Below are positions 1-51,089 of a stretch of 51,089 nt of DNA, piece by piece. Position numbers and translations under genes: made by a program. The DNA is from Rhodobacteraceae bacterium HLUCCA12 (lineage in GTDB: Bacteria > Pseudomonadota > Alphaproteobacteria > Rhodobacterales > Rhodobacteraceae). Below the pieces are notes generated by a model that worked only from the letters and a program-made list of their open reading frames with translations, did not search any database and was not told the DNA's origin. How positions within the stretch are numbered: position 1 is the first letter of the stretch; each line of letters begins with the position of its first letter. Location of the stretch: the NCBI GenBank assembly GCA_001314715.1, contig LJSV01000018.1, positions 1 to 51,089 on the forward strand. The letters are read 5' to 3'.

Positions 1-1
1 G

Positions 2-394
2 ACGGCGGGCGACACGCCCTTTGCCTGGCAGGGGCGCTATCTGTCCGACGCATGGGGCCGCGCGCTTCATGACGAACTGCCCGACCCCGATCACGGCGGC
101 GACGGCCCCGCGCCCCTGATCCGGGTTCGCCGCCAGAACCCGGACTGGAACCCGGACCTGCCGCAGATCCCCCGGTCGCAACGCCCCGATCAATGGACCT
201 GTGTCGGCCTGCTGGGACAGGTCTTCGCCCGTGTGGCGGCAGACGTGGTGCCGGGCGACCGGCTGGCAGCAGTGGGTGGACTTGGCGTGACATCCACCGA
301 GCGCACGGGGCTGCGTTGCATGACGATCACCCAGGCTTATGACGCGGCCAAGGGCTACGCGATCGCGCGCTGCCTGGTCAACGTCCGGGTCTGA
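2..394 (+). CDS. C-terminal part of a protein with a Peptidase_G2-like (intramolecular chaperone) domain
   Basis: An open frame runs from the left edge to a TGA at 392-394, giving about 130 residues with no start in the window. The last 65 residues carry the pattern WTCVGLLGQVFARV, then VVPGDRLAAVGGLGV, a conserved TG and GYAIARCLVNVRV. This resembles the autoproteolytic trimerising chaperone domain (Peptidase_G2/IMC) found at the end of phage tailspikes and some bacterial surface proteins. The upstream part, rich in NPDWNPDLP-type residues, is not recognised. It points the same way as the glycan genes that follow, which fits a surface or glycan-modifying protein, but that role is inference. 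The family call is from memory of the motif pattern only. Confidence 0.55.
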   Translation, partial: TAGDTPFAWQGRYLSDAWGRALHDELPDPDHGGDGPAPLIRVRRQNPDWNPDLPQIPRSQRPDQWTCVGLLGQVFARVAADVVPGDRLAAVGGLGVTSTERTGLRCMTITQAYDAAKGYAIARCLVNVRV

Positions 395-525
395 GCGCCC
401 CCAAGTCCTGCTGGAAACCAACCCTGCCCGCGCGCGCATCAGGACCGTGCGTGCGGGCTTCGTGTGTTCCGGGTCGTGCGCCCAACCCTCAAATGGAAGC
501 TTTGATGCGCAAACCACTGGCACCG

Positions 526-554
526 GTTGCCGGCATTCGCTAGCGTGCGGCAAC
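526..554. promoter_or_regulatory. Imperfect hairpin before the coiled-coil gene
   Basis: GTTGCCGGCA and TGCGGCAAC pair with one bulged G around a 10-base loop. The structure lies 27 bases before the chosen ATG of the next gene. It could be a 5' leader structure or the terminator of the preceding gene. There is no T-run, so its role is unclear. Confidence 0.3.
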
Positions 555-580
555 GACTGGACGAACACATGAGGACGGGA

Positions 581-2098
581 ATGGCCGACGCCAAGACGCA
601 GCGGATCAAAGGAAGCTTGATCGTGGCCGGGGTCGGCGCCGAGGACGGGTTTCAAGACCTGATCCAGACGCTTGGTGGCATACCGACGCGCATGATCCTG
701 GTGGAACCCTCCGAAACACGGGGCGGAAGGTTCGCCCAGACTCTCGCCAATCTGGATGGCATCGTCGTGGTTGACGCCGTCCCGGCCGATGAGCGCGGCG
801 CGGTCGAGATCGTGGAGTACAACCTGCCCGGTTTGCGCGCCTGGGCCGAACCGACGGCAGCCCTGACAGCATTGTTCCCCGGGCTCAAACCACGTGGCCG
901 GCTGGCCACGCGCAAGATGCCCTTGGCCGAAGCAGTGTCGCAACTTGGCGAACTGCCGCCACCGCTGCATTTGCACATCGACCTGCCCGGCGCGGAATCG
1001 ACGATTTTGGCTGCGCTGGAAACGGGGGATCTGTTGCGCAGACTGGATCGGGTCTCGGTGCGATGTGGTGCCGACACGATGTTCAAAGACTCCTGGACGA
1101 GCGCAGCGGTGCAGGATTGGCTTTTGCAGCGCCATTTCCAACTGACCGAAACCCAAGACGACGATCCGGACTGGCCGGTGCTTCATTTCAGCGCTGACAA
1201 GACGGGCCGCGAGTTGGACGCCCTGAAATCCGAGTTTACCCGATTGCAGGCGGCCCACGATGCCGTCGACAAAGAACGCGACGACGCACGAAAGGGCCGC
1301 GACACCGCTGCCAAAGAGCGCGACGAAGCCCGCGCGACCGCCGAGAAATACGCGGCAAAGGTGGCCGAACTGGAGGCCGCACTCGCCGCAACCCGAGAGG
1401 AAGCAACCACAACCGGCGAGCGATTCGAAGCGCGAATCGAGGAGCTTGAGGCCGTGCGCGACTCGCTGACCAAAGAACGCGACGACGCACGAAAGGGTCA
1501 TGACGCCGCGGCCAAAGAACGCGATGAGGCCCGCGCGACCGCCGAGAAATACGCGGCAAAGGTCGCCGAACGGGAGGCCGCACTCGCCGCAACCCGAGAG
1601 GAGGCATCCGCAACCGGCCAGCGATTCGAAGCGCGAATCAAGGAGCTTGAGGCCGTGCGCGACTCGCTGACAACCGAGCGCGATGCAGCACGCAAGGATC
1701 GCGACACCGCCACGAAAGAGCGCGATGAGATCGCCAAGGCACGTGATCAGGCGATGGCGGCAAGCGACAAGGCGAAAGACGAAAGCAGCCTGGCAATTGC
1801 CGCACGCGACAAGGCGCAGGCGGATCTGGGGCTTGCGATGCGGATGCAGGGTTTGCTGCAATCCGATCTGGATGATCTGCGAGACCGTTTTGCCCAATCC
1901 GAGGCGGTTCGCCGCGAACAGGAGGACTTGCTGCGCAAACTGACGCCGCGCTTGCAGGAAGCCGCGCAGCAGTTGCGGCAGTTGCAAATGGCCGAGCCCC
2001 CCGAGCCCGAGCTTCTGACGCCCAAGCCGACCCGCGCCAAACCGCGGACGACGGCACGCAAACGCACCACTCGCAAGAAATCCGCCGATGCCAAGTGA
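581..2098 (+). CDS. Coiled-coil protein with N-terminal degenerate FkbM-like domain and 67-residue tandem repeats
   Basis: 505 residues from ATG 581, chosen because GAGGA lies just before it; ATG 569 and ATG 527 are alternatives. Residues 1-190 resemble the Rossmann-like half of FkbM methyltransferases (LHLHIDLPGAESTIL, then DDDPDWPVLHFSA), but the SAM-binding glycine motif is not clear. Residues 230-385 form a highly charged coiled coil built of two complete 67-residue units and a partial third, each starting KERDDARKG or a variant. More coiled coil follows to residue 465. The tail is Lys/Arg-rich (KPRTTARKRTTRKKSADAK). No signal peptide or membrane segment is seen. The gene overlaps the following sulfotransferase gene by 11 bases, so the two are probably co-translated. 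It may be a scaffold or chain-length protein for the glycan machinery; that function is not established. Confidence 0.85.
   Translation: MADAKTQRIKGSLIVAGVGAEDGFQDLIQTLGGIPTRMILVEPSETRGGRFAQTLANLDGIVVVDAVPADERGAVEIVEYNLPGLRAWAEPTAALTALFPGLKPRGRLATRKMPLAEAVSQLGELPPPLHLHIDLPGAESTILAALETGDLLRRLDRVSVRCGADTMFKDSWTSAAVQDWLLQRHFQLTETQDDDPDWPVLHFSADKTGRELDALKSEFTRLQAAHDAVDKERDDARKGRDTAAKERDEARATAEKYAAKVAELEAALAATREEATTTGERFEARIEELEAVRDSLTKERDDARKGHDAAAKERDEARATAEKYAAKVAEREAALAATREEASATGQRFEARIKELEAVRDSLTTERDAARKDRDTATKERDEIAKARDQAMAASDKAKDESSLAIAARDKAQADLGLAMRMQGLLQSDLDDLRDRFAQSEAVRREQEDLLRKLTPRLQEAAQQLRQLQMAEPPEPELLTPKPTRAKPRTTARKRTTRKKSADAK
1271..1732 (+). repeat. 201-bp in-frame tandem repeat, 2.3 copies
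   Basis: Units begin at 1271, 1472 and 1673, exactly 201 bases apart. The first two are nearly identical in DNA; the third is partial and diverged. They encode the 67-residue coiled-coil repeat. Such near-identical in-frame units can expand or contract by slippage or recombination. Confidence 0.85.
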
Positions 2099-3020
2099 TC
2101 TGCCGTCAACCACGCTTTTGAATACGCTCGACGAAGCGTTGGAAATGCTGCGCTCGCATGTCGGGGCCGACGCGCAGCTTCAGCCGTCCAGCGAGCCGTT
2201 GCCAAGCCTGCTGGAACAATGCGAGGCGGCCTGCGCGGCGGCACCGGCGCCACAGCCCCTGCGCAGCATTCACCATTTCGCCTGCACCGGTGGCACCGTC
2301 ATGTCCAAGGCACTGTTTGCCCTGCCAAATACCGTGGTTCTGAGCGAGATCGACCCGCTCAGCACCATCATGGTGTCATCCGAGGGAAAGGTTCCATTCG
2401 CGCCGACCGATCTGATCTTTGGCCTGCGCCACAGCGTGCGCCCGGTCGAAGATCGCGTGATCATCGACAGTTTCCTTGCCGGGCTTGAAGTCGCCAAGAC
2501 AGGCCTTGAAAAGAGCGGGCGCCATCTGGTCTTGCGCGACCATGCGCATTCGCAGTTCTGCCTGCAATCCGTCGATCCGGCGGCCCGGCCGACCCTGCTT
2601 GAGATGGTCTCGACCCGGTTCGATCTGCGTGCGGTCGTCACCATGCGTCACCCGCTTGATTCGTTTCTGTCATTGACCAAGAACGGCTGGGTGCATTTCT
2701 CGCCAAGCACGCTTGAGGCCTATGCACATCGCTACCTGGCATTCCTGGATCGGCACGAGGGATTGCCAGTGATCCTCTATGAAGATTTCGCGGTCGACCC
2801 CAATGCCGCCTTGCGGCGCATGTGCGGACATCTGGATTTGCCGTTTTCGCCTCTGGCCGCCGATCTTATCGGTGCGATTCGCCTGAGTGGTGACAGCGGG
2901 CGTAAGGAGGGGCCGATCGGCCCGCGGCCGCGCCGCAATGTGCCGGCGGAGATCGAGGCTCAGCGCCACGACAGCCCGAGCTATATCGCGCTCTGCAATC
3001 GTTTTGCCTATTCGCCCTGA
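2088..3020 (+). CDS. Sulfotransferase-family protein (PAPS-dependent)
   Basis: 310 residues. The P-loop-like 5'-phosphosulfate loop is HFACTGGTVMSKAL (residues 63-76), and the 3'-phosphate loop is VVTMRHPLDSFLSL (183-196), with Arg187 and Ser192 in the usual R-x-P-x-x-S arrangement. DHAHSQF and YEDFAVDPNAALRRMCGHLDLPF also match the sulfotransferase fold. It should transfer sulfate from PAPS to an acceptor, probably a glycan given the neighbours, in the cytoplasm. No signal peptide is seen. It starts inside the end of the coiled-coil gene (11-base overlap), and its stop overlaps the stop of the convergent exostosin-like gene by 13 bases. The acceptor cannot be read from the sequence. Confidence 0.8.
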   Translation: MPSDLPSTTLLNTLDEALEMLRSHVGADAQLQPSSEPLPSLLEQCEAACAAAPAPQPLRSIHHFACTGGTVMSKALFALPNTVVLSEIDPLSTIMVSSEGKVPFAPTDLIFGLRHSVRPVEDRVIIDSFLAGLEVAKTGLEKSGRHLVLRDHAHSQFCLQSVDPAARPTLLEMVSTRFDLRAVVTMRHPLDSFLSLTKNGWVHFSPSTLEAYAHRYLAFLDRHEGLPVILYEDFAVDPNAALRRMCGHLDLPFSPLAADLIGAIRLSGDSGRKEGPIGPRPRRNVPAEIEAQRHDSPSYIALCNRFAYSP

Positions 3021-4075
3021 CCGGCGGGGCCGATCGCCATGCCCCCGGTGCGCTTCAGCCTTGCACCGCTTTCGATCAAGCGCCACCAGTAGTCCAGCGA
3101 CAACCTGTGCAGCACCTCACGTCGCATGGACGGCTCGTCGAACCAAGGCAGCAAGGCGTTGTGCCATCGGCGCAGGAGACGTGGCGAGAGCGCCTGTGCG
3201 GACCAGTCCTTGACCACCACGACCGGAAAACGCGCATAGGCCGGTGTCAGCGCCGTGTCGCGGATGATCGGGATCGCGCCATGCAAAAGGGCAGAGAACG
3301 CCTTGGGCGACGGGTCCAGGCCGCCCCCTTCGACACAAAGAACGAAGGCGTGGCGCTCGACCTGTTCCATGAACGCGGGTTCGGAAAGTTCTGATGCCGG
3401 TTGGGTGCAGAATGCACGCCACGGGCCATTGGCGAGCTGTGACACTCGGCGCCGTGCCTCCCACTGCGGCCCTTCGCGGTGCCGATGCGCGCAAAAGGCA
3501 TGCAACGGGCGCTGAGCCAGCGGCGGCGGCGCGGGCTGGATCAGTCGGTCGGGCATACCACCGGGAAAAACCAGGCCCAGCGGCAGTGGTGAGCGTTTGT
3601 CATGCCCGCCCTGATCAAGGTTCTCGGCATACCAGTGAAGCAGGTTCGGATGCGCCAGGATCGCATCCATCATCGCGTGTTCTTCGTCGGTGAAGCGACG
3701 CCAGCGCGCATCGGTCTGGCGCGGCAACGTGATGTCTTCCGACCCGGTGATCAGAACGAAATCCCGGCTCAACCCCGGCAGAATCCGGTCATGAAACGCG
3801 CGAATGGCCTGAAAGGGCGCGCGCAGCGACAGGAAGATATGTCGGGGATGTGCGGTTGCGCGATTTCGGTGAAGGTGAATTTGCGGCGCGTGATGGTCCG
3901 ATAAAAGCACCCAGTCACAGCGCGCGGCGACGCCTGTGACGGCATAACCGTCAGCGCCGCGATTCTTTGGAAAGAGCCGCGTCGCATGGGGCAGCAGCGT
4001 CTGCGTTGCCGCCGGTTTCCTTGGCTCGTCCAAGCGATGGCGTGCCGCGTGCGACCCTGTCGAAATGTCTGCCAT
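3008..4075 (-). CDS. Exostosin-like (GT47) glycosyltransferase
   Basis: 355 residues from ATG 4075, chosen because AGGA lies five bases before it; a TTG at 4132 would add 19 unlikely residues. The diagnostic part is the C-terminal nucleotide-sugar region: FVLCVEGGGLDPSPKAFSAL, then LHGAIPIIRDTALTPAYARFPVVVVKDW, as in exostosin-family GT-B enzymes. The middle holds LLHWYAENLDQ and LPLGLVFPGG. No membrane segment or signal peptide is evident, so it is probably a cytoplasmic enzyme building a surface glycan. It is the only minus-strand gene in the first 9 kb and starts 74 bases from the CtrA-type box. Donor sugar and linkage are unknown. Confidence 0.75.
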   Translation of the reverse strand: MADISTGSHAARHRLDEPRKPAATQTLLPHATRLFPKNRGADGYAVTGVAARCDWVLLSDHHAPQIHLHRNRATAHPRHIFLSLRAPFQAIRAFHDRILPGLSRDFVLITGSEDITLPRQTDARWRRFTDEEHAMMDAILAHPNLLHWYAENLDQGGHDKRSPLPLGLVFPGGMPDRLIQPAPPPLAQRPLHAFCAHRHREGPQWEARRRVSQLANGPWRAFCTQPASELSEPAFMEQVERHAFVLCVEGGGLDPSPKAFSALLHGAIPIIRDTALTPAYARFPVVVVKDWSAQALSPRLLRRWHNALLPWFDEPSMRREVLHRLSLDYWWRLIESGARLKRTGGMAIGPAGQGE

Positions 4076-4148
4076 TTGATCCTGCCCGTGCTGCCCCCGG
4101 GGGCGCACCGTTCCTTCTTTCGATCCGGGCAAGCTAGGCGAGCAGAAA

Positions 4149-4163
4149 TTAACGTTCGGTTAA
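4149..4163. promoter_or_regulatory. CtrA-type box TTAA-N7-TTAA
   Basis: TTAACGTTCGGTTAA matches the alphaproteobacterial CtrA consensus exactly and lies in a wider palindrome, ATTAAC-gttcg-GTTAAT (4148-4164). It sits between the divergent exostosin-like gene (start 4075) and the glycosyltransferase-like gene (start 4215 or 4191). TTAA is rare in this GC-rich window. Confidence 0.6.
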
Positions 4164-4214
4164 TCATTGCGTTGGAGGATGTGAAAAAACGTGTTTGTTG
4201 ACAGGGGGTTATCC

Positions 4215-5153
4215 TTGGAGCCATCGGTCGTTATCATTTGTCCCGGCGAAATCGTCTCGGGCGGCCCCGAGGCATTGCACCAGCTGGGGCGCGCACTGCT
4301 GGACCTTGGTGTGCCAGCAGCGATGTGCTACTTCCCGTTCGAGCGGGTTCATGCCTGCCCTTCGGCGTTCGCCACCTATGGTGTCCCTGTGTGTCGGTTC
4401 GACGAAATCTGTGCCGCGAAAATCGTCCTTCCCGAGGCGCGCACCGGATTTGCCCGCCTGTTCCCCGACAATCGCTGCTGGATCTGGTGGCTGTCGGTCG
4501 ATCATTACCAGACCGGGGCCAAGACTGACCGCCACCTTCCGCTGGTGGCACTCCGCTCTCTGGGGCATTTCAGCCAGAGCGCCTACGCGCAGGCCTTTCT
4601 GTCCGATCACGGGCTGACGGCACAGATGCTGGGCGACTACCTCAACCCGGCGCATCTGACCGCGCGACCTGCTGAGGAGCGGCGATTGCGCCAAATCGCC
4701 TACAATCCGAAGAAGGGGTCCGATGTGGTGGCGACACTCAAAAGCCTGTTGCCTGGCGAACGGTTTGTCCCGATCGAGAACATGACCCCCGCCGGGGTAT
4801 CGGAACTGTTGCGCCAAAGCAGGCTGTATATCGATTTCGGCCCGCATCCCGGCAAGGACCGCCTTCCGCGCGAGGCGGCGATGGCCGGGTGTTGTATTCT
4901 GACCGGGCGACGCGGGGCGGCGGGATACGCGCAGGATGTCGCGATCCCATCCCGCTATCGGATCGATGAGCGCGCGGCCGATTTTCCCGGCAGCGCCATT
5001 TCGGCAATCCGCAGGCTGCTGGACCAGTTCGAAACCTGCACGAGCGAGTTCGACGCCTATCGCGCACACATCGCCCGGGAACCCGCGCTGTTCATGGCGC
5101 AAGTCGAGGCAGCCTTTGGCCCGGCCGATCCGTCAAGGTCGCAGGCGGCATGA
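4215..5153 (+). CDS. Glycosyltransferase-like protein
   Basis: 312 residues from TTG 4215, preferred because CAGGGGG precedes it by six bases; GTG 4191 would give 320 residues. After the first strand (VVIICPGEIVSGGPEALHQLG) the glycine-rich S-GGPE pattern resembles the N-terminus of GT-B glycosyltransferases. The second half has IDFGPHPGKDRLPREAAMAG, which looks like the donor-binding region where a conserved acidic/EAA segment follows a helix. No signal peptide is seen. It lies on the far side of a CtrA-type box from the exostosin-like gene and about 200 bases before manC. Family assignment is by pattern only; the sugar is unknown. Confidence 0.65.
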   Translation: MEPSVVIICPGEIVSGGPEALHQLGRALLDLGVPAAMCYFPFERVHACPSAFATYGVPVCRFDEICAAKIVLPEARTGFARLFPDNRCWIWWLSVDHYQTGAKTDRHLPLVALRSLGHFSQSAYAQAFLSDHGLTAQMLGDYLNPAHLTARPAEERRLRQIAYNPKKGSDVVATLKSLLPGERFVPIENMTPAGVSELLRQSRLYIDFGPHPGKDRLPREAAMAGCCILTGRRGAAGYAQDVAIPSRYRIDERAADFPGSAISAIRRLLDQFETCTSEFDAYRAHIAREPALFMAQVEAAFGPADPSRSQAA

Positions 5154-5203
5154 TCGGTGCCGATGACTCTGTGCCCCAGCGCCTGTCATTGGGGATTGAT
5201 ACC

Positions 5204-5244
5204 CACCGTTCAATCCTTATGAATTGAGCGGATATTCGACGGTG
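5204..5244. promoter_or_regulatory. Interrupted inverted repeat upstream of manC
   Basis: CACCGT (5204-5209) and ACGGTG (5239-5244) flank an inner imperfect repeat, TCAAT/ATTGA, about 110 bases before manC. It could be an operator or a leader hairpin. No regulator can be named. Confidence 0.3.
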
Positions 5245-5349
5245 CCGCACATGGTCCGATTCACGACAGGTCGGATGCCGCAGGCCACGACGCCGTTGTG
5301 CGCCATGTCCGGTTCGGACAGGGTTTTTTAGACGATTACGGGAGCATTC

Positions 5350-6798
5350 ATGCCACAGCCATTGATCCACCCCGTTCTGCTTTGCGGCGGTTCAGGCACG
5401 CGGCTGTGGCCGCTGTCGCGCAAGGCGTTCCCCAAACAGTTCGCCCGGATCACCGGGGACGAAAGCCTGTTCCAGCAGGCAGCATCGCGGTTGTCGGGAA
5501 ACGGATTTGCGCCCCCGATGGTCATCACCGGCAATGATTTCCGCTTCATCGTCACCGAGCAGCTGGCCGCGAGCGAGATCGCGCCGCAAGCCATCCTGAT
5601 CGAGCCCGAAGGTCGCAACACCGCCCCCGCCGCGCTGGCCGCGACGCTCGTGCTGGCGCAGACGGACCCGGACGCGCTGATGCTGGTTGCGCCCTCGGAT
5701 CATGTCATCCCCGATGCCGCGGCCTTTCGTGCCGCCGTGTCCGCCGCAGCGCCGCAGGCGCTGGCAGGCGATCTGGTGACAATGGGCATTACCCCCACGC
5801 ACCCCGAAACCGGCTATGGCTATCTGGAACTCGCGCCTGGCGCGCGCGCCGACGCGGGCGACCCGCAACCGCTTGCCCGCTTTGTCGAAAAGCCCGACGC
5901 GGCACGGGCAGAGGAAATGATCGCGTCGGGCAATTATCTTTGGAACGCGGGGATCTTCCTGTTCACGGCCCGCGTGTTGATCGACGCCTTCCGCGCGCTT
6001 GCACCCGATGTCCTGACCCCGGTCGAGGCGGCCGTGTCCGACGCGCAGACCGACCTGTCGTTTCTGCGCCTTGCCCCGGTTGCGTGGGATGGGGTGCCTG
6101 ATATCTCGATCGACTATGCGATCATGGAAAAGGCCCGGAACCTGGCGGTCATGCCCTATGCGGCCGGCTGGTCGGACCTGGGCGGCTGGGATGCCGTCTG
6201 GCAGCAAAGCGGGCCGGATGATGCGGGCAACGTGACCTCCGATCATGCGACGGCCATCGATTGCCGCGACACGCTCTTGCGGTCAGAAACCGACCGGATC
6301 GAGCTGGTGGGCATCGGGCTTGAGGATATTCTGGCGGTTGCCACCACTGATGCGGTGCTGATCGCGCACAAATCCCAGGCGCAGCGCGTCAAGGAGGCGG
6401 TGTCCGCGCTCAAGGCCAAGAACGCCGCGCAGGCCACGCAATTTCCGACCGACCATCGACCCTGGGGCATGTTCGAAAGCCTGATCACTGGCTCGCGCTT
6501 TCAGGTCAAGCGCATTGTCGTGAACCCCGGTGCGGCGCTGTCGTTGCAATCGCATCACCACCGGTCGGAACACTGGATCGTGGTCGAGGGCACCGCCAAG
6601 GTAACGGTCGACGATACGGTCACGCTGGTGAGCGAAAACCAGTCGGTCTATATCCCGCTGGGCGCGGTCCACCGGATGGAAAACCCCGGCAAGGTGCCGA
6701 TGGTGCTGATCGAGGTGCAGACCGGGGCCTATCTGGGCGAGGACGACATCATCCGCTATGACGATGTCTATGCGCGCGGCCAGGGGGCCAAGGGATGA
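5350..6798 (+). CDS. manC: Mannose-1-phosphate guanylyltransferase / mannose-6-phosphate isomerase (bifunctional)
   Basis: 482 residues, the usual length for the two-domain type II enzyme. The nucleotidyltransferase signature is LCGGSGTRLWPLSRKAFPKQF near residues 11-31, followed by EPEGRNTAPAALAA and FVEKPD. The C-terminal quarter is the cupin isomerase domain (HHHRSEHWIVVEGTAKVTVDD, then QSVYIPLGAVHRMENPG). It converts fructose-6-P to mannose-6-P and mannose-1-P plus GTP to GDP-mannose in the cytoplasm. Its stop overlaps the start of the phosphomannomutase gene by four bases (ATGA), so the two form one translational unit that covers the route to GDP-mannose. Confidence 0.96.
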   Translation: MPQPLIHPVLLCGGSGTRLWPLSRKAFPKQFARITGDESLFQQAASRLSGNGFAPPMVITGNDFRFIVTEQLAASEIAPQAILIEPEGRNTAPAALAATLVLAQTDPDALMLVAPSDHVIPDAAAFRAAVSAAAPQALAGDLVTMGITPTHPETGYGYLELAPGARADAGDPQPLARFVEKPDAARAEEMIASGNYLWNAGIFLFTARVLIDAFRALAPDVLTPVEAAVSDAQTDLSFLRLAPVAWDGVPDISIDYAIMEKARNLAVMPYAAGWSDLGGWDAVWQQSGPDDAGNVTSDHATAIDCRDTLLRSETDRIELVGIGLEDILAVATTDAVLIAHKSQAQRVKEAVSALKAKNAAQATQFPTDHRPWGMFESLITGSRFQVKRIVVNPGAALSLQSHHHRSEHWIVVEGTAKVTVDDTVTLVSENQSVYIPLGAVHRMENPGKVPMVLIEVQTGAYLGEDDIIRYDDVYARGQGAKG

Positions 6799-8168
6799 GC
6801 CTGAGCTGCTTCAAGACCTATGACATCCGCGGCAGGCTGGGTGTCGATCTGGATGAGGGCATCGCCCATCGCATCGGACGCGGTTTTGCCCGCGCATTGG
6901 GCGCGCGGCGCGTGGTGCTGGGGCGCGATATTCGCGCCTCGTCGCAGTCGCTGGCGGCCGAGGTCGCCCGCGCACTGGTCGACGAGGGCTGCGAAGTTCT
7001 TGATCTGGGCCTCTCCGGCACCGAAGAGATGTATTTCGCCACCACCCATTTCGACGCGGATGGCGGAATCTGCGTGACTGCGTCGCACAATCCGATGGAC
7101 TACAACGGCATGAAGATGGTGCGCACGGGCTCGGCACCGCTGGATGCCGCGACGGGGCTGTCCAGCATCAAGGCATTGGCCGAAGCCAATGATTTCGGCC
7201 CCCGCCGCAATGGTGGTGCCCTGCGCGACGTGTCGAAAGAGGCGCGCGCGGCTTATGTTTCGCGGGTTCTGTCCTTTGTCGATATCGCCGCGCTCAAGCC
7301 GTTGCGGATCGTTGTCAACGCGGGCAATGGCGCCGCCGGGCCGACCTTTGATGCGATCGCCGAGTCGCTGATCGCCAAAGGTGCGCCGCTGACGTTCATC
7401 CGTATGCACCATGAACCGGATGGACGATTTCCGAATGGCATACCGAACCCGCTTCTTCCCGAGAACCGCCCACCGACCGCCGAACGCGTGCGCGCCGAAA
7501 GCGCTGATATGGGCATCGCCTGGGATGGCGATTTCGACCGCTGCTTTTTCTTTGACCACAGGGGCGACTTCGTCGATGGCGAATATGTCGTGGGCCTGCT
7601 GGCCGAAGTGTTCCTGACGCGCGAGCCGGGCGCGCGGATCATCCACGATCCGCGCGTCATCTGGAACACGCGGGACGTGGTGGCGCGCGCGGGCGGTCAG
7701 GCGGTGCAGGCCCGCACCGGCCATGCCTTCGTCAAGCAGGCAATGCGCGATCACGGTGCGATCTATGGCGGCGAGATGTCGGCGCATCACTATTTCCGCG
7801 ATTTCGTGCATTGCGACAGCGGCATGATCCCGTGGCTGGTGCTGGCCGAACTGGTCAGCCGCAAGGGCGCGCTGGCCGATCTGGTCGCGGCGCGGCGCGC
7901 GGCCTTTCCATCGTCAGGCGAAATCAACTTTCACCTTGCCGATGCCCGCGCTGCCATCGCATCGGTGCGCGCCCATTTTGAGCCGCAGGCAGTTTCGGTC
8001 GATGAAACCGATGGCATCAGCCTCGATATGGGCGATTGGCGGTTCAATCTGCGCAGCTCGAACACGGAACCGGTCGTGCGCCTGAACATGGAAAGCAAGG
8101 GGCGCGACCTGGCGCCCCTGGTGGCGGCGCTGACCCGGCAGTTGCAGAACGGACAAGGCGCGGAATAG
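6795..8168 (+). CDS. manB: Phosphomannomutase / phosphoglucomutase
   Basis: 457 residues. The phosphoserine loop TASHNPMDYNG places the catalytic serine at 97, and the magnesium loop is DGDFDRCFFFD with Asp244, 246 and 248. The sugar-binding loop GGEMSAHHYFRD and the phosphate-binding RSSNTEPVVRLN near the C-terminus are both present, so all four domains look intact. It interconverts mannose-6-P and mannose-1-P for the preceding ManC. It overlaps manC by four bases, and the next gene starts on the base after its stop. AlgC-type enzymes of this family also accept glucose phosphates, so specificity for mannose is inferred from the neighbour. Confidence 0.93.
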   Translation: MSLSCFKTYDIRGRLGVDLDEGIAHRIGRGFARALGARRVVLGRDIRASSQSLAAEVARALVDEGCEVLDLGLSGTEEMYFATTHFDADGGICVTASHNPMDYNGMKMVRTGSAPLDAATGLSSIKALAEANDFGPRRNGGALRDVSKEARAAYVSRVLSFVDIAALKPLRIVVNAGNGAAGPTFDAIAESLIAKGAPLTFIRMHHEPDGRFPNGIPNPLLPENRPPTAERVRAESADMGIAWDGDFDRCFFFDHRGDFVDGEYVVGLLAEVFLTREPGARIIHDPRVIWNTRDVVARAGGQAVQARTGHAFVKQAMRDHGAIYGGEMSAHHYFRDFVHCDSGMIPWLVLAELVSRKGALADLVAARRAAFPSSGEINFHLADARAAIASVRAHFEPQAVSVDETDGISLDMGDWRFNLRSSNTEPVVRLNMESKGRDLAPLVAALTRQLQNGQGAE

Positions 8169-9041
8169 TTGGCCATTCTTCAGCCTCCATATCTGTTCAT
8201 CGATGTTCAGCATGGCCTTTGCAACCGGCTTCGGGCGATGGCCTCGGCCGCGGCAGTGGCGCAGGCGACCGACCGAACGCTTGTCGTGGTCTGGCGCACC
8301 GATCATCATTGCGAGGCCCGGATCAGCGATCTTCTGCGCTATGACGGCCCGGTGATCGAAAGCGACGAGGCGGATCGGATACGCGCAGCTTGCGGGCTGG
8401 ACTACAACTACATGGAGATCGAGCCCGGATCGCAGTTTGAAGCCCCAATCCTGGCCGGCGCCGATGCGTCGTCGCGCGAGGATGTCTATGTGCGTTCGGC
8501 CTATCCGTTGAACAGTCCGCATCGGGTCTATGATGTGGAACAGGCGTTTTTGCGCAGCCTGCGGCCCAGCGACGCCGTGCTGGACATGATCGCCGGATTT
8601 CGCCCGCCCTTCGATGTTGCGGTGCATATTCGCATGGCCGGCGGCCCCGCGTTCGAACATATGCCGTTCGAAAGCTCGGACAACTGGCCCGAACACCGCC
8701 ACCGCGAACTGACCGCCTGGCGCGAAAAAAGCCACCGCGACAATTTCGTCCGACGGCTTGATGCGCTGGTTGCCCAAGGCGGCGCCGACAGCATCTTTCT
8801 GGCCGCCGACATGCCCGAGACGTATGCCGCCCTGTCAGCGCGGTACGGCGCGCGCCTGATCTGGCTTGAGCGCGATCTATACGACCGTTCGCCCCGGCAG
8901 TTGCAATATGCGCTGGCCGATCTTCTGATGCTTTCGGCCGGGCGGCGCCTTCTGGGCAGCGCGTGGAGTTCGTTCAGCGATGTCGCCCAGCGCCTGGCGC
9001 GTGAAGACCGTCCGTTCGAACAAAGCGGCGTCGATTTCTGA
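8169..9041 (+). CDS. O-fucosyltransferase-like (GT-B) glycosyltransferase
   Basis: 290 residues starting at a TTG immediately after the phosphomannomutase stop, so translation is probably coupled. The N-terminus YLFIDVQHGLCNRLRAMASA resembles the G-L-x-N-R-L-R start of alpha-1,2/1,6-fucosyltransferases (GT11/GT23/NodZ/POFUT fold). FDVAVHIRMAGG (148-159) matches the H-x-R motif, and LLMLSAGRRLLGSAWSSFSD matches the S-x-FS donor-binding motif. It should transfer a GDP-activated sugar, which fits the GDP-mannose genes just upstream. GDP-fucose synthesis genes (gmd, fcl) are not in the window, so fucose itself is unproven. Confidence 0.72.
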   Translation: MAILQPPYLFIDVQHGLCNRLRAMASAAAVAQATDRTLVVVWRTDHHCEARISDLLRYDGPVIESDEADRIRAACGLDYNYMEIEPGSQFEAPILAGADASSREDVYVRSAYPLNSPHRVYDVEQAFLRSLRPSDAVLDMIAGFRPPFDVAVHIRMAGGPAFEHMPFESSDNWPEHRHRELTAWREKSHRDNFVRRLDALVAQGGADSIFLAADMPETYAALSARYGARLIWLERDLYDRSPRQLQYALADLLMLSAGRRLLGSAWSSFSDVAQRLAREDRPFEQSGVDF

Positions 9042-9062
9042 ACCGCGCCCGGAAGTCCTGGC

Positions 9063-9641
9063 TCAGGCGGCAAAGGACGACAAGGACCGCGGTTCGCTGC
9101 GCAGGCCGCGTTCTGCCGGCAGGACAAAGAAGTGCATGTCGTGCAGCGTGATCCGGAAATCCTGTTTCGGCAGGTTCAGAAGCAGCGATGCAAATTGTGC
9201 ATCGCCGCAAATCGCATCCGTTCCCGTGATCGTGTGCATCACCGTCACCACGTTTTGTTGCGACGTCAGCGCCGGACGCTCGACAAAACGCAGATCGGCC
9301 GGACCTTCGGCCTGCAGGGTACGCAACGTGATCTCAAGGGCACAATCGCGTTCGGCCGATGCCTGAAGCGTCAGCGCAAGCACATCGCCCGCCCGAAACG
9401 TTCCGGGCCCAAGGTCAATGCGCGCCACAAGCCAGCGCGGCGCCCCTTCGACCCGCGCATCAAGGGCGGCAATCATTCCCGGCTCGGAACGACAGGACAG
9501 TCTGGCCTTGCCCTCGTCTGGGTCCAGATCCAGGAAAAGTGCGTCGGCAAGGCAGCAGCTTTCGCTGTGCTCCTCAGAGAATGCGGCACTGCGCAACGCG
9601 GCGATGCGTTCTTCGGCAAGGTTTTGGCAGGGATGGATCAT
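9063..9641 (-). CDS. Hypothetical protein
   Basis: 192 residues with no family I recognise. It has no signal peptide or membrane helix. The composition suggests an alternating beta-strand domain (RLSCRSEPGMIAALDARV, RWLVARIDLGPGTFRAGDVL, CALEITLRTLQ), perhaps a beta-sandwich that binds carbohydrate, but this is only an impression. The C-terminus LLLNLPKQDFRITLHDMHFF is a distinctive hydrophobic end. It lies on the opposite strand between the O-fucosyltransferase-like gene (convergent, 21-base gap) and the second sulfotransferase gene (divergent, about 210 bases), so it probably belongs to the glycan island. Confidence 0.6.
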   Translation of the reverse strand: MIHPCQNLAEERIAALRSAAFSEEHSESCCLADALFLDLDPDEGKARLSCRSEPGMIAALDARVEGAPRWLVARIDLGPGTFRAGDVLALTLQASAERDCALEITLRTLQAEGPADLRFVERPALTSQQNVVTVMHTITGTDAICGDAQFASLLLNLPKQDFRITLHDMHFFVLPAERGLRSEPRSLSSFAA

Positions 9642-9852
9642 GGGTATCGTCCGGCAGGGTTGACGGGGCGGACCCCGTCTGTTGATGCGATCAGCCTAAC
9701 AACACGACGATCGGAGTTCCAGTGATTCCGGCACCTTGCGGATGTTGAGCATTGCGGTGCCGGCCCGCTTGGCATAATCCTTGGCCAGGGCGCATTGCCC
9801 CGCGGTTGTGGCTGTTCGACCGCTCGATTGCACTGACGGTAGAGGCGTCTCG

Positions 9853-10497
9853 ATGACGGTCATTCTGGCCAAGCAGAAACTGAGCTACATTCCCGTCCCG
9901 AAAGTCGCCTGCACCTCGCTCAAGGCTTTCTTCTTCGAGGTGGAAAACGGCTTTCCGTTTCGTGATTTTCGTACCAGCGGGCGGCCGTGGTGGATTCATC
10001 ACTTCTATCCGTCGATCCCGTTTGCTGACCAGAAACTTGCCCTGATGGAGGAGCATACCCGCATCGCCGTGGTGCGCGATCCGGTTCGGCGGCTCTTGTC
10101 GTGCTATTCCAACCGCGTGATGCATCACAAGGAACTGTCCGAGAAAAGGGCCGGACCGGCCCTTGCCGAGGCAGATCTGCCCTGCGACCCCGATCTGTCG
10201 ACCTTTGTTCAACGCCTGCCGGACTATTGCGCGGCGGTGGCCAGTATCTGGCATCACGCCATGCCCATGGTCGAATATCTGGGACGCGATCCGCAGTTCT
10301 ATACGCACCTCTACAAGATCGAGGCCACGCCCGACATGCAGGCCGATGTCCAGAGGCTGACGGGCAGCAAGGCCGAATTGAAGCGCCTTCAGACCGGCGG
10401 GCCCAAGTTCGGCATCGACAGGTTGAACGCTCAGGAAATTGCGCGGCTCAAGGATTTCTACGACGAGGATTACGCGATCTTCGGTGCGTATTGCTAA
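9853..10497 (+). CDS. Sulfotransferase family 2 (carbohydrate sulfotransferase-like) protein
   Basis: 214 residues from ATG 9853, with GAGG upstream. The PAPS loops are IPVPKVACTSLKAFF (residues 13-27; P-K-x-A-C-T-S-x-K is typical of HNK-1/chondroitin-type carbohydrate sulfotransferases) and AVVRDPVRRLLSCYSN (72-87), with Arg75 and Ser83. It lacks the Golgi anchor of the animal enzymes and would act in the cytoplasm. It is a different subfamily from the sulfotransferase at 2088, so the island encodes two separate sulfation activities. The final residues EDYAIFGAYC match the usual C-terminal D-x-x-x-F end of this group. Confidence 0.82.
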   Translation: MTVILAKQKLSYIPVPKVACTSLKAFFFEVENGFPFRDFRTSGRPWWIHHFYPSIPFADQKLALMEEHTRIAVVRDPVRRLLSCYSNRVMHHKELSEKRAGPALAEADLPCDPDLSTFVQRLPDYCAAVASIWHHAMPMVEYLGRDPQFYTHLYKIEATPDMQADVQRLTGSKAELKRLQTGGPKFGIDRLNAQEIARLKDFYDEDYAIFGAYC

Positions 10498-10691
10498 CGG
10501 CGCGACCGTTTCGGGCTGCCACCGGCGGCGCAGGGTCGTGACGGACCACCCCGCACAAGGCGCCGCATCGGCATCGCGCGTGGCCGCGCCCTGACCGCTT
10601 GCCCGCGACCTGATCCTGCGCTTCCCGCGTCGCCGCTATTGCAGCGCGGATCAATTTGATCAATGATCATTTAATCGAGAAGGAACCGCTC

Positions 10692-11891
10692 TTGTCACAG
10701 CCCTCGCCGAATTCAGCACCCGTTTCCGCCCCGATGCCCCAGGGCGTGACGCTGGCGGTCCTGTGCCTGATCGCGACCGTGGGCCTTGCCGGGTCGTTCC
10801 TGTATCTGCCCGCACTGCCCATGGTCGCGGCGGGCTTCGGGGTTGGCGAGCCGGCGGCGCAGGCGACGCTGACCGCGTTCCTGCTGGGGTCCTGCATCGG
10901 TTTCGCGCTTTACGGGCCGGCGGCTGACCGGTTTGGCCATCGCCGTGCCTTCACGGTGGCGGGTGCGATCTTTGTCGCGGCCAGCCTGGCGGCAGCGATG
11001 ACGCAGGGCATCGGTCAGTTGGTGGCAGCGCGGCTGGTGCAGGGCGCGGGTTCGGTCGCGGGCGTCGTCACCGCCCGCGCAACCATTCGTATCGCCATGC
11101 CGGCCGATCGCTCGATACAGGCCATGGCGATGTTGACAGCCGTGGTCTCGTTGTCGCCCGCCGTCAGCCCGCTGATCGGCGCGGGCGTCCTGCAACTGGC
11201 CGACTGGCGCGCGACCTTTCTCGTCGCGGCTGCACTGGGTCTGGCCGGAATACTGGGCGGGCGCCTGGTGCTGCCGCGCGGTGTGCCGGTCATGGCCCAG
11301 GACCGACCGGGCAGGGCACAGGTCACGATCCTGCGCAATGCGCAGTTTCGCGCCGCGCTGATGATCAGCATTGCCGCCAATGCCTCGTTTGTCGTGATGA
11401 TGGCGGCCACGCCGTTTGTCTTCGTCGAAAGCTTCGGCCTGTCGCCGGCCATGTTCGCCGGACTGATCGCCACGATCCTGACGGTCTTTGCCGCTGTCGC
11501 GCTGGTCTCTGGCCGGGTTTCGGCAAGGCTTGGGGCGGCGCGGCCGATTTCATGGGCGATTGCGCCCCTGCTTCTGGGGGCGGCGCTGCTGCTGGTGGGG
11601 GCCTGGGGCATGCCGTCGGCCGGGTTACTGGCGCTGGGGCTGCTGCTGTTGATCGGCAGCATGGGCCTGATGGTACCCAATGCGCATATCCTGATGCTTG
11701 ATCCCTTTCCGGCCTTCGCCGGCACCGCGGCCGGGCTGGCGATGCTGGTCACGACCGCGGGCGGTGCCTTGGCGATCACGCTGTACAGTGCCGTCGCAGC
11801 CGGTTCGGTGGCAGGCTTTGCGGTCTATATCGCCGGCTGCGGCGCGGCCACCCTGGGCGGCTGGTTCATGCTGCGCCGCGAAGGAACCTGA
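10692..11891 (+). CDS. MFS multidrug-type transporter (Bcr/CflA-like)
   Basis: 399 residues from TTG 10692, chosen because GAGAAGGA precedes it by seven bases; TTG 10656 is an upstream alternative without a good ribosome site. About 12 hydrophobic segments are visible. The loop 2-3 motif is present as GPAADRFGHRRAFT. Transmembrane segment 1 (YLPALPMVAAGFGV) matches the Bcr/CflA drug-efflux subfamily (YLPALP). It would export a small molecule by proton antiport. It stands 66 bases before the aminotransferase gene on the same strand, so joint transcription with a catabolic gene is possible. The substrate is unknown. Confidence 0.85.
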   Translation: MSQPSPNSAPVSAPMPQGVTLAVLCLIATVGLAGSFLYLPALPMVAAGFGVGEPAAQATLTAFLLGSCIGFALYGPAADRFGHRRAFTVAGAIFVAASLAAAMTQGIGQLVAARLVQGAGSVAGVVTARATIRIAMPADRSIQAMAMLTAVVSLSPAVSPLIGAGVLQLADWRATFLVAAALGLAGILGGRLVLPRGVPVMAQDRPGRAQVTILRNAQFRAALMISIAANASFVVMMAATPFVFVESFGLSPAMFAGLIATILTVFAAVALVSGRVSARLGAARPISWAIAPLLLGAALLLVGAWGMPSAGLLALGLLLLIGSMGLMVPNAHILMLDPFPAFAGTAAGLAMLVTTAGGALAITLYSAVAAGSVAGFAVYIAGCGAATLGGWFMLRREGT

Positions 11892-11957
11892 CGATGCGCA
11901 AGCCACGACATTCCTGGCACGAACACATCCCTTCGACCCTTTGGAACAGGAGCCTCC

Positions 11958-13118
11958 ATGCCCCGCTTTGCCCGACGCATCACCCAGACCTCGGCCAAGG
12001 ATTTCGGCATGTTCGCCCGCGCCTATGGTCGCCCCGGCGATCTGATACATCTGGAACTGGGCCGCCCGATCGAGGACACGCCCGCCCATATCAAGGAGGC
12101 CACGATCGCCGCCCTGCGCGCGGGTCATGTGCATTATTCCGACCTTCAGGGCCTGCCCGAGTTGCGCCATGCGCTGGCGGCCAAGATGGCGCGCGAGAAT
12201 GACACCAACTATTCCGCCGACGAGGTTATCGTCACCAACGGGCTGACGCAGGCGTCCTTTGCCGCCTTCATGGCGTTTCTGGACGCGGGCGACGAGGCGA
12301 TCCTGCTGGCGCCCTATTACCCCCAGCATATCGGCAAGATCGAACTGGCCGGCGCCAGGGCCGTGATCGCCGATCTCGATGCCGAGAACGGCTTCGCCAT
12401 CCGCCGCGACCTGATCGAGGCCCGGATAACGCCCCGAACCCGCATGATCGTGCTGATCAACCCCTGCAATCCCACCGGTCGCGTCTATTCCCGCGACGAA
12501 TTGCAGGTGCTGGCTGACTTGGCGATCGAACACGACCTGGTCGTGGTATCGGACGAGGTCTATGAGCGCATCACCTTTGACGGGGCCGCGCATGTCTCGA
12601 TCGCGTCTTTGCCGGGAATGCGCGAGCGCACGATCACAATGTTCGCCTTTACCAAGGCCTATGCGATGGACGGCTGGCGTCTGGGCTGGCTGGCGGCCGA
12701 TCAGCGCATGATCGGCGCGCTGATGAAGATCACCACCAACGAGGTGACGCATGTCAACACTTTCATCCAGCACGGCGCGCTGGCGGCGATCACCGGCCCG
12801 GGCGACGCGCTGGCCGACCTGGTGGCGGGCGACCGCGAGCGCCGCGACCTGGCGGTACGGCGGCTGAACCAGATGCCGGGCGCGACCTGCGCCGCCCCAC
12901 AGGGCACGATCTATGCCTTTGCCGATATCCGTGCCACCGGGTTGCCGGCGCAGGTCGTGGCCCAGCGCCTTCTGGACGAGGCCGGCGTGGTGGTCGAGGC
13001 CGGCAGCTTTTACGGCGCGGCGGGCGAGGGCCATCTGCGCATCTGCTTCGGCGCCGTCGATCTGGCCCAGCTGTCGCAGGCGATGGACCGGATGCAGGGC
13101 TTCTTCAACGCCCTATAG
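11958..13118 (+). CDS. PLP-dependent aminotransferase, class I/II
   Basis: 386 residues. The PLP lysine is Lys233 in FTKAYAMDGWRLGW. NPCNPTGR (169-175) is the substrate/PLP arm, Asp199 in VSDEVYE binds the pyridine nitrogen, and the C-terminus GHLRICFGAV holds the carboxylate-binding arginine. It belongs to the aspartate-aminotransferase fold and converts an amino acid and 2-oxoacid pair. It is followed by a hairpin and then by a GntR/FCD regulator gene on the same strand. Its proximity to the amidase/monooxygenase operon suggests that it handles an amino acid produced or used there, but the substrate cannot be read from sequence. Confidence 0.9.
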   Translation: MPRFARRITQTSAKDFGMFARAYGRPGDLIHLELGRPIEDTPAHIKEATIAALRAGHVHYSDLQGLPELRHALAAKMARENDTNYSADEVIVTNGLTQASFAAFMAFLDAGDEAILLAPYYPQHIGKIELAGARAVIADLDAENGFAIRRDLIEARITPRTRMIVLINPCNPTGRVYSRDELQVLADLAIEHDLVVVSDEVYERITFDGAAHVSIASLPGMRERTITMFAFTKAYAMDGWRLGWLAADQRMIGALMKITTNEVTHVNTFIQHGALAAITGPGDALADLVAGDRERRDLAVRRLNQMPGATCAAPQGTIYAFADIRATGLPAQVVAQRLLDEAGVVVEAGSFYGAAGEGHLRICFGAVDLAQLSQAMDRMQGFFNAL

Positions 13119-13124
13119 CCTGCG

Positions 13125-13148
13125 CGCGGGTTGATTTGCCGGCCCGCG
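13125..13148 (+). terminator. Possible terminator hairpin after the aminotransferase gene
   Basis: CGCGGG and CCCGCG pair around a 12-base loop, followed by TCTTTC. It begins seven bases after the stop. The tail is only moderately T-rich. Confidence 0.45.
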
Positions 13149-13184
13149 TCTTTCATATCGGCGCCTGATCAAGGGAAAACGGAC

Positions 13185-13895
13185 ATGTCCAAACCACTTG
13201 CCGATGCTGCCCTTCGCCCGGTTTCGGCGCGGGTCACCGTGGCCGACAGCGTCTATCGCAACCTGCGCCAGGCACTGGTTCTGGGCCGCTTCGATCCGGG
13301 GCAGGTTCTGACCATCGGCGCACTGGCCGACAGCTTCCAGACCAGCCACATGCCCGTGCGCGAGGCGTTGCGCCGGCTGGGCGCCGAAGGCGCGGTCGAG
13401 ATCCGCGCCAACGGCTCGGCCCATGTCCCGGATGTCACGCCCGAGGCGCTGGATGACATCACCCGCGCGCGCCTGGCGCTGGAGGGGCTGGCCACCGCAC
13501 TGGCGGTCGAACGCATGAGCGAGGAAGAGGTGCGCGCGCTGGACGACCTGGAAGCGCGCCACAGCGCCACGGCCCAGCAGCGCGACGTCTACGAGATGCT
13601 GGAACGCAATCACGACTTCCATTTCGCGATCTACGCCGGCGCGCAATCGCCGGTTCTGCTGAACCTGATCGAATCGCTGTGGCTGCGCTATGGGCCGTTC
13701 ATGCGCCTGCTGTCGCAAAGCATCGCGCCGCGAATCGAAGGCAGCACGCACGAACCGTTCCTGCAGGGTCACCGCGAGATCGTCGATGCGATCCGTGCCC
13801 GCAACACCACCCGCGCCCGCACCGCCATAGAACGCGATATCGAGGGCACACGCGCGCTGCTGGCAGGGCTCTGCGCTGGCCGAAAGACCGCCTGA
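13185..13895 (+). CDS. GntR-family regulator, FCD (FadR-type) subfamily
   Basis: 236 residues from ATG 13185, 37 bases after the hairpin. The winged helix-turn-helix (about 20-82) shows SVYRNLRQALVLGRFDPGQVL and SFQTSHMPVREALRRLGAEG, the GntR signature. The C-terminal FCD domain (about 90-225) has ARLALEGLATALA, the metal-ligand positions in NHDFHFAIYAG, and a final GHREIVDAI. FCD regulators bind small carboxylic acids and usually repress. It ends 15 bases from the end of the convergent catabolic operon, so it is a candidate regulator of that operon, competing with the UTRA regulator at 25.4-26.2 kb. Confidence 0.9.
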   Translation: MSKPLADAALRPVSARVTVADSVYRNLRQALVLGRFDPGQVLTIGALADSFQTSHMPVREALRRLGAEGAVEIRANGSAHVPDVTPEALDDITRARLALEGLATALAVERMSEEEVRALDDLEARHSATAQQRDVYEMLERNHDFHFAIYAGAQSPVLLNLIESLWLRYGPFMRLLSQSIAPRIEGSTHEPFLQGHREIVDAIRARNTTRARTAIERDIEGTRALLAGLCAGRKTA

Positions 13896-13910
13896 GCGCG
13901 AAAACCCGGC

Positions 13911-14657
13911 TCAGTAATGGCTGAGCAGTGAACCGTATCCCTGGATCTTGTCGTTGATCCCGTTCTGGCGTAGCGCCCACCAGTAGGTGGCGGTGTTGAT
14001 CGCGATCACCGGCTTGTCCAGCCAGAACTCCGCGATCCCGGCAAGCCGCGCCATCGCCAGGTTGGTGCCCACCTGAACGATTGCCTCGACTGAGGGATCG
14101 TTCAACTCGATGATGGCGTCGCGCAGGGTCTGTTCGGATTCATGCGCAATCAGCATCGGGCTTGGGCATTTCAGCCCCTTGATCGCCGCCACCTCGAAGC
14201 CGCAATCGGTGAAGAACCGGTTCACCTGCGCATCGCCCACCGGCATATAGGGCGTGATCACCGCGATCCGCTTGATGTCACCGAACTGGCGCAAAGCAGC
14301 CTGACAGGCATCCGAGCCCATCGCCACCTTGACACCGGCGCGCGCCTCGACCCGCTTTTCCAGCTCGACCGAGCCTTCCAGCCCGTCCCAGAAGGTTTCC
14401 GCCGACATCCCCATAACCAGATAATCCGGGCTGCATGTCATGACGCTATCGACCGAGTCCATCAGGCTTGCGCGTATGTCATCCATGAGCTTGTTGAAAT
14501 CGTCGTCGCTGTGGACCGGGTTATCGGGGATCAGGATGCGCGAGAAATGGTTGGTGACGCCGACCGGGCGCATCGAGTCGAACTCGGGCTGGACCGAGGT
14601 GTTGGTCGAAGGGGCGATCACCCCGAATTTCATCCTGTAGCCAAGAGAATCGGTCAT
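13911..14657 (-). CDS. Asp/Glu-racemase-fold protein (maleate isomerase/AMDase family) lacking both catalytic cysteines
   Basis: 248 residues with the opening FGVIAPSTNTSVQPEF, typical of the maleate isomerase/arylmalonate decarboxylase group. The two active-site positions, normally Cys in an ACT and a CT context, read VMGMSAETF (Met84) and VQVGTNLAMA (Gly197). The paralogue at 17383 in the same operon has Cys82 and Cys196 there. The protein is otherwise intact, with the conserved ITPYMPVGDAQVNRFF and the C-terminal NTATYWWALR. It overlaps the isochorismatase-type gene by one base and is the last gene of the operon. It may use a different chemistry, or be a ligand-binding subunit. Confidence 0.85.
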   Translation of the reverse strand: MTDSLGYRMKFGVIAPSTNTSVQPEFDSMRPVGVTNHFSRILIPDNPVHSDDDFNKLMDDIRASLMDSVDSVMTCSPDYLVMGMSAETFWDGLEGSVELEKRVEARAGVKVAMGSDACQAALRQFGDIKRIAVITPYMPVGDAQVNRFFTDCGFEVAAIKGLKCPSPMLIAHESEQTLRDAIIELNDPSVEAIVQVGTNLAMARLAGIAEFWLDKPVIAINTATYWWALRQNGINDKIQGYGSLLSHY

Positions 14658-15295
14658 TATTGCCTCCGTGGTTGGACAAGCCGGCCGGATGCGGCCAGGA
14701 AGTCGTCGCGCGTCATCAGGTCAGCGTATTTCTGGCCCATGTCGAAAAGATTGGCCTCATGCGGCCCCATCGCGCGGTCGCCCACGCAATCGGTAATGAC
14801 GATCGGGCGCAGATTGTTGCTGACCGCATCCACCACGGTTGCGCGCACGCAGCCGGATGTGGTGCAGCCGGTAACCACCAGCGTGTCGATTGCGCGCCAG
14901 GTCAACCAGCCCATCAACCGGGTTTCGAAAAAACCGGAAGCCTGGCGCTTGCGCACGACCAGTTCATCCTGCCGTGGGGTGAGTGGCGGCAGGATCTGGC
15001 TGATCGGCGCAGTCTCGGTCAGTGTCAGCAGCTTTGGGCATTTGCGGGCAAATGCCCCGGCATCCGACCCGTCATCGGCATAGACGACACGGGTATGCGC
15101 CACCGGCCAGCCGCGTTCACGAAAGGCCGACAAGAGCGGCACGGTTGCGTCGGCCGCGTCCGGGATGTTGCCGCCCCCGAGATGGGCCGGATCGACGAAC
15201 CCTTCGACGAAATCGACAAGGATCAGTGCCGGACGTTCGCCAAGGCCAACGGCCCCGGCAAACCCCTGGCGCTGATAGATGTCGCGTTCGCTCAT
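14657..15295 (-). CDS. Isochorismatase-family amidohydrolase (N-carbamoylsarcosine amidase / maleamate amidase type)
   Basis: 212 residues. The cysteine-hydrolase triad is visible: Asp28 in LILVDFVEGF, Lys116 in ELVVRKRQASGFF and Cys149 in GCTTSGCVRAT. The cis-peptide VTGCTTSG and the final GPHEANLFDM fit N-carbamoylsarcosine amidases and the nicotinate-pathway maleamate amidase NicF. It would hydrolyse a linear amide or carbamoyl group in the cytoplasm. It overlaps the FAD monooxygenase gene upstream by four bases and the racemase-fold gene downstream by one base, so it belongs in the middle of the operon. The exact substrate is inferred from neighbours only. Confidence 0.88.
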   Translation of the reverse strand: MSERDIYQRQGFAGAVGLGERPALILVDFVEGFVDPAHLGGGNIPDAADATVPLLSAFRERGWPVAHTRVVYADDGSDAGAFARKCPKLLTLTETAPISQILPPLTPRQDELVVRKRQASGFFETRLMGWLTWRAIDTLVVTGCTTSGCVRATVVDAVSNNLRPIVITDCVGDRAMGPHEANLFDMGQKYADLMTRDDFLAASGRLVQPRRQ

Positions 15296-16488
15296 TCCAC
15301 ACCTTCCAGATCGCGCAGCGACTGAATCAGCGACGAGCGCATCACATAAGCCTTGTGCTGGGCCGGGTCGGCCACGGTCGCGCGCAACTCGTCGTGATAG
15401 GCGCGCCGCGCGTCGGGGCTGCGCTCATTCAGGATGGACCGGTTGCGAAGCGCCTGGGCCTGGACGGTTTCCACCGCGACCTTGCGGCGCTGGCGCTCAT
15501 AGCGGCCCATCAGCGACAAGGGCGCGCCATGCCAGACCTGCGTCAGTTTTTCGGCCAGGTTCATGGCGTCGTGGATGCCGCCGTTCATGCCCATGCCCCC
15601 CAGCGGGTTGTTCAGATGCGCGGCATCGCCGGCCAGAAAGACGCGGCCGACCACGTAGTTCTCGGCGACCTTTTCATGGACGCGGTAATCGACGCTGTGC
15701 ACCACGTCATAGGGATCGGCCTTTGGAAACACCGCCTGAAGCCGCTCTTCGACGCGGGCGGGGGCTTTCATCTGCTCGGGGGTTTCGCTGGGGTCGGTGG
15801 GCAGCAGCACCCGCCACAGCGAGGGCGTGCGCAGCAGCACCACCCATTCGTCCGGATCACTGATATAGGCGATGTTCGCCAGATCGTCGATCGCCTCGTG
15901 AAACGGGAAGGTCGTCGACATCGACAGAAAGATCTCGGGGATCGTCATGCCCTCGAAAGTCACGCCCAGCGCCTTGCGGATGTTGCTGCGCGCCCCGTCG
16001 GCGCTGACCATGTAGCGCCCCCGCATCGGCTCGCGCGTTCCGTCCTCGCGTTCCACGATCAGGGTCACGCCATCGTCGTCTTGCGTTACATCCACCGCCC
16101 GCGCGCCAAAGACCACATCGGCATTGGGATGCGCCCTGAGCCAGTCGCGCAGAAGAAGCGACAGTTTCCACTGTTCGCATTGAAGCCGGTAGGGATGGTT
16201 GGTTTCGTCTTTCAGAAGCGACAGGTCAAAGGTGGCGATCACCCCCTCGCGCCGGTCGCGGAACTGCCATTGCGGGCAGATCAGGCCCTGTTCGACGCAT
16301 TTCTGCCCGATCCCGAACCGGTCCAGCATGTCCAGCGTCGGCGGATGAAAGGTCGAGGCGCGCAGATCGGTCGGCACGTCCCGATGGGCATCGATGATGG
16401 TGACCGGGATGCCCTCGTCGGCCAGATAGGCGGCAGCGGTCATGCCCACAGGCCCCGCCCCCACGATCAGAACACGCGCCTCGCTCAT
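15292..16488 (-). CDS. FAD-dependent aromatic-ring monooxygenase (PheA/TfdB class)
   Basis: 398 residues. The three FAD motifs of class A flavin monooxygenases are present: GAGPVG (10-15, ADP binding), YMVSADGARSNIRKALG (DG motif, FAD/NADPH) and RVFLAGDAAHLNNPLGGMGMN (GD motif). Such enzymes hydroxylate phenolic or pyridine rings with NAD(P)H and oxygen. Its length fits the NicC (6-hydroxynicotinate) and MHPCO (pyridine ring-opening) enzymes better than the longer phenol hydroxylases. It overlaps the amidase gene by four bases and follows the SDR gene by 61 bases. Partnership with amidase and maleate-isomerase-fold genes is the reason to suspect an N-heterocyclic substrate. Confidence 0.9.
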   Translation of the reverse strand: MSEARVLIVGAGPVGMTAAAYLADEGIPVTIIDAHRDVPTDLRASTFHPPTLDMLDRFGIGQKCVEQGLICPQWQFRDRREGVIATFDLSLLKDETNHPYRLQCEQWKLSLLLRDWLRAHPNADVVFGARAVDVTQDDDGVTLIVEREDGTREPMRGRYMVSADGARSNIRKALGVTFEGMTIPEIFLSMSTTFPFHEAIDDLANIAYISDPDEWVVLLRTPSLWRVLLPTDPSETPEQMKAPARVEERLQAVFPKADPYDVVHSVDYRVHEKVAENYVVGRVFLAGDAAHLNNPLGGMGMNGGIHDAMNLAEKLTQVWHGAPLSLMGRYERQRRKVAVETVQAQALRNRSILNERSPDARRAYHDELRATVADPAQHKAYVMRSSLIQSLRDLEGVE

Positions 16489-16549
16489 ACCGTCTGCTCT
16501 CCTTTGTCACGTCCAATACAATCGCCGGCGCGCAGGTGTCCGGCACCGG

Positions 16550-17386
16550 TCACATGATCGCCGGCTTGTCGACCGACGGGCTTTGCGCCTTTCCGGCGGC
16601 CTCATCAGGCGGCAGGCTGTCATCCCACAGCCGCGCAATATAGCGCGCGCCGCTGCGCCCGTTCGACTCGTCGGCGCAAAGCCAGCCGATGGCACGGCGC
16701 ATTACCGCCGCGGGCAGCAGGCCGCCATCGGCGCCACGCTTGTTCGCGCTGTCGGGCAAGAGCGCGGTATCGGCCGCACCGCCGGGCAGATAGACCATCA
16801 CGTCAACCCCGGTTCCTTCCAGATCCTGCGCCCAGACCCGCGATGCGGCTTCCAGACCCGCCTTTGACGGACCATAGGGCGCATAGCCGCGCCGCACCAT
16901 GGTCTGGTCGCTGGTCGAGATGTTGATGATCTTGCCGAAACCGCGCGCGATCATTCCCGGCGTCACCGCGGCGGCCATGTTGAACGCGCCGTTCAAGTTG
17001 ATGTCGATGATCTCGCGCCAGATGGCCGGGTCGGTTTCCCAGAATTTCGTGGGTACGGTGTTGAAGGTCTCGGACACCAGCCGCATGCCGCGCCCGGCAT
17101 TGTTGACCAGCACATCCACCGCCCCGAACGCGGCTTCGGCCTCGGCGACGACACGTGCGCAATCGGCCGGATCACGGACATCGGCCTGAACGGCAATCGC
17201 CCGTCCATCGCCCGAGAGGGCCGCGGCCTCGGTCACGGTATCCGCCAGCTCGCCACCGGCGCGCGCCCCGGTGACGACCAAACGCGCGCCGGATGCTGCA
17301 AGCTCCAGCGCCATTTCGCGGCCAAGCCCGCGGCCGCCGCCGGTGATGACCACCACCCTGTCGCGCAACGAGGGAAATTGGCTCAT
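16550..17386 (-). CDS. Short-chain dehydrogenase/reductase
   Basis: 278 residues from ATG 17386, which overlaps the stop of the preceding racemase-fold gene by four bases. Classical SDR motifs are present: TGGGRGLG (cofactor), NNAG (95-98), Ser157 or nearby in NISTSD, and Tyr171 and Lys175 in APYGPSKAGLE. The C-terminal 50 residues (ADESNGRSGARYIARLWDDSLPP) are longer than in typical 250-residue members. It would oxidise an alcohol or reduce a ketone with NAD(P). Within the operon it sits between the cysteine-containing racemase-fold gene and the monooxygenase gene. Substrate unknown. Confidence 0.88.
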   Translation of the reverse strand: MSQFPSLRDRVVVITGGGRGLGREMALELAASGARLVVTGARAGGELADTVTEAAALSGDGRAIAVQADVRDPADCARVVAEAEAAFGAVDVLVNNAGRGMRLVSETFNTVPTKFWETDPAIWREIIDINLNGAFNMAAAVTPGMIARGFGKIINISTSDQTMVRRGYAPYGPSKAGLEAASRVWAQDLEGTGVDVMVYLPGGAADTALLPDSANKRGADGGLLPAAVMRRAIGWLCADESNGRSGARYIARLWDDSLPPDEAAGKAQSPSVDKPAIM

Positions 17387-18141
17387 GCCGTCACCGCCTT
17401 GTTTGCCTTGAATAGTCTTCCGCCACCGGGCACCGCATCGCCGATACCCGCGCGGCGCAGCGCCTGCCAAAGGGTCGCCGTGTTCGACGTGACCGCTGGC
17501 AAGCCGGTTTCACGCTCAAGCGCAGCGATCAGGGGCAGCGACGGAAAGTCGGTGCAGGTGATCAGAAGCGCCTGTTCATCCCCACCGAGAACAGCCATCG
17601 CATGCTCGCGCACGCGCTCCAGCGGCGTTTCGGCAATACGCGGAAATTCCTGCGGCCCGTTTGCGCCGATGCCCAGGCCCGCGATGGCGGTGACCGCGAT
17701 GCCGTGCGCCTCAAGGAACGCGGTCTCGTGATCGTTGAGCGCCTGGTGATAGGGCGTCGCCACAGCCACGCGGCGCACATCCAGCGCCGCAAGGGCCGCC
17801 ACGATCGCCGCGGCGGTGGTCACGCAGTCGACCCCGCTGCGCGCGGTCATCTGTTCGGGGATACTGTCGGCGGGGGTGGCAATAGAGCCGGCGGTGCAGG
17901 CATAGGCAACGACATCGACCCGCGCCGGGGTCAACAGCCCGATCGCCCCATCCAGATCATCCCAGAGGCCCGCACGGCCTTCGGGCGACGTGGTGTCCGA
18001 ATGTAGCCTCATCCGGGTGGTGTGAAAGCTCACGCCCTCGGGCATCATGCGCGACCATTCGCTTTCGTTCACGGTATTCGTGGGCGGCACGATCAGGCCC
18101 AGCCGCGCGCGGTAGCCATAGCTGGACAGATGGCGGGTCAT
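17383..18141 (-). CDS. Asp/Glu-racemase-fold enzyme (maleate cis-trans isomerase family), both cysteines present
   Basis: 252 residues from ATG 18141. LGLIVPPTNTVNESEW is the N-terminal signature of the maleate isomerase/EutA/arylmalonate decarboxylase group. Cys82 in VVAYACTAGS and Cys196 in LLITCTDFPSL are the expected catalytic pair, and the C-terminal TSNTATLWQALRRAG is conserved. NicE-type members isomerise maleate to fumarate, and other members racemise or decarboxylate. It follows the CoA-transferase gene by 61 bases and overlaps the SDR gene by four. It is the cysteine-complete counterpart of the cysteine-less copy at the end of the same operon. Confidence 0.88.
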   Translation of the reverse strand: MTRHLSSYGYRARLGLIVPPTNTVNESEWSRMMPEGVSFHTTRMRLHSDTTSPEGRAGLWDDLDGAIGLLTPARVDVVAYACTAGSIATPADSIPEQMTARSGVDCVTTAAAIVAALAALDVRRVAVATPYHQALNDHETAFLEAHGIAVTAIAGLGIGANGPQEFPRIAETPLERVREHAMAVLGGDEQALLITCTDFPSLPLIAALERETGLPAVTSNTATLWQALRRAGIGDAVPGGGRLFKANKAVTA

Positions 18142-18202
18142 GGTTCGGCCCCCGGTACCGGGACCGCGCTGGCCGTCGCGGTCAGGTTCGGTCGCGTTGC
18201 GT

Positions 18203-19465
18203 TCATGCCGCCCGCCCCCCGACCTTGCCGATGATGCCCGCCTCTTGCAAGTTCGACAATCTGTCGCTCGACAGGCCCAGCAAACCGGAAAAGACCTCGT
18301 CGTTGTGTTCGCCCAATTCGGGGCCGGGGCGATTGATTCGGCCCGGCGTGGCCGAAAGCTTGGGCGCGACGTTTTGCATGTGCATGGCGCCAAAGGTCGG
18401 GTGCATGACCTTGACGATGGCCTCGCGCGCCTTGAAATGCGCGTCCTTCAACATCTCGGGGGCGCGGTAGATGTCGCCGAAGGGAACACCGCCCGCTTCC
18501 AGCACTTCGCAAAGGGCATCGGCCGTCATCGTCCGGGTCCATTCGGCAATCAGATCGTCCAGTTCCTGCTGGTGCGCCCCGCGTGCGGAATGGGTGGCAT
18601 AGCGGTCGTCGCTGGCCAGTTCGGACCGACCCATACAGGTGGCCAGCCGGGCAAAAACCGTGTCCTGGTTGGCCGCGATCAGCACGAACCGATCATCCGC
18701 CGTGGGATAGACATTCGACGGCGCCACATTCGGCAGGATGGCGCCCGTCCGTTCGCGGATGTAATCGGCCTGATCGTATTCGGTAATCAGCGATTCCATG
18801 ACATTGAGCACGGCTTCGTAAATCGCGCTGTCCACAACCTGCCCGCGCCCGGTGCGATTGACGACATGCAGTGCCATCATCGCGCCCAGACAGGCAAAGG
18901 TCGCCGCCAGCGTGTCACCGATGGAAATGCCCATCCGACTGGGTGGTGTCGACGGGTCGCCCACGACATAGCGCAGCCCGCCCATGGCCTCGCCGATGGC
19001 GCCGTAGCCGGCACGCTTGGCATAGGGGCCGGTCTGGCCGTAGCCGGAGACCCGCACCATGATCAGCCGGGGGTTGATTTGCGACAATTCCTCGTAACTC
19101 AGACCCCAGCGTTCCATCGTACCAGGGCGAAAGTTCTCGACCAGGATGTCGGCCTTGGCAACCAGCGCACGGATGATGTCGGCCCCGTCCTGTTCGCGCG
19201 CATTGACCTCGATCGACTTCTTGTTGCGCGCGACCACGGGCCACCACAGCGACTTGCCATGCGCCTTCTCGCGCCCCCACTGGCGCATCGGGTCGCCCAG
19301 GCCGGGTTGTTCGACCTTGATCACCTCGGCCCCGAAATCGGCCATCAGTTGCCCGCAGAACGGCCCGGCCAGAAGTTGACCCATCTCGATCACCCGCAAC
19401 CCGGTCAGCGGGCCGTTTTCAGCCCCTTCGATGGCCAAGGCGGTGTCAGCGGAAGGGTTGTTCAT
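18203..19465 (-). CDS. CaiB/BaiF (type III) CoA-transferase
   Basis: 420 residues from ATG 19465. The opening PLTGLRVIEMGQLLAGPFCG and FGAEVIKVEQPGLGDPMRQW, then LVENFRPGTMERWGLSYEEL, are diagnostic of the family. The catalytic Asp184 lies in MGISIGDTLAATF. It moves CoA between acids, forming a glutamyl/aspartyl-anhydride intermediate; likely donors such as succinyl-CoA are family knowledge. It is the first gene of the minus-strand catabolic operon and starts 97 bases from the divergent HMG-CoA-lyase-type gene. That pairing suggests activation of a 3-hydroxyacid to its CoA ester, which the lyase then splits. Confidence 0.93.
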   Translation of the reverse strand: MNNPSADTALAIEGAENGPLTGLRVIEMGQLLAGPFCGQLMADFGAEVIKVEQPGLGDPMRQWGREKAHGKSLWWPVVARNKKSIEVNAREQDGADIIRALVAKADILVENFRPGTMERWGLSYEELSQINPRLIMVRVSGYGQTGPYAKRAGYGAIGEAMGGLRYVVGDPSTPPSRMGISIGDTLAATFACLGAMMALHVVNRTGRGQVVDSAIYEAVLNVMESLITEYDQADYIRERTGAILPNVAPSNVYPTADDRFVLIAANQDTVFARLATCMGRSELASDDRYATHSARGAHQQELDDLIAEWTRTMTADALCEVLEAGGVPFGDIYRAPEMLKDAHFKAREAIVKVMHPTFGAMHMQNVAPKLSATPGRINRPGPELGEHNDEVFSGLLGLSSDRLSNLQEAGIIGKVGGRAA

Positions 19466-19476
19466 AGGATTTCCCA

Positions 19477-19492
19477 ACTTGTCCAGACAACT
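19477..19492. promoter_or_regulatory. 16-bp near-palindromic operator, site 1
   Basis: ACTTGTCCAGACAACT lies between the CoA-transferase and HMG-CoA-lyase-type genes, 12 bases before the former's ATG. It matches the reverse complement of site 2 (22190-22205) at 14 of 16 positions and resembles the HutC/DasR-type GntR operator ACTGGTCTAGACCACT. Confidence 0.7.
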
Positions 19493-19562
19493 TTTTCTGA
19501 TAAAACCGCAACAGCCTGCACAATGCAAGTGGCGAAAACCCGTTGGCGCGAGAAAGGACACC

Positions 19563-20468
19563 ATGACCCTGCCCGATATCGAAATCGTCGAAGTCGCGCC
19601 CAGGGATGGGTTGCAGAACGAAAAGGCGCTGGTCTCGACGGCAGACAAGGCCGAACTGGTCAACCGCGCACTCGCCGCCGGACTTCGCCGGCTTGAGGTG
19701 ACGAGCTTCGTCAATCCCAAGCGGGTGCCGCAGATGGCCGATGCCGAGGCATTGATGGCAACGCTGTCACGCCCCCAAGGCGCCGGGTTCATCGGCCTTG
19801 CCTTGAACCAGCGCGGGTTCGAGCGCGCGCGCGACGCCGGTTGCAACGAGGTCAATTTCGTCGTCGTCGCGTCGGAAACCTTCAACCAGCGCAACCAGGG
19901 CGTGCCAATTGCCGACACGCTCGCAAGCTGGGCCAGTATCCGCGAACAGGCCAGCGCGGCGGGGCTGCGCACATCGGTGACCATCGGTGCGAGCTTTGGC
20001 TGTCCGTTCGAGGGCGAGATGCCCGCAAACAAGGTTCTGCGCATCGCCGAGGCGGTTTTGGAACACGCGCCGGACGAGCTGGCCTTTGCCGACACCATTG
20101 GTTGCGGCGTCCCGACACAGGTGAAAGCCCTGCTCAGGGGCGCGCGGGCGCTGGCGCCTGATCTGAGGCTGCGCTGCCATTTCCACGACACCCGCGCCAC
20201 CGGTATCGCCAATGTCGCCGCTGCGGTCGAGAACGGGGTTCAGGCCATCGACGCCAGCATCGGCGGAATCGGTGGTTGCCCCTTTGCCCCGGCGGCCACC
20301 GGCAATGTCGCCACCGAGGATGTGGTCTATATGCTGGAGCGCATGGGCCTGCACACGGGCGTCGATCTTGACGCGGTGATCGAAGCCGCGCGCTGGATCG
20401 CCGGCCCGCTGGGCAAGCCGGTGCCGTCGGCCCTGAGCCGGGCGGGCGGCTTTCCGCCGCCAGCCTAG
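19563..20468 (+). CDS. HMG-CoA-lyase-family carbon-carbon lyase
   Basis: 301 residues, the usual size, from ATG 19563 with AAAGGA upstream. The DRE-TIM metal/substrate residues are Arg14-Asp15 in VAPRDGLQNE and His206 and His208 in CHFHDTRATG. The signature cysteine is Cys239 in GIGGCPFAPAATGNVATED, with Asn248. It cleaves a 3-hydroxyacyl-CoA such as HMG-CoA or citramalyl-CoA, releasing acetyl-CoA. The divergent type III CoA-transferase gene makes a two-step activate-and-cleave module likely. It meets the TPP-enzyme gene tail to tail with a four-base overlap. A role in leucine breakdown is less likely, since no other leucine genes are present. Confidence 0.92.
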   Translation: MTLPDIEIVEVAPRDGLQNEKALVSTADKAELVNRALAAGLRRLEVTSFVNPKRVPQMADAEALMATLSRPQGAGFIGLALNQRGFERARDAGCNEVNFVVVASETFNQRNQGVPIADTLASWASIREQASAAGLRTSVTIGASFGCPFEGEMPANKVLRIAEAVLEHAPDELAFADTIGCGVPTQVKALLRGARALAPDLRLRCHFHDTRATGIANVAAAVENGVQAIDASIGGIGGCPFAPAATGNVATEDVVYMLERMGLHTGVDLDAVIEAARWIAGPLGKPVPSALSRAGGFPPPA

Positions 20469-22171
20469 TAGTCGCACAAGACGTTGATCAGCGCCTGTTG
20501 CCCCTTGGCGACGGCCTCAAGCCCCTGCGTCAACGCCGCGTCGAGCTCGGCCACGGTCGCGGCCCGCAGGCCAAGTCCGCGATGCGCCTCGATGATCCTT
20601 TCGTAATCCGGCTGCGGGCGCAGATCGGCCAGCAGGCGGCCACCCCCGGCCGCCGCCGCGCCCTGCCCGTGCATTGCCAGGGTCGAGTTCCGCACAGCCC
20701 CCCAGCAGCCGTTGTTGAACACCACCGTCAACACCGGCAGACTATTTGCCTCGGCCACGAAATGGCAGGCGGTGGGGTTGTTGAACATGTATGCGCCATC
20801 GCCCAGAACGGATATCACGGTTCGGTCGGGCATCGCCTTCTTGACGCCAAGCGCCGCGCCCAGCCCCCAGCCAAGCCCGCCAACGGGGCTGAGCCCGAAA
20901 TAGCTGCGGGCCGCCGGGGGCGGGCATTGTTCCGGGCGCAGCGGGTATTCGTTGGTGATGATCGCATCGCGCGGCAGCGCCCGGTGCAAGGCGGCGCTGG
21001 CGCTGGCCGGGGTCAGGGCCTCGACCGCGCCGTCGGCGGCCCAGCGCTGTCGGTCGCGCGCACGCTGCGATGCAAGGCGATCGCGGCGCGATGCGACCAC
21101 GGCGGCGGCACCGCCCTGTGGCGCGCCCAGCTCCGCGTCCAGTGCCTGAAGCGCAAGCTTGCTGTCGGCAGACAGGGTCAGTTGCGCGGGGTAGCTGCGC
21201 ATCGGATACCCTGCGGCCAGCGGGTCCGCGCCGATCTGCACCAGCGACTGCGCCGCCTGGGGCGTGCTGATGGCGGGCATCCACGGCACCTCGCAATCCA
21301 GTGCGATGATGAGATCGGCCTCGGCATACTGGCCATCGGGGCTGAACCCCAGGTGCATCGGATGATCGCCGGGCAAAAAGGCGCGCCGCGCACTGTTGCC
21401 CACGACCGGAAGCGCCCAGCGCTGCGCCAAATCGGCCAGGATCGGCACGGCGTCCGGGTCGGCGCCGAAATGCGAGGTCACGATGACCGGATGACTGGCA
21501 TTGCGAATCAGCTCTGCCAGCCGGGTCACGGCGGCGGGGTCGGCGCCGGGGCGGGATACCGTGCCCAATGGCGGCAGCTCGGCCGGAACCGGCGCCTGCA
21601 TCCCCAGAACCTCACGCGGAAGCGACAGGTAGACCGGGCCGGCCGGGCTGGCATGCGCCACTTCCATAGCCCGGCGCACGGCATCGTCGGCCTGTTCGGG
21701 AAAACGCAGCTCGTAGTCCCATTTCACGGCCTCGCGCAGCATCCCCGCCTGATCGAACAGTTCCTGCGCCCAATGCGGGTGCCGGGTTCGGGTGCCGTGA
21801 CGGCCTTGTTCCGTCACCGGGGTGCGCCCGGCGCTCAGCAGCATCGGCACATAGTCGCGGCCGGCGTTCAGCGCACCGCAAACGATATTCGCCGTGCCGA
21901 CGCTGACGTGAACCATCACCGCCTGCGCACGCCCGGTCACCATGGCGTGACCATGCGCCATCGACGCGGCCAGGTTCTCATGCGGAACGGTGACCGGCTC
22001 AGGCATGTCGGCCGCACCGGCCCCGGACGCGGCAAACGCCTCGACGATGGAGGGAAAATCAGTTCCCGACACCCCGTAGAACGCATCGACGCCGTAATGC
22101 TTGAGCGCGCGCAGATAATTCGTCGCGGCGAGGGCGGTTTCCCCGTCGGTCGGGCCTGTTGAACCGGACAT
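20465..22171 (-). CDS. Thiamine-diphosphate-dependent enzyme (acetolactate synthase / benzoylformate decarboxylase superfamily)
   Basis: 568 residues from ATG 22171 (AGGAAA upstream). The N-terminal domain has the catalytic Glu65 in VPHENLAASMAHG. The central domain is the family's Rossmann-like region, and the C-terminal domain has the cofactor motif GDGAYMFNNPTACHF starting at 457 and ending VVFNN. It would decarboxylate a 2-oxoacid or join it to an aldehyde or acyl acceptor. It differs from short phosphonopyruvate decarboxylases by its full three-domain length. It is divergent from the TAXI transporter gene across operator site 2, which implies that the imported acid, or a product of it, is its substrate. 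Confidence 0.88.
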   Translation of the reverse strand: MSGSTGPTDGETALAATNYLRALKHYGVDAFYGVSGTDFPSIVEAFAASGAGAADMPEPVTVPHENLAASMAHGHAMVTGRAQAVMVHVSVGTANIVCGALNAGRDYVPMLLSAGRTPVTEQGRHGTRTRHPHWAQELFDQAGMLREAVKWDYELRFPEQADDAVRRAMEVAHASPAGPVYLSLPREVLGMQAPVPAELPPLGTVSRPGADPAAVTRLAELIRNASHPVIVTSHFGADPDAVPILADLAQRWALPVVGNSARRAFLPGDHPMHLGFSPDGQYAEADLIIALDCEVPWMPAISTPQAAQSLVQIGADPLAAGYPMRSYPAQLTLSADSKLALQALDAELGAPQGGAAAVVASRRDRLASQRARDRQRWAADGAVEALTPASASAALHRALPRDAIITNEYPLRPEQCPPPAARSYFGLSPVGGLGWGLGAALGVKKAMPDRTVISVLGDGAYMFNNPTACHFVAEANSLPVLTVVFNNGCWGAVRNSTLAMHGQGAAAAGGGRLLADLRPQPDYERIIEAHRGLGLRAATVAELDAALTQGLEAVAKGQQALINVLCDY

Positions 22172-22189
22172 TTTTATATTTCCTGCTAG

Positions 22190-22205
22190 AGTTGTCCGTA
22201 CAAGT
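22190..22205. promoter_or_regulatory. 16-bp near-palindromic operator, site 2
   Basis: The minus strand reads ACTTGTACGGACAACT, matching site 1 (19477-19492) at 14 of 16 positions. It lies 19 bases before the ATG of the TPP-enzyme gene and 139 bases before the TAXI transporter gene. Confidence 0.7.
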
Positions 22206-22343
22206 ATGCTTTTATCGGCGGATGACGCAAGACTTGCGTCGAATAAGGTGAATGTCGTGCGGTGCGCCGATGCCGCAGCCGGAGCCGGGCAACCACCCTC
22301 CCGTCTGTGCATCCTGGGCCGACCCGACCAACAGGAGGACGAT

Positions 22344-23294
22344 ATGAACATCAGAACCATCGCCTTGAGCGCGACACTGCTGGGAACCGTCGGCGTGGGT
22401 CTGCCCGCGGCGGCGCAAACCGTTGGTCTGGCGACCACGCAGGGCGGCGCCACCGAACAGATCGCCAATGCCATCGCCATGGTCGTGACCGAAGAGACCG
22501 AGCTTCAGATCCGCCCGCAGATGTCGGCGAACACCGCGCAATATGTCCCGATGGTGAACGCCGGCCGGGTCGAGTTCGGCATCGCCAACTATCCGCAGAC
22601 CTTTTATGCGATCAACGGCACCGGCATGTCCGAGGGGCAGGCGAATCCTGACCTGCGCATCGTTGCCACGCTGTTTCCGTTCACGGCCGGGCTGGTCGTG
22701 ACCGAGGAATCGGGCATGACGGGCTATGACGACCTCGAAGGCGCGCGGGTGCCGCGCTACCCGGACAATTCGCTGGGCGACTATATCATCCGTGCCGGTC
22801 TGGCCGCTGGCGGGCTGACCTATGACGACGTCGAGACCGTGCCGATCGCCAACTTCCCGCGTCAATATGATGCCATGCGTCAGCGCCAGATCGACGTGTC
22901 GATCGCCACCGCCGGGGCACAGCCGACCTATGACCTCGAAGCCAGCCTGGATGGCATCCGCTTCCTGTCGTTCGAGGAGGATGCCGACGACACAATCGCC
23001 GAATACCTGCCCGGCACCTATACCCGGACCCTGCCCGAGGGGTTCCATTCGCTGCCCGGCCTGTCGGCGGAAAGCCGTCTGTTCGCCTATGACTACATGC
23101 TTTTCGCCCATCGCGATGTCAGCGACGAGATCGTCGCCGAAGTGATCGGCGCACTGGATAGCGGGGCGGAGGCTTTGCGCGACACCTCGCCGCTGTGGCA
23201 GGAATTCGACCCCGACGACATGGCCAAGACCACCGAAATGCCCATGCACGAAGGGGCTGAGGCCGTCTATCGCGATATGGGCCTGATCGACTGA
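22344..23294 (+). CDS. TAXI-family TRAP transporter substrate-binding protein
   Basis: 316 residues from ATG 22344, with a strong AGGAGG upstream. Residues 1-24 are a signal peptide (hydrophobic core ending GLPAAAQ), so the mature protein is periplasmic. VGLATTQGGATEQIANAIA and the later VEFGIANYPQ fit TAXI (TRAP-associated extracytoplasmic immunogenic) proteins. It delivers a solute, commonly a dicarboxylate or related acid, to the permease encoded next. A 13-bp stem-loop separates the two genes. The upstream 172-base gap holds operator site 2, so expression is probably inducible. Confidence 0.9.
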   Translation: MNIRTIALSATLLGTVGVGLPAAAQTVGLATTQGGATEQIANAIAMVVTEETELQIRPQMSANTAQYVPMVNAGRVEFGIANYPQTFYAINGTGMSEGQANPDLRIVATLFPFTAGLVVTEESGMTGYDDLEGARVPRYPDNSLGDYIIRAGLAAGGLTYDDVETVPIANFPRQYDAMRQRQIDVSIATAGAQPTYDLEASLDGIRFLSFEEDADDTIAEYLPGTYTRTLPEGFHSLPGLSAESRLFAYDYMLFAHRDVSDEIVAEVIGALDSGAEALRDTSPLWQEFDPDDMAKTTEMPMHEGAEAVYRDMGLID

Positions 23295-23307
23295 GCCCCA
23301 CGACACC

Positions 23308-23338
23308 TCTGGCGGTGCGCGCCCGGCGCGCCGCCAGA
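23308..23338 (+). promoter_or_regulatory. Intercistronic stem-loop between TAXI binding protein and permease genes
   Basis: Bases 23308-23320 pair with 23326-23338 over 13 positions with one G-T pair, around a five-base loop (gcccg). It starts 14 bases after the stop of the binding-protein gene. It has no T-run, so it is more likely a message-stabilising or partial-termination element that keeps the binding protein in excess. Confidence 0.7.
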
Positions 23339-23390
23339 AAGCTGACAGGTGCCGCGAAATTGCGGCCACAGACCCCGGAGAACGTCGCCG

Positions 23391-25385
23391 ATGGTGCAGG
23401 TGCCCAGTGATTCGTCCCAGAACCCGCCCGAACCGCCGCTGACCCCGTTCCAGACCATCGCCCGGACCGCAATGATGATCGTGGCCGTCGCTGTGCCACT
23501 GGTCACCATCATTTGGGTCACGAACGTTCCGGGGCGCCTGGGTTTTCTGCTTTATCCCGAACAGGTGGCGGCGCTGATGCTGGGGATGGCGGCGGCCGTG
23601 GTCTTCCTGGGCGAGATTCCGGGATGCGATCGCGCATGGAAAATGGTCCGCGATACCCTGTTCGCGGTGGCGGCACTGGGGTTCGGGGTGCATCTGTTCC
23701 TGCGGTTTCCGATCTTGTCCGAACAAGCGTTCTTCCATCCGACCGAGGCGTTGATCGTCGGGGTCCTTTCAGTCCTCATCGTGCTTGAGGGGGTCCGGCG
23801 CCGGATCGGGCTGGCGCTGATCGTTGTTTTTCTGGTTTTCTTTGTCTATGCCATCTTCGGCGATGTGATCCCCGGCGCACTGTCCGCCAGAACGCAGAAC
23901 CCGCTGGATCTGTTCCGGTATCTGGGTACCGATTCGGGTGCAATGCTGGGTCCGGCGCTGGCAATTGCGTGTTTCATCGTGGTGACATTCGTGCTGATGG
24001 GCCAATTGTTGCTGTCCACCGGCGGGACCGAGGTGTTCACGGGCCTCGCCGTGCGGCTGGCCGGTCAGGGGCACGGGAACTCGGCCAAGGTCGCGGTGTT
24101 GGCGTCGGGCTTCATGGGCTCGATCTCGGGCAGCGCGGTGTCGAACGTGGTCTCGACGGGCGTCGTCACCATTCCGATGATGCGGCGCGCAGGGTTCAAT
24201 GCCCGATCCGCCGGCGCGATCGAGGCCGCAGCCTCGACCGGGGGGCAACTGATGCCCCCGGTCATGGGGGCCGCGGCCTTCCTGATGGCCGAGAACCTGC
24301 GCCTGCCCTATAACGACATCATCGCGGCGGCATTGCTGCCGGCGATCCTGTTCTATTTCGCGGTTTATCTGCAGATCGATTTCACCGCGCGCAAATATCG
24401 CCTCAAGGCGCTCAGCGATATCGACGGACGCACGCTGAAACAGGTACTGCGCCATATCTGGATCATCGCCGTGCCATTCTCGATCCTGCTTTACGGGCTG
24501 TTCCAGCTCAATCAGCCCGCCGAACTGGCCGCGCTCTACGGTGCCGGGGCGTTGGTCGTGCTGGTCGTGTTCTTTGGCGGCGTCGGCGGACGGCTGAACC
24601 TGCGCCAGTGGGTCGAGATATTGTCGCGCACCGGCCGTATCGTCGGCGAGGTGATCCTGATCACCGCGATTGCCGGCATGATCATCGGCTTGCTGGCCAC
24701 CACCGGCCTGGGATTTGCCCTGTCGATGGCGCTGCTGGACTTCGGCCGGTCGAGCCTGTTCATGTTGCTGGTCGTCACGGCGCTGATCTGCATCATCCTG
24801 GGGATGGGCCTGCCGACAACAGGCGTTTACCTGTTGCTGGCATCGCTGGCTGCACCGTCGATCGTGGAACTGGGCGTCGGCGGGATCGAAGCGCATCTGT
24901 TCGTTCTCTATTTCGGGATGCTGTCGATGATCACGCCGCCCGTGGGTCTGGCCGCCTTTGCCGCCGCCTCGGTGGCGGGCGGGCCGGCCATTGGCACGGC
25001 GTTGACGGCGCTGCGCTATGGCTGGATCGCCTATTGCCTGCCGTTCCTGTTCGTCTATCAGCCCGGACTGCTGATGCAGACCACCTGGGCCGACACGGCA
25101 TTGGTGCTGGTGGCGACCACGGTGGCGGTGCCGCTGATCACCGCCGCGATCCTGGGGCATGGCTTGCGCCCGCTCGGTCCGCTGGGCCGGCTGCTGGCTG
25201 TTGTCTTCGGGGGCCTGGCGCTGCTGCCATCCAGCGCCTTTGCCGGCGCCAAGCAGGTGGAACTGGTAGCCCTGGCAGCGGCAATTGCCTTGATGGTGCT
25301 TCACATCCGTTCCGCCTGGCGAAATCCCGAAACACTGGAAACGGTTTCGGCCCGCGATGTATCGGGCAAGGCCAGCACCGGCTGA
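23391..25385 (+). CDS. TRAP transporter fused permease (DctQM-type, TAXI system)
   Basis: 664 residues from ATG 23391. The first 150 residues hold about four membrane segments, the small-permease part, and the rest carries 12 or so more, the DctM part. Diagnostic DctM pieces are GFMGSISGSAVSNVVSTGVVT followed by IPMMRRAGF, then GGQLMPPVMGAAAFLMAE and GMGLPTTGVYLLLASL. It works with the preceding binding protein as a sodium- or proton-driven importer in the inner membrane. It ends three bases before the convergent UTRA regulator gene. The short hydrophilic N-terminus (QVPSDSSQNPPEPP) is normal for the fused form. Confidence 0.93.
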   Translation: MVQVPSDSSQNPPEPPLTPFQTIARTAMMIVAVAVPLVTIIWVTNVPGRLGFLLYPEQVAALMLGMAAAVVFLGEIPGCDRAWKMVRDTLFAVAALGFGVHLFLRFPILSEQAFFHPTEALIVGVLSVLIVLEGVRRRIGLALIVVFLVFFVYAIFGDVIPGALSARTQNPLDLFRYLGTDSGAMLGPALAIACFIVVTFVLMGQLLLSTGGTEVFTGLAVRLAGQGHGNSAKVAVLASGFMGSISGSAVSNVVSTGVVTIPMMRRAGFNARSAGAIEAAASTGGQLMPPVMGAAAFLMAENLRLPYNDIIAAALLPAILFYFAVYLQIDFTARKYRLKALSDIDGRTLKQVLRHIWIIAVPFSILLYGLFQLNQPAELAALYGAGALVVLVVFFGGVGGRLNLRQWVEILSRTGRIVGEVILITAIAGMIIGLLATTGLGFALSMALLDFGRSSLFMLLVVTALICIILGMGLPTTGVYLLLASLAAPSIVELGVGGIEAHLFVLYFGMLSMITPPVGLAAFAAASVAGGPAIGTALTALRYGWIAYCLPFLFVYQPGLLMQTTWADTALVLVATTVAVPLITAAILGHGLRPLGPLGRLLAVVFGGLALLPSSAFAGAKQVELVALAAAIALMVLHIRSAWRNPETLETVSARDVSGKASTG

Positions 25386-25388
25386 CCC

Positions 25389-26186
25389 TCAACCTTGCGA
25401 AGCGCGTTCGCCGCTGAAATCTTCTCGTTGCAGGCGAATGGTATAGGTGAACCGATCGGCAGGGTGGTGATTGACCGACGCCACCATCACCTCTCCCGAC
25501 CCGGCGTGGTAGCGCCGCACCAGCCGCAATGCCACCGGCCAGCCGGGATTGCCGAACGCCTGGCGCACGGCGGCCGGCATCTCGACCGCGTTGAAGGTTT
25601 GCGTGGCCTCGGCGATCGGTTCATTGCCGCGTGTTTCCACCAGTGCGTAGAACGGCCCCTCATAGGCAAGCAACTCGTCGCGCAGCCAGGCGAAGCGTTT
25701 GTTGATATAGGCCGATGTGTGGCAGATGATGCTGCCATCCTCGGCGGTGCGCCGCACGCCCGAGATACACAACCATTCGCTGCCTTCAGGCGCCGCGACC
25801 AGCCCCGCGGTATCCGGCCCCAGCCGCACGGGCACCGCGCGCTCGATCTCGAAATGGGTATCGAGGGCGTATTGAAACAGCTCTGACAGCGAGAACATGG
25901 ATTGCGTGTAGACCGGCGTGGGATTGTCGGACACCACGCGCGTGCGCGATCCGCGCCGGCGTTCGACGAAGCCCAGCTCCGACAATTTGCGCAAAGCCTC
26001 GCGCACGGTCTGGCGGCTGACGCCGAACTCGTCGCAGAGCTCGGCCTCGGAGGGGGCGCGCGTGTCGACGGCGTATAGGCCCGACTGGATGCGCCCGCGC
26101 AGGATATCGAGAATGCGCAGATACTGGGGTTGCGCGCGTTCTGACGTGAACCCGTTCTTGTCGCTGCTCTCGTCGCGCATCACCAC
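25389..26186 (-). CDS. GntR-family regulator, UTRA (HutC) subfamily
   Basis: 265 residues from GTG 26186 (AAGGGG five bases upstream); GTG 26183 or ATG 26180 are alternatives. The winged helix at about 20-85 has PSEAELCDEFGVSRQTVREALRKL and a wing ending VERRRGSRTRV. The UTRA effector domain follows (EWLCISGVRR, ICHTSAYINKRF, FNAVEMPAAVRQAFG). Such regulators usually repress and release DNA on binding a small effector. The two 16-bp operators in this window have the HutC/DasR shape. Its convergent position against the TRAP permease gene makes it the best candidate for binding them. Confidence 0.92.
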   Translation of the reverse strand: MVMRDESSDKNGFTSERAQPQYLRILDILRGRIQSGLYAVDTRAPSEAELCDEFGVSRQTVREALRKLSELGFVERRRGSRTRVVSDNPTPVYTQSMFSLSELFQYALDTHFEIERAVPVRLGPDTAGLVAAPEGSEWLCISGVRRTAEDGSIICHTSAYINKRFAWLRDELLAYEGPFYALVETRGNEPIAEATQTFNAVEMPAAVRQAFGNPGWPVALRLVRRYHAGSGEVMVASVNHHPADRFTYTIRLQREDFSGERASQG

Positions 26187-26501
26187 GAATGCCCCTTTCC
26201 CAGATCTTTCTGCGCATTCACCGGATTGCCGTCTGAGTCAACCCCGGTTCGTTCCAAGCTTCCGTTTCGCCCCGCAATACCATGCGATGCGGCCGCGTGG
26301 CGCGATCTCCGCAGGCATGGTCGGCGGCGGGTTCGTGCGATCCTAACACATATGCACACGAACGACGATTGCCGATGCCCCGCGCGGTCACCTTGGCTGG
26401 CGTTGCGTGGCGCAAAAGCTGACTGCGGCGACAAACGCGCCAAAGCCAATTTCGGGCGCGCTCAGGCGTCGCACGGCGGCGGATGCGCCGGACGTTACGG
26501 A
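26187..26501. other. Non-coding gap with a spaced inverted repeat
   Basis: No convincing gene lies here between the UTRA regulator and the lyase. GTTCGTG (26331-26337) and CACGAAC (26357-26363) form a 7-bp inverted repeat separated by 19 bases. This could be an operator for the UTRA regulator's own gene. Otherwise nothing stands out. Confidence 0.35.
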
Positions 26502-27365
26502 TCAGTCGCGCGCCCAGCGGCGTTCGAATTCCCAGATCTCGGGAAAGCCGATCAATTCGTTGAACTCGTTGAAATCGAACATCTCCTGCGCCGGCGTCTG
26601 CGATGTGCCGTGTTCCTTGAAGGCCATCAGCGCATTCTGGGCGGCCTGCGCGGCGGCCAGCGCCGTCGTTGCGGGATAGATCGCCATGGCATAGCCCATG
26701 TCCTTGAGCTCAGAGGCCGGGCGCACGGGCGTCTTGCCGCCATTGGCCATGTTGGCCATCATCGGTGCGCGAATGCGGCGGCATGCCTCTTGCATTTCCT
26801 GCTCGCTTTCCAGCGCCTCGATGAACACCACATCGGCGCCGGCCTCGGCAAAGGCCAACCCGCGCTTCAGCGCCCCCTCGAACCCTTCGACCTGCCGGGC
26901 GTCGGTGCGCGCGATGATCAGCGTTTCGGGGCTGCGGCGGGCCTCAAGCGCGACCTTGATCTTGTCGACCATATCGGCCAGCGGGACGACCTTCTTGCCC
27001 GGCGTATGGCCACATTTCTTGGGAAATTCCTGATCCTCGATCTGGATGCCGACGACGCCGGCCGCCTCATATCCACGCACGGTGTGGTGCACGTTCAAGA
27101 GCCCGCCATAGCCGGTATCGGCATCGGCGATGATCGACGCATTGCTGACCCGGCACAGGGTCGAGACGCGTTCCAGCATCTGGGTATAGGTGGCGATCCC
27201 GGCATCGGGGATGCCATGCGCCGACGCCGTCAGCCAATAGCCCGAGGCATAGGCGAAATCCAGTCCGACCTTATTGCCGATCACCGCCGAAATCATGTCG
27301 TGCAGGCCCGGCGCGGCGACGAACTGGCCCGCGTCCAGCGCGGCACGAAGACTGGGTTTCGTCAT
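26502..27365 (-). CDS. PEP mutase/isocitrate lyase family lyase (methylisocitrate/dimethylmalate lyase or oxaloacetate decarboxylase type)
   Basis: 287 residues. The active-site signature K-K-C-G-H is intact (116-120), with metal-site Asp81 and Asp83 in IIADADTGYG and IEDQEFP just before. FAYASGYWLTASAHGIPDAG is the N-terminal family pattern. Enzymes of this size split 2-methylisocitrate or 2,3-dimethylmalate, or decarboxylate oxaloacetate. A phosphonate mutase is unlikely because the KKCGH cysteine favours the lyase branch. It overlaps the second isochorismatase-type gene by four bases, so the two act together. That gene pair, amide hydrolase then carbon-carbon lyase, is unusual. Confidence 0.9.
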   Translation of the reverse strand: MTKPSLRAALDAGQFVAAPGLHDMISAVIGNKVGLDFAYASGYWLTASAHGIPDAGIATYTQMLERVSTLCRVSNASIIADADTGYGGLLNVHHTVRGYEAAGVVGIQIEDQEFPKKCGHTPGKKVVPLADMVDKIKVALEARRSPETLIIARTDARQVEGFEGALKRGLAFAEAGADVVFIEALESEQEMQEACRRIRAPMMANMANGGKTPVRPASELKDMGYAMAIYPATTALAAAQAAQNALMAFKEHGTSQTPAQEMFDFNEFNELIGFPEIWEFERRWARD

Positions 27366-27991
27366 CTTTCAAGTCCCTTCAGATAGGCAAGCGTTTCGTC
27401 CTCTGACACCACGTCGCCGTATTTCGCGTTCATGTCGAACAGGTTGGCCTCGTGCGGGGCAGGATGGCGATCGCCCACCGCCTCGCGCGGGATGATCGGG
27501 ATAAATCCGTGGCTGTTGGCATCGACGCACGAGGCGCGCACGCAGCCGGATGTGGAGACCCCGGTCAGGATCGTCGTATCCACGCCCCAGGTTGTCAGTG
27601 TCGAGGCCAGCGATGTGCCGAAGAACACGCTTGCATATTGTTTCGATATGACCAGTTCATCCTCGGCAGGGTCGATCCCCGGTGCCCAGTCGCCCCACTT
27701 GCTGCCACGGATGAAATGGCGCAGCGGCGTCGCCTTCTGGAAAAAGCGACCACCGTCCAGCGCCTTGGGGTGATAGACGACATTGGTATAGATGACCGGC
27801 ACCCCGGCCGCGCGCGCCGCGTCGCGCAACCGGAGGGCCGAGGCCAGCGCAGCGTCGCAATCGGCCCACAGATCGCAGTCGGGGTCGAAATAGGCGCGCA
27901 CAAGATCGATCAGGATCAGCGCCGGCTTGCGGCCAAAGCCCAGGCGCCCGTCATAGGCGCGGGCGTAGTTTTCATTCAGGTCATCGCTCAT
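27362..27991 (-). CDS. Isochorismatase-family hydrolase, second copy
   Basis: 209 residues. The triad is Asp29 in LILIDLVRAYFD, Lys117 in LVISKQYASVFFG and Cys150 in GVSTSGCVRASCVDA. It is a relative of the copy at 14657, sharing the same subgroup features (SGCVRA, then DRHPAPHEANLFDMNAKYGDV), but is clearly diverged, so the two probably have different substrates. Here the cysteine-hydrolase cis-peptide context is GVSTSG rather than GCTTSG. It overlaps the downstream lyase gene by four bases and forms a two-gene operon with it. Hydrolysis of an N-carbamoyl or amide group before lyase cleavage is a reasonable inference. Confidence 0.87.
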   Translation of the reverse strand: MSDDLNENYARAYDGRLGFGRKPALILIDLVRAYFDPDCDLWADCDAALASALRLRDAARAAGVPVIYTNVVYHPKALDGGRFFQKATPLRHFIRGSKWGDWAPGIDPAEDELVISKQYASVFFGTSLASTLTTWGVDTTILTGVSTSGCVRASCVDANSHGFIPIIPREAVGDRHPAPHEANLFDMNAKYGDVVSEDETLAYLKGLER

Positions 27992-28327
27992 CTGCGGTCC
28001 TCCCCGTCGTCGTCATTGACCGGCTTTCCATCGCACAAGGTACATGCGGGTCGTTGCCGCCGGGAGACGCCGCCCGCATCCCGTGCGCGGATGTTCCCAA
28101 ACCTTTGGGGGCCATCATACGTAGTCCGTTCCCGTGCGCCCCCAACCCGACAAGGGGCAAGGTAACGGGCTTTGAGCCCGTATCCAATGCCAGAGACGAT
28201 CCTTGCTTGCAGCGATGTCCGACTGCCCCTTCGGCCGCACCCTACCCATGTGCGACGCGATCGGCGCTTTACGGCCGAACGGGCCGGTGCCCGGCGCGAT
28301 GCAGGGCCACGACGCCCCAAGCCCCGC
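27992..28327. other. Non-coding gap with a small perfect hairpin
   Basis: No supported gene is seen between the amidase and the acyl-CoA ligase. ACGGGCT and AGCCCGT (28165-28181) pair around TTG. It superficially resembles a tRNA anticodon arm, but no acceptor or T-arm sequence surrounds it. It may end the ligase transcript. Confidence 0.35.
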
Positions 28328-29998
28328 TCACGGCTTACCCCCGCGCAGGGCCGCCTTGCGGTCGCGCCAGTCGATCGCGCCGGGATGGTCTATTGGCGCT
28401 TGTGCGATCTCGCGCAACGCCGCCTTGCGGATCTTTTGTGTGGTGGTCGTGGGCATGGCATCCACGAAAGTCAGAACCCCCGGCACCTTGTAATACGCCA
28501 GATCGCGGGCACAGGCCTCGAATACGCTCTCGGCAAGGGCGGCGCGGTCGCAGTCGGGGGCAGGTTCGACGACGGCAAGCACCTCTTCCTCGCGCAGCGG
28601 GTCAGGCATGGCCAGGACTGCCACCTGTCCGACACCCGGCAGCCCAGCGATCACGGTTTCCACCTCGACCGCGGCGATGTTCTCACCCGAACGGCGGATG
28701 ATGTTCTTGCGCCGGTCCACAAAATGCAGTGCGCCGTCCGACCCTTGTCGCATCACGTCGCCCGTGTGCAGCCAGCCGCCCCGCCATGCGGCATCGGTCG
28801 CCTGCGCGTCTTTCAGGTAGCCGCTGAAAAAACCGCGGCGCGGGTCGTCGCCGGTGGCACGCAGCAACAACTCGCCGGGCTCGCCCGCCGGCACCGCGCG
28901 ACCCGCGTCATCGACCAGGCGCACCTGTATCGCCGGACCGGGGCGGTCGGGCCGGCCGATGCAACGGCTGCCGACATGGCGATCGTCGTCGCAAGCGCAC
29001 AACGTGCCGGCGCCGCCGGTCTCGGTCATGGCCCAGCCTTCCAGCAAGGGCACACCAAAGCGCGTCTCGAACCGGGCGTGGTGTTCGGGATGCACGCCAC
29101 CGCCCAGGCCGAACCGCATCCGGTGGGCGCGATCATCGGCGCTTTCGGGCAGTTCCAGCAAGATCGCGGGTATCACGCCGAGATAGTGGAAACACGTCGC
29201 CCCGGTTTCCGCCGCCGTCTGCCACCAGCTGCGCGGATGAAACCGATCCAGGATGATCTGCGCGCCTCCCGCCCCCAACATCCCCATGAAGGAGTGGCCC
29301 ATGGCGTTGACATGAAAAGTGGGAAACGGGGTCATCAGACGCTCTTGCCCCGGCCGCAGGGCAATGGCGCCGCGCTGCGCGCCATACCACCAGGCCCAGT
29401 TCAGAAAATACCGGTTGGACAGGATGCAGCCCTTGGGGCGACTGGTCGTGCCCGATGTATAGATCAGGGCGCATTCGGCATCGAGGCCGTCGCCGCGCCC
29501 GGCCGCTTTGGCAACCGTCGGGGCGGGCGGGAGGGCGTCGTTCGGGGTGATCAGCACCACATCCGCCTCTTGCGCGGAAGTGGCGATTTGCGCCGCGCGT
29601 TCGGGCAGTGCGACGATCAGGCAAGCCTCGCTGTGGGTCAGCAGGTAAAGCCGCTCATCATCGCGGTAGTCGGGATTGACCGGCACAACGCTGGCACCGC
29701 AACGGTTCACGGCCAGCCAGTGCAGAAAATGGCTTGGCCGGTTTTCCAGCAGCAGCGCCACCCGATGGCCGGGGCCGTAACCGGCATCGGCATAGCGCGC
29801 AGCCAGTGCCGTGACCGCTTGCGCCATCGCCTCATAGGTCCAGATCGCGCGTTCATCGGGCCACAACGCAGCGACGGATGCGGGCAAGACCAGCAACGGC
29901 TGATCGCGCCAGTGATCCGCCTGCGCCTGCATCAGCCCCGCGGGCGAGCCGGCATCCAGCACGCGTGCACCGGGTGATTGTTGTTGCGGCGTGATCAT
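28328..29998 (-). CDS. AMP-dependent acyl-CoA synthetase/ligase (CaiC-like)
   Basis: 556 residues from ATG 29998. The ATP loop is IYTSGTTSRPKGC (about 177-189), followed by GWAMTETGGAGTL and the GWLHTGDVMRQ and FVDRRKNIIRRSGENI motifs. The C-terminal catalytic lysine lies in TTTTQKIRKAALRE. It activates a carboxylic acid to its CoA thioester through an acyl-AMP. The nearest style is crotonobetaine/carnitine-CoA or 2,3-dihydroxybenzoate-type ligases, but the acid is unknown. It is divergent from a MarR-like regulator gene with 48 bases between the starts, so it is probably controlled by that protein. Confidence 0.92.
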   Translation of the reverse strand: MITPQQQSPGARVLDAGSPAGLMQAQADHWRDQPLLVLPASVAALWPDERAIWTYEAMAQAVTALAARYADAGYGPGHRVALLLENRPSHFLHWLAVNRCGASVVPVNPDYRDDERLYLLTHSEACLIVALPERAAQIATSAQEADVVLITPNDALPPAPTVAKAAGRGDGLDAECALIYTSGTTSRPKGCILSNRYFLNWAWWYGAQRGAIALRPGQERLMTPFPTFHVNAMGHSFMGMLGAGGAQIILDRFHPRSWWQTAAETGATCFHYLGVIPAILLELPESADDRAHRMRFGLGGGVHPEHHARFETRFGVPLLEGWAMTETGGAGTLCACDDDRHVGSRCIGRPDRPGPAIQVRLVDDAGRAVPAGEPGELLLRATGDDPRRGFFSGYLKDAQATDAAWRGGWLHTGDVMRQGSDGALHFVDRRKNIIRRSGENIAAVEVETVIAGLPGVGQVAVLAMPDPLREEEVLAVVEPAPDCDRAALAESVFEACARDLAYYKVPGVLTFVDAMPTTTTQKIRKAALREIAQAPIDHPGAIDWRDRKAALRGGKP

Positions 29999-30046
29999 GG
30001 TTATCTTACCCCCCGAACGGTCCCGAAAGCGAAAAAGAGCAATAAC

Positions 30047-30595
30047 ATGTCGTCCGAACCCAGCGATGCCGAACATGCCGGCAAGCCCCCAACCCAAGGC
30101 AGCCGCGCGGACGGCCGCAGGCTGGACGAACGCGACTGGGCCGAATTCGAATATGCGTTGTGGCAACTTGGCGGGGCCTTCGCGCGCTGGCGGCGCGAAG
30201 GCCTGGCATCTGTCAGCGAACTGAACCTGAACGGGACCGAGGCGGCGATCCTGCATGTGGTGCACATGAACGGCGTGCCCAAAGGGATCATGGAGATCAG
30301 CCGCCTGCTGCACCGCGACGATCTGCCGAACCTGCAATACGGTCTGAAAAAGCTGCAACAACTGGGGCTGGTGGCCAAGCTTGGCGCCTCGCGCAAGATG
30401 ATGAACTATGATGTCACCGACAAGGGCCGAAAGATTGTGGAATCGTTCCTGCGCCAGCGCCGCGACACGCTTCTGACCCTGTTGGAACACGTCGCCAACC
30501 TGCCCGAGGAATTGCGCTACATGATCACGCGCATGCATCTTCTGACCGGAATCTATGACCAGTCCAGCGATCTTGTGCGCACCCACCAGCCTTGA
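30047..30595 (+). CDS. MarR-like winged-helix regulator
   Basis: 182 residues from ATG 30047. The first 35 residues are a polar, unstructured extension. The core reads EFEYALWQLGGAFARW, then GTEAAILHVVHMNGVPKGIMEISRLLHRDDLPNLQYGLKKL, a helix-turn-helix, and RKMMNYDVTDKGRKIVESFL, which is the wing. The order and the DKGR wing motif resemble MarR proteins. Its gene is divergent from the acyl-CoA ligase gene, typical of a repressor that responds to the free acid or its CoA ester. Downstream lies an SDR remnant. Binding sites could not be picked out in the 48-base gap. Confidence 0.8.
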   Translation: MSSEPSDAEHAGKPPTQGSRADGRRLDERDWAEFEYALWQLGGAFARWRREGLASVSELNLNGTEAAILHVVHMNGVPKGIMEISRLLHRDDLPNLQYGLKKLQQLGLVAKLGASRKMMNYDVTDKGRKIVESFLRQRRDTLLTLLEHVANLPEELRYMITRMHLLTGIYDQSSDLVRTHQP

Positions 30596-30612
30596 ACGGG
30601 GGCGCGGCATGA

Positions 30613-30737
30613 TCATCGCATCCCGTAGCCGCCATTGACATCCGGGGTCGCGCCAGTGACCCGGCCCGCCCCTTCGGAGACCAGACAGGACACGGCCGAT
30701 GCCACCTCGCCGCCCCGGTGACCAGTGCATAGCGCAT
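30613..30737 (-). pseudogene. SDR gene remnant with large internal deletion
   Basis: From ATG 30737 (GGAGCAGCCAAG upstream) the reading begins MRYALVTGAA, an SDR start. A shifted frame then continues GEVASAVSCLVSEGAG and RVTGATPDVNGGYGMR to a TGA at 30613, which is the typical SDR C-terminus (VNGGYGMR). About 200 middle residues, including the catalytic Tyr and Lys, are missing, and the two parts are in different frames. The junction lies near 30706-30715. It is a decayed acetoacetyl-CoA-reductase-like gene next to an acyl-CoA ligase gene, evidence of recent loss in this island. The 70 bases beyond the start (30770-30840) are AT-rich and may be the old promoter. Confidence 0.75.
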
Positions 30738-30985
30738 CTTGGCTGCTCCGTCCTGTTCGTGATGCACTCATCTAACCAGAAAAATGTTTTATGAAAAGCT
30801 GATCTGTAACAAAAAATGACTTTTAAGCGCAAAATTTCTGCCTTGTCCCTTCACAGACCGGGGATGGCTTGACCCCCGGCGCCGGCGGGCTGAAGCCGTG
30901 GCGCGAGAGCTATGGTCCCGAAGCGCTCCTCACCGAGCCGTGCGGGTTCATGGATTCCGAGGCCGGCGTCGAGATCCGCCAATTC

Positions 30986-31840
30986 CTATACCGCCAGCTC
31001 GATCTCGGTGCCCCAGGGGTCTTGCAGCTGCGGTGTCCCGCCCGCATCGGCAATCGCAATGTCCGCCGCGCGGGCCCGTGCCAGGATTGCCGCGCGCGTG
31101 GCGTCATCTCGTGCGATGATCTCGACCCGCTCCAGCCCCGCCGCCCTAGGCGGACGCGGCCCGGCATTGCGGCTGTTCCAGACGTTTCCCGCCAACTGAT
31201 GATGATAGCCGCCGCTGCCAAAAAACCGCGCCCCCGGATACCGGGCGGCGATGTCAAACCCCAGGATGTCGCGATAGAAGGCATCGGCGCGGTCCAGATC
31301 ACCGATCTGAAGATGAACATGGCCGATCAACCCGTCTGCGGGAAACCCCTGCCAGGTTCCTTGCCCGGCATCCAGCAGGGCGGGCATGTCCAGCGGTTCG
31401 GTCGCCATGCGGATCTGACCGTCGCGCCCGCGCCACGCGGCCACGGGGCGGTCGGCATAGACCTCGATCCCGTTGCCTTCGGGGTCGGACAGATAGATCG
31501 CCTCGCTGACGATATGGTCGGATGCCCCGTCAAGGCGCACCTGTTCCGCGGCGACATGCGCCAGCCAGTGAGCCAGATCGACGCGTCGGGGCATAAGGAA
31601 CGCGGTATGGAACAAACCAGCGTCGCGCGGATTGCGCGGGGCGGCCTGTGGATCGGCCAGCAATTCCAACAGCGGCGACTGCGCGGTCCCCAATGTCAGC
31701 AGCGCGCCATCCTGCGAAACCGGGATCAACCCGATCACGCGCTGGTAAAAGGCCGACACCGCGTCCAGATCGCGCACCCGCAGGCGCGCCCGTCCGATGC
31801 GCAAAGGTGCGGCGGAATGGTTGAAATGGGTATCTGTCAT
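30986..31840 (-). CDS. VOC-fold extradiol dioxygenase-like protein (CatE-like)
   Basis: 284 residues in two VOC modules (about 15-135 and 172-284). The second holds the likely metal ligands: His174/176 in GHVHLQIGDL, His213/214 in GGYHHQLAG and Glu279/281 in GTEIELAV. The first module keeps YLSDPEGNGIEVYADRP. This two-module architecture matches Bacillus CatE/YfiE, a catechol 2,3-dioxygenase. It would cleave a catechol or help remove reactive catechols or quinones. It follows a DoxX-family gene by 60 bases on the same strand, the same pairing as Bacillus catD-catE. The ring-cleavage substrate here is unproven. Confidence 0.85.
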   Translation of the reverse strand: MTDTHFNHSAAPLRIGRARLRVRDLDAVSAFYQRVIGLIPVSQDGALLTLGTAQSPLLELLADPQAAPRNPRDAGLFHTAFLMPRRVDLAHWLAHVAAEQVRLDGASDHIVSEAIYLSDPEGNGIEVYADRPVAAWRGRDGQIRMATEPLDMPALLDAGQGTWQGFPADGLIGHVHLQIGDLDRADAFYRDILGFDIAARYPGARFFGSGGYHHQLAGNVWNSRNAGPRPPRAAGLERVEIIARDDATRAAILARARAADIAIADAGGTPQLQDPWGTEIELAV

Positions 31841-31900
31841 TGCAGCCTCCGGCGGCGGGGTGTTGCGGCCGGCACCGGGTGGCGCCGGCCAATCACGGGA

Positions 31901-32335
31901 TCAGCGGTCATGGCCCAGGGCGAATGCCCCGTTGCCCAGAAGCGCCTGGACGACCAGCGCGACCGACCAGAAGGCCGGAAATTCCCAGCCGCCGCCCTCG
32001 TTGGAAAAGAAGAACCCGGCGCCCCAATGCGGATAGATCGAGCCCAGCAGAATCGGCAACAGTGCCAGCGACACCCAGCGCGACCACAATCCAAGGATCA
32101 GCGCGATCCCGCCCAGTCCTTCGGCGGCGATGACAACATACGCCAGAAAGCCCGGAAACCCGAGGCTTTCGAAAAAGGCAACGGTGCCGGCGGGGGTGAA
32201 CAGAACAAGTTTCATCCAGGTATGAGCAAGGAAAAAGGTGCCCATCGTCACGCGCAACAGCGTGGCGGCGAGATCGGCGTTGCTGATACCGGCCAGCAGC
32301 GCGGCGCGGTTTTCGGTCGGGGTGGCATAGGTCAT
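31901..32335 (-). CDS. DoxX-family membrane protein (CatD-like)
   Basis: 144 residues from ATG 32335. Four hydrophobic segments are visible, and the first conserved stretch is LLRVTMGTFFLAHTWMK, with LEFLA-like and GLGGIALILGL parts, as in DoxX/YfiD proteins. It sits in the inner membrane. Bacillus CatD is a quinone-related membrane oxidoreductase partner of CatE; that parallel is established knowledge of the family, not visible in the residues. The gene is between the LysR regulator gene (122 bases upstream) and the CatE-like gene (60 bases downstream), all on the minus strand. Confidence 0.85.
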   Translation of the reverse strand: MTYATPTENRAALLAGISNADLAATLLRVTMGTFFLAHTWMKLVLFTPAGTVAFFESLGFPGFLAYVVIAAEGLGGIALILGLWSRWVSLALLPILLGSIYPHWGAGFFFSNEGGGWEFPAFWSVALVVQALLGNGAFALGHDR

Positions 32336-32457
32336 GTCAGGTCTCCCTTGATGCGACAGCATCGGTTGCGTGTTTCGATGCGCACTAAATGAAGCAGCCG
32401 CGTCAGAAAGATAATCTGGCCCCCCGGAAGATCATTGCATCCATTTGGGAAGAAATG

Positions 32458-33366
32458 TCACCAGCCCTGTTCCCATGGCGGTCTGCCGCGAAACCGCTCG
32501 GCCAGGAAATCGACCAGAACCCGGACCCTGGCCGCCAGGTGGCGGCTGTGCGGATAGACGGCATGCACACCAAAGGGGACCGGTTCATGCGCGCGCAGCA
32601 CCTGGCGCACGCGCCCGGCCCGCAGCGCGTCGCCCGCGACAAAGGCCGGCACACAGGCCAGGCCAAGACCGGCCTCGGCCGCGCTCAGGCAGGCTTGCGC
32701 ATTGGAATACCGCAACCGGCCCCGCACCGGCACGGTGATCTGCGCGCCCTCGTGCCGAAACGGCCACCGGCCTGGGTCGCGGTAATTCGTGTCGATGATG
32801 CAGTCCTGTTCGCTCAACGCCTGTGGCACGGTTGGTGCGTCATTGCGCGCAAGCCAGCCCGGCGCGGCGACCACCAGCAAGCGCATGTCGCACAGCTTGC
32901 GGGCGATCATGCTGCTGTCGTCGGGACGCCCGATGCGGATGGCCATGTCGAACCCCTCGTCCACCAGGCTGACTACCCGGTCGGAAAAGCTGACATCCAG
33001 CGCGATACCGGGCCAGGACAGCGCAAAATCGTTCAGGATTGGCACGAGTTCCAGTCCGCCAAAGGTCAGTGGCGCACTTAGCCGCACCCGCCCGCTGGGT
33101 GCCTGCGTGGCATCGCGCACCGCGGCATCGAGGCTGTCGAACTCGTCCAGCAACGGGCGCAAGCGCTCGTAATAGGCGCGTCCCGCCTCGGTCGGCGCGA
33201 CCGCGCGCGTGGTCCGGTTCAACAGCCGCACGCCCAGCGCGCCCTCAAGACGCGAGACCAGCTTTGACGCCTGCCCCGAGGTCGTCCCCAATCGCCCGGC
33301 CGCAGCGGTGAAGCCGCCGGTTTCCATCACCGCGGCAAACATCCGGTCGCAGGCGAGACGGTCCAT
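32458..33366 (-). CDS. LysR-family regulator
   Basis: 302 residues. The N-terminal helix-turn-helix has FAAVMETGGFTAAAGRLGTTSGQASKLVSRLE and LNRTTRAVAPTEAG, the LysR signature. The C-terminal periplasmic-binding-like domain has RVRLSAPLTFGGLELVPIL and LGLACVPAFVAGDAL. The subgroup with LGVRLLNRTTR and DMAIRIGRPDDSSMIARKL often controls oxidative or quinone-related genes. It is the first gene of the minus-strand LysR-DoxX-VOC set, so regulation of that pair is the natural guess. An effector cannot be identified. Confidence 0.92.
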   Translation of the reverse strand: MDRLACDRMFAAVMETGGFTAAAGRLGTTSGQASKLVSRLEGALGVRLLNRTTRAVAPTEAGRAYYERLRPLLDEFDSLDAAVRDATQAPSGRVRLSAPLTFGGLELVPILNDFALSWPGIALDVSFSDRVVSLVDEGFDMAIRIGRPDDSSMIARKLCDMRLLVVAAPGWLARNDAPTVPQALSEQDCIIDTNYRDPGRWPFRHEGAQITVPVRGRLRYSNAQACLSAAEAGLGLACVPAFVAGDALRAGRVRQVLRAHEPVPFGVHAVYPHSRHLAARVRVLVDFLAERFRGRPPWEQGW

Positions 33367-33473
33367 GATTGCATCCCCTTGGGCCGCGGTGCGCGGCCAG
33401 GTGGACAGATTACACCCGCTTGCGATGAAATGGCAGGGGTGCCCGCGTTCGCGTTGCCGCGAGGCAACGGGCG

Positions 33474-34379
33474 CTATGGACGGACGAGCCAGACAACGAA
33501 CGGGATGGTCACGACAGCCGCCACGGTCTGCGACGTGACGATGCCGGCCATCAAGGTGCCGTCACCGCCAAGCTGACGCGTCAGGACATAGGCGGTAGGC
33601 GCTGTGGGGATTGCCGAAAAGACCACCAGGACCAGCGCCTCCAGCCCGCTGAGCCCGAACAGATGCGCGGTCGCGGCGGCCAGCGCAGGCATTGCCAGCA
33701 AGCGCAGCGCACCGGTCGCGGCCAACGTCAGGCCGTCGAGGCGCAGCGCGGCGGGTTGCAATGCGGCGCCGACACACAACAGGCCCAACGGCAGGCTGGC
33801 CTGCGCCAGAAGATCCAGAAAGCGCCCGGTTCCATAGGGCACGCCCAGCCCCGACAGCGCCAGGCCAATGCCGGCCAGGCAGGCCAGGATAAGGGGATTG
33901 CGCAAGATCATGCCCAACAGCGCCAGCGGACTTCGCAGGCTGGCCGCGTCGGTCAGCGCGATGATCGACAGCACATTGACCAGCGGTACGCCGACCGCCA
34001 GATAGAGCGCCGCGCGTTCAAGGCCGGTCGGCCCGGCCAGCGCGGCGATGGCCGCCAGCCCCAGATAGGTGTTGAACCTTACCGTTCCCTGCAACACCGG
34101 GCCAAAGCGCGCCGCAGGCGCCGGGCGCAGCCGCCGGCCAAGAAACAGCGCGCCCGCCGCGATGGCAATGGTGGCCACCGCCGCGCCCCCCAGGCGCAAC
34201 ACCTCTGGGTCGCGCACCGGGGCATCGGCCAGGCTGAACACCAGAAGCGCCGGGAACAATATGAAATAATTGAGCCGCTCGGCCGCGGCCCAGAATGCCC
34301 GATCGGGCAGCCCCTTGCGCGACAGGACAAAGCCAAGACAGATCAGGGCGAAAAGGGGCCAGATGGCAAAGAACAGCAA
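33474..34379 (-). CDS. AEC-family (auxin efflux carrier-like) transporter
   Basis: 301 residues from a TTG at 34379, chosen because AAAGG precedes it by seven bases. About ten hydrophobic segments are visible. The N-terminal IWPLFALICLGFVLSRKGLPDRAFWAAAERLNYFILFPALL and the C-terminal IPTAPTAYVLTRQLGGDGTLMAGIVTSQTVAAVVTIPFVV are diagnostic of AEC carriers. Such carriers export or exchange organic acids such as malonate or malate. It has its own promoter space (376 bases to the next gene end). Its location at the edge of the catabolic island suggests an acid product or substrate. Substrate unknown. Confidence 0.85.
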   Translation of the reverse strand: MLFFAIWPLFALICLGFVLSRKGLPDRAFWAAAERLNYFILFPALLVFSLADAPVRDPEVLRLGGAAVATIAIAAGALFLGRRLRPAPAARFGPVLQGTVRFNTYLGLAAIAALAGPTGLERAALYLAVGVPLVNVLSIIALTDAASLRSPLALLGMILRNPLILACLAGIGLALSGLGVPYGTGRFLDLLAQASLPLGLLCVGAALQPAALRLDGLTLAATGALRLLAMPALAAATAHLFGLSGLEALVLVVFSAIPTAPTAYVLTRQLGGDGTLMAGIVTSQTVAAVVTIPFVVWLVRP

Positions 34380-34755
34380 AGCGCGACCTTTCTTTGCAGC
34401 ATGCCCGGCACGACCGGCAGACGCACCGCGCGACGACGCCCATCTTTCACGGCCACCGGCAAATGACCAGCCCTGCGACAGGTGGAGCTGTCGCGGTTTG
34501 GTGCCGCCCCTGTGATAGCATACTGTGCAGCCGAGAAGACAAACCGCCGGCCAGGCAGGGCTGAGGAATTTCACGACGATGCGGTGCGGATCGCGCTGAC
34601 CCGCGGACATCTTTTCGAATGCCCCCTATGCGAAGCGGCTGAATTTCGTTGCGATGTCGGTATCCTTCGGCGCGTTTTCTGGTTCGATTCGGTGCAGTTT
34701 TCCAAAGGGGCGTGCGGTGGCGGTTCCGCCCACCGGAACCATCGCGATCCGCGCA
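34380..34755. other. Gap with no supported gene
   Basis: Short open frames here lack a ribosome site or recognisable protein. A GC-rich imperfect inverted repeat (GGTGGCGG/CCGCCCACC) occurs near 34720. The region holds the promoter of the AEC gene and the 3' side of dnaE2. Confidence 0.35.
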
Positions 34756-37700
34756 TCAATGGAAATCCCGGCTGGGAAACAGGCGTTTAGCTTGTTCGCG
34801 CGGGTGGCGGGCGCGGGAAGGATGACTCGGCAGACGGGGCGCGTCGTCGGTCTGCGGGGCGGTGGCGGCGATGGTCCTGCCCAGCGGATGGTCCAACTCG
34901 GTCAGCCGGTGAGACAGATCCTCGATCTGGTCGGCGATCAGGTGCACGACGATGCCTTCGCGTTCGATCCGTCCTGTCACGCGCAACAGCCGCCCGCCCA
35001 TGACGATGCGGCGAAAGCGCTCATAAACCCGGCGCCAGACCACCACGTTGCAGACAGCGGTTTCATCCTCCAGCGTCAGGAAGATCACCCCGGATGCCGT
35101 GCCGGGGCGCTGGCGGGTGATCACCAGCCCGCAGACACTGACCCGTCCGCCCGCCACGCTGACAAGCTGGTCATGCGCGGTCAGGCCGGGGATGGCGGGG
35201 CGCAGCAGTTCCATCGGATGGGCGCGCAAGCTCAGGCGCAAGGCGATGTAATCCTCGACCATTTCCTCGCCCAGATGCATCGCGGGCAGGGAGACGGTCG
35301 GTTCGCGCAGCCCTTCGCCGTCGATCGGGTCGGCAAAAAGCGGCAGGGGGGCCGGCGCACGAATCGCCCGCACGGCCCAAAGCGCATCGCGCCGCGTCAG
35401 GCCCTGGTCGGCAAAGGCATCGGCCTCGGCCAGCTGTTCCAGCACCGCCGGCGCCACCCCGGCACGCAGCCAGAGGCTTTCGGGGTCAGGATAGCCATTG
35501 CCGCGCGCGTGCGTGATCCATTCGGCCTCATCGCGCCGAAATCCCTTGATCTGACGAAACCCTAGGCGCAGCGCCAGCGCCCCGTCGGCGCGCCGTTCCA
35601 GCGTATTGTCCCATTCCGAGCGGTTCACGCAGATCGGCCGCACCTCGACGCCATGGTCGCGGGCATCGCGCACGATCTGGGCCGGGGCATAAAAGCCCAT
35701 GGGCTGGCTGTTCAGCAGCGCGCAGGCAAAGACCGCCGGATGATGGCATTTCAACCACGAAGAGACATAGGTCAGCATGGCAAAGGCCGCGGCATGGCTT
35801 TCGGGAAAGCCGTAATCGGCGAAGCCCTCGATCTGGGCGAAACAGGCCTCGGCCAGTGCGCGCTCATACCCGTTTGCCAGCATGCCCTCTATAAAACGGT
35901 CGCGATGGGCGCCAATCGTGCCCATGCGCCGGAACGAGGCCAGCGAGCGGCGCAACTGATCCGCCTCTTCGGGTGTATAGCCCGCCCCGACCACGGCGAT
36001 CTGCATCGCCTGTTCCTGAAACAACGGCACGCCCAGCGTTTTTTGGGTGACGGCCTCCAGAGCCGGGCCAAAGGGTTCAGCCGCTTCCAGCCCCTGACGG
36101 CGGCGGATATACGGTTTGACCATGCCGCCCTGAATGGGGCCGGGGCGGACGATCGCCACCTCGATCACCAGATCGTAGAAGGTGCGCGGGCGCATCCGGG
36201 GCAGGAAATTCATCTGCGCCCGGCTTTCGACCTGGAACACCCCCACCGCGTCGGCGCGGCAGAGCATGTCATAGGTGGCGCTGTCTTCTTGCGGGACGCT
36301 GGCCAGCGTGTGATGGACCCTCTCGTGCGTGGCCAGCAGATCAAGCGCCTTGCGGATGCAGGTCAGCATGCCCAGGCTCAACACATCGACCTTGAGGATG
36401 CCCAGCGCGTCGATATCGTCCTTGTCCCATTCGATGACGGTGCGGTCTTCCATCGCCGCGTTCTCGATCGGGCACAGTTCATCCAGCCGCCCGCGGGTGA
36501 TGACGAACCCGCCGACATGCTGGCTCAGGTGGCGCGGAAAACCGATGATCTCGTGGATCAGGCGCAAGGTCAGCGCCAGGCGGCGGTCGTGCGGGTCCAG
36601 CCCCAGTTCGTGCAGCCGCGCAGGATCGGCGCCACCGTTCGACATGCCCCAGATCTGGCCCGAAAGGCCGGCCGTCACATCCGCGCTCAGCCCCATGACC
36701 TTGCCCACCTCGCGGATGGCGGCGCGACTGCGGAAATGAATCACCGTGGCGCAGAGCCCGGCATGGTGGCGTCCGTATTTTTCATAGATCCACTGGATCA
36801 CCTCTTCGCGGCGTTCGTGTTCGAAATCCACGTCGATATCGGGCGGTTCGCCCCGGTGGCGCGATATGAAGCGTTCGAACACCATGCCGATCATGTCGGG
36901 GCTGACATCGGTAATGCCCAGCGACCAGCAGATGATCGAATTCGCGGCCGAGCCGCGCCCCTGGCACAGGATGCCGCGCCGCCGCGCCTCGGCCACGATG
37001 TCATGCACGGTCAGGAAATAGGCGGCATAGCCCAATTCGCCCACAAGCCCCAGTTCCTTGTCGGCCAGAGCGCGATAGCGATCGGGGATACCGTCCGGGC
37101 AGCGCCTTGCCAGACCGTCCCAGGCAAGGCGTTCAAGCCGGGTTTGCGGCGCCTCGCCTTGCGAGACCTCGTCAGGATATTCATGGCTGAGATCACCCAG
37201 ATCAAAGCTGCATCGCGTGGCGATTTCCAGCGTGCGGCGCAGCGCCGCCGGATGGGCACGAAACAGCCGCGCCATATCGGTCGCGCCTTTCAGGCGACGT
37301 TCGGCATTGGGCAGGGCGCGGGTGCCGATCCGGTCGATGGTCAGCCCCTCGCGCAGGCAGGTCAGCACGTCGGCCAGCGGACGGCGCGCGGCGCGGTGCA
37401 TCAACACATCGCCCACCGCCACCATGGGCGTGCCACACCGCAGCGCCCGCGCGGCGCAGGCGTTGAACCAGGCCTGATCGCTGCCGTCATAGCGCGGCGC
37501 GGCGCCCAGGAACACATGCCCCGGCCAATGCTGCCGCAGCGCCCGCAACGGGGCTTCGGCCTGGTGCAGATCAGCCGGCGGCAGCGCGATCAGGATCATG
37601 CCCCGACAGCCGGTTTCAAGATCGCTCAAACCCAGTTGGCAGTCGCCCTTGCCCACGCGGCGCTTGCCCCGTGTCAGCAGCCGGGACAGCCGGTGATATG

Positions 37701-38097
37701 CCGCGCGGTCGGTGGGCAGGGCGAGCCATTCCACCGGGCAATCATGCAGCACCAGCCGCGCGCCGACGATCAGCCTTGGCAGGCGCCCCGGCGCCGGTGC
37801 CGGCAAGTCACGGGCGGCCACCTCCTGGCGCGACGAGGCGTCGATCTGCGTGGCCGATCGCACGCGCGGGCCCGTTCCGGCCGCTTCGCGCAGGGTTTTC
37901 AGCGCCGACCATGCGCGCACCACGCCCGCCAGCGAATTGCGGTCGGTAAGGGCGATGGCTTCAAGCCCCAGTTCGGCGGCGCGCAGCACCAGTTCCTCGG
38001 GGTGCGAGGCCCCGGTCAGAAAGGTGAAATTCGACGTGACGCAAAGCTCGGCATACCGCGGCGGGCTGGGTCCGTCGGGCGGGGTTGGCGGGATCAT
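34756..38097 (-). CDS. dnaE2: Error-prone DNA polymerase, alpha-subunit type (DnaE2/ImuC)
   Basis: 1113 residues from ATG 38097, the usual DnaE2 length. The PHP domain opens YAELCVTSNFTFLTGASHPEEL and EAIALTDRNSLAGVVRAW. The polymerase active site EPPDIDVDFEHERR lies near 418-430, followed by FPRHLSQHVGGFVITRG. The C-terminal OB-fold region contains VSVCGLVITRQRPGTASGV and FLTLEDETAVCNVVVW. It performs translesion synthesis with ImuB during SOS mutagenesis. It overlaps the upstream imuB by four bases (ATGA), so the two are co-translated. The start upstream of this ATG was rejected because of the overlap and a missing ribosome site. Confidence 0.97.
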   Translation of the reverse strand: MIPPTPPDGPSPPRYAELCVTSNFTFLTGASHPEELVLRAAELGLEAIALTDRNSLAGVVRAWSALKTLREAAGTGPRVRSATQIDASSRQEVAARDLPAPAPGRLPRLIVGARLVLHDCPVEWLALPTDRAAYHRLSRLLTRGKRRVGKGDCQLGLSDLETGCRGMILIALPPADLHQAEAPLRALRQHWPGHVFLGAAPRYDGSDQAWFNACAARALRCGTPMVAVGDVLMHRAARRPLADVLTCLREGLTIDRIGTRALPNAERRLKGATDMARLFRAHPAALRRTLEIATRCSFDLGDLSHEYPDEVSQGEAPQTRLERLAWDGLARRCPDGIPDRYRALADKELGLVGELGYAAYFLTVHDIVAEARRRGILCQGRGSAANSIICWSLGITDVSPDMIGMVFERFISRHRGEPPDIDVDFEHERREEVIQWIYEKYGRHHAGLCATVIHFRSRAAIREVGKVMGLSADVTAGLSGQIWGMSNGGADPARLHELGLDPHDRRLALTLRLIHEIIGFPRHLSQHVGGFVITRGRLDELCPIENAAMEDRTVIEWDKDDIDALGILKVDVLSLGMLTCIRKALDLLATHERVHHTLASVPQEDSATYDMLCRADAVGVFQVESRAQMNFLPRMRPRTFYDLVIEVAIVRPGPIQGGMVKPYIRRRQGLEAAEPFGPALEAVTQKTLGVPLFQEQAMQIAVVGAGYTPEEADQLRRSLASFRRMGTIGAHRDRFIEGMLANGYERALAEACFAQIEGFADYGFPESHAAAFAMLTYVSSWLKCHHPAVFACALLNSQPMGFYAPAQIVRDARDHGVEVRPICVNRSEWDNTLERRADGALALRLGFRQIKGFRRDEAEWITHARGNGYPDPESLWLRAGVAPAVLEQLAEADAFADQGLTRRDALWAVRAIRAPAPLPLFADPIDGEGLREPTVSLPAMHLGEEMVEDYIALRLSLRAHPMELLRPAIPGLTAHDQLVSVAGGRVSVCGLVITRQRPGTASGVIFLTLEDETAVCNVVVWRRVYERFRRIVMGGRLLRVTGRIEREGIVVHLIADQIEDLSHRLTELDHPLGRTIAATAPQTDDAPRLPSHPSRARHPREQAKRLFPSRDFH

Positions 38098-39575
38098 GCG
38101 AATTCTCCCTGCACGAACCAGCCGGGGTTTTGCGGGGTATGGAACAGCCACAACCGGCGTCCCTGCCATGTCTCGATGCGCCAGTAGTCGCGCAGCCCGG
38201 AACGCCAGTTTTCATCGTCAAGCCACCATTCGGGGGTGATCCGTTCGGGGCCGGTGGCGCGCGCGGTCTCCAGCGCCATGCGCCGCCAGCGAAACCGCGC
38301 CGGCGGGCGGGGACCGCTGCCGGCGATGGGCTCGGGCGCAAACAGCCACAGCGGCCGTGGACGCAGACACGACCAGCCGCTTTCGGCCTCGCTATGGGCC
38401 GCCGGCGCGATCAGAAAGCTGCGTTCGGGAATATGGCTGTCGGCAGGCAGGAATCGCTGCACATTCTCCAGCCCGATCCGGCTGCCGATGCGGGTGATCA
38501 GATCGTTCAGCCCCTCGGTGCCGTGGTGCGCCGGGGCAAGCCCGTGTTGCCGGGCAGGCAACGGCTCGACCAGCGTCGCCTCAAGTCGGATCTGGTCGAT
38601 CCCGAACCCCGCGTCCACTCCGGACACGCCATGTTCGAAAAGAGGCAGGATCCGCGCCGGATCACGCATCGCCGCTGCCAGCCGCAACTCGATCTGCTGG
38701 CTGCCCTGGTCCACCCGGCGCAAGGTCAGCATCAGCCGTCGGGCGCCGGTCTCTTGCGCCTGCAACTTCCGGCCCAGCGTATCCAGAAGCCGCGCGATGG
38801 CGGCCATGACGTCATCGACAAGGCCGATGGGCTCGGCAAAGCTTTGGCGCACTCCGTAATGAGGCGGATCGGCCTGGGGCGAGACGGCCTCGGGCACCGC
38901 GCCAAGCGCCTGGTCGAGCCGCAAGAGAACCTCTTGGCCAAAGCGACGCGCAAGCGGCGCGCGCGCCGTCAGCGCCAGATCGCCAATGTTGCGCAGGCCC
39001 AGGCGCTGCAAGGCCGTGCAGGTGTCCGGCGGCAGCCTGAGCGCCGCCACCGGCAAGCCGGCCAGCGGCACCCCCCGTTGTTGCGCCGCCTCATCCTGCG
39101 CGCCGTAATGCGCCCGTGCCCAGGCCGCCCCGCGCGTGCCGCCAGCCCCCAGCATCAGCGTCAGTCCCGCACGGGCGGCACGGGCGCGCATATCGGTCAG
39201 CATCGCCGCCTCGCCGCCCCACAGATGCGCCGAGCCGGTGATGTCAAGCACCAGACCATCCTCACCGTCATGCCCTACCCAGGGGCAGTAGCGCAGCGCC
39301 CAGCGGCGCAGGGCCGCAAGAAAGCGGGCATCGTGTTCGGGCTGCGCCGGGCGGCTGGCCAGATCGGGACAGAAGGCGCGGGCATCGGCCAGGCTCATGC
39401 CGCGGTGCAGGCCGGCACGTTCGGCCGCGGCATTGAGGCAATGGAGCCGCTCGGCATTGCCGCACCGCGCCACCAGCGCAAAGGGGCCGTCAACCGGGCA
39501 GGCCCGCAGAACCCGGTCGCTTGCCAGCCGGGGAAACCACATGCAGACGATACGCCTGTTCATCCAATCGAACAT
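38094..39575 (-). CDS. imuB: ImuB, Y-family polymerase-like mutasome subunit
   Basis: 493 residues. The opening RRIVCMWFPRLASDRVLRA keeps the Y-family fold but lacks the acidic catalytic residues of active Y polymerases, as is known for ImuB. LDITGSAHLWGGEAAMLTD and the helix-hairpin LRNIGDLALTARAPLARRFG are typical. The C-terminal 60 residues (WWLDDENWRSGLRDYWRIETW) form the family tail. ImuB bridges ImuA or the beta clamp and DnaE2. A LexA box lies 15 bases before the start. imuA, which normally precedes imuB, is not found here. Confidence 0.95.
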   Translation of the reverse strand: MFDWMNRRIVCMWFPRLASDRVLRACPVDGPFALVARCGNAERLHCLNAAAERAGLHRGMSLADARAFCPDLASRPAQPEHDARFLAALRRWALRYCPWVGHDGEDGLVLDITGSAHLWGGEAAMLTDMRARAARAGLTLMLGAGGTRGAAWARAHYGAQDEAAQQRGVPLAGLPVAALRLPPDTCTALQRLGLRNIGDLALTARAPLARRFGQEVLLRLDQALGAVPEAVSPQADPPHYGVRQSFAEPIGLVDDVMAAIARLLDTLGRKLQAQETGARRLMLTLRRVDQGSQQIELRLAAAMRDPARILPLFEHGVSGVDAGFGIDQIRLEATLVEPLPARQHGLAPAHHGTEGLNDLITRIGSRIGLENVQRFLPADSHIPERSFLIAPAAHSEAESGWSCLRPRPLWLFAPEPIAGSGPRPPARFRWRRMALETARATGPERITPEWWLDDENWRSGLRDYWRIETWQGRRLWLFHTPQNPGWFVQGEFA

Positions 39576-39589
39576 GTCAGGCTCCGATT

Positions 39590-39604
39590 GTTCCTGATTT
39601 GTTC
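39590..39604. promoter_or_regulatory. LexA (SOS) box, GTTC-N7-GTTC
   Basis: GTTCCTGATTTGTTC is an exact match to the alphaproteobacterial LexA direct-repeat consensus. It lies 15-29 bases before the imuB ATG, very close, so the promoter must overlap it or the leader is short. Confidence 0.88.
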
Positions 39605-39793
39605 TTGATAATTTCCCCGCACATCAGAGTCGAGTCCGGGCCTGTGGATCGCTGTCGTAGAAGGTCTCTTCCACCATCGGATCGCTCAGGGCATATCAGT
39701 TCTTCAGGAAATCGACCTGCGGCATCGTCCCCTGCGGCATCGACGGGCCTTCGGGCAGGATCACCCAAGTCTATCGGATTGGGCCGGAAGTGG

Positions 39794-39826
39794 CAGGTTT
39801 TCAGACGTTCGCGGTCAGAAAACCTG
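39794..39826. promoter_or_regulatory. Long hairpin in the imuB-kynU gap
   Basis: CAGGTTTTC and GAAAACCTG pair over nine bases. After one A-A mismatch, GAC/GTC adds three pairs around the loop gttcgcg. The gap (39576-39961) holds no supported gene, and no imuA remnant is visible. A second 7-bp hairpin (GATCATT/AATGATC) lies at 39905-39922. Neither has a T-run. Confidence 0.55.
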
Positions 39827-39961
39827 AAGCCGCAAAAGCAAAGCCCAAAGACGAAACGTCTATATGTCGACCGCTCGCCTGTGGACCTTGCAACCGACGG
39901 GGCGGATCATTTTCCAATGATCATGTCGGACAACCTTTGAACGCGACCTGAGATTTCTGGC

Positions 39962-41152
39962 TCACGTTACGGCGCCGCGCGTCTGGTAAGCCGGATCATC
40001 CCAAAGCCGGTTTTCCATCACGTCCTTGATCACGGCGACCGCATTGCTGACATCGCCCGCATCCAGATAGAGCGGCGTGAAGCCAAAGCGCATGATATCG
40101 GGCGCGCGGAAATCGCCGATCACCCCCCGGTCGATCAGGGCTTGCATCGCGGCGTATCCCTGTGAAAAGCGAAACGAGACCTGAGAGCCCCGCATCCTGG
40201 CGTCCCGAGGGCTGGCAAGCTCAAGCTGCGGCACCTGCGCCTCCACCTCCGCGATGAACTGCTCTTGCAGCGCGACGGATGCCGCGCGCAGCTTGTCCAT
40301 ATCAACATCTTTCCAAAGCTTCATCGCCTCCTGAAGCGCGGCCATCTGGATCACCGGTGGGGTGCCGACGCGCATCCGCTCGATTCCGCGACCGGGATCG
40401 TAACTGGGGTCAAAGTCGAAAGGCGCACGGTGCCCGAGCCAGCCCGAAAGAGCGGGTTCCGCCAGATCCGCAAGATCGGCGCGCACATAGATGAAGGCCG
40501 GCGCGCCGGGACCGCCGTTGAGATACTTGTAGGTACAGCCAACGGCAAATTCACAATTGCATGCAACCAGATCCACCGGCACCGCGCCCGCCGAATGGGC
40601 CAGATCCCATAGCATCACGGCCCCTGCCGCATGTGCCTTGGCGGTCAGCGCCTGCATGTCATGCATCCGCCCGGTGCGATAGTCCACCTGCGTCAACATG
40701 ACCACGGCCACATCATCGGAAATGGCCTCGGCCACATCCTCGGGCGCCACCGTGCGCAGGCTATAGCCCTGCCCCAGCAGGCCGACCAGCCCTTCGGCCA
40801 TATAAAGATCAGATGGGAAATTCCCGGTATCGCTGAGGATCACGCGCCGATCCGGTCGCATTTTCACGCCGGCGGCCAGCGCCTGATAGACCTTGATGGA
40901 CAGCGTGTCGCCCATCACGACCGTGCCCTCGGGCGCACCGATCAAATGGCCCACGGCATTGCCCACGGCACTGGGGGCGGCCATCCAACCGGCCTTGTTC
41001 CAGCCCCGGACAAGCAATTGCGCCCATTCCTCGTTCATCACATCCGCCACGCGCGCCGGAACACCCACGGGCATCGGGCCAAGCGAATTGCCATCGAGGT
41101 AAATCACCCCGTCGGGCAACACGAAACTTTCTTTTCTCAAGACATCTGTCAT
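39962..41152 (-). CDS. kynU: Kynureninase
   Basis: 396 residues. The N-terminus IYLDGNSLGPMP is the family hallmark. The PLP lysine is Lys209 in CTYKYLNGGPGAPAF, Asp183 in LWDLAHSAGA contacts the cofactor, and GWLGHRAPFDFDPSYDPG follows. It cleaves kynurenine to anthranilate and alanine, or hydroxykynurenine to 3-hydroxyanthranilate. It follows a PLP aminotransferase gene by 55 bases on the same strand. No tryptophan 2,3-dioxygenase or formamidase gene lies nearby, so its substrate is likely to be imported or made elsewhere. Confidence 0.96.
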   Translation of the reverse strand: MTDVLRKESFVLPDGVIYLDGNSLGPMPVGVPARVADVMNEEWAQLLVRGWNKAGWMAAPSAVGNAVGHLIGAPEGTVVMGDTLSIKVYQALAAGVKMRPDRRVILSDTGNFPSDLYMAEGLVGLLGQGYSLRTVAPEDVAEAISDDVAVVMLTQVDYRTGRMHDMQALTAKAHAAGAVMLWDLAHSAGAVPVDLVACNCEFAVGCTYKYLNGGPGAPAFIYVRADLADLAEPALSGWLGHRAPFDFDPSYDPGRGIERMRVGTPPVIQMAALQEAMKLWKDVDMDKLRAASVALQEQFIAEVEAQVPQLELASPRDARMRGSQVSFRFSQGYAAMQALIDRGVIGDFRAPDIMRFGFTPLYLDAGDVSNAVAVIKDVMENRLWDDPAYQTRGAVT

Positions 41153-41207
41153 CGCGACACTCCATATATAAGCGACAATTCGGGGAGCAGTTTCATTTCG
41201 GGAATGG

Positions 41208-42347
41208 TCACGGGCGCGCGGCGCCGGTCATCTCGCGCAGGCAGCGCGACAGGCGCGAAAGTCCTTCGTCGAGGTTGACTTCCGCGCCGCCGCCGACACC
41301 AAGCCGGATATGGGCCGGTTGCCCGTAGGCCGTCCCCGGAAGAAGGAAAGTGCGATAGGGCTTGGCGAGAAGGCGGCGCGCGAACTCTTCGCAATGCAGG
41401 CCATCCGGCAGACGCGCAAGCCCGATCAACCCGGCCTTCGGGCGGACCCAGCTCAGCCCCGGTTCATCGGCCACGAACCGGTCGAGCCGGTCAAGATTGG
41501 CGCGCCCTTCGGCCCGAGCGGTCTCCATCGCCGGGCCCAAACGCTCTGGGCGCAATGCGATCTCGGCGATGACCTCGCCCATGATGTTCATGATCTCGCT
41601 GGAGTTTTCGCGCAAGATGACGGCATCCATGATCAGTTCCGGATCGCGGCAGACCATCCAGCCAGTGCGCAGCCCCTGCAGACCCAACGCCTTGGATACG
41701 CTGCCTGTGGTGATCCCGCGTTCGTAAAGCCCCGCGACCGAGGGCGCGCGGGCGCCGTCCCATTCGAGCCCGGCATAGACTTCGTCCACCACAAGCCACG
41801 CGCCGACCCGCCGCGCGATGGCGACAATCTCTTGCAATTCATCCGTGCTCAGAACCTGACCGGTCGGATTGTTCGGGTTCGACAGAAAGATAAGCTTCGT
41901 GCGGTCTGTCACGGCATCGGCCAGCGCCGGGATCGACAGGGGCCAGCCATCCTCCTCGCGTCGCTCGATCACGCGGATGTCCGCCCCGATCGCACGACCC
42001 AGAACCTCGGCCTGCGGCCAGCCGGGGGTTTCGGTCACGATCTGGTCGCCGGGTTGTACAAGCTGCATCATCGCCAGGTAGTTTGCCTCGGCCGCGCCGG
42101 CGGTGATCAGCACATCATCGGGCGCGCAGACCCCCTCAAGCCCCGCCTGAACGAGGACATGCTGGCGCAGCGCCGGAAGTCCGCGGAACGATTGCTGGTT
42201 CCAGTCGAGCGGCAGATCGGGGTCCAGCGCATCCAGAAACGCGCCCAGACGCGGAGAGCGGGACAATGAGAACCCGACGATCGCCTCAGGCTCGGCCTCT
42301 GTCGTGTCGAGCAGATACTGAAACAGGGTGTGGATCTTGACTTTCAT
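41208..42347 (-). CDS. PLP-dependent aminotransferase, class I/II (kynurenine island)
   Basis: 379 residues. The PLP lysine is Lys219 in GSVSKALGLQGLRTGW, with NPNNPTGQ at 157-164 and Asp189 in VVDEVYAGLEW. The sequence is of the aspartate/kynurenine aminotransferase fold, although ITAGAAEANYLAMMQLVQPGD recalls the capreomycidine-synthase-like subgroup. It could transaminate kynurenine to kynurenic acid, or process an alanine-type product of kynureninase. It is divergent from the MBL-fold gene with 40 bases between the starts, which must contain both promoters. Confidence 0.9.
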   Translation of the reverse strand: MKVKIHTLFQYLLDTTEAEPEAIVGFSLSRSPRLGAFLDALDPDLPLDWNQQSFRGLPALRQHVLVQAGLEGVCAPDDVLITAGAAEANYLAMMQLVQPGDQIVTETPGWPQAEVLGRAIGADIRVIERREEDGWPLSIPALADAVTDRTKLIFLSNPNNPTGQVLSTDELQEIVAIARRVGAWLVVDEVYAGLEWDGARAPSVAGLYERGITTGSVSKALGLQGLRTGWMVCRDPELIMDAVILRENSSEIMNIMGEVIAEIALRPERLGPAMETARAEGRANLDRLDRFVADEPGLSWVRPKAGLIGLARLPDGLHCEEFARRLLAKPYRTFLLPGTAYGQPAHIRLGVGGGAEVNLDEGLSRLSRCLREMTGAARP

Positions 42348-42387
42348 CGCGGCGTGGTCCTTAGTGGCTGAGAAAGGGGATTTACAA

Positions 42388-43146
42388 ATGAAAACAAAGG
42401 GTTACATCAGCGGCCGCCCGACAGAACTGGTTGTTCTGGACTACGGTCTGTTCCGGGTCCATTCGAACGGGCGCATCATCGGGATTTGCGGCTTTCTGAT
42501 CCGGACCGACGCGGACGAGAAGATCCTTGTCGATACCGGCTTTCCGGCAAAATATGCTTACGACATTGCAGCCTCCAGCGCCGAGGACGACTTGGGCAAC
42601 TTCGGCGAAGTTCTGGAATGCACCCCCGCGAATCTGCCTGCGGCGCAGTTGGCAAAATGCGGGGTTGCGCCGGATGACATCGACCTGCTGATCCTGACCC
42701 ACAGCCATATCGACCATGTCGGCGGCATCGCGGATTTCCCGCAGGCCCCGATCCTGCTGTCACAGTCCGAACACGAATCCGACAAACCGCTGTATTGGGG
42801 CGCCGTGCAGCCGATGGCCTGGCCCGACCGGCAATACCGTGTCATTGACCAGGACACGCAGATCGGACCGGGGTTGCGCGTGATGCTGACACCGGGGCAT
42901 GCTGCGGGGCAGATCTCGCTGCTGGTCGAGTTGCCCGAAACCGGGCCGGTTCTGCTGACCTCGGACGCGATCTCACGCCCCGCCGAGATCGACGAAGGCT
43001 TTGCCGGTGCGCCCGATCCGGAGGCCGCGCGGCAAAGCGCGGCACGCCTGATGGCGCTGGCCAAGGAACGGAGCGCCTTCATCATTTACGGCCACTGGCC
43101 CGAACAATGGCCAGAACTGCGCAAGGCGCCCGAGAGCTACAATTAA
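42388..43146 (+). CDS. Metallo-beta-lactamase-fold hydrolase (N-acyl homoserine lactonase-like)
   Basis: 252 residues from ATG 42388 (AAAGGGGA upstream). The zinc ligands are His105, His107, Asp109 and His110 in THSHIDHVGG, His171 in TPGHAAGQ and Asp193 in LLTSDAI. It resembles the lactonase branch (ILVDTGFP near the start). No signal peptide is seen, so it is cytoplasmic. In this island it may hydrolyse a formyl-, lactone- or aroyl-type intermediate of kynurenine breakdown, or be a replacement for the missing kynurenine formamidase. Both ideas are inference. Its stop overlaps that of the convergent SDR gene by four bases. Confidence 0.88.
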   Translation: MKTKGYISGRPTELVVLDYGLFRVHSNGRIIGICGFLIRTDADEKILVDTGFPAKYAYDIAASSAEDDLGNFGEVLECTPANLPAAQLAKCGVAPDDIDLLILTHSHIDHVGGIADFPQAPILLSQSEHESDKPLYWGAVQPMAWPDRQYRVIDQDTQIGPGLRVMLTPGHAAGQISLLVELPETGPVLLTSDAISRPAEIDEGFAGAPDPEAARQSAARLMALAKERSAFIIYGHWPEQWPELRKAPESYN

Positions 43147-43904
43147 CGAACATCGCGGCCCTGATTCAGAATGATGACGTTGCCGCTGCAGATGTCCCCC
43201 GCGGGCGAGGCCAGGAACCCGACCCAGGCCGCCACTTCTTCGGGGCGCATGGCGCGCCCGTGGGGCATCTGGGCAAGCGCGGCTTTCAGAACGTCTTCGC
43301 TGACCACATTGAACAGCGGTGTTTCAGTCATCGCCGGCGCGATCGAATTCACCGCGATCTTGTCCGCTGCATAGCGACGGGCAAGATCCTTGGTCAACGT
43401 ATCCAGCGCGGCCTTGCTGGCGCGGTAATGCGGCGGATCGAACACGTCGAAATTATAGGCGCCGTTCGAACTGATGTTGATGATCTTGCGCACCCCGTCG
43501 CGGCCCGCCATCATCGGGATTGCCGCCTGGCAACAGTGAAAGGCCGCAGAAAAGTTGATCTTCATCTGGGCTTCGAATTCATCAGCTGGGATATCGGGGA
43601 ACTCCGACATGAAACAGGTCCCGGCATTGTTCACCAGAATATCAACGCCGCCATGCGTCTCGCGCAGCTGGCCGAAGGCGGCGGCAATCTCGTCAGGACG
43701 GGTCAGATCAAGCGGATAGGGAATGAACGCCTCGCCATGCCGGGATGCCAGCGCATCCAGCCCGTCCCTGTTGCGCTCTAGCCCCATCACACGCACGCCG
43801 TCGGCCACAAGCTGCGCGACGATTGCGGCCCCAAGGCCCCCGCCGGCGCCGGTGACGACCGCCACCCGGCCCGAATCCGTCGCCCTTTTTGTTGATTTTG
43901 TCAT
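43143..43904 (-). CDS. Short-chain dehydrogenase/reductase (kynurenine island)
   Basis: 253 residues from ATG 43904, with GGAGG six bases upstream. Motifs are VTGAGGGLG (18-25), NNAG (92-95), the active-site serine in INISSNGAY (142-150), and Tyr160 and Lys164 in HYRASKAALD. The C-terminus GNVIILNQGRDVR closes the fold. It probably oxidises or reduces a carbonyl compound with NAD(P). It is divergent from the GntR/FCD regulator gene with 86 bases between the starts, where two 12-bp direct repeats sit. Substrate unknown. Confidence 0.88.
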   Translation of the reverse strand: MTKSTKRATDSGRVAVVTGAGGGLGAAIVAQLVADGVRVMGLERNRDGLDALASRHGEAFIPYPLDLTRPDEIAAAFGQLRETHGGVDILVNNAGTCFMSEFPDIPADEFEAQMKINFSAAFHCCQAAIPMMAGRDGVRKIINISSNGAYNFDVFDPPHYRASKAALDTLTKDLARRYAADKIAVNSIAPAMTETPLFNVVSEDVLKAALAQMPHGRAMRPEEVAAWVGFLASPAGDICSGNVIILNQGRDVR

Positions 43905-43929
43905 GCCATGCCTCCAGTCTTGCGCTCTT

Positions 43930-43965
43930 ACTGGATACAATCTGTGATTTTATACTGGATTACAA
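43930..43965. promoter_or_regulatory. Two direct repeats, ACTGGATACAAT and ACTGGATTACAA
   Basis: The copies start at 43930 and 43954, 24 bases apart, in an AT-rich divergent promoter between the SDR and GntR/FCD genes. TATACT at 43951-43956 lies between them, and ATATACAATA follows. This is a likely operator for the adjacent regulator. Confidence 0.55.
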
Positions 43966-43990
43966 CAATTATATACAATATGGTGACGAT

Positions 43991-44749
43991 ATGACCTATG
44001 CTGCCAAGACAGATACGGCGTTCGAACTTTTGCGCAGGGACATCCTCAACGGGATTCATGCGCCGGATGAGCCGTTGCGCATCAGCTCGCTGTCAGCGCT
44101 CTATGGCGTGTCGGCCACGCCGCTGCGCGAGGCGCTGTCACGGCTGGAGGAAAAGCGCCTTGTGGTCGCCAGCGCGAATCGCGGCTGGCGGGTCGCCCCC
44201 GTATCCCTGGCTGAATTGCAGGATCTGGAGTTCGCGCGCCTGAGCATGGAGGCGGCCCTGCTGGAGGATTCGATCGCCCATGGCGATCTGAACTGGGAAA
44301 GCGGTATCGTCGCCGCCCATCACCGCCTGAGCCAGACTCGCCCCCCGCTTGGCGAAGCCGACCGCGAGACGCGCCAGGCCTGGATGGAGGCGCATGACGG
44401 GTTTCACTTTGCGCTGATCGCCGCCGGACGCTCGACCTGGCTGCGCGGCTTCTACACGCAAGTCACCGAGCAGTTGCAACGTCATCATCAGGCGCTGCTC
44501 TATCACCCGCGCCGGATCAATCCTGAAGGCCCCGATCACCACCTGCCCAAGACCCGCGACTTGCTTCGCCACGCTCACGCGATGGAGCCGCATACGCAGT
44601 TGATGCAGGTGGCGCTGGATCGTGACGCATCGCGGGCCAAGGAAATGCTGGCCACGCATATCGAAATCACGCTGACGGTCTATCGCTCGATCGTCAGCGC
44701 GGTGAAAAACGACAACCAACACCCCAACAGTGAGGAGATTCCCCAATGA
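43991..44749 (+). CDS. GntR-family regulator, FCD subfamily (kynurenine island)
   Basis: 252 residues from ATG 43991. The winged helix (about 5-70) has FELLRRDILNGIHAPDEPLRIS and LSALYGVSATPLREALSRLEEKR. The FCD domain includes the metal/ligand positions in HDGFHFALIAAG and the final EMLATHIEITLTVY. It overlaps the binding-protein gene of the ABC transporter by four bases (ATGA), so the regulator and the transporter are on one transcript, which allows autoregulated uptake. It is divergent from the SDR gene across the direct repeats. The effector is likely the transported amino acid or a breakdown product; this is inference. Confidence 0.92.
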   Translation: MTYAAKTDTAFELLRRDILNGIHAPDEPLRISSLSALYGVSATPLREALSRLEEKRLVVASANRGWRVAPVSLAELQDLEFARLSMEAALLEDSIAHGDLNWESGIVAAHHRLSQTRPPLGEADRETRQAWMEAHDGFHFALIAAGRSTWLRGFYTQVTEQLQRHHQALLYHPRRINPEGPDHHLPKTRDLLRHAHAMEPHTQLMQVALDRDASRAKEMLATHIEITLTVYRSIVSAVKNDNQHPNSEEIPQ

Positions 44750-45528
44750 AATCAAGCATGTTTGTCGCCTTCGCGATAGCCGCCGGCCTGATTGCCGGGA
44801 CCGCTGCCGCCGATACGCTGACAGTCGGCGTTTACCCAACCAACCCGCCGTGGGAGTTCAAGAACGAGCAAAGCGAATTCGAAGGGTTCGAGGTGGACAT
44901 GGTCACCGAGATTGCCGAACGGCTCGGCCTGGAGCTGGATCTCACCGACATGGGGTTCCAGGCAATCTTCGCCGCAACCAGTTCCGGACGAATCGACCTG
45001 GCGATTTCGACCATCACCATCACCGACGAGCGGCTGGAAAACCAGGCGTTCACCCAAGGCTACTACGACGCTGACATGGCCCTGGTATCGACCGAGGATG
45101 GCGCCCAAAGTCTGGATGACATGCGCGATCAGCCCGTCGGCGTTCTCGCCTCGTCCGTGGCCGAAGGCTGGGTCAACGACAACATGGACACCTACGGCTT
45201 CAGCGACCTGCGCACCTACAACGATCAGCAAGGCTTGCTGCTGGATGTGAACGCGGGGCGTATTGCCGGTGCGATCGGCGATGTCACCGGTTTCATCTTC
45301 GCCACCAAAGATATGCCAAGCATGTCGATCGCCGAGGTTATCCCGACCGGCGACCGCTATGGCATGATGCTTCCCCAAGGATCCGAATTGCTTGAGCCGA
45401 TCAACGACGCGATCTCGGAAATGAAGCGCGACGGCACCATGGCCGAAATTTACGAACGGTGGCTGGGCGAAACGCCGGATGAAGACTCTTCGACCGTGAC
45501 GGTTCTGGACATCCCGACCCTGGAGTGA
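44746..45528 (+). CDS. Polar amino-acid ABC transporter substrate-binding protein
   Basis: 260 residues. Residues 1-22 are a signal peptide (core FVAFAIAAGLIAGTAAA). The mature start DTLTVGVYPTNPPWEFKN and the later FEGFEVDMVTEIAERLGLEL are the SBP_bac_3 signature. DLAISTITITDERL is typical, as is the end DGTMAEIYERWLG. It is periplasmic and binds an amino acid for the permease and ATPase encoded next. The Pro-Pro-Trp ligand cleft fits an aromatic or polar amino acid. It overlaps the regulator gene by four bases, and a strong stem-loop overlaps its stop. Confidence 0.93.
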   Translation: MKSSMFVAFAIAAGLIAGTAAADTLTVGVYPTNPPWEFKNEQSEFEGFEVDMVTEIAERLGLELDLTDMGFQAIFAATSSGRIDLAISTITITDERLENQAFTQGYYDADMALVSTEDGAQSLDDMRDQPVGVLASSVAEGWVNDNMDTYGFSDLRTYNDQQGLLLDVNAGRIAGAIGDVTGFIFATKDMPSMSIAEVIPTGDRYGMMLPQGSELLEPINDAISEMKRDGTMAEIYERWLGETPDEDSSTVTVLDIPTLE

Positions 45529-45545
45529 GGCGCATCGCGCCTCAC
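45525..45545 (+). promoter_or_regulatory. Intercistronic stem-loop after the amino-acid-binding protein gene
   Basis: GTGAGGCGC and GCGCCTCAC pair perfectly around ATC. The stem includes the TGA stop at 45526-45528. It lies 48 bases before the permease gene, with no T-run, and is most likely a message-stabilising or partial-termination element that raises binding-protein output. Confidence 0.7.
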
Positions 45546-45592
45546 CACCCCTTCCCCGGCCATCTCAATCCAGAACCAGAAACACGGCAATT

Positions 45593-46258
45593 ATGGACTT
45601 CGTAGACACATTTCTGAACATGGCCGTGATCCAACGCGTGCTGCCAATGCTCTGGCTCGGCGTCGGCAACACGCTGGCGCTGGCCTTCGTCACCCTCTCG
45701 CTGGGTGCCGTGGCCGGCGTCCTCATCTGTCTGATCCGCCTTTATGCCCCATGGCCGCTGCGCTGGCTGGCCATCGCTTATATCGACCTCTTCCGCGCGA
45801 TCCCGATCCTGGTGCTGTTGGTGCTGATCTACTACGCGCTGCCCTTCTTCGGCATACGCTTTGGCTCGTTCGTCGCAGCGTCGCTGGCGCTGGGGCTGGC
45901 GTTTTCCTCTTTCACCGCAGAGGTCTTTCGTGCCGGGATTCAGGCCATCCCGCGCGGCCAGATCGAGGCCGCCGAAGCGCTGGGCCTCTCGTTCCCGGTG
46001 ATTATCCTGCGGGTTATCCTTCCACAGGCGTTTCGCATCGCCATCCCGGCGCACACGTCGAACTCGGTTGCCATCGCCAAGGACACCTCGCTGGCCTCGA
46101 TCGTGGCAATGCCCGATTTGCTCAAGCAGGCAACCGATGCGCAGGCGCTGGCGGCAAACCCCTCTCCCCTGATCGCCGCGGCGCTAATGTATCTGATCTT
46201 CCTGCTGCCTGCCGTGCGACTGGTGTCCTATCTGGAACATCGCTACCGCCCAATCTGA
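45593..46258 (+). CDS. Amino-acid ABC transporter permease (His/Glu/Gln/Arg/opine family)
   Basis: 221 residues with about five membrane segments. The conserved cytoplasmic loop that docks on the ATPase is [22 protein letters not shown]. The N-terminus [20 protein letters not shown] is the HEQRo-permease start. Only one permease gene is present, so it probably forms a homodimer. The preceding gap of 64 bases has the intercistronic stem-loop, and the next gene starts 20 bases after its stop. Confidence 0.93.
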
Positions 46259-46278
46259 AGGCGCAAAAAGGAACTCTC

Positions 46279-47052
46279 ATGTCTGCATCCCCCCTTCCTG
46301 AAGAACTTGCACCTTGTCCTGACGCGATCCGTGTCACCGGCATGAACAAGTGGTTCGGTGAATTCCATGTTCTGCGCGACATCGACCTCACTGTGCGTGA
46401 GGGCGAGCGTATCGTTGTCTGCGGGCCTTCGGGGTCGGGAAAATCGACGCTGATCCGCTGCATCAACCGGTTGGAGAACCACCAGTCGGGCCAGATCCTG
46501 GTCAACGGCATCGAACTGAACGCCAATCTTCGCAACATTCACAAGGTCCGCTCTGAAGTCGGGATGGTGTTTCAGCATTTCAACCTGTTTCCCCATCTGA
46601 CCATTCTGGAAAACTGCACGCTGGCGCCGATGTGGGTGCGCAAGATGCCGCGCGCCGAAGCGCGGGAAATGGCGGCGCACTTTCTTGAAAAGGTGCGAAT
46701 TCCCGAACAGGCCGACAAATACCCCGGACAGCTGTCCGGCGGCCAGCAACAGCGCGTCGCCATCGCGCGAAGCCTGTGCATGCGCCCCAAGGTCATGCTG
46801 TTCGACGAGCCGACTTCAGCCCTTGATCCTGAGATGATCAAGGAAGTGCTCGACACCATGATCGCGCTGGCCGAAGAAGGCATGACCATGATCTGCGTCA
46901 CGCATGAGATGGGTTTTGCGCGGCAGGTCGCGAACCGCGTCGTGTTCATGGACGAGGGGCGAATCGTTGAACAGAACGAGCCGGAAGCGTTCTTTCATTC
47001 CCCACAGAACGAGCGAACAAGGAACTTTCTGGGACAAATACTCGGCCATTGA
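46279..47052 (+). CDS. Amino-acid ABC transporter ATP-binding protein
   Basis: 257 residues from ATG 46279 (AAAAAGGA upstream). Walker A is GPSGSGKST (49-57), the Q-loop is [14 protein letters not shown], the signature is LSGGQQQR, Walker B is [13 protein letters not shown], and the H-loop is CVTHEMGFA. The N-terminal 18 residues are a short extension. It powers the permease encoded upstream for amino-acid uptake. It is the last gene of the regulator-transporter operon. A 418-base gap separates it from the pca genes. Confidence 0.96.
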
Positions 47053-47469
47053 AACCGGTCCCGCGAACGGCGTGTCGACGGATCAGACGCCAAAGCACGC
47101 TCACGCCAGTCAGACCATGACTCCTTGCGGAGCCGCGCCCTGGGCCCCAGCCGAAGCGCAAAGGCGCTGACGGCCTCGGGGTGGACGTTCCTGGCTGGTA
47201 AGATCAGGCTTATCGCCCCGGTCGAAGCGGGATTGGCGCAGGCAGCATATCCAGAATTGACAATGCCCAAAAAAGCGCCGTCCGCCACCTTCGACGCATT
47301 CGCCATGAAGCCGTTCATCGCATCCATTGCCGCCAGCCTGGCGCTTTGCAGCCCCGTCGCCGTCGATGGCCTACCCCTGCCGCGCCTGCCCGATCTTGCC
47401 GCCGAGGCCGATGTGTTGCATCCGCATTGAACGGGCCCCCTGCCTTTGCACAGGCAGGGGCAGGGCGGC
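47053..47469. other. Gap with a hairpin and no supported gene
   Basis: A small open frame with a signal-peptide-like start (47305-47430, 41 residues) has no ribosome site and is not called. A terminator-like hairpin lies at 47437-47460. No decayed gene could be identified. Confidence 0.4.
47437..47460 (-). terminator. Hairpin at the end of the pca operon
   Basis: CCCCTGCCT and AGGCAGGGG pair over nine bases around a six-base loop, 10 bases beyond the thiolase stop. There is no T-run on either strand, so termination may rely on structure alone. Confidence 0.55.
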
Positions 47470-48669
47470 TCAGACGCGCTCCAGCGCGATGGCGATGCCT
47501 TGGCCGACGCCGATGCACATGGTTGACAGCGACCGGCGTCCGCCGGTGTGCTGCAGTTCCAGCGCCGCAGTGCCGGTGATGCGAGCACCCGACATGCCCA
47601 GCGGATGGCCCAGCGCGATCGCGCCACCGTTGCGGTTCAGGCGCGGGTCGTCGTCGGCAATGCCCAACTGGCGCAACGTCGCCAGGCCTTGCGCCGCGAA
47701 CGCCTCGTTCAGCTCGATCACGTCGAAATCGGACTCGGCCAGTCCCAGCCGCGCCATCAGCTTCTGGCTGGCCGGTGCCGGACCGATGCCCATGATCCGC
47801 GGCTCGACCCCGGCCGTGGCCCCGCCCAGAACCCGCGCGATCGGGGTCAGGCCATGGGCCTTGGCGGCAGCCTCGGTCGCCAGGATCAGCGCGGCGGCGC
47901 CGTCATTCACGCCCGAGGCGTTCCCGGCCGTGACCGAACCGTTGGGAAACAGCGGCTTGAGCTTTGCCAGCGCCTCAGGGGTGACGGCGCGGGGGTGTTC
48001 GTCCTTGTCCACCAGCAGCGGATCGCCCTTGCGCTGCGGGATCGCCACTGGCGCGATCTCTTGCGCCAGGCGCCCGTTGGCCTGTGCGGCGGCAGCCTTT
48101 TGTTGCGAGGCAAGCGCCATGGCATCCTGCGCCTCGCGGGTGACGCCGTAATCATCGGCCACGTTCTGGCCGGTCTGCGGCATGGAATCGGTGCCATAGG
48201 CCTTTTCCATCGCCGGGTTCACGAAACGCCAGCCGATGGTCGTATCAAAGATCTCGGCCTTGCGCGAAAAGGCGCTGTCGGCCTTGCCCATGACGAAGGG
48301 TGCGCGCGACATGCTTTCCACGCCGCCGGCGATCATCAGATCGGCCTCGCCATTGGCGATCGCCCGCGCCGCGGTCAGAACCGCATCCATGCCCGAGCCG
48401 CACAGCCTGTTCACCGTGGCACCGGGGATCGACAGCGGCAGCCCGGCCAGCAGGACGGCCATGCGCGCGACGTTGCGGTTGTCCTCGCCCGCCTGGTTGG
48501 CGCACCCATAGATGGTGTCATCGACCGCCGCCCAGTCCACGTCGGGATTGCGGGCCATGAGCGCGCGCAGCGGTTCGGCCGCCAGGTCGTCGGCGCGCAC
48601 TGCCGAAAGGCTGCCACCATAACGGCCGATGGGCGTGCGGATATAGTCGCAGATGAAAACGTCGGTCAT
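47470..48669 (-). CDS. pcaF: 3-oxoadipyl-CoA thiolase
   Basis: 399 residues from ATG 48669. The nucleophile is Cys90 in NRLCGSGMDAV. The second acid/base pair is His355 in GGAIALGHPLGMSG and Cys385 in CIGVGQG. It is placed with the 3-oxoadipate CoA-transferase genes and cleaves 3-oxoadipyl-CoA to succinyl-CoA and acetyl-CoA, the last step of the beta-ketoadipate pathway. The opening DVFICDYIRTPIGRYGG and YGCANQAGEDNRNVARMA are typical of PcaF rather than acetyl-CoA acetyltransferase. It begins one base after the stop of pcaJ. Confidence 0.94.
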   Translation of the reverse strand: MTDVFICDYIRTPIGRYGGSLSAVRADDLAAEPLRALMARNPDVDWAAVDDTIYGCANQAGEDNRNVARMAVLLAGLPLSIPGATVNRLCGSGMDAVLTAARAIANGEADLMIAGGVESMSRAPFVMGKADSAFSRKAEIFDTTIGWRFVNPAMEKAYGTDSMPQTGQNVADDYGVTREAQDAMALASQQKAAAAQANGRLAQEIAPVAIPQRKGDPLLVDKDEHPRAVTPEALAKLKPLFPNGSVTAGNASGVNDGAAALILATEAAAKAHGLTPIARVLGGATAGVEPRIMGIGPAPASQKLMARLGLAESDFDVIELNEAFAAQGLATLRQLGIADDDPRLNRNGGAIALGHPLGMSGARITGTAALELQHTGGRRSLSTMCIGVGQGIAIALERV

Positions 48670-48670
48670 G

Positions 48671-49342
48671 TCATACCTCTGGCGCGTTGAGATCGGCCAC
48701 CACACCATCGGTGTGCAGTCTGGCCCCGGTCATGGTTTGCAGCTCATCGAAGGACAGCGCGGGAACCTTCTCGCGCAGGATGAAGTGCCCGCCGTCGATA
48801 TCAAGGACGGCAAGGCTGGTATAGACCCGCGTGACACAGCCGACACCGGTCAGCGGCAAGGTGCACTGCTTCAGCAGTTTTGGCTTGCCGTCCTTGGTCA
48901 CATGGTCGGTGATCACGGCCACGCGCCGGGCGCCATGCACCAGATCCATCGCGCCACCCACGGCAGGCACGCCCTTGGGCCCGGTGGACCAGTTCGCCAG
49001 ATCGCCCGTTTCAGCCACCTGATAGGCACCCAGGATCGCCACATCCAGATGCCCGCCACGCACCATCGCGAAGCTGTCGGCATGGTGGAAAAACGCGGTG
49101 CCGGGCTTCAGCGTGACCGCCTTTTTGCCGGCGTTGATCAGATCCCAGTCCTCCTGCCCCGGTGGCGGGGCCTCTCCGAAGCCCAGAATGCCGTTCTCGG
49201 TGTGAAAGATCGCCTCGCGTCCCGGTGGCTGGAACTTGGCCACCATCTCGGGCAGGCCGATTCCGAGATTGACATAGGCGCCGTCGGTGATGTCCTGCGC
49301 CGCGCGCCAGGCCATCTGCGTCGGGGTCAGCCGTTCATTCAT
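48671..49342 (-). CDS. pcaJ: 3-oxoadipate CoA-transferase, beta subunit
   Basis: 223 residues from ATG 49342, which overlaps the pcaI stop by four bases. The catalytic glutamate is Glu49 in HTENGILGFG. GAYVNLGIGLPEMV, then VAILGAYQVAETGDLANW and PKGVPAVGGAMDLVHGA, are signatures of the SCOT/PcaJ beta chain. It transfers CoA from succinyl-CoA to 3-oxoadipate with PcaI. Related scoB or atoA subunits for acetoacetate are hard to separate by eye, but the pcaF neighbour supports the pca assignment. Confidence 0.91.
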   Translation of the reverse strand: MNERLTPTQMAWRAAQDITDGAYVNLGIGLPEMVAKFQPPGREAIFHTENGILGFGEAPPPGQEDWDLINAGKKAVTLKPGTAFFHHADSFAMVRGGHLDVAILGAYQVAETGDLANWSTGPKGVPAVGGAMDLVHGARRVAVITDHVTKDGKPKLLKQCTLPLTGVGCVTRVYTSLAVLDIDGGHFILREKVPALSFDELQTMTGARLHTDGVVADLNAPEV

Positions 49343-50073
49343 TGTGCCACCTCCGGATAGACCGCTTTGGCGCGGTTGAGAGTTTCCTCTTGCGCCGGAT
49401 TTGCGACCTCGACCACGCCTTGAACAAAGATGCCGGGCGTGACCACCGCCTCGGGGTCGATACCGCCGGGTTCGACGATCCGCGAGACCTGAACGATCGC
49501 CGTGCGCGCGGCCATGCACATCAGCGGATTGAAGTTGCGCGCGGCCATCCGGTAGGTCAGATTGCCCAGCCGGTCACCCAGATGCGCCTTGACCAGCGCA
49601 TAATCGGCCTTGAGCCAGCGTTCCCGCACATAGGGGCGGCCATCGAATTCCTCGACCTCCTTGCCCTTGGCCAGGTCGGTGCCATAGCTGCTGGGGGTAT
49701 AGAAGGCGGGAATGCCCGCGCCGCCGGCGCGAATGCGCTCGGCCAGCGTGCCCTGCGGCACCAGTTCCAGCGCGATCTTTCCGGCCAGATACATCTCGGT
49801 GAACACGACCGGATCGGCCGAACGCGGGAACGAACAGATCAGTTTGGCCACCATTCCCTGTTCGATCAGCGCGGCCAGACCGACATGACCGTTGCCGGCA
49901 TTGTTATTGACAACCGTCAATTCCTTGGGATGGCCGGTGGCGCGGAAACGGTCGATCAAGGCGTGGATCAGCTCGATTGGCGCGCCGGAGCCGCCAAACC
50001 CGCCGATCATGACGGTCATGCCGTCCTCGATCCCGGCGACGGCTGTCGCCAGATCGGGCAATATCTTGTCCAT
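49339..50073 (-). CDS. pcaI: 3-oxoadipate CoA-transferase, alpha subunit
   Basis: 244 residues from ATG 50073. The CoA-binding glycine loop is VMIGGFGGSGAPIELI (21-36). NNNAGNGHVGLAALIEQG and AGKIALELVPQGTLAERIRAGGAGI, then FYTPSSYGTDLAKGKE, are signatures of the alpha chain. PcaI/J subunits pair to form 3-oxoadipyl-CoA. It is the first gene of the pcaIJF set and is divergent from the IclR gene across a perfect 9-bp inverted repeat. Confidence 0.91.
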   Translation of the reverse strand: MDKILPDLATAVAGIEDGMTVMIGGFGGSGAPIELIHALIDRFRATGHPKELTVVNNNAGNGHVGLAALIEQGMVAKLICSFPRSADPVVFTEMYLAGKIALELVPQGTLAERIRAGGAGIPAFYTPSSYGTDLAKGKEVEEFDGRPYVRERWLKADYALVKAHLGDRLGNLTYRMAARNFNPLMCMAARTAIVQVSRIVEPGGIDPEAVVTPGIFVQGVVEVANPAQEETLNRAKAVYPEVAQ

Positions 50074-50152
50074 ATGAAATCCTCCTGTCGGCGGAACGCG
50101 CCGCCATCGCCGGCAGGGATAGTCGCACGGCCGCATTGCGTCCAGACGGGTT

Positions 50153-50185
50153 GTGCGATATCCGCCATTTGTTGACATATCGCAC
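50153..50185. promoter_or_regulatory. Perfect 9-bp inverted repeat, likely IclR operator
   Basis: GTGCGATAT (50153-50161) and ATATCGCAC (50177-50185) are separated by 15 bases, between pcaI (start 50073) and the IclR gene (start 50200). The GTGCGATA core recalls the PcaR-type GTTCGATAATCGCAC site. Confidence 0.75.
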
Positions 50186-50199
50186 GAATTGGCAGCGCC

Positions 50200-50964
50200 A
50201 TGATCCAGGAACGCGACACCATGATCGGTCTGGCCAAGGGTCTGGCCGTCATCGAGACCTTCACGGCCGAGACCCCGCGCCAGTCGATCACCGAGGTCGC
50301 GCGCCGCACCGGCCTGGACAGGGCAACCGCGCGGCGCTGCCTGCTGACGCTGGCGCATCACGGCTATGCCGAATACGACGGCAAATACTTCACCCTGACG
50401 CCGCGTGTTCTGCGACTGGGCACCGCCTGCCTGGCGACCATGCCCTTGCCGCAGCTTGTGCAACCGCTGCTGGATGCGCTGTCCGAACGCATCGGGCAAA
50501 GCTCTTCGGTGTCGATCCTGGACGCCGACGAGATTGTCTATGTGGCGCGGGCAGCGCAGCGCAAGGTCTTTTCGATCGCGCTGATGCCGGGTTCACGGCT
50601 GCCGGCCTACTGCACGTCGATGGGCCGTGTCCTGCTGGCGGCGTTACCGGCGCAACAGGTCCGCGAACGGCTGGCGCGCGGCGATCTGGCGCCCCGAACG
50701 CCCCGGACACTGACCGATATCGACGCGATCATGCTTGAGGTCGACCGGGCCCGCACACAGGGCTTCGCGGTCATCGACCAAGAGGTCGAATGCGGCCTGT
50801 GCTCGATCGCGGTGCCGGTGCACAACGCCCATGGTCAAACTGTCGCCGCGCTCAATGTCGGCGTGTCCGCATTCGACATGCCGGCAAGGGATCTTCCGGT
50901 CGCATTCTTGCCCGCGTTGAACCAGTTGCAGGCACGGCTGGCGGGCATGTTGCGCTGCCTGTGA
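50200..50964 (+). CDS. pcaR: IclR-family regulator (PcaR/PobR-like)
   Basis: 254 residues from ATG 50200; ATG 50221 is an alternative with seven residues fewer. The helix-turn-helix (about 12-70) shows GLAVIETFTAETPRQSITEVARRTGLDRATARRCLLTLAHHGYA. The effector domain has VSILDADEIVYVARAAQ, LPAYCTSMGRVLLA and GFAVIDQEVECGLCSIAVPV, typical of the PcaR/PcaU/PobR group. It likely binds beta-ketoadipate or a related acid and controls the divergent pcaIJF genes. The start is only 15 bases from the end of the inverted repeat, so autoregulation is expected. Confidence 0.85.
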   Translation: MIQERDTMIGLAKGLAVIETFTAETPRQSITEVARRTGLDRATARRCLLTLAHHGYAEYDGKYFTLTPRVLRLGTACLATMPLPQLVQPLLDALSERIGQSSSVSILDADEIVYVARAAQRKVFSIALMPGSRLPAYCTSMGRVLLAALPAQQVRERLARGDLAPRTPRTLTDIDAIMLEVDRARTQGFAVIDQEVECGLCSIAVPVHNAHGQTVAALNVGVSAFDMPARDLPVAFLPALNQLQARLAGMLRCL

Positions 50965-50992
50965 ACCGGCATGCAAGAGCGACCCACTTGTG

Positions 50993-51089
50993 TGAGGTGC
51001 CCCCCGAAAACTGGACAATGACGCAAGCTCGGATTTGCTGTCTGCTGATCTTCACCACGAAGGAGATCGAAGATGTCGAAACGAAAGCA
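50993..51089 (+). mobile_element. Left end of an IS3-family insertion sequence (truncated by window edge)
   Basis: TGAGGTGCCCCCCGAAAACT begins 29 bases after the IclR stop, and its TG start and the following ctggac match IS3-family terminal inverted repeats. AAGGAG and an ATG at 51073 follow as expected for the first transposase frame. The right end lies outside. Confidence 0.75.
51073..51089 (+). CDS. Start of IS3-family transposase OrfA (partial)
   Basis: ATGTCGAAACGAAAGC encodes MSKRK before the window ends, with AAGGAG eight bases upstream. IS3 OrfA proteins commonly begin MSKRK. The call depends on the preceding terminal repeat; the reading frame itself is too short to judge. Confidence 0.6.

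Follow-up and report, generated by a model that had tools for sequence, protein, structure and literature searches.

Genes on the window, by which we mean the whole 51,089-nucleotide stretch of DNA analysed, may form a regulon that degrades a small N-heterocycle whose ring would be opened by C-N hydrolysis and not by a NicX-type dioxygenase, a reading from gene content that we consider evenly balanced between right and wrong. The broader claim of the earlier note, a mixed-module pathway for an N-heterocycle or amide that is not the nicotinate pathway, is probable: NicX is undetectable and the amidase is NicF-like. The genes concerned are as follows.

13131 to 13895, plus strand: GntR1, GntR-type regulator adjoining the operon end (NCBIfam PRK11414, 103 bits, below the cut-off of 225)
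13911 to 14657, minus strand: MI_B, maleate-isomerase fold with neither catalytic cysteine (AF2 model; alignment)
14657 to 15295, minus strand: ICH, probable NicF-type (maleamate amidohydrolase-like) amidase (identity to L177-L179 proteins; PDB 3ot4)
15292 to 16488, minus strand: FMO, PnpA/HspB-like FAD monooxygenase (PDB and Foldseek)
16550 to 17386, minus strand: SDR, short-chain dehydrogenase (Pfam adh_short)
17383 to 18141, minus strand: MI_A, maleate-isomerase fold with both catalytic cysteines (PDB 2xec, E 8e-30; 18141 is a refined start)
18203 to 19465, minus strand: CaiB, family III CoA-transferase, operon gene 1 (Pfam CoA_transf_3, E 1e-125)
19563 to 20468, plus strand: HMGL, HMG-CoA-lyase family (NCBIfam PRK05692)
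20465 to 22171, minus strand: TPP, thiamine pyrophosphate-dependent enzyme (NCBIfam PRK08327, 598 bits, cut-off 456)
22344 to 23294, plus strand: TAXI-family TRAP solute receptor (TIGR02122, 140 bits, cut-off 84)
23391 to 25385, plus strand: TRAP fused permease (TIGR02123, 506 bits, cut-off 321)
25389 to 26180, minus strand: GntR2, HutC-like GntR regulator (NCBIfam HutC, 69 bits, below the cut-off of 220)
26502 to 27365, minus strand: PEPM, methylisocitrate/dimethylmalate-lyase-type enzyme (prpB, 274 bits, below the cut-off of 354)
27362 to 27991, minus strand: ICH2, second isochorismatase-family amidase, N-carbamoylsarcosine-amidohydrolase-like (PDB 26st, E 2.5e-46)

The six-gene minus-strand operon, the divergent HMGL, the TPP enzyme and the TAXI transporter all lie where the earlier note had placed them. 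The operon reads CaiB, MI_A, SDR, FMO, ICH, MI_B, and the small overlaps described for most junctions are found at three of the five (4, 4 and 1 bases), the other two, CaiB/MI_A and SDR/FMO, being 61-base gaps; TPP is convergent to HMGL. For the SDR no specific PDB relative was found, and TPP has no PDB match at 1e-30; PEPM matches 4iqd, 1zlp, 3eoo and 3fa3. The stretch with GntR2, PEPM and ICH2 (25389-27991), overlooked previously, encodes families that recur with FMO and MI_B in relatives.

This gene set is not a random mixture, because FMO and MI_B co-occur and an operator-like motif is common to its promoters. Among 295 genomes of the family, FMO and MI_B are each present in 19 and together in 16 (p = 9e-21; 15 together and p = 1e-19 without the window's own genome), and in all 16 the two genes lie 7 to 2931 bases apart. 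CaiB accompanies MI_B in 9 of 18 CaiB genomes (p = 8e-8), or 8 of 17 (p = 6e-7) once the window's genome is left out. A close orthologue of MI_A occurs in only 2 of the 295, which counts against the hydrolytic pathway.

Linkage also extends to relatives, where scattered genes would have spoken against a common function: L052 and L053 keep the gene order with an ALDH inserted. In the 80 related loci, which are the best 80 of at least 585 by MI_B similarity and not a random sample, we count MI_A in 32, ICH or ICH2 in 34, a PuuE-type protein in 27, PEPM in 27, ALDH in 16 and LeuCD in 4. The fuller clusters carry in addition a ring hydrolase of the allantoinase/imidase type, an ALDH and a protein resembling a lactonase; smaller ones are PuuE-ICH-MI_B-FMO-PEPM-MI_A (L117) and MI_B-GntR-CaiB-HMGL-NIPSNAP-ICH (Tistrella). 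By record titles, the gene set recurs in rhizobia, roseobacters and other Proteobacteria, among them soil and marine bacteria. Two absences count against our reading: neither the window nor either of the 20-kb stretches from its two closest relatives has a PuuE-type hydrolase, the proteins most similar to PuuE in the genome (31-34% identity) lying on other contigs, and the L052/L053-type ALDH is missing from the window, the genome's best (42%) again lying on another contig.

The motif common to the promoters is the best 16-mer shared by the compared intergenic regions.

19477 to 19492: operator-like palindrome ACTTGTCCAGACAACT, between CaiB and HMGL
22190 to 22205: operator-like palindrome, ACTTGTACGGACAACT on the minus strand, between TPP and TAXI

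The 16-mer occurs three times in the genome, including once in each of the CaiB/HMGL and TPP/TAXI promoters, and is conserved at both of these in L052 and L053; its shuffle test is partly circular, because the 16-mer was derived from the very two sites that it goes on to recover. Across 101 related sequences, the core TTGTCCGGACAA has 60 unique sites at up to one mismatch (17 exact), 36 of them close upstream of cluster genes, and comes top among 60 composition-matched palindromes, the runner-up having 24 and the median being 3. Tistrella has two sites some 1.4 kb upstream of its MI_B gene, where they precede a cupin gene and a hypothetical one. The genome itself shows no enrichment of the 12-mer core, which has six places at up to one mismatch, as many as a control pattern; three of the core's six are inside the window, one of those within the permease gene. 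The core is absent from 71 of the 101 sequences, including the well-formed clusters L065 and L096, and in the window PEPM/ICH2 are preceded by no core site, even at up to two mismatches. GntR2 is present in 22 of the 30 operator-bearing sequences versus 20 of the 71 without operator, making it the candidate reader of the palindrome, with GntR1 as the alternative.

How close, then, is this set to the nicotinate pathway? The likeness to NicC, NicF and NicE that had been pointed out holds for two of the three enzymes. ICH is 51-59% identical to the isochorismatase-family NicF-type proteins of L177-L179, three loci with an annotated 2,5-dihydroxypyridine dioxygenase, matches PDB 3ot4 (E 2e-71) and has the motif TSGCVRA in common with NicF-type enzymes, so that strong homology argues for a NicF-type amidase; MI_A is NicE-like at about 30% identity. 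FMO, however, is only 22-25% identical to NicC, over part of its length, and its closest characterised relatives by PDB search and Foldseek are PnpA and HspB (6ain, E 5e-61; 7da9, E 3e-52; TM 0.91 and 0.89). The lower nicotinate/nicotine pathway, comprising NicC or HspB, NicX/Hpo, NicD/Nfo, NicF/Ami and NicE/Iso in the portion of PMC5500553 consulted, likewise combines an FAD monooxygenase, a NicF-type amidase and a cysteine-pair maleate-isomerase-type enzyme. Unlike it, the window adds the cysteine-less MI_B, CoA-transferase, HMGL, TPP and PEPM, and NicX and NicD are missing, as had been noted. At 1e-5 the NicX query matches nothing in the entire genome (99.9% complete) but, as a positive control, 36 of the 295 family genomes; NicD has no match at 1e-5 within the window and, at 1e-15, none in the fetched loci apart from L177-L179.

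An ordinary nic/nicotine-type lower pathway from 2,5-dihydroxypyridine to fumarate, with unrelated enzymes in place of NicX and NicD and FMO as an HspB-type enzyme making 2,5-dihydroxypyridine, would account for these three resemblances, and a NicX homologue does lie near one cluster (L041, 16336-17358). We nevertheless think it unlikely. NicX is found in 4 of the 19 MI_B genomes and 3 of the 16 holding FMO and MI_B, leaving 15 of 19 without a match; at 1e-20 it is absent from 99 of the 100 fetched loci L032-L131, whose unlabelled neighbour genes are only partly identified and may include a dioxygenase of an unfamiliar kind. Fumarate as end product would, moreover, leave no task for CaiB, HMGL, PEPM and MI_B.

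That the CoA-transferase/lyase and TPP modules are no part of the nicotinate pathway stands, and CaiB/HMGL and TPP/TAXI have the operator-like motif in common. HMGL belongs to the HMG-CoA lyase family by score (PRK05692, 324 bits, above the cut-off of 246). CaiB falls below the NCBIfam succinate-glutarate CoA-transferase cut-off (294 bits against 750) and is rejected as succinyl-CoA:mesaconate CoA-transferase (246 bits, NF041294 cut-off 700). Neither CaiB nor HMGL passes a cut-off among NCBIfam models naming a citramalate substrate, which counts against the hydrolytic reading. Mesaconate/citramalate utilisation employs mesaconase, succinyl-CoA:citramalate CoA-transferase and citramalyl-CoA lyase, according to the part of PMC4682846 consulted, and such CoA transfer followed by a lyase acting on a hydroxy-dicarboxylate would suit CaiB and HMGL, whose substrates here are only predicted; it differs from the window, which has upstream amide chemistry. 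PEPM or one of these two genes is present at 25 of 31 long FMO loci, and PEPM and CaiB occur together at none of the 80 related loci; the window carries CaiB/HMGL and PEPM together, which counts against their being alternatives.

The hydrolytic pathway that we propose would start with uptake by the TAXI transporter and ring hydroxylation by FMO, after which the SDR may oxidise the hydroxylated ring further, yielding a lactam or cyclic imide. A ring hydrolase, in many relatives' clusters the PuuE-like allantoinase/imidase-type protein, would open this to a maleamate-type half-amide; here it would have to be encoded elsewhere in the genome or be replaced. ICH would release ammonia, giving maleate or alkylmaleate, which MI_A, by homology and with both cysteines present, would isomerise from cis to trans. 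For MI_B, fold, lost residues and neighbouring genes alone suggest that it would work at this dicarboxylate stage too and without cysteine, most likely by hydration or a proton shift. The hydroxy-dicarboxylate so formed could be cleaved directly by the PEPM lyase, or by HMGL after CoA transfer by CaiB. We found no published description of this cluster among the literature matches listed. A close parallel is the Aspergillus nidulans Hxn nicotinate pathway, in which an FMO, an SDR, a PuuE-related cyclic imidase and an amidase work in series (PMC9304392), like the relatives' fuller clusters. Unlike the window, it is eukaryotic, includes the cyclic imide hydrolase and yields alpha-hydroxyglutarate, and the excerpt of that paper names no maleate-isomerase-fold enzymes, CoA-transferase or lyase. 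If true, a hydrolytic, NicX-free route would account for how nitrogen is freed, in soil and sea, from a class of ring compounds, and FMO plus MI_B would be a marker for scoring genomes, with the TTGTCCGGACAA motif in part of the clusters.

The ring hydrolase could instead belong to a hydantoin/ureide pathway, being PuuE-like or, in other genomes, of HyuAB/CapAB type and forming an N-carbamoyl acid from which an isochorismatase-type enzyme strips the carbamoyl group. ICH2 is closest to N-carbamoylsarcosine amidohydrolase, PuuE is allantoinase-like, and CaiB-HMGL-GntR adjoins CapAB/HyuAB-type genes in several relatives. But the operon's own amidase is NicF-like, it is hard to see what a maleate-isomerase-type enzyme would do there, and FMO scores 81 bits against the cut-off of 500 for the urate hydroxylase HpxO; we therefore regard this pathway as doubtful. 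Vinyl ether cleavage is also performed by isochorismatase-fold proteins, and a 4-nitrophenol monooxygenase is nearest to FMO, so a pathway for nitrogen-free aromatics, with the amidase-fold proteins performing other hydrolyses, can be conceived; the TSGCVRA motif and NicF identity of ICH and the PuuE- and CapAB-type ring amidohydrolases in relatives make it very unlikely. That the operon of FMO and the amidase merely adjoins a separate, unrelated CaiB/HMGL/TPP/TAXI set is highly improbable: although at the thresholds used CaiB occurs in 3 and TPP in 2 of the 80 MI_B loci, and 9 of 18 CaiB genomes are without a strong MI_B, CaiB heads that very operon, both promoters share the conserved motif, CaiB and MI_B co-occur, and Tistrella, L037 and L041 hold MI_B with CaiB, HMGL and an amidase.

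The contrast between a cysteine-complete MI_A and a cysteine-less MI_B, reported earlier for the window, extends to all their relatives compared. All 32 MI_A-type sequences have cysteine at both catalytic positions, as would fit the match to 2xec, a putative maleate isomerase. Both cysteines are replaced in all but one of the 97 distinct MI_B-type sequences, the first by Met (90), Ile (4) or Val (2) and the second by Gly (96); the exception, from a shorter ORF of L068, shows a gap. The MI_B model (mean pLDDT 91.5) superposes on maleate isomerase 2xed with a TM of 0.87, so the fold is present, but with the cysteine pair in none of the 97 we reject a canonical maleate isomerase. Arylmalonate decarboxylase is rejected as well, its second-position cysteine (C188, per the 3ixl title) being lost and the curated-model score of 44 bits falling short of the cut-off, 225, as is ectoine EutA for MI_A or MI_B (130 and 56 bits; TIGR02990 cut-off 318).

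A wider scope would let MI_B found a catalytic branch of the fold that needs no cysteine to hydrate or isomerise alkylmaleates, within a route, widespread among bacteria, for five-membered N-heterocycles ending as alkylmaleimides, for instance the monopyrrolic chlorophyll/haem breakdown products methyl ethyl maleimide and hematinic acid: oxidation by FMO and SDR, imide and half-amide hydrolysis, then alkylmalate to pyruvate plus acid. Hematinic acid is reported in leaves (PMC7318184); in the excerpt of that paper, maleimides in leaves and lake sediments are cited as earlier finds and were not detected in leaves by the study itself. We consider this scope quite unlikely, and none of the sequences directly indicates tetrapyrroles. 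Under the narrower hydrolytic reading, too, a canonical maleate-isomerase-type enzyme beside a conserved cysteine-free paralogue raises the question of what the fold is capable of without its nucleophile. One further cysteine-less member of the MI_B family is IgiC of the Leisingera indigoidine operon, which, unlike the proposed catabolic set of the window, is described in the part of PMC5014874 consulted as biosynthetic, for the N-heterocyclic pigment indigoidine.

The catabolic gene set of the window, from a genome of 3.7 Mb in 52 contigs whose closest relatives at the gene level point to the Rhodobacterales, is real, conserved and probably coregulated. Its genes stand as the earlier note had read them:

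13911-19465, minus strand, in gene order from 19465: family III CoA-transferase (CaiB), maleate-isomerase-fold protein with both catalytic cysteines (MI_A), SDR, FAD monooxygenase (FMO), isochorismatase-family amidase (ICH), maleate-isomerase-fold protein with neither cysteine (MI_B)
Divergent from this operon: HMG-CoA-lyase-family protein (HMGL); beyond it, a TPP enzyme, TAXI receptor and permease

At three of its five junctions the operon has overlaps of 1 to 4 bases; at the other two, 61 bases lie between the genes. Among 295 genomes of the family, strong matches to MI_B (E 7e-50 or better; 71 genomes have any match at 1e-10) occur in 19 and FMO in 19, with both in 16 where about one is expected by chance (p = 9e-21; p = 1e-19 without the window's own genome), and the distance between the two genes is 7 to 2931 bases in every one of these 16. 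CaiB is found in 18 of these genomes, nine of them also with MI_B (p = 8e-8; 8/17 and p = 6e-7 without the window's genome), on a different contig from MI_B in four of the nine. The rarity of a close MI_A orthologue, present in only 2/295, speaks against a tight unit. The gene set is undescribed in the searches made: among the papers listed by literature searches, several of which targeted single enzymes or compounds, none describes the cluster, and the parts of PMC4996985 and PMC12290011 consulted hold nothing on MI_B or on CaiB/HMGL.

In a scan of named genomes, MI_B has at least 585 relatives. In the best 80 of these loci, at identity thresholds chosen after a prior comparison of relatives, we counted FMO in 44, ICH or a second amidase of that family (ICH2) in 34, SDR and MI_A in 32 each, a PuuE-like ring hydrolase and a methylisocitrate/dimethylmalate-lyase-type protein (PEPM) in 27 each, TAXI permease in 24, a lactonase-like MBL protein in 23, ALDH in 16, LeuCD in 4, CaiB in 3, and HMGL and TPP enzyme in 2 each; these are lower bounds, because 33 of the stretches measure less than 17 kb. 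Fuller clusters, such as those of Pseudooceanicola batsensis (L096) and L065, read LivKFGMH / FMO-MI_B-PuuE-GntR-ALDH-SDR-MBL / GntR2 / MI_A-PEPM-ICH2-SDR2. L052 and L053 share the window's arrangement, with an extra ALDH between CaiB and MI_A, and small versions include PuuE-ICH-MI_B-FMO-PEPM-MI_A (L117) and MI_B-GntR-CaiB-HMGL-NIPSNAP-ICH on a Tistrella plasmid. At four further loci (L148, L152, L153, L155), a gene for a CapAB/HyuAB-type ring amidohydrolase, called by eye from ORF lists with a family match run for L155 only, adjoins CaiB-HMGL-GntR; all except L152 also have an ICH2-type amidase, and the source genome of L148 carries MI_B elsewhere. These four probably represent a sister pathway in which another enzyme opens the ring. 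An HpaB-like monooxygenase occurs in 7 of the same best 80 loci, never in a locus with FMO (L098, L101, L103, L105, L106, L107 and L127, with a shorter piece in L097), and some of these genes lie close to genes that by eye resemble those of F420 synthesis.

The earlier note had proposed a catabolic system built from mixed modules and likened it to the end of the nicotinate pathway; the general idea holds, the comparison only in part. ICH is indeed NicF-type, being 51, 56 and 59% identical to isochorismatase-family proteins of Variovorax, Azospirillum and Caballeronia whose genes adjoin an annotated 2,5-dihydroxypyridine dioxygenase, whereas FMO is not NicC-like: NicC-type proteins are only 22-25% identical to it, and its nearest PDB entries by both sequence and fold are p-nitrophenol monooxygenase PnpA and 6-hydroxy-3-succinoylpyridine monooxygenase HspB. 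ICH2, farther along the window, is closer to N-carbamoylsarcosine amidohydrolase. NicD has no match within the window, and NicX was undetectable in the whole genome with a query that matches 36/295 family genomes, including 4 of the 19 MI_B genomes and 3 of the 16 that combine MI_B with FMO. One NicX homologue (36%) lies near an FMO/MI_B/CaiB/HMGL cluster, at L041:16336-17358, the only one at 1e-20 in L032-L131. Two other catabolic routes were considered. Homarine catabolism, an early guess, found no match among the papers listed. Degradation of vitamin B6, which would combine SDR, lactonase and FMO, was set aside on two grounds: the lactonase-like protein encoded in L034 reaches 46 bits with 4-pyridoxolactonase as against 91 with AidB, and the SDR's 57 PDB relatives at 1e-18 include none named as a pyridoxal dehydrogenase.

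The two maleate-isomerase-fold proteins differ at the catalytic positions. MI_A matches maleate isomerase structures, and proteins of its type have cysteine at both positions in 32/32 sequences. Among 97 distinct MI_B-type sequences, 96 have glycine at the second position and methionine (90), isoleucine (4) or valine (2) at the first; the remaining one has a gap. The predicted structure of MI_B (mean pLDDT 91.5) superposes on maleate isomerase 2xed with a TM of 0.87; MI_B thus retains the fold, while covalent cysteine chemistry, for want of the catalytic cysteines, is closed to it. A midpoint-rooted tree of a 54-sequence subsample (each fourth MI_B, each third MI_A) places the MI_B-type proteins in one clade without MI_A, together with L019, L020 and IgiC (support 0.84); the Cys-less relatives L021-L023 fall outside it. 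IgiC, from the indigoidine operon of a Leisingera caerulea plasmid (L133:10001-10750), is a Cys-less member of the MI_B family. Scores for ectoine EutA and for arylmalonate decarboxylase stay below their cut-offs.

But what would such a pathway degrade? Because a NicF-type amidase adjoins an isomerase with the cysteine pair, we propose a maleamate-type half-amide, which the amidase would convert to a maleate-type acid. In the PDB, the top relative of PEPM is carboxyphosphonate phosphorylmutase, followed by petal death protein, methylisocitrate lyase and dimethylmalate lyase. The families of PEPM, CaiB plus HMGL, and LeuCD include enzymes of alkylmalate-type acids, so the acid formed is probably alkylated. 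Without a dioxygenase, the simplest source of the half-amide would be a cyclic imide or lactam opened by hydrolysis. Hydrolysis of this kind is credited to PuuE-related imidases in the part of PMC9304392 consulted, which also describes a fungal pathway in the order FMO, SDR, imidase, amidase. A hydratase would be dispensable in the operon, since fumarases can hydrate mesaconate to citramalate, according to the portion of PMC4682846 consulted. The window has no PuuE-type hydrolase and lacks the ALDH of its relatives; the nearest proteins in the genome, on other contigs, reach 31-34% identity for the hydrolase and no more than 42% for the ALDH. Candidate substrates are a pyrrole or pyrrolinone, a hydroxypyridine, or an imide, and the step of MI_B in the proposed route is a guess.

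Coregulation is suggested by a palindromic 16-mer, ACTTGTNCNGACAACT, common to two divergent promoters:

19477-19492, between CaiB and HMGL
22190-22205, between TPP enzyme and TAXI

At up to two mismatches these are its only two matches in the window, against 0.06 in shuffles, a test that is partly circular because the pattern was derived from the same sites. Both are kept in L052 and L053. Genome-wide, at up to one mismatch, the 16-mer occurs in three places, all of them exact matches, versus one for a control pattern, the third being on contig C49 in what by eye resembles an exopolysaccharide locus. Stronger evidence comes from counts of the 12-mer core TTGTCCGGACAA across loci. Picked after inspection of the window, L061 and L064, it has 60 unique sites at up to one mismatch (17 exact; identical sites merged) in the window and L032-L131, more than any other in a set of 60 palindromes of equal composition (runner-up 24, median 3). 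Of its sites, 36 are a short way upstream of cluster genes, most commonly MI_B (10) and FMO (9). On the Tistrella plasmid, two sites lie about 1.4 kb upstream of MI_B, ahead of a cupin and a hypothetical gene. Across the window's own genome the core is not enriched (6 places versus 6 for the control), and motif sites elsewhere in it (12-mer on C30, C31 and C36; 16-mer on C49) have no convincing pathway gene. The regulator GntR2 is present in 22/30 sequences with a site versus 20/71 without (p = 5e-5). That GntR2 reads the motif is only a proposal, because those 20 GntR2-holding sequences, L065 and L096 among them, have no site. A third operator-like palindrome, TTGTCCGAACAA at 23715-23726, lies within the TRAP permease gene and may be a chance occurrence.

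Four other gene groups of the window are recorded here:

5350-10497: mannose-phosphate guanylyltransferase-type, phosphomannomutase-type and sulfotransferase genes, which may form a locus for a surface polysaccharide
34756-39575: ImpB/MucB/SamB-family gene adjoining a DNA polymerase III alpha-type gene, a pair that resembles an SOS mutagenesis cassette
39962-42347: class I/II aminotransferase gene adjoining that of a kynureninase-family protein
47470-50499: thiolase and CoA-transferase genes, which may belong to beta-ketoadipate metabolism
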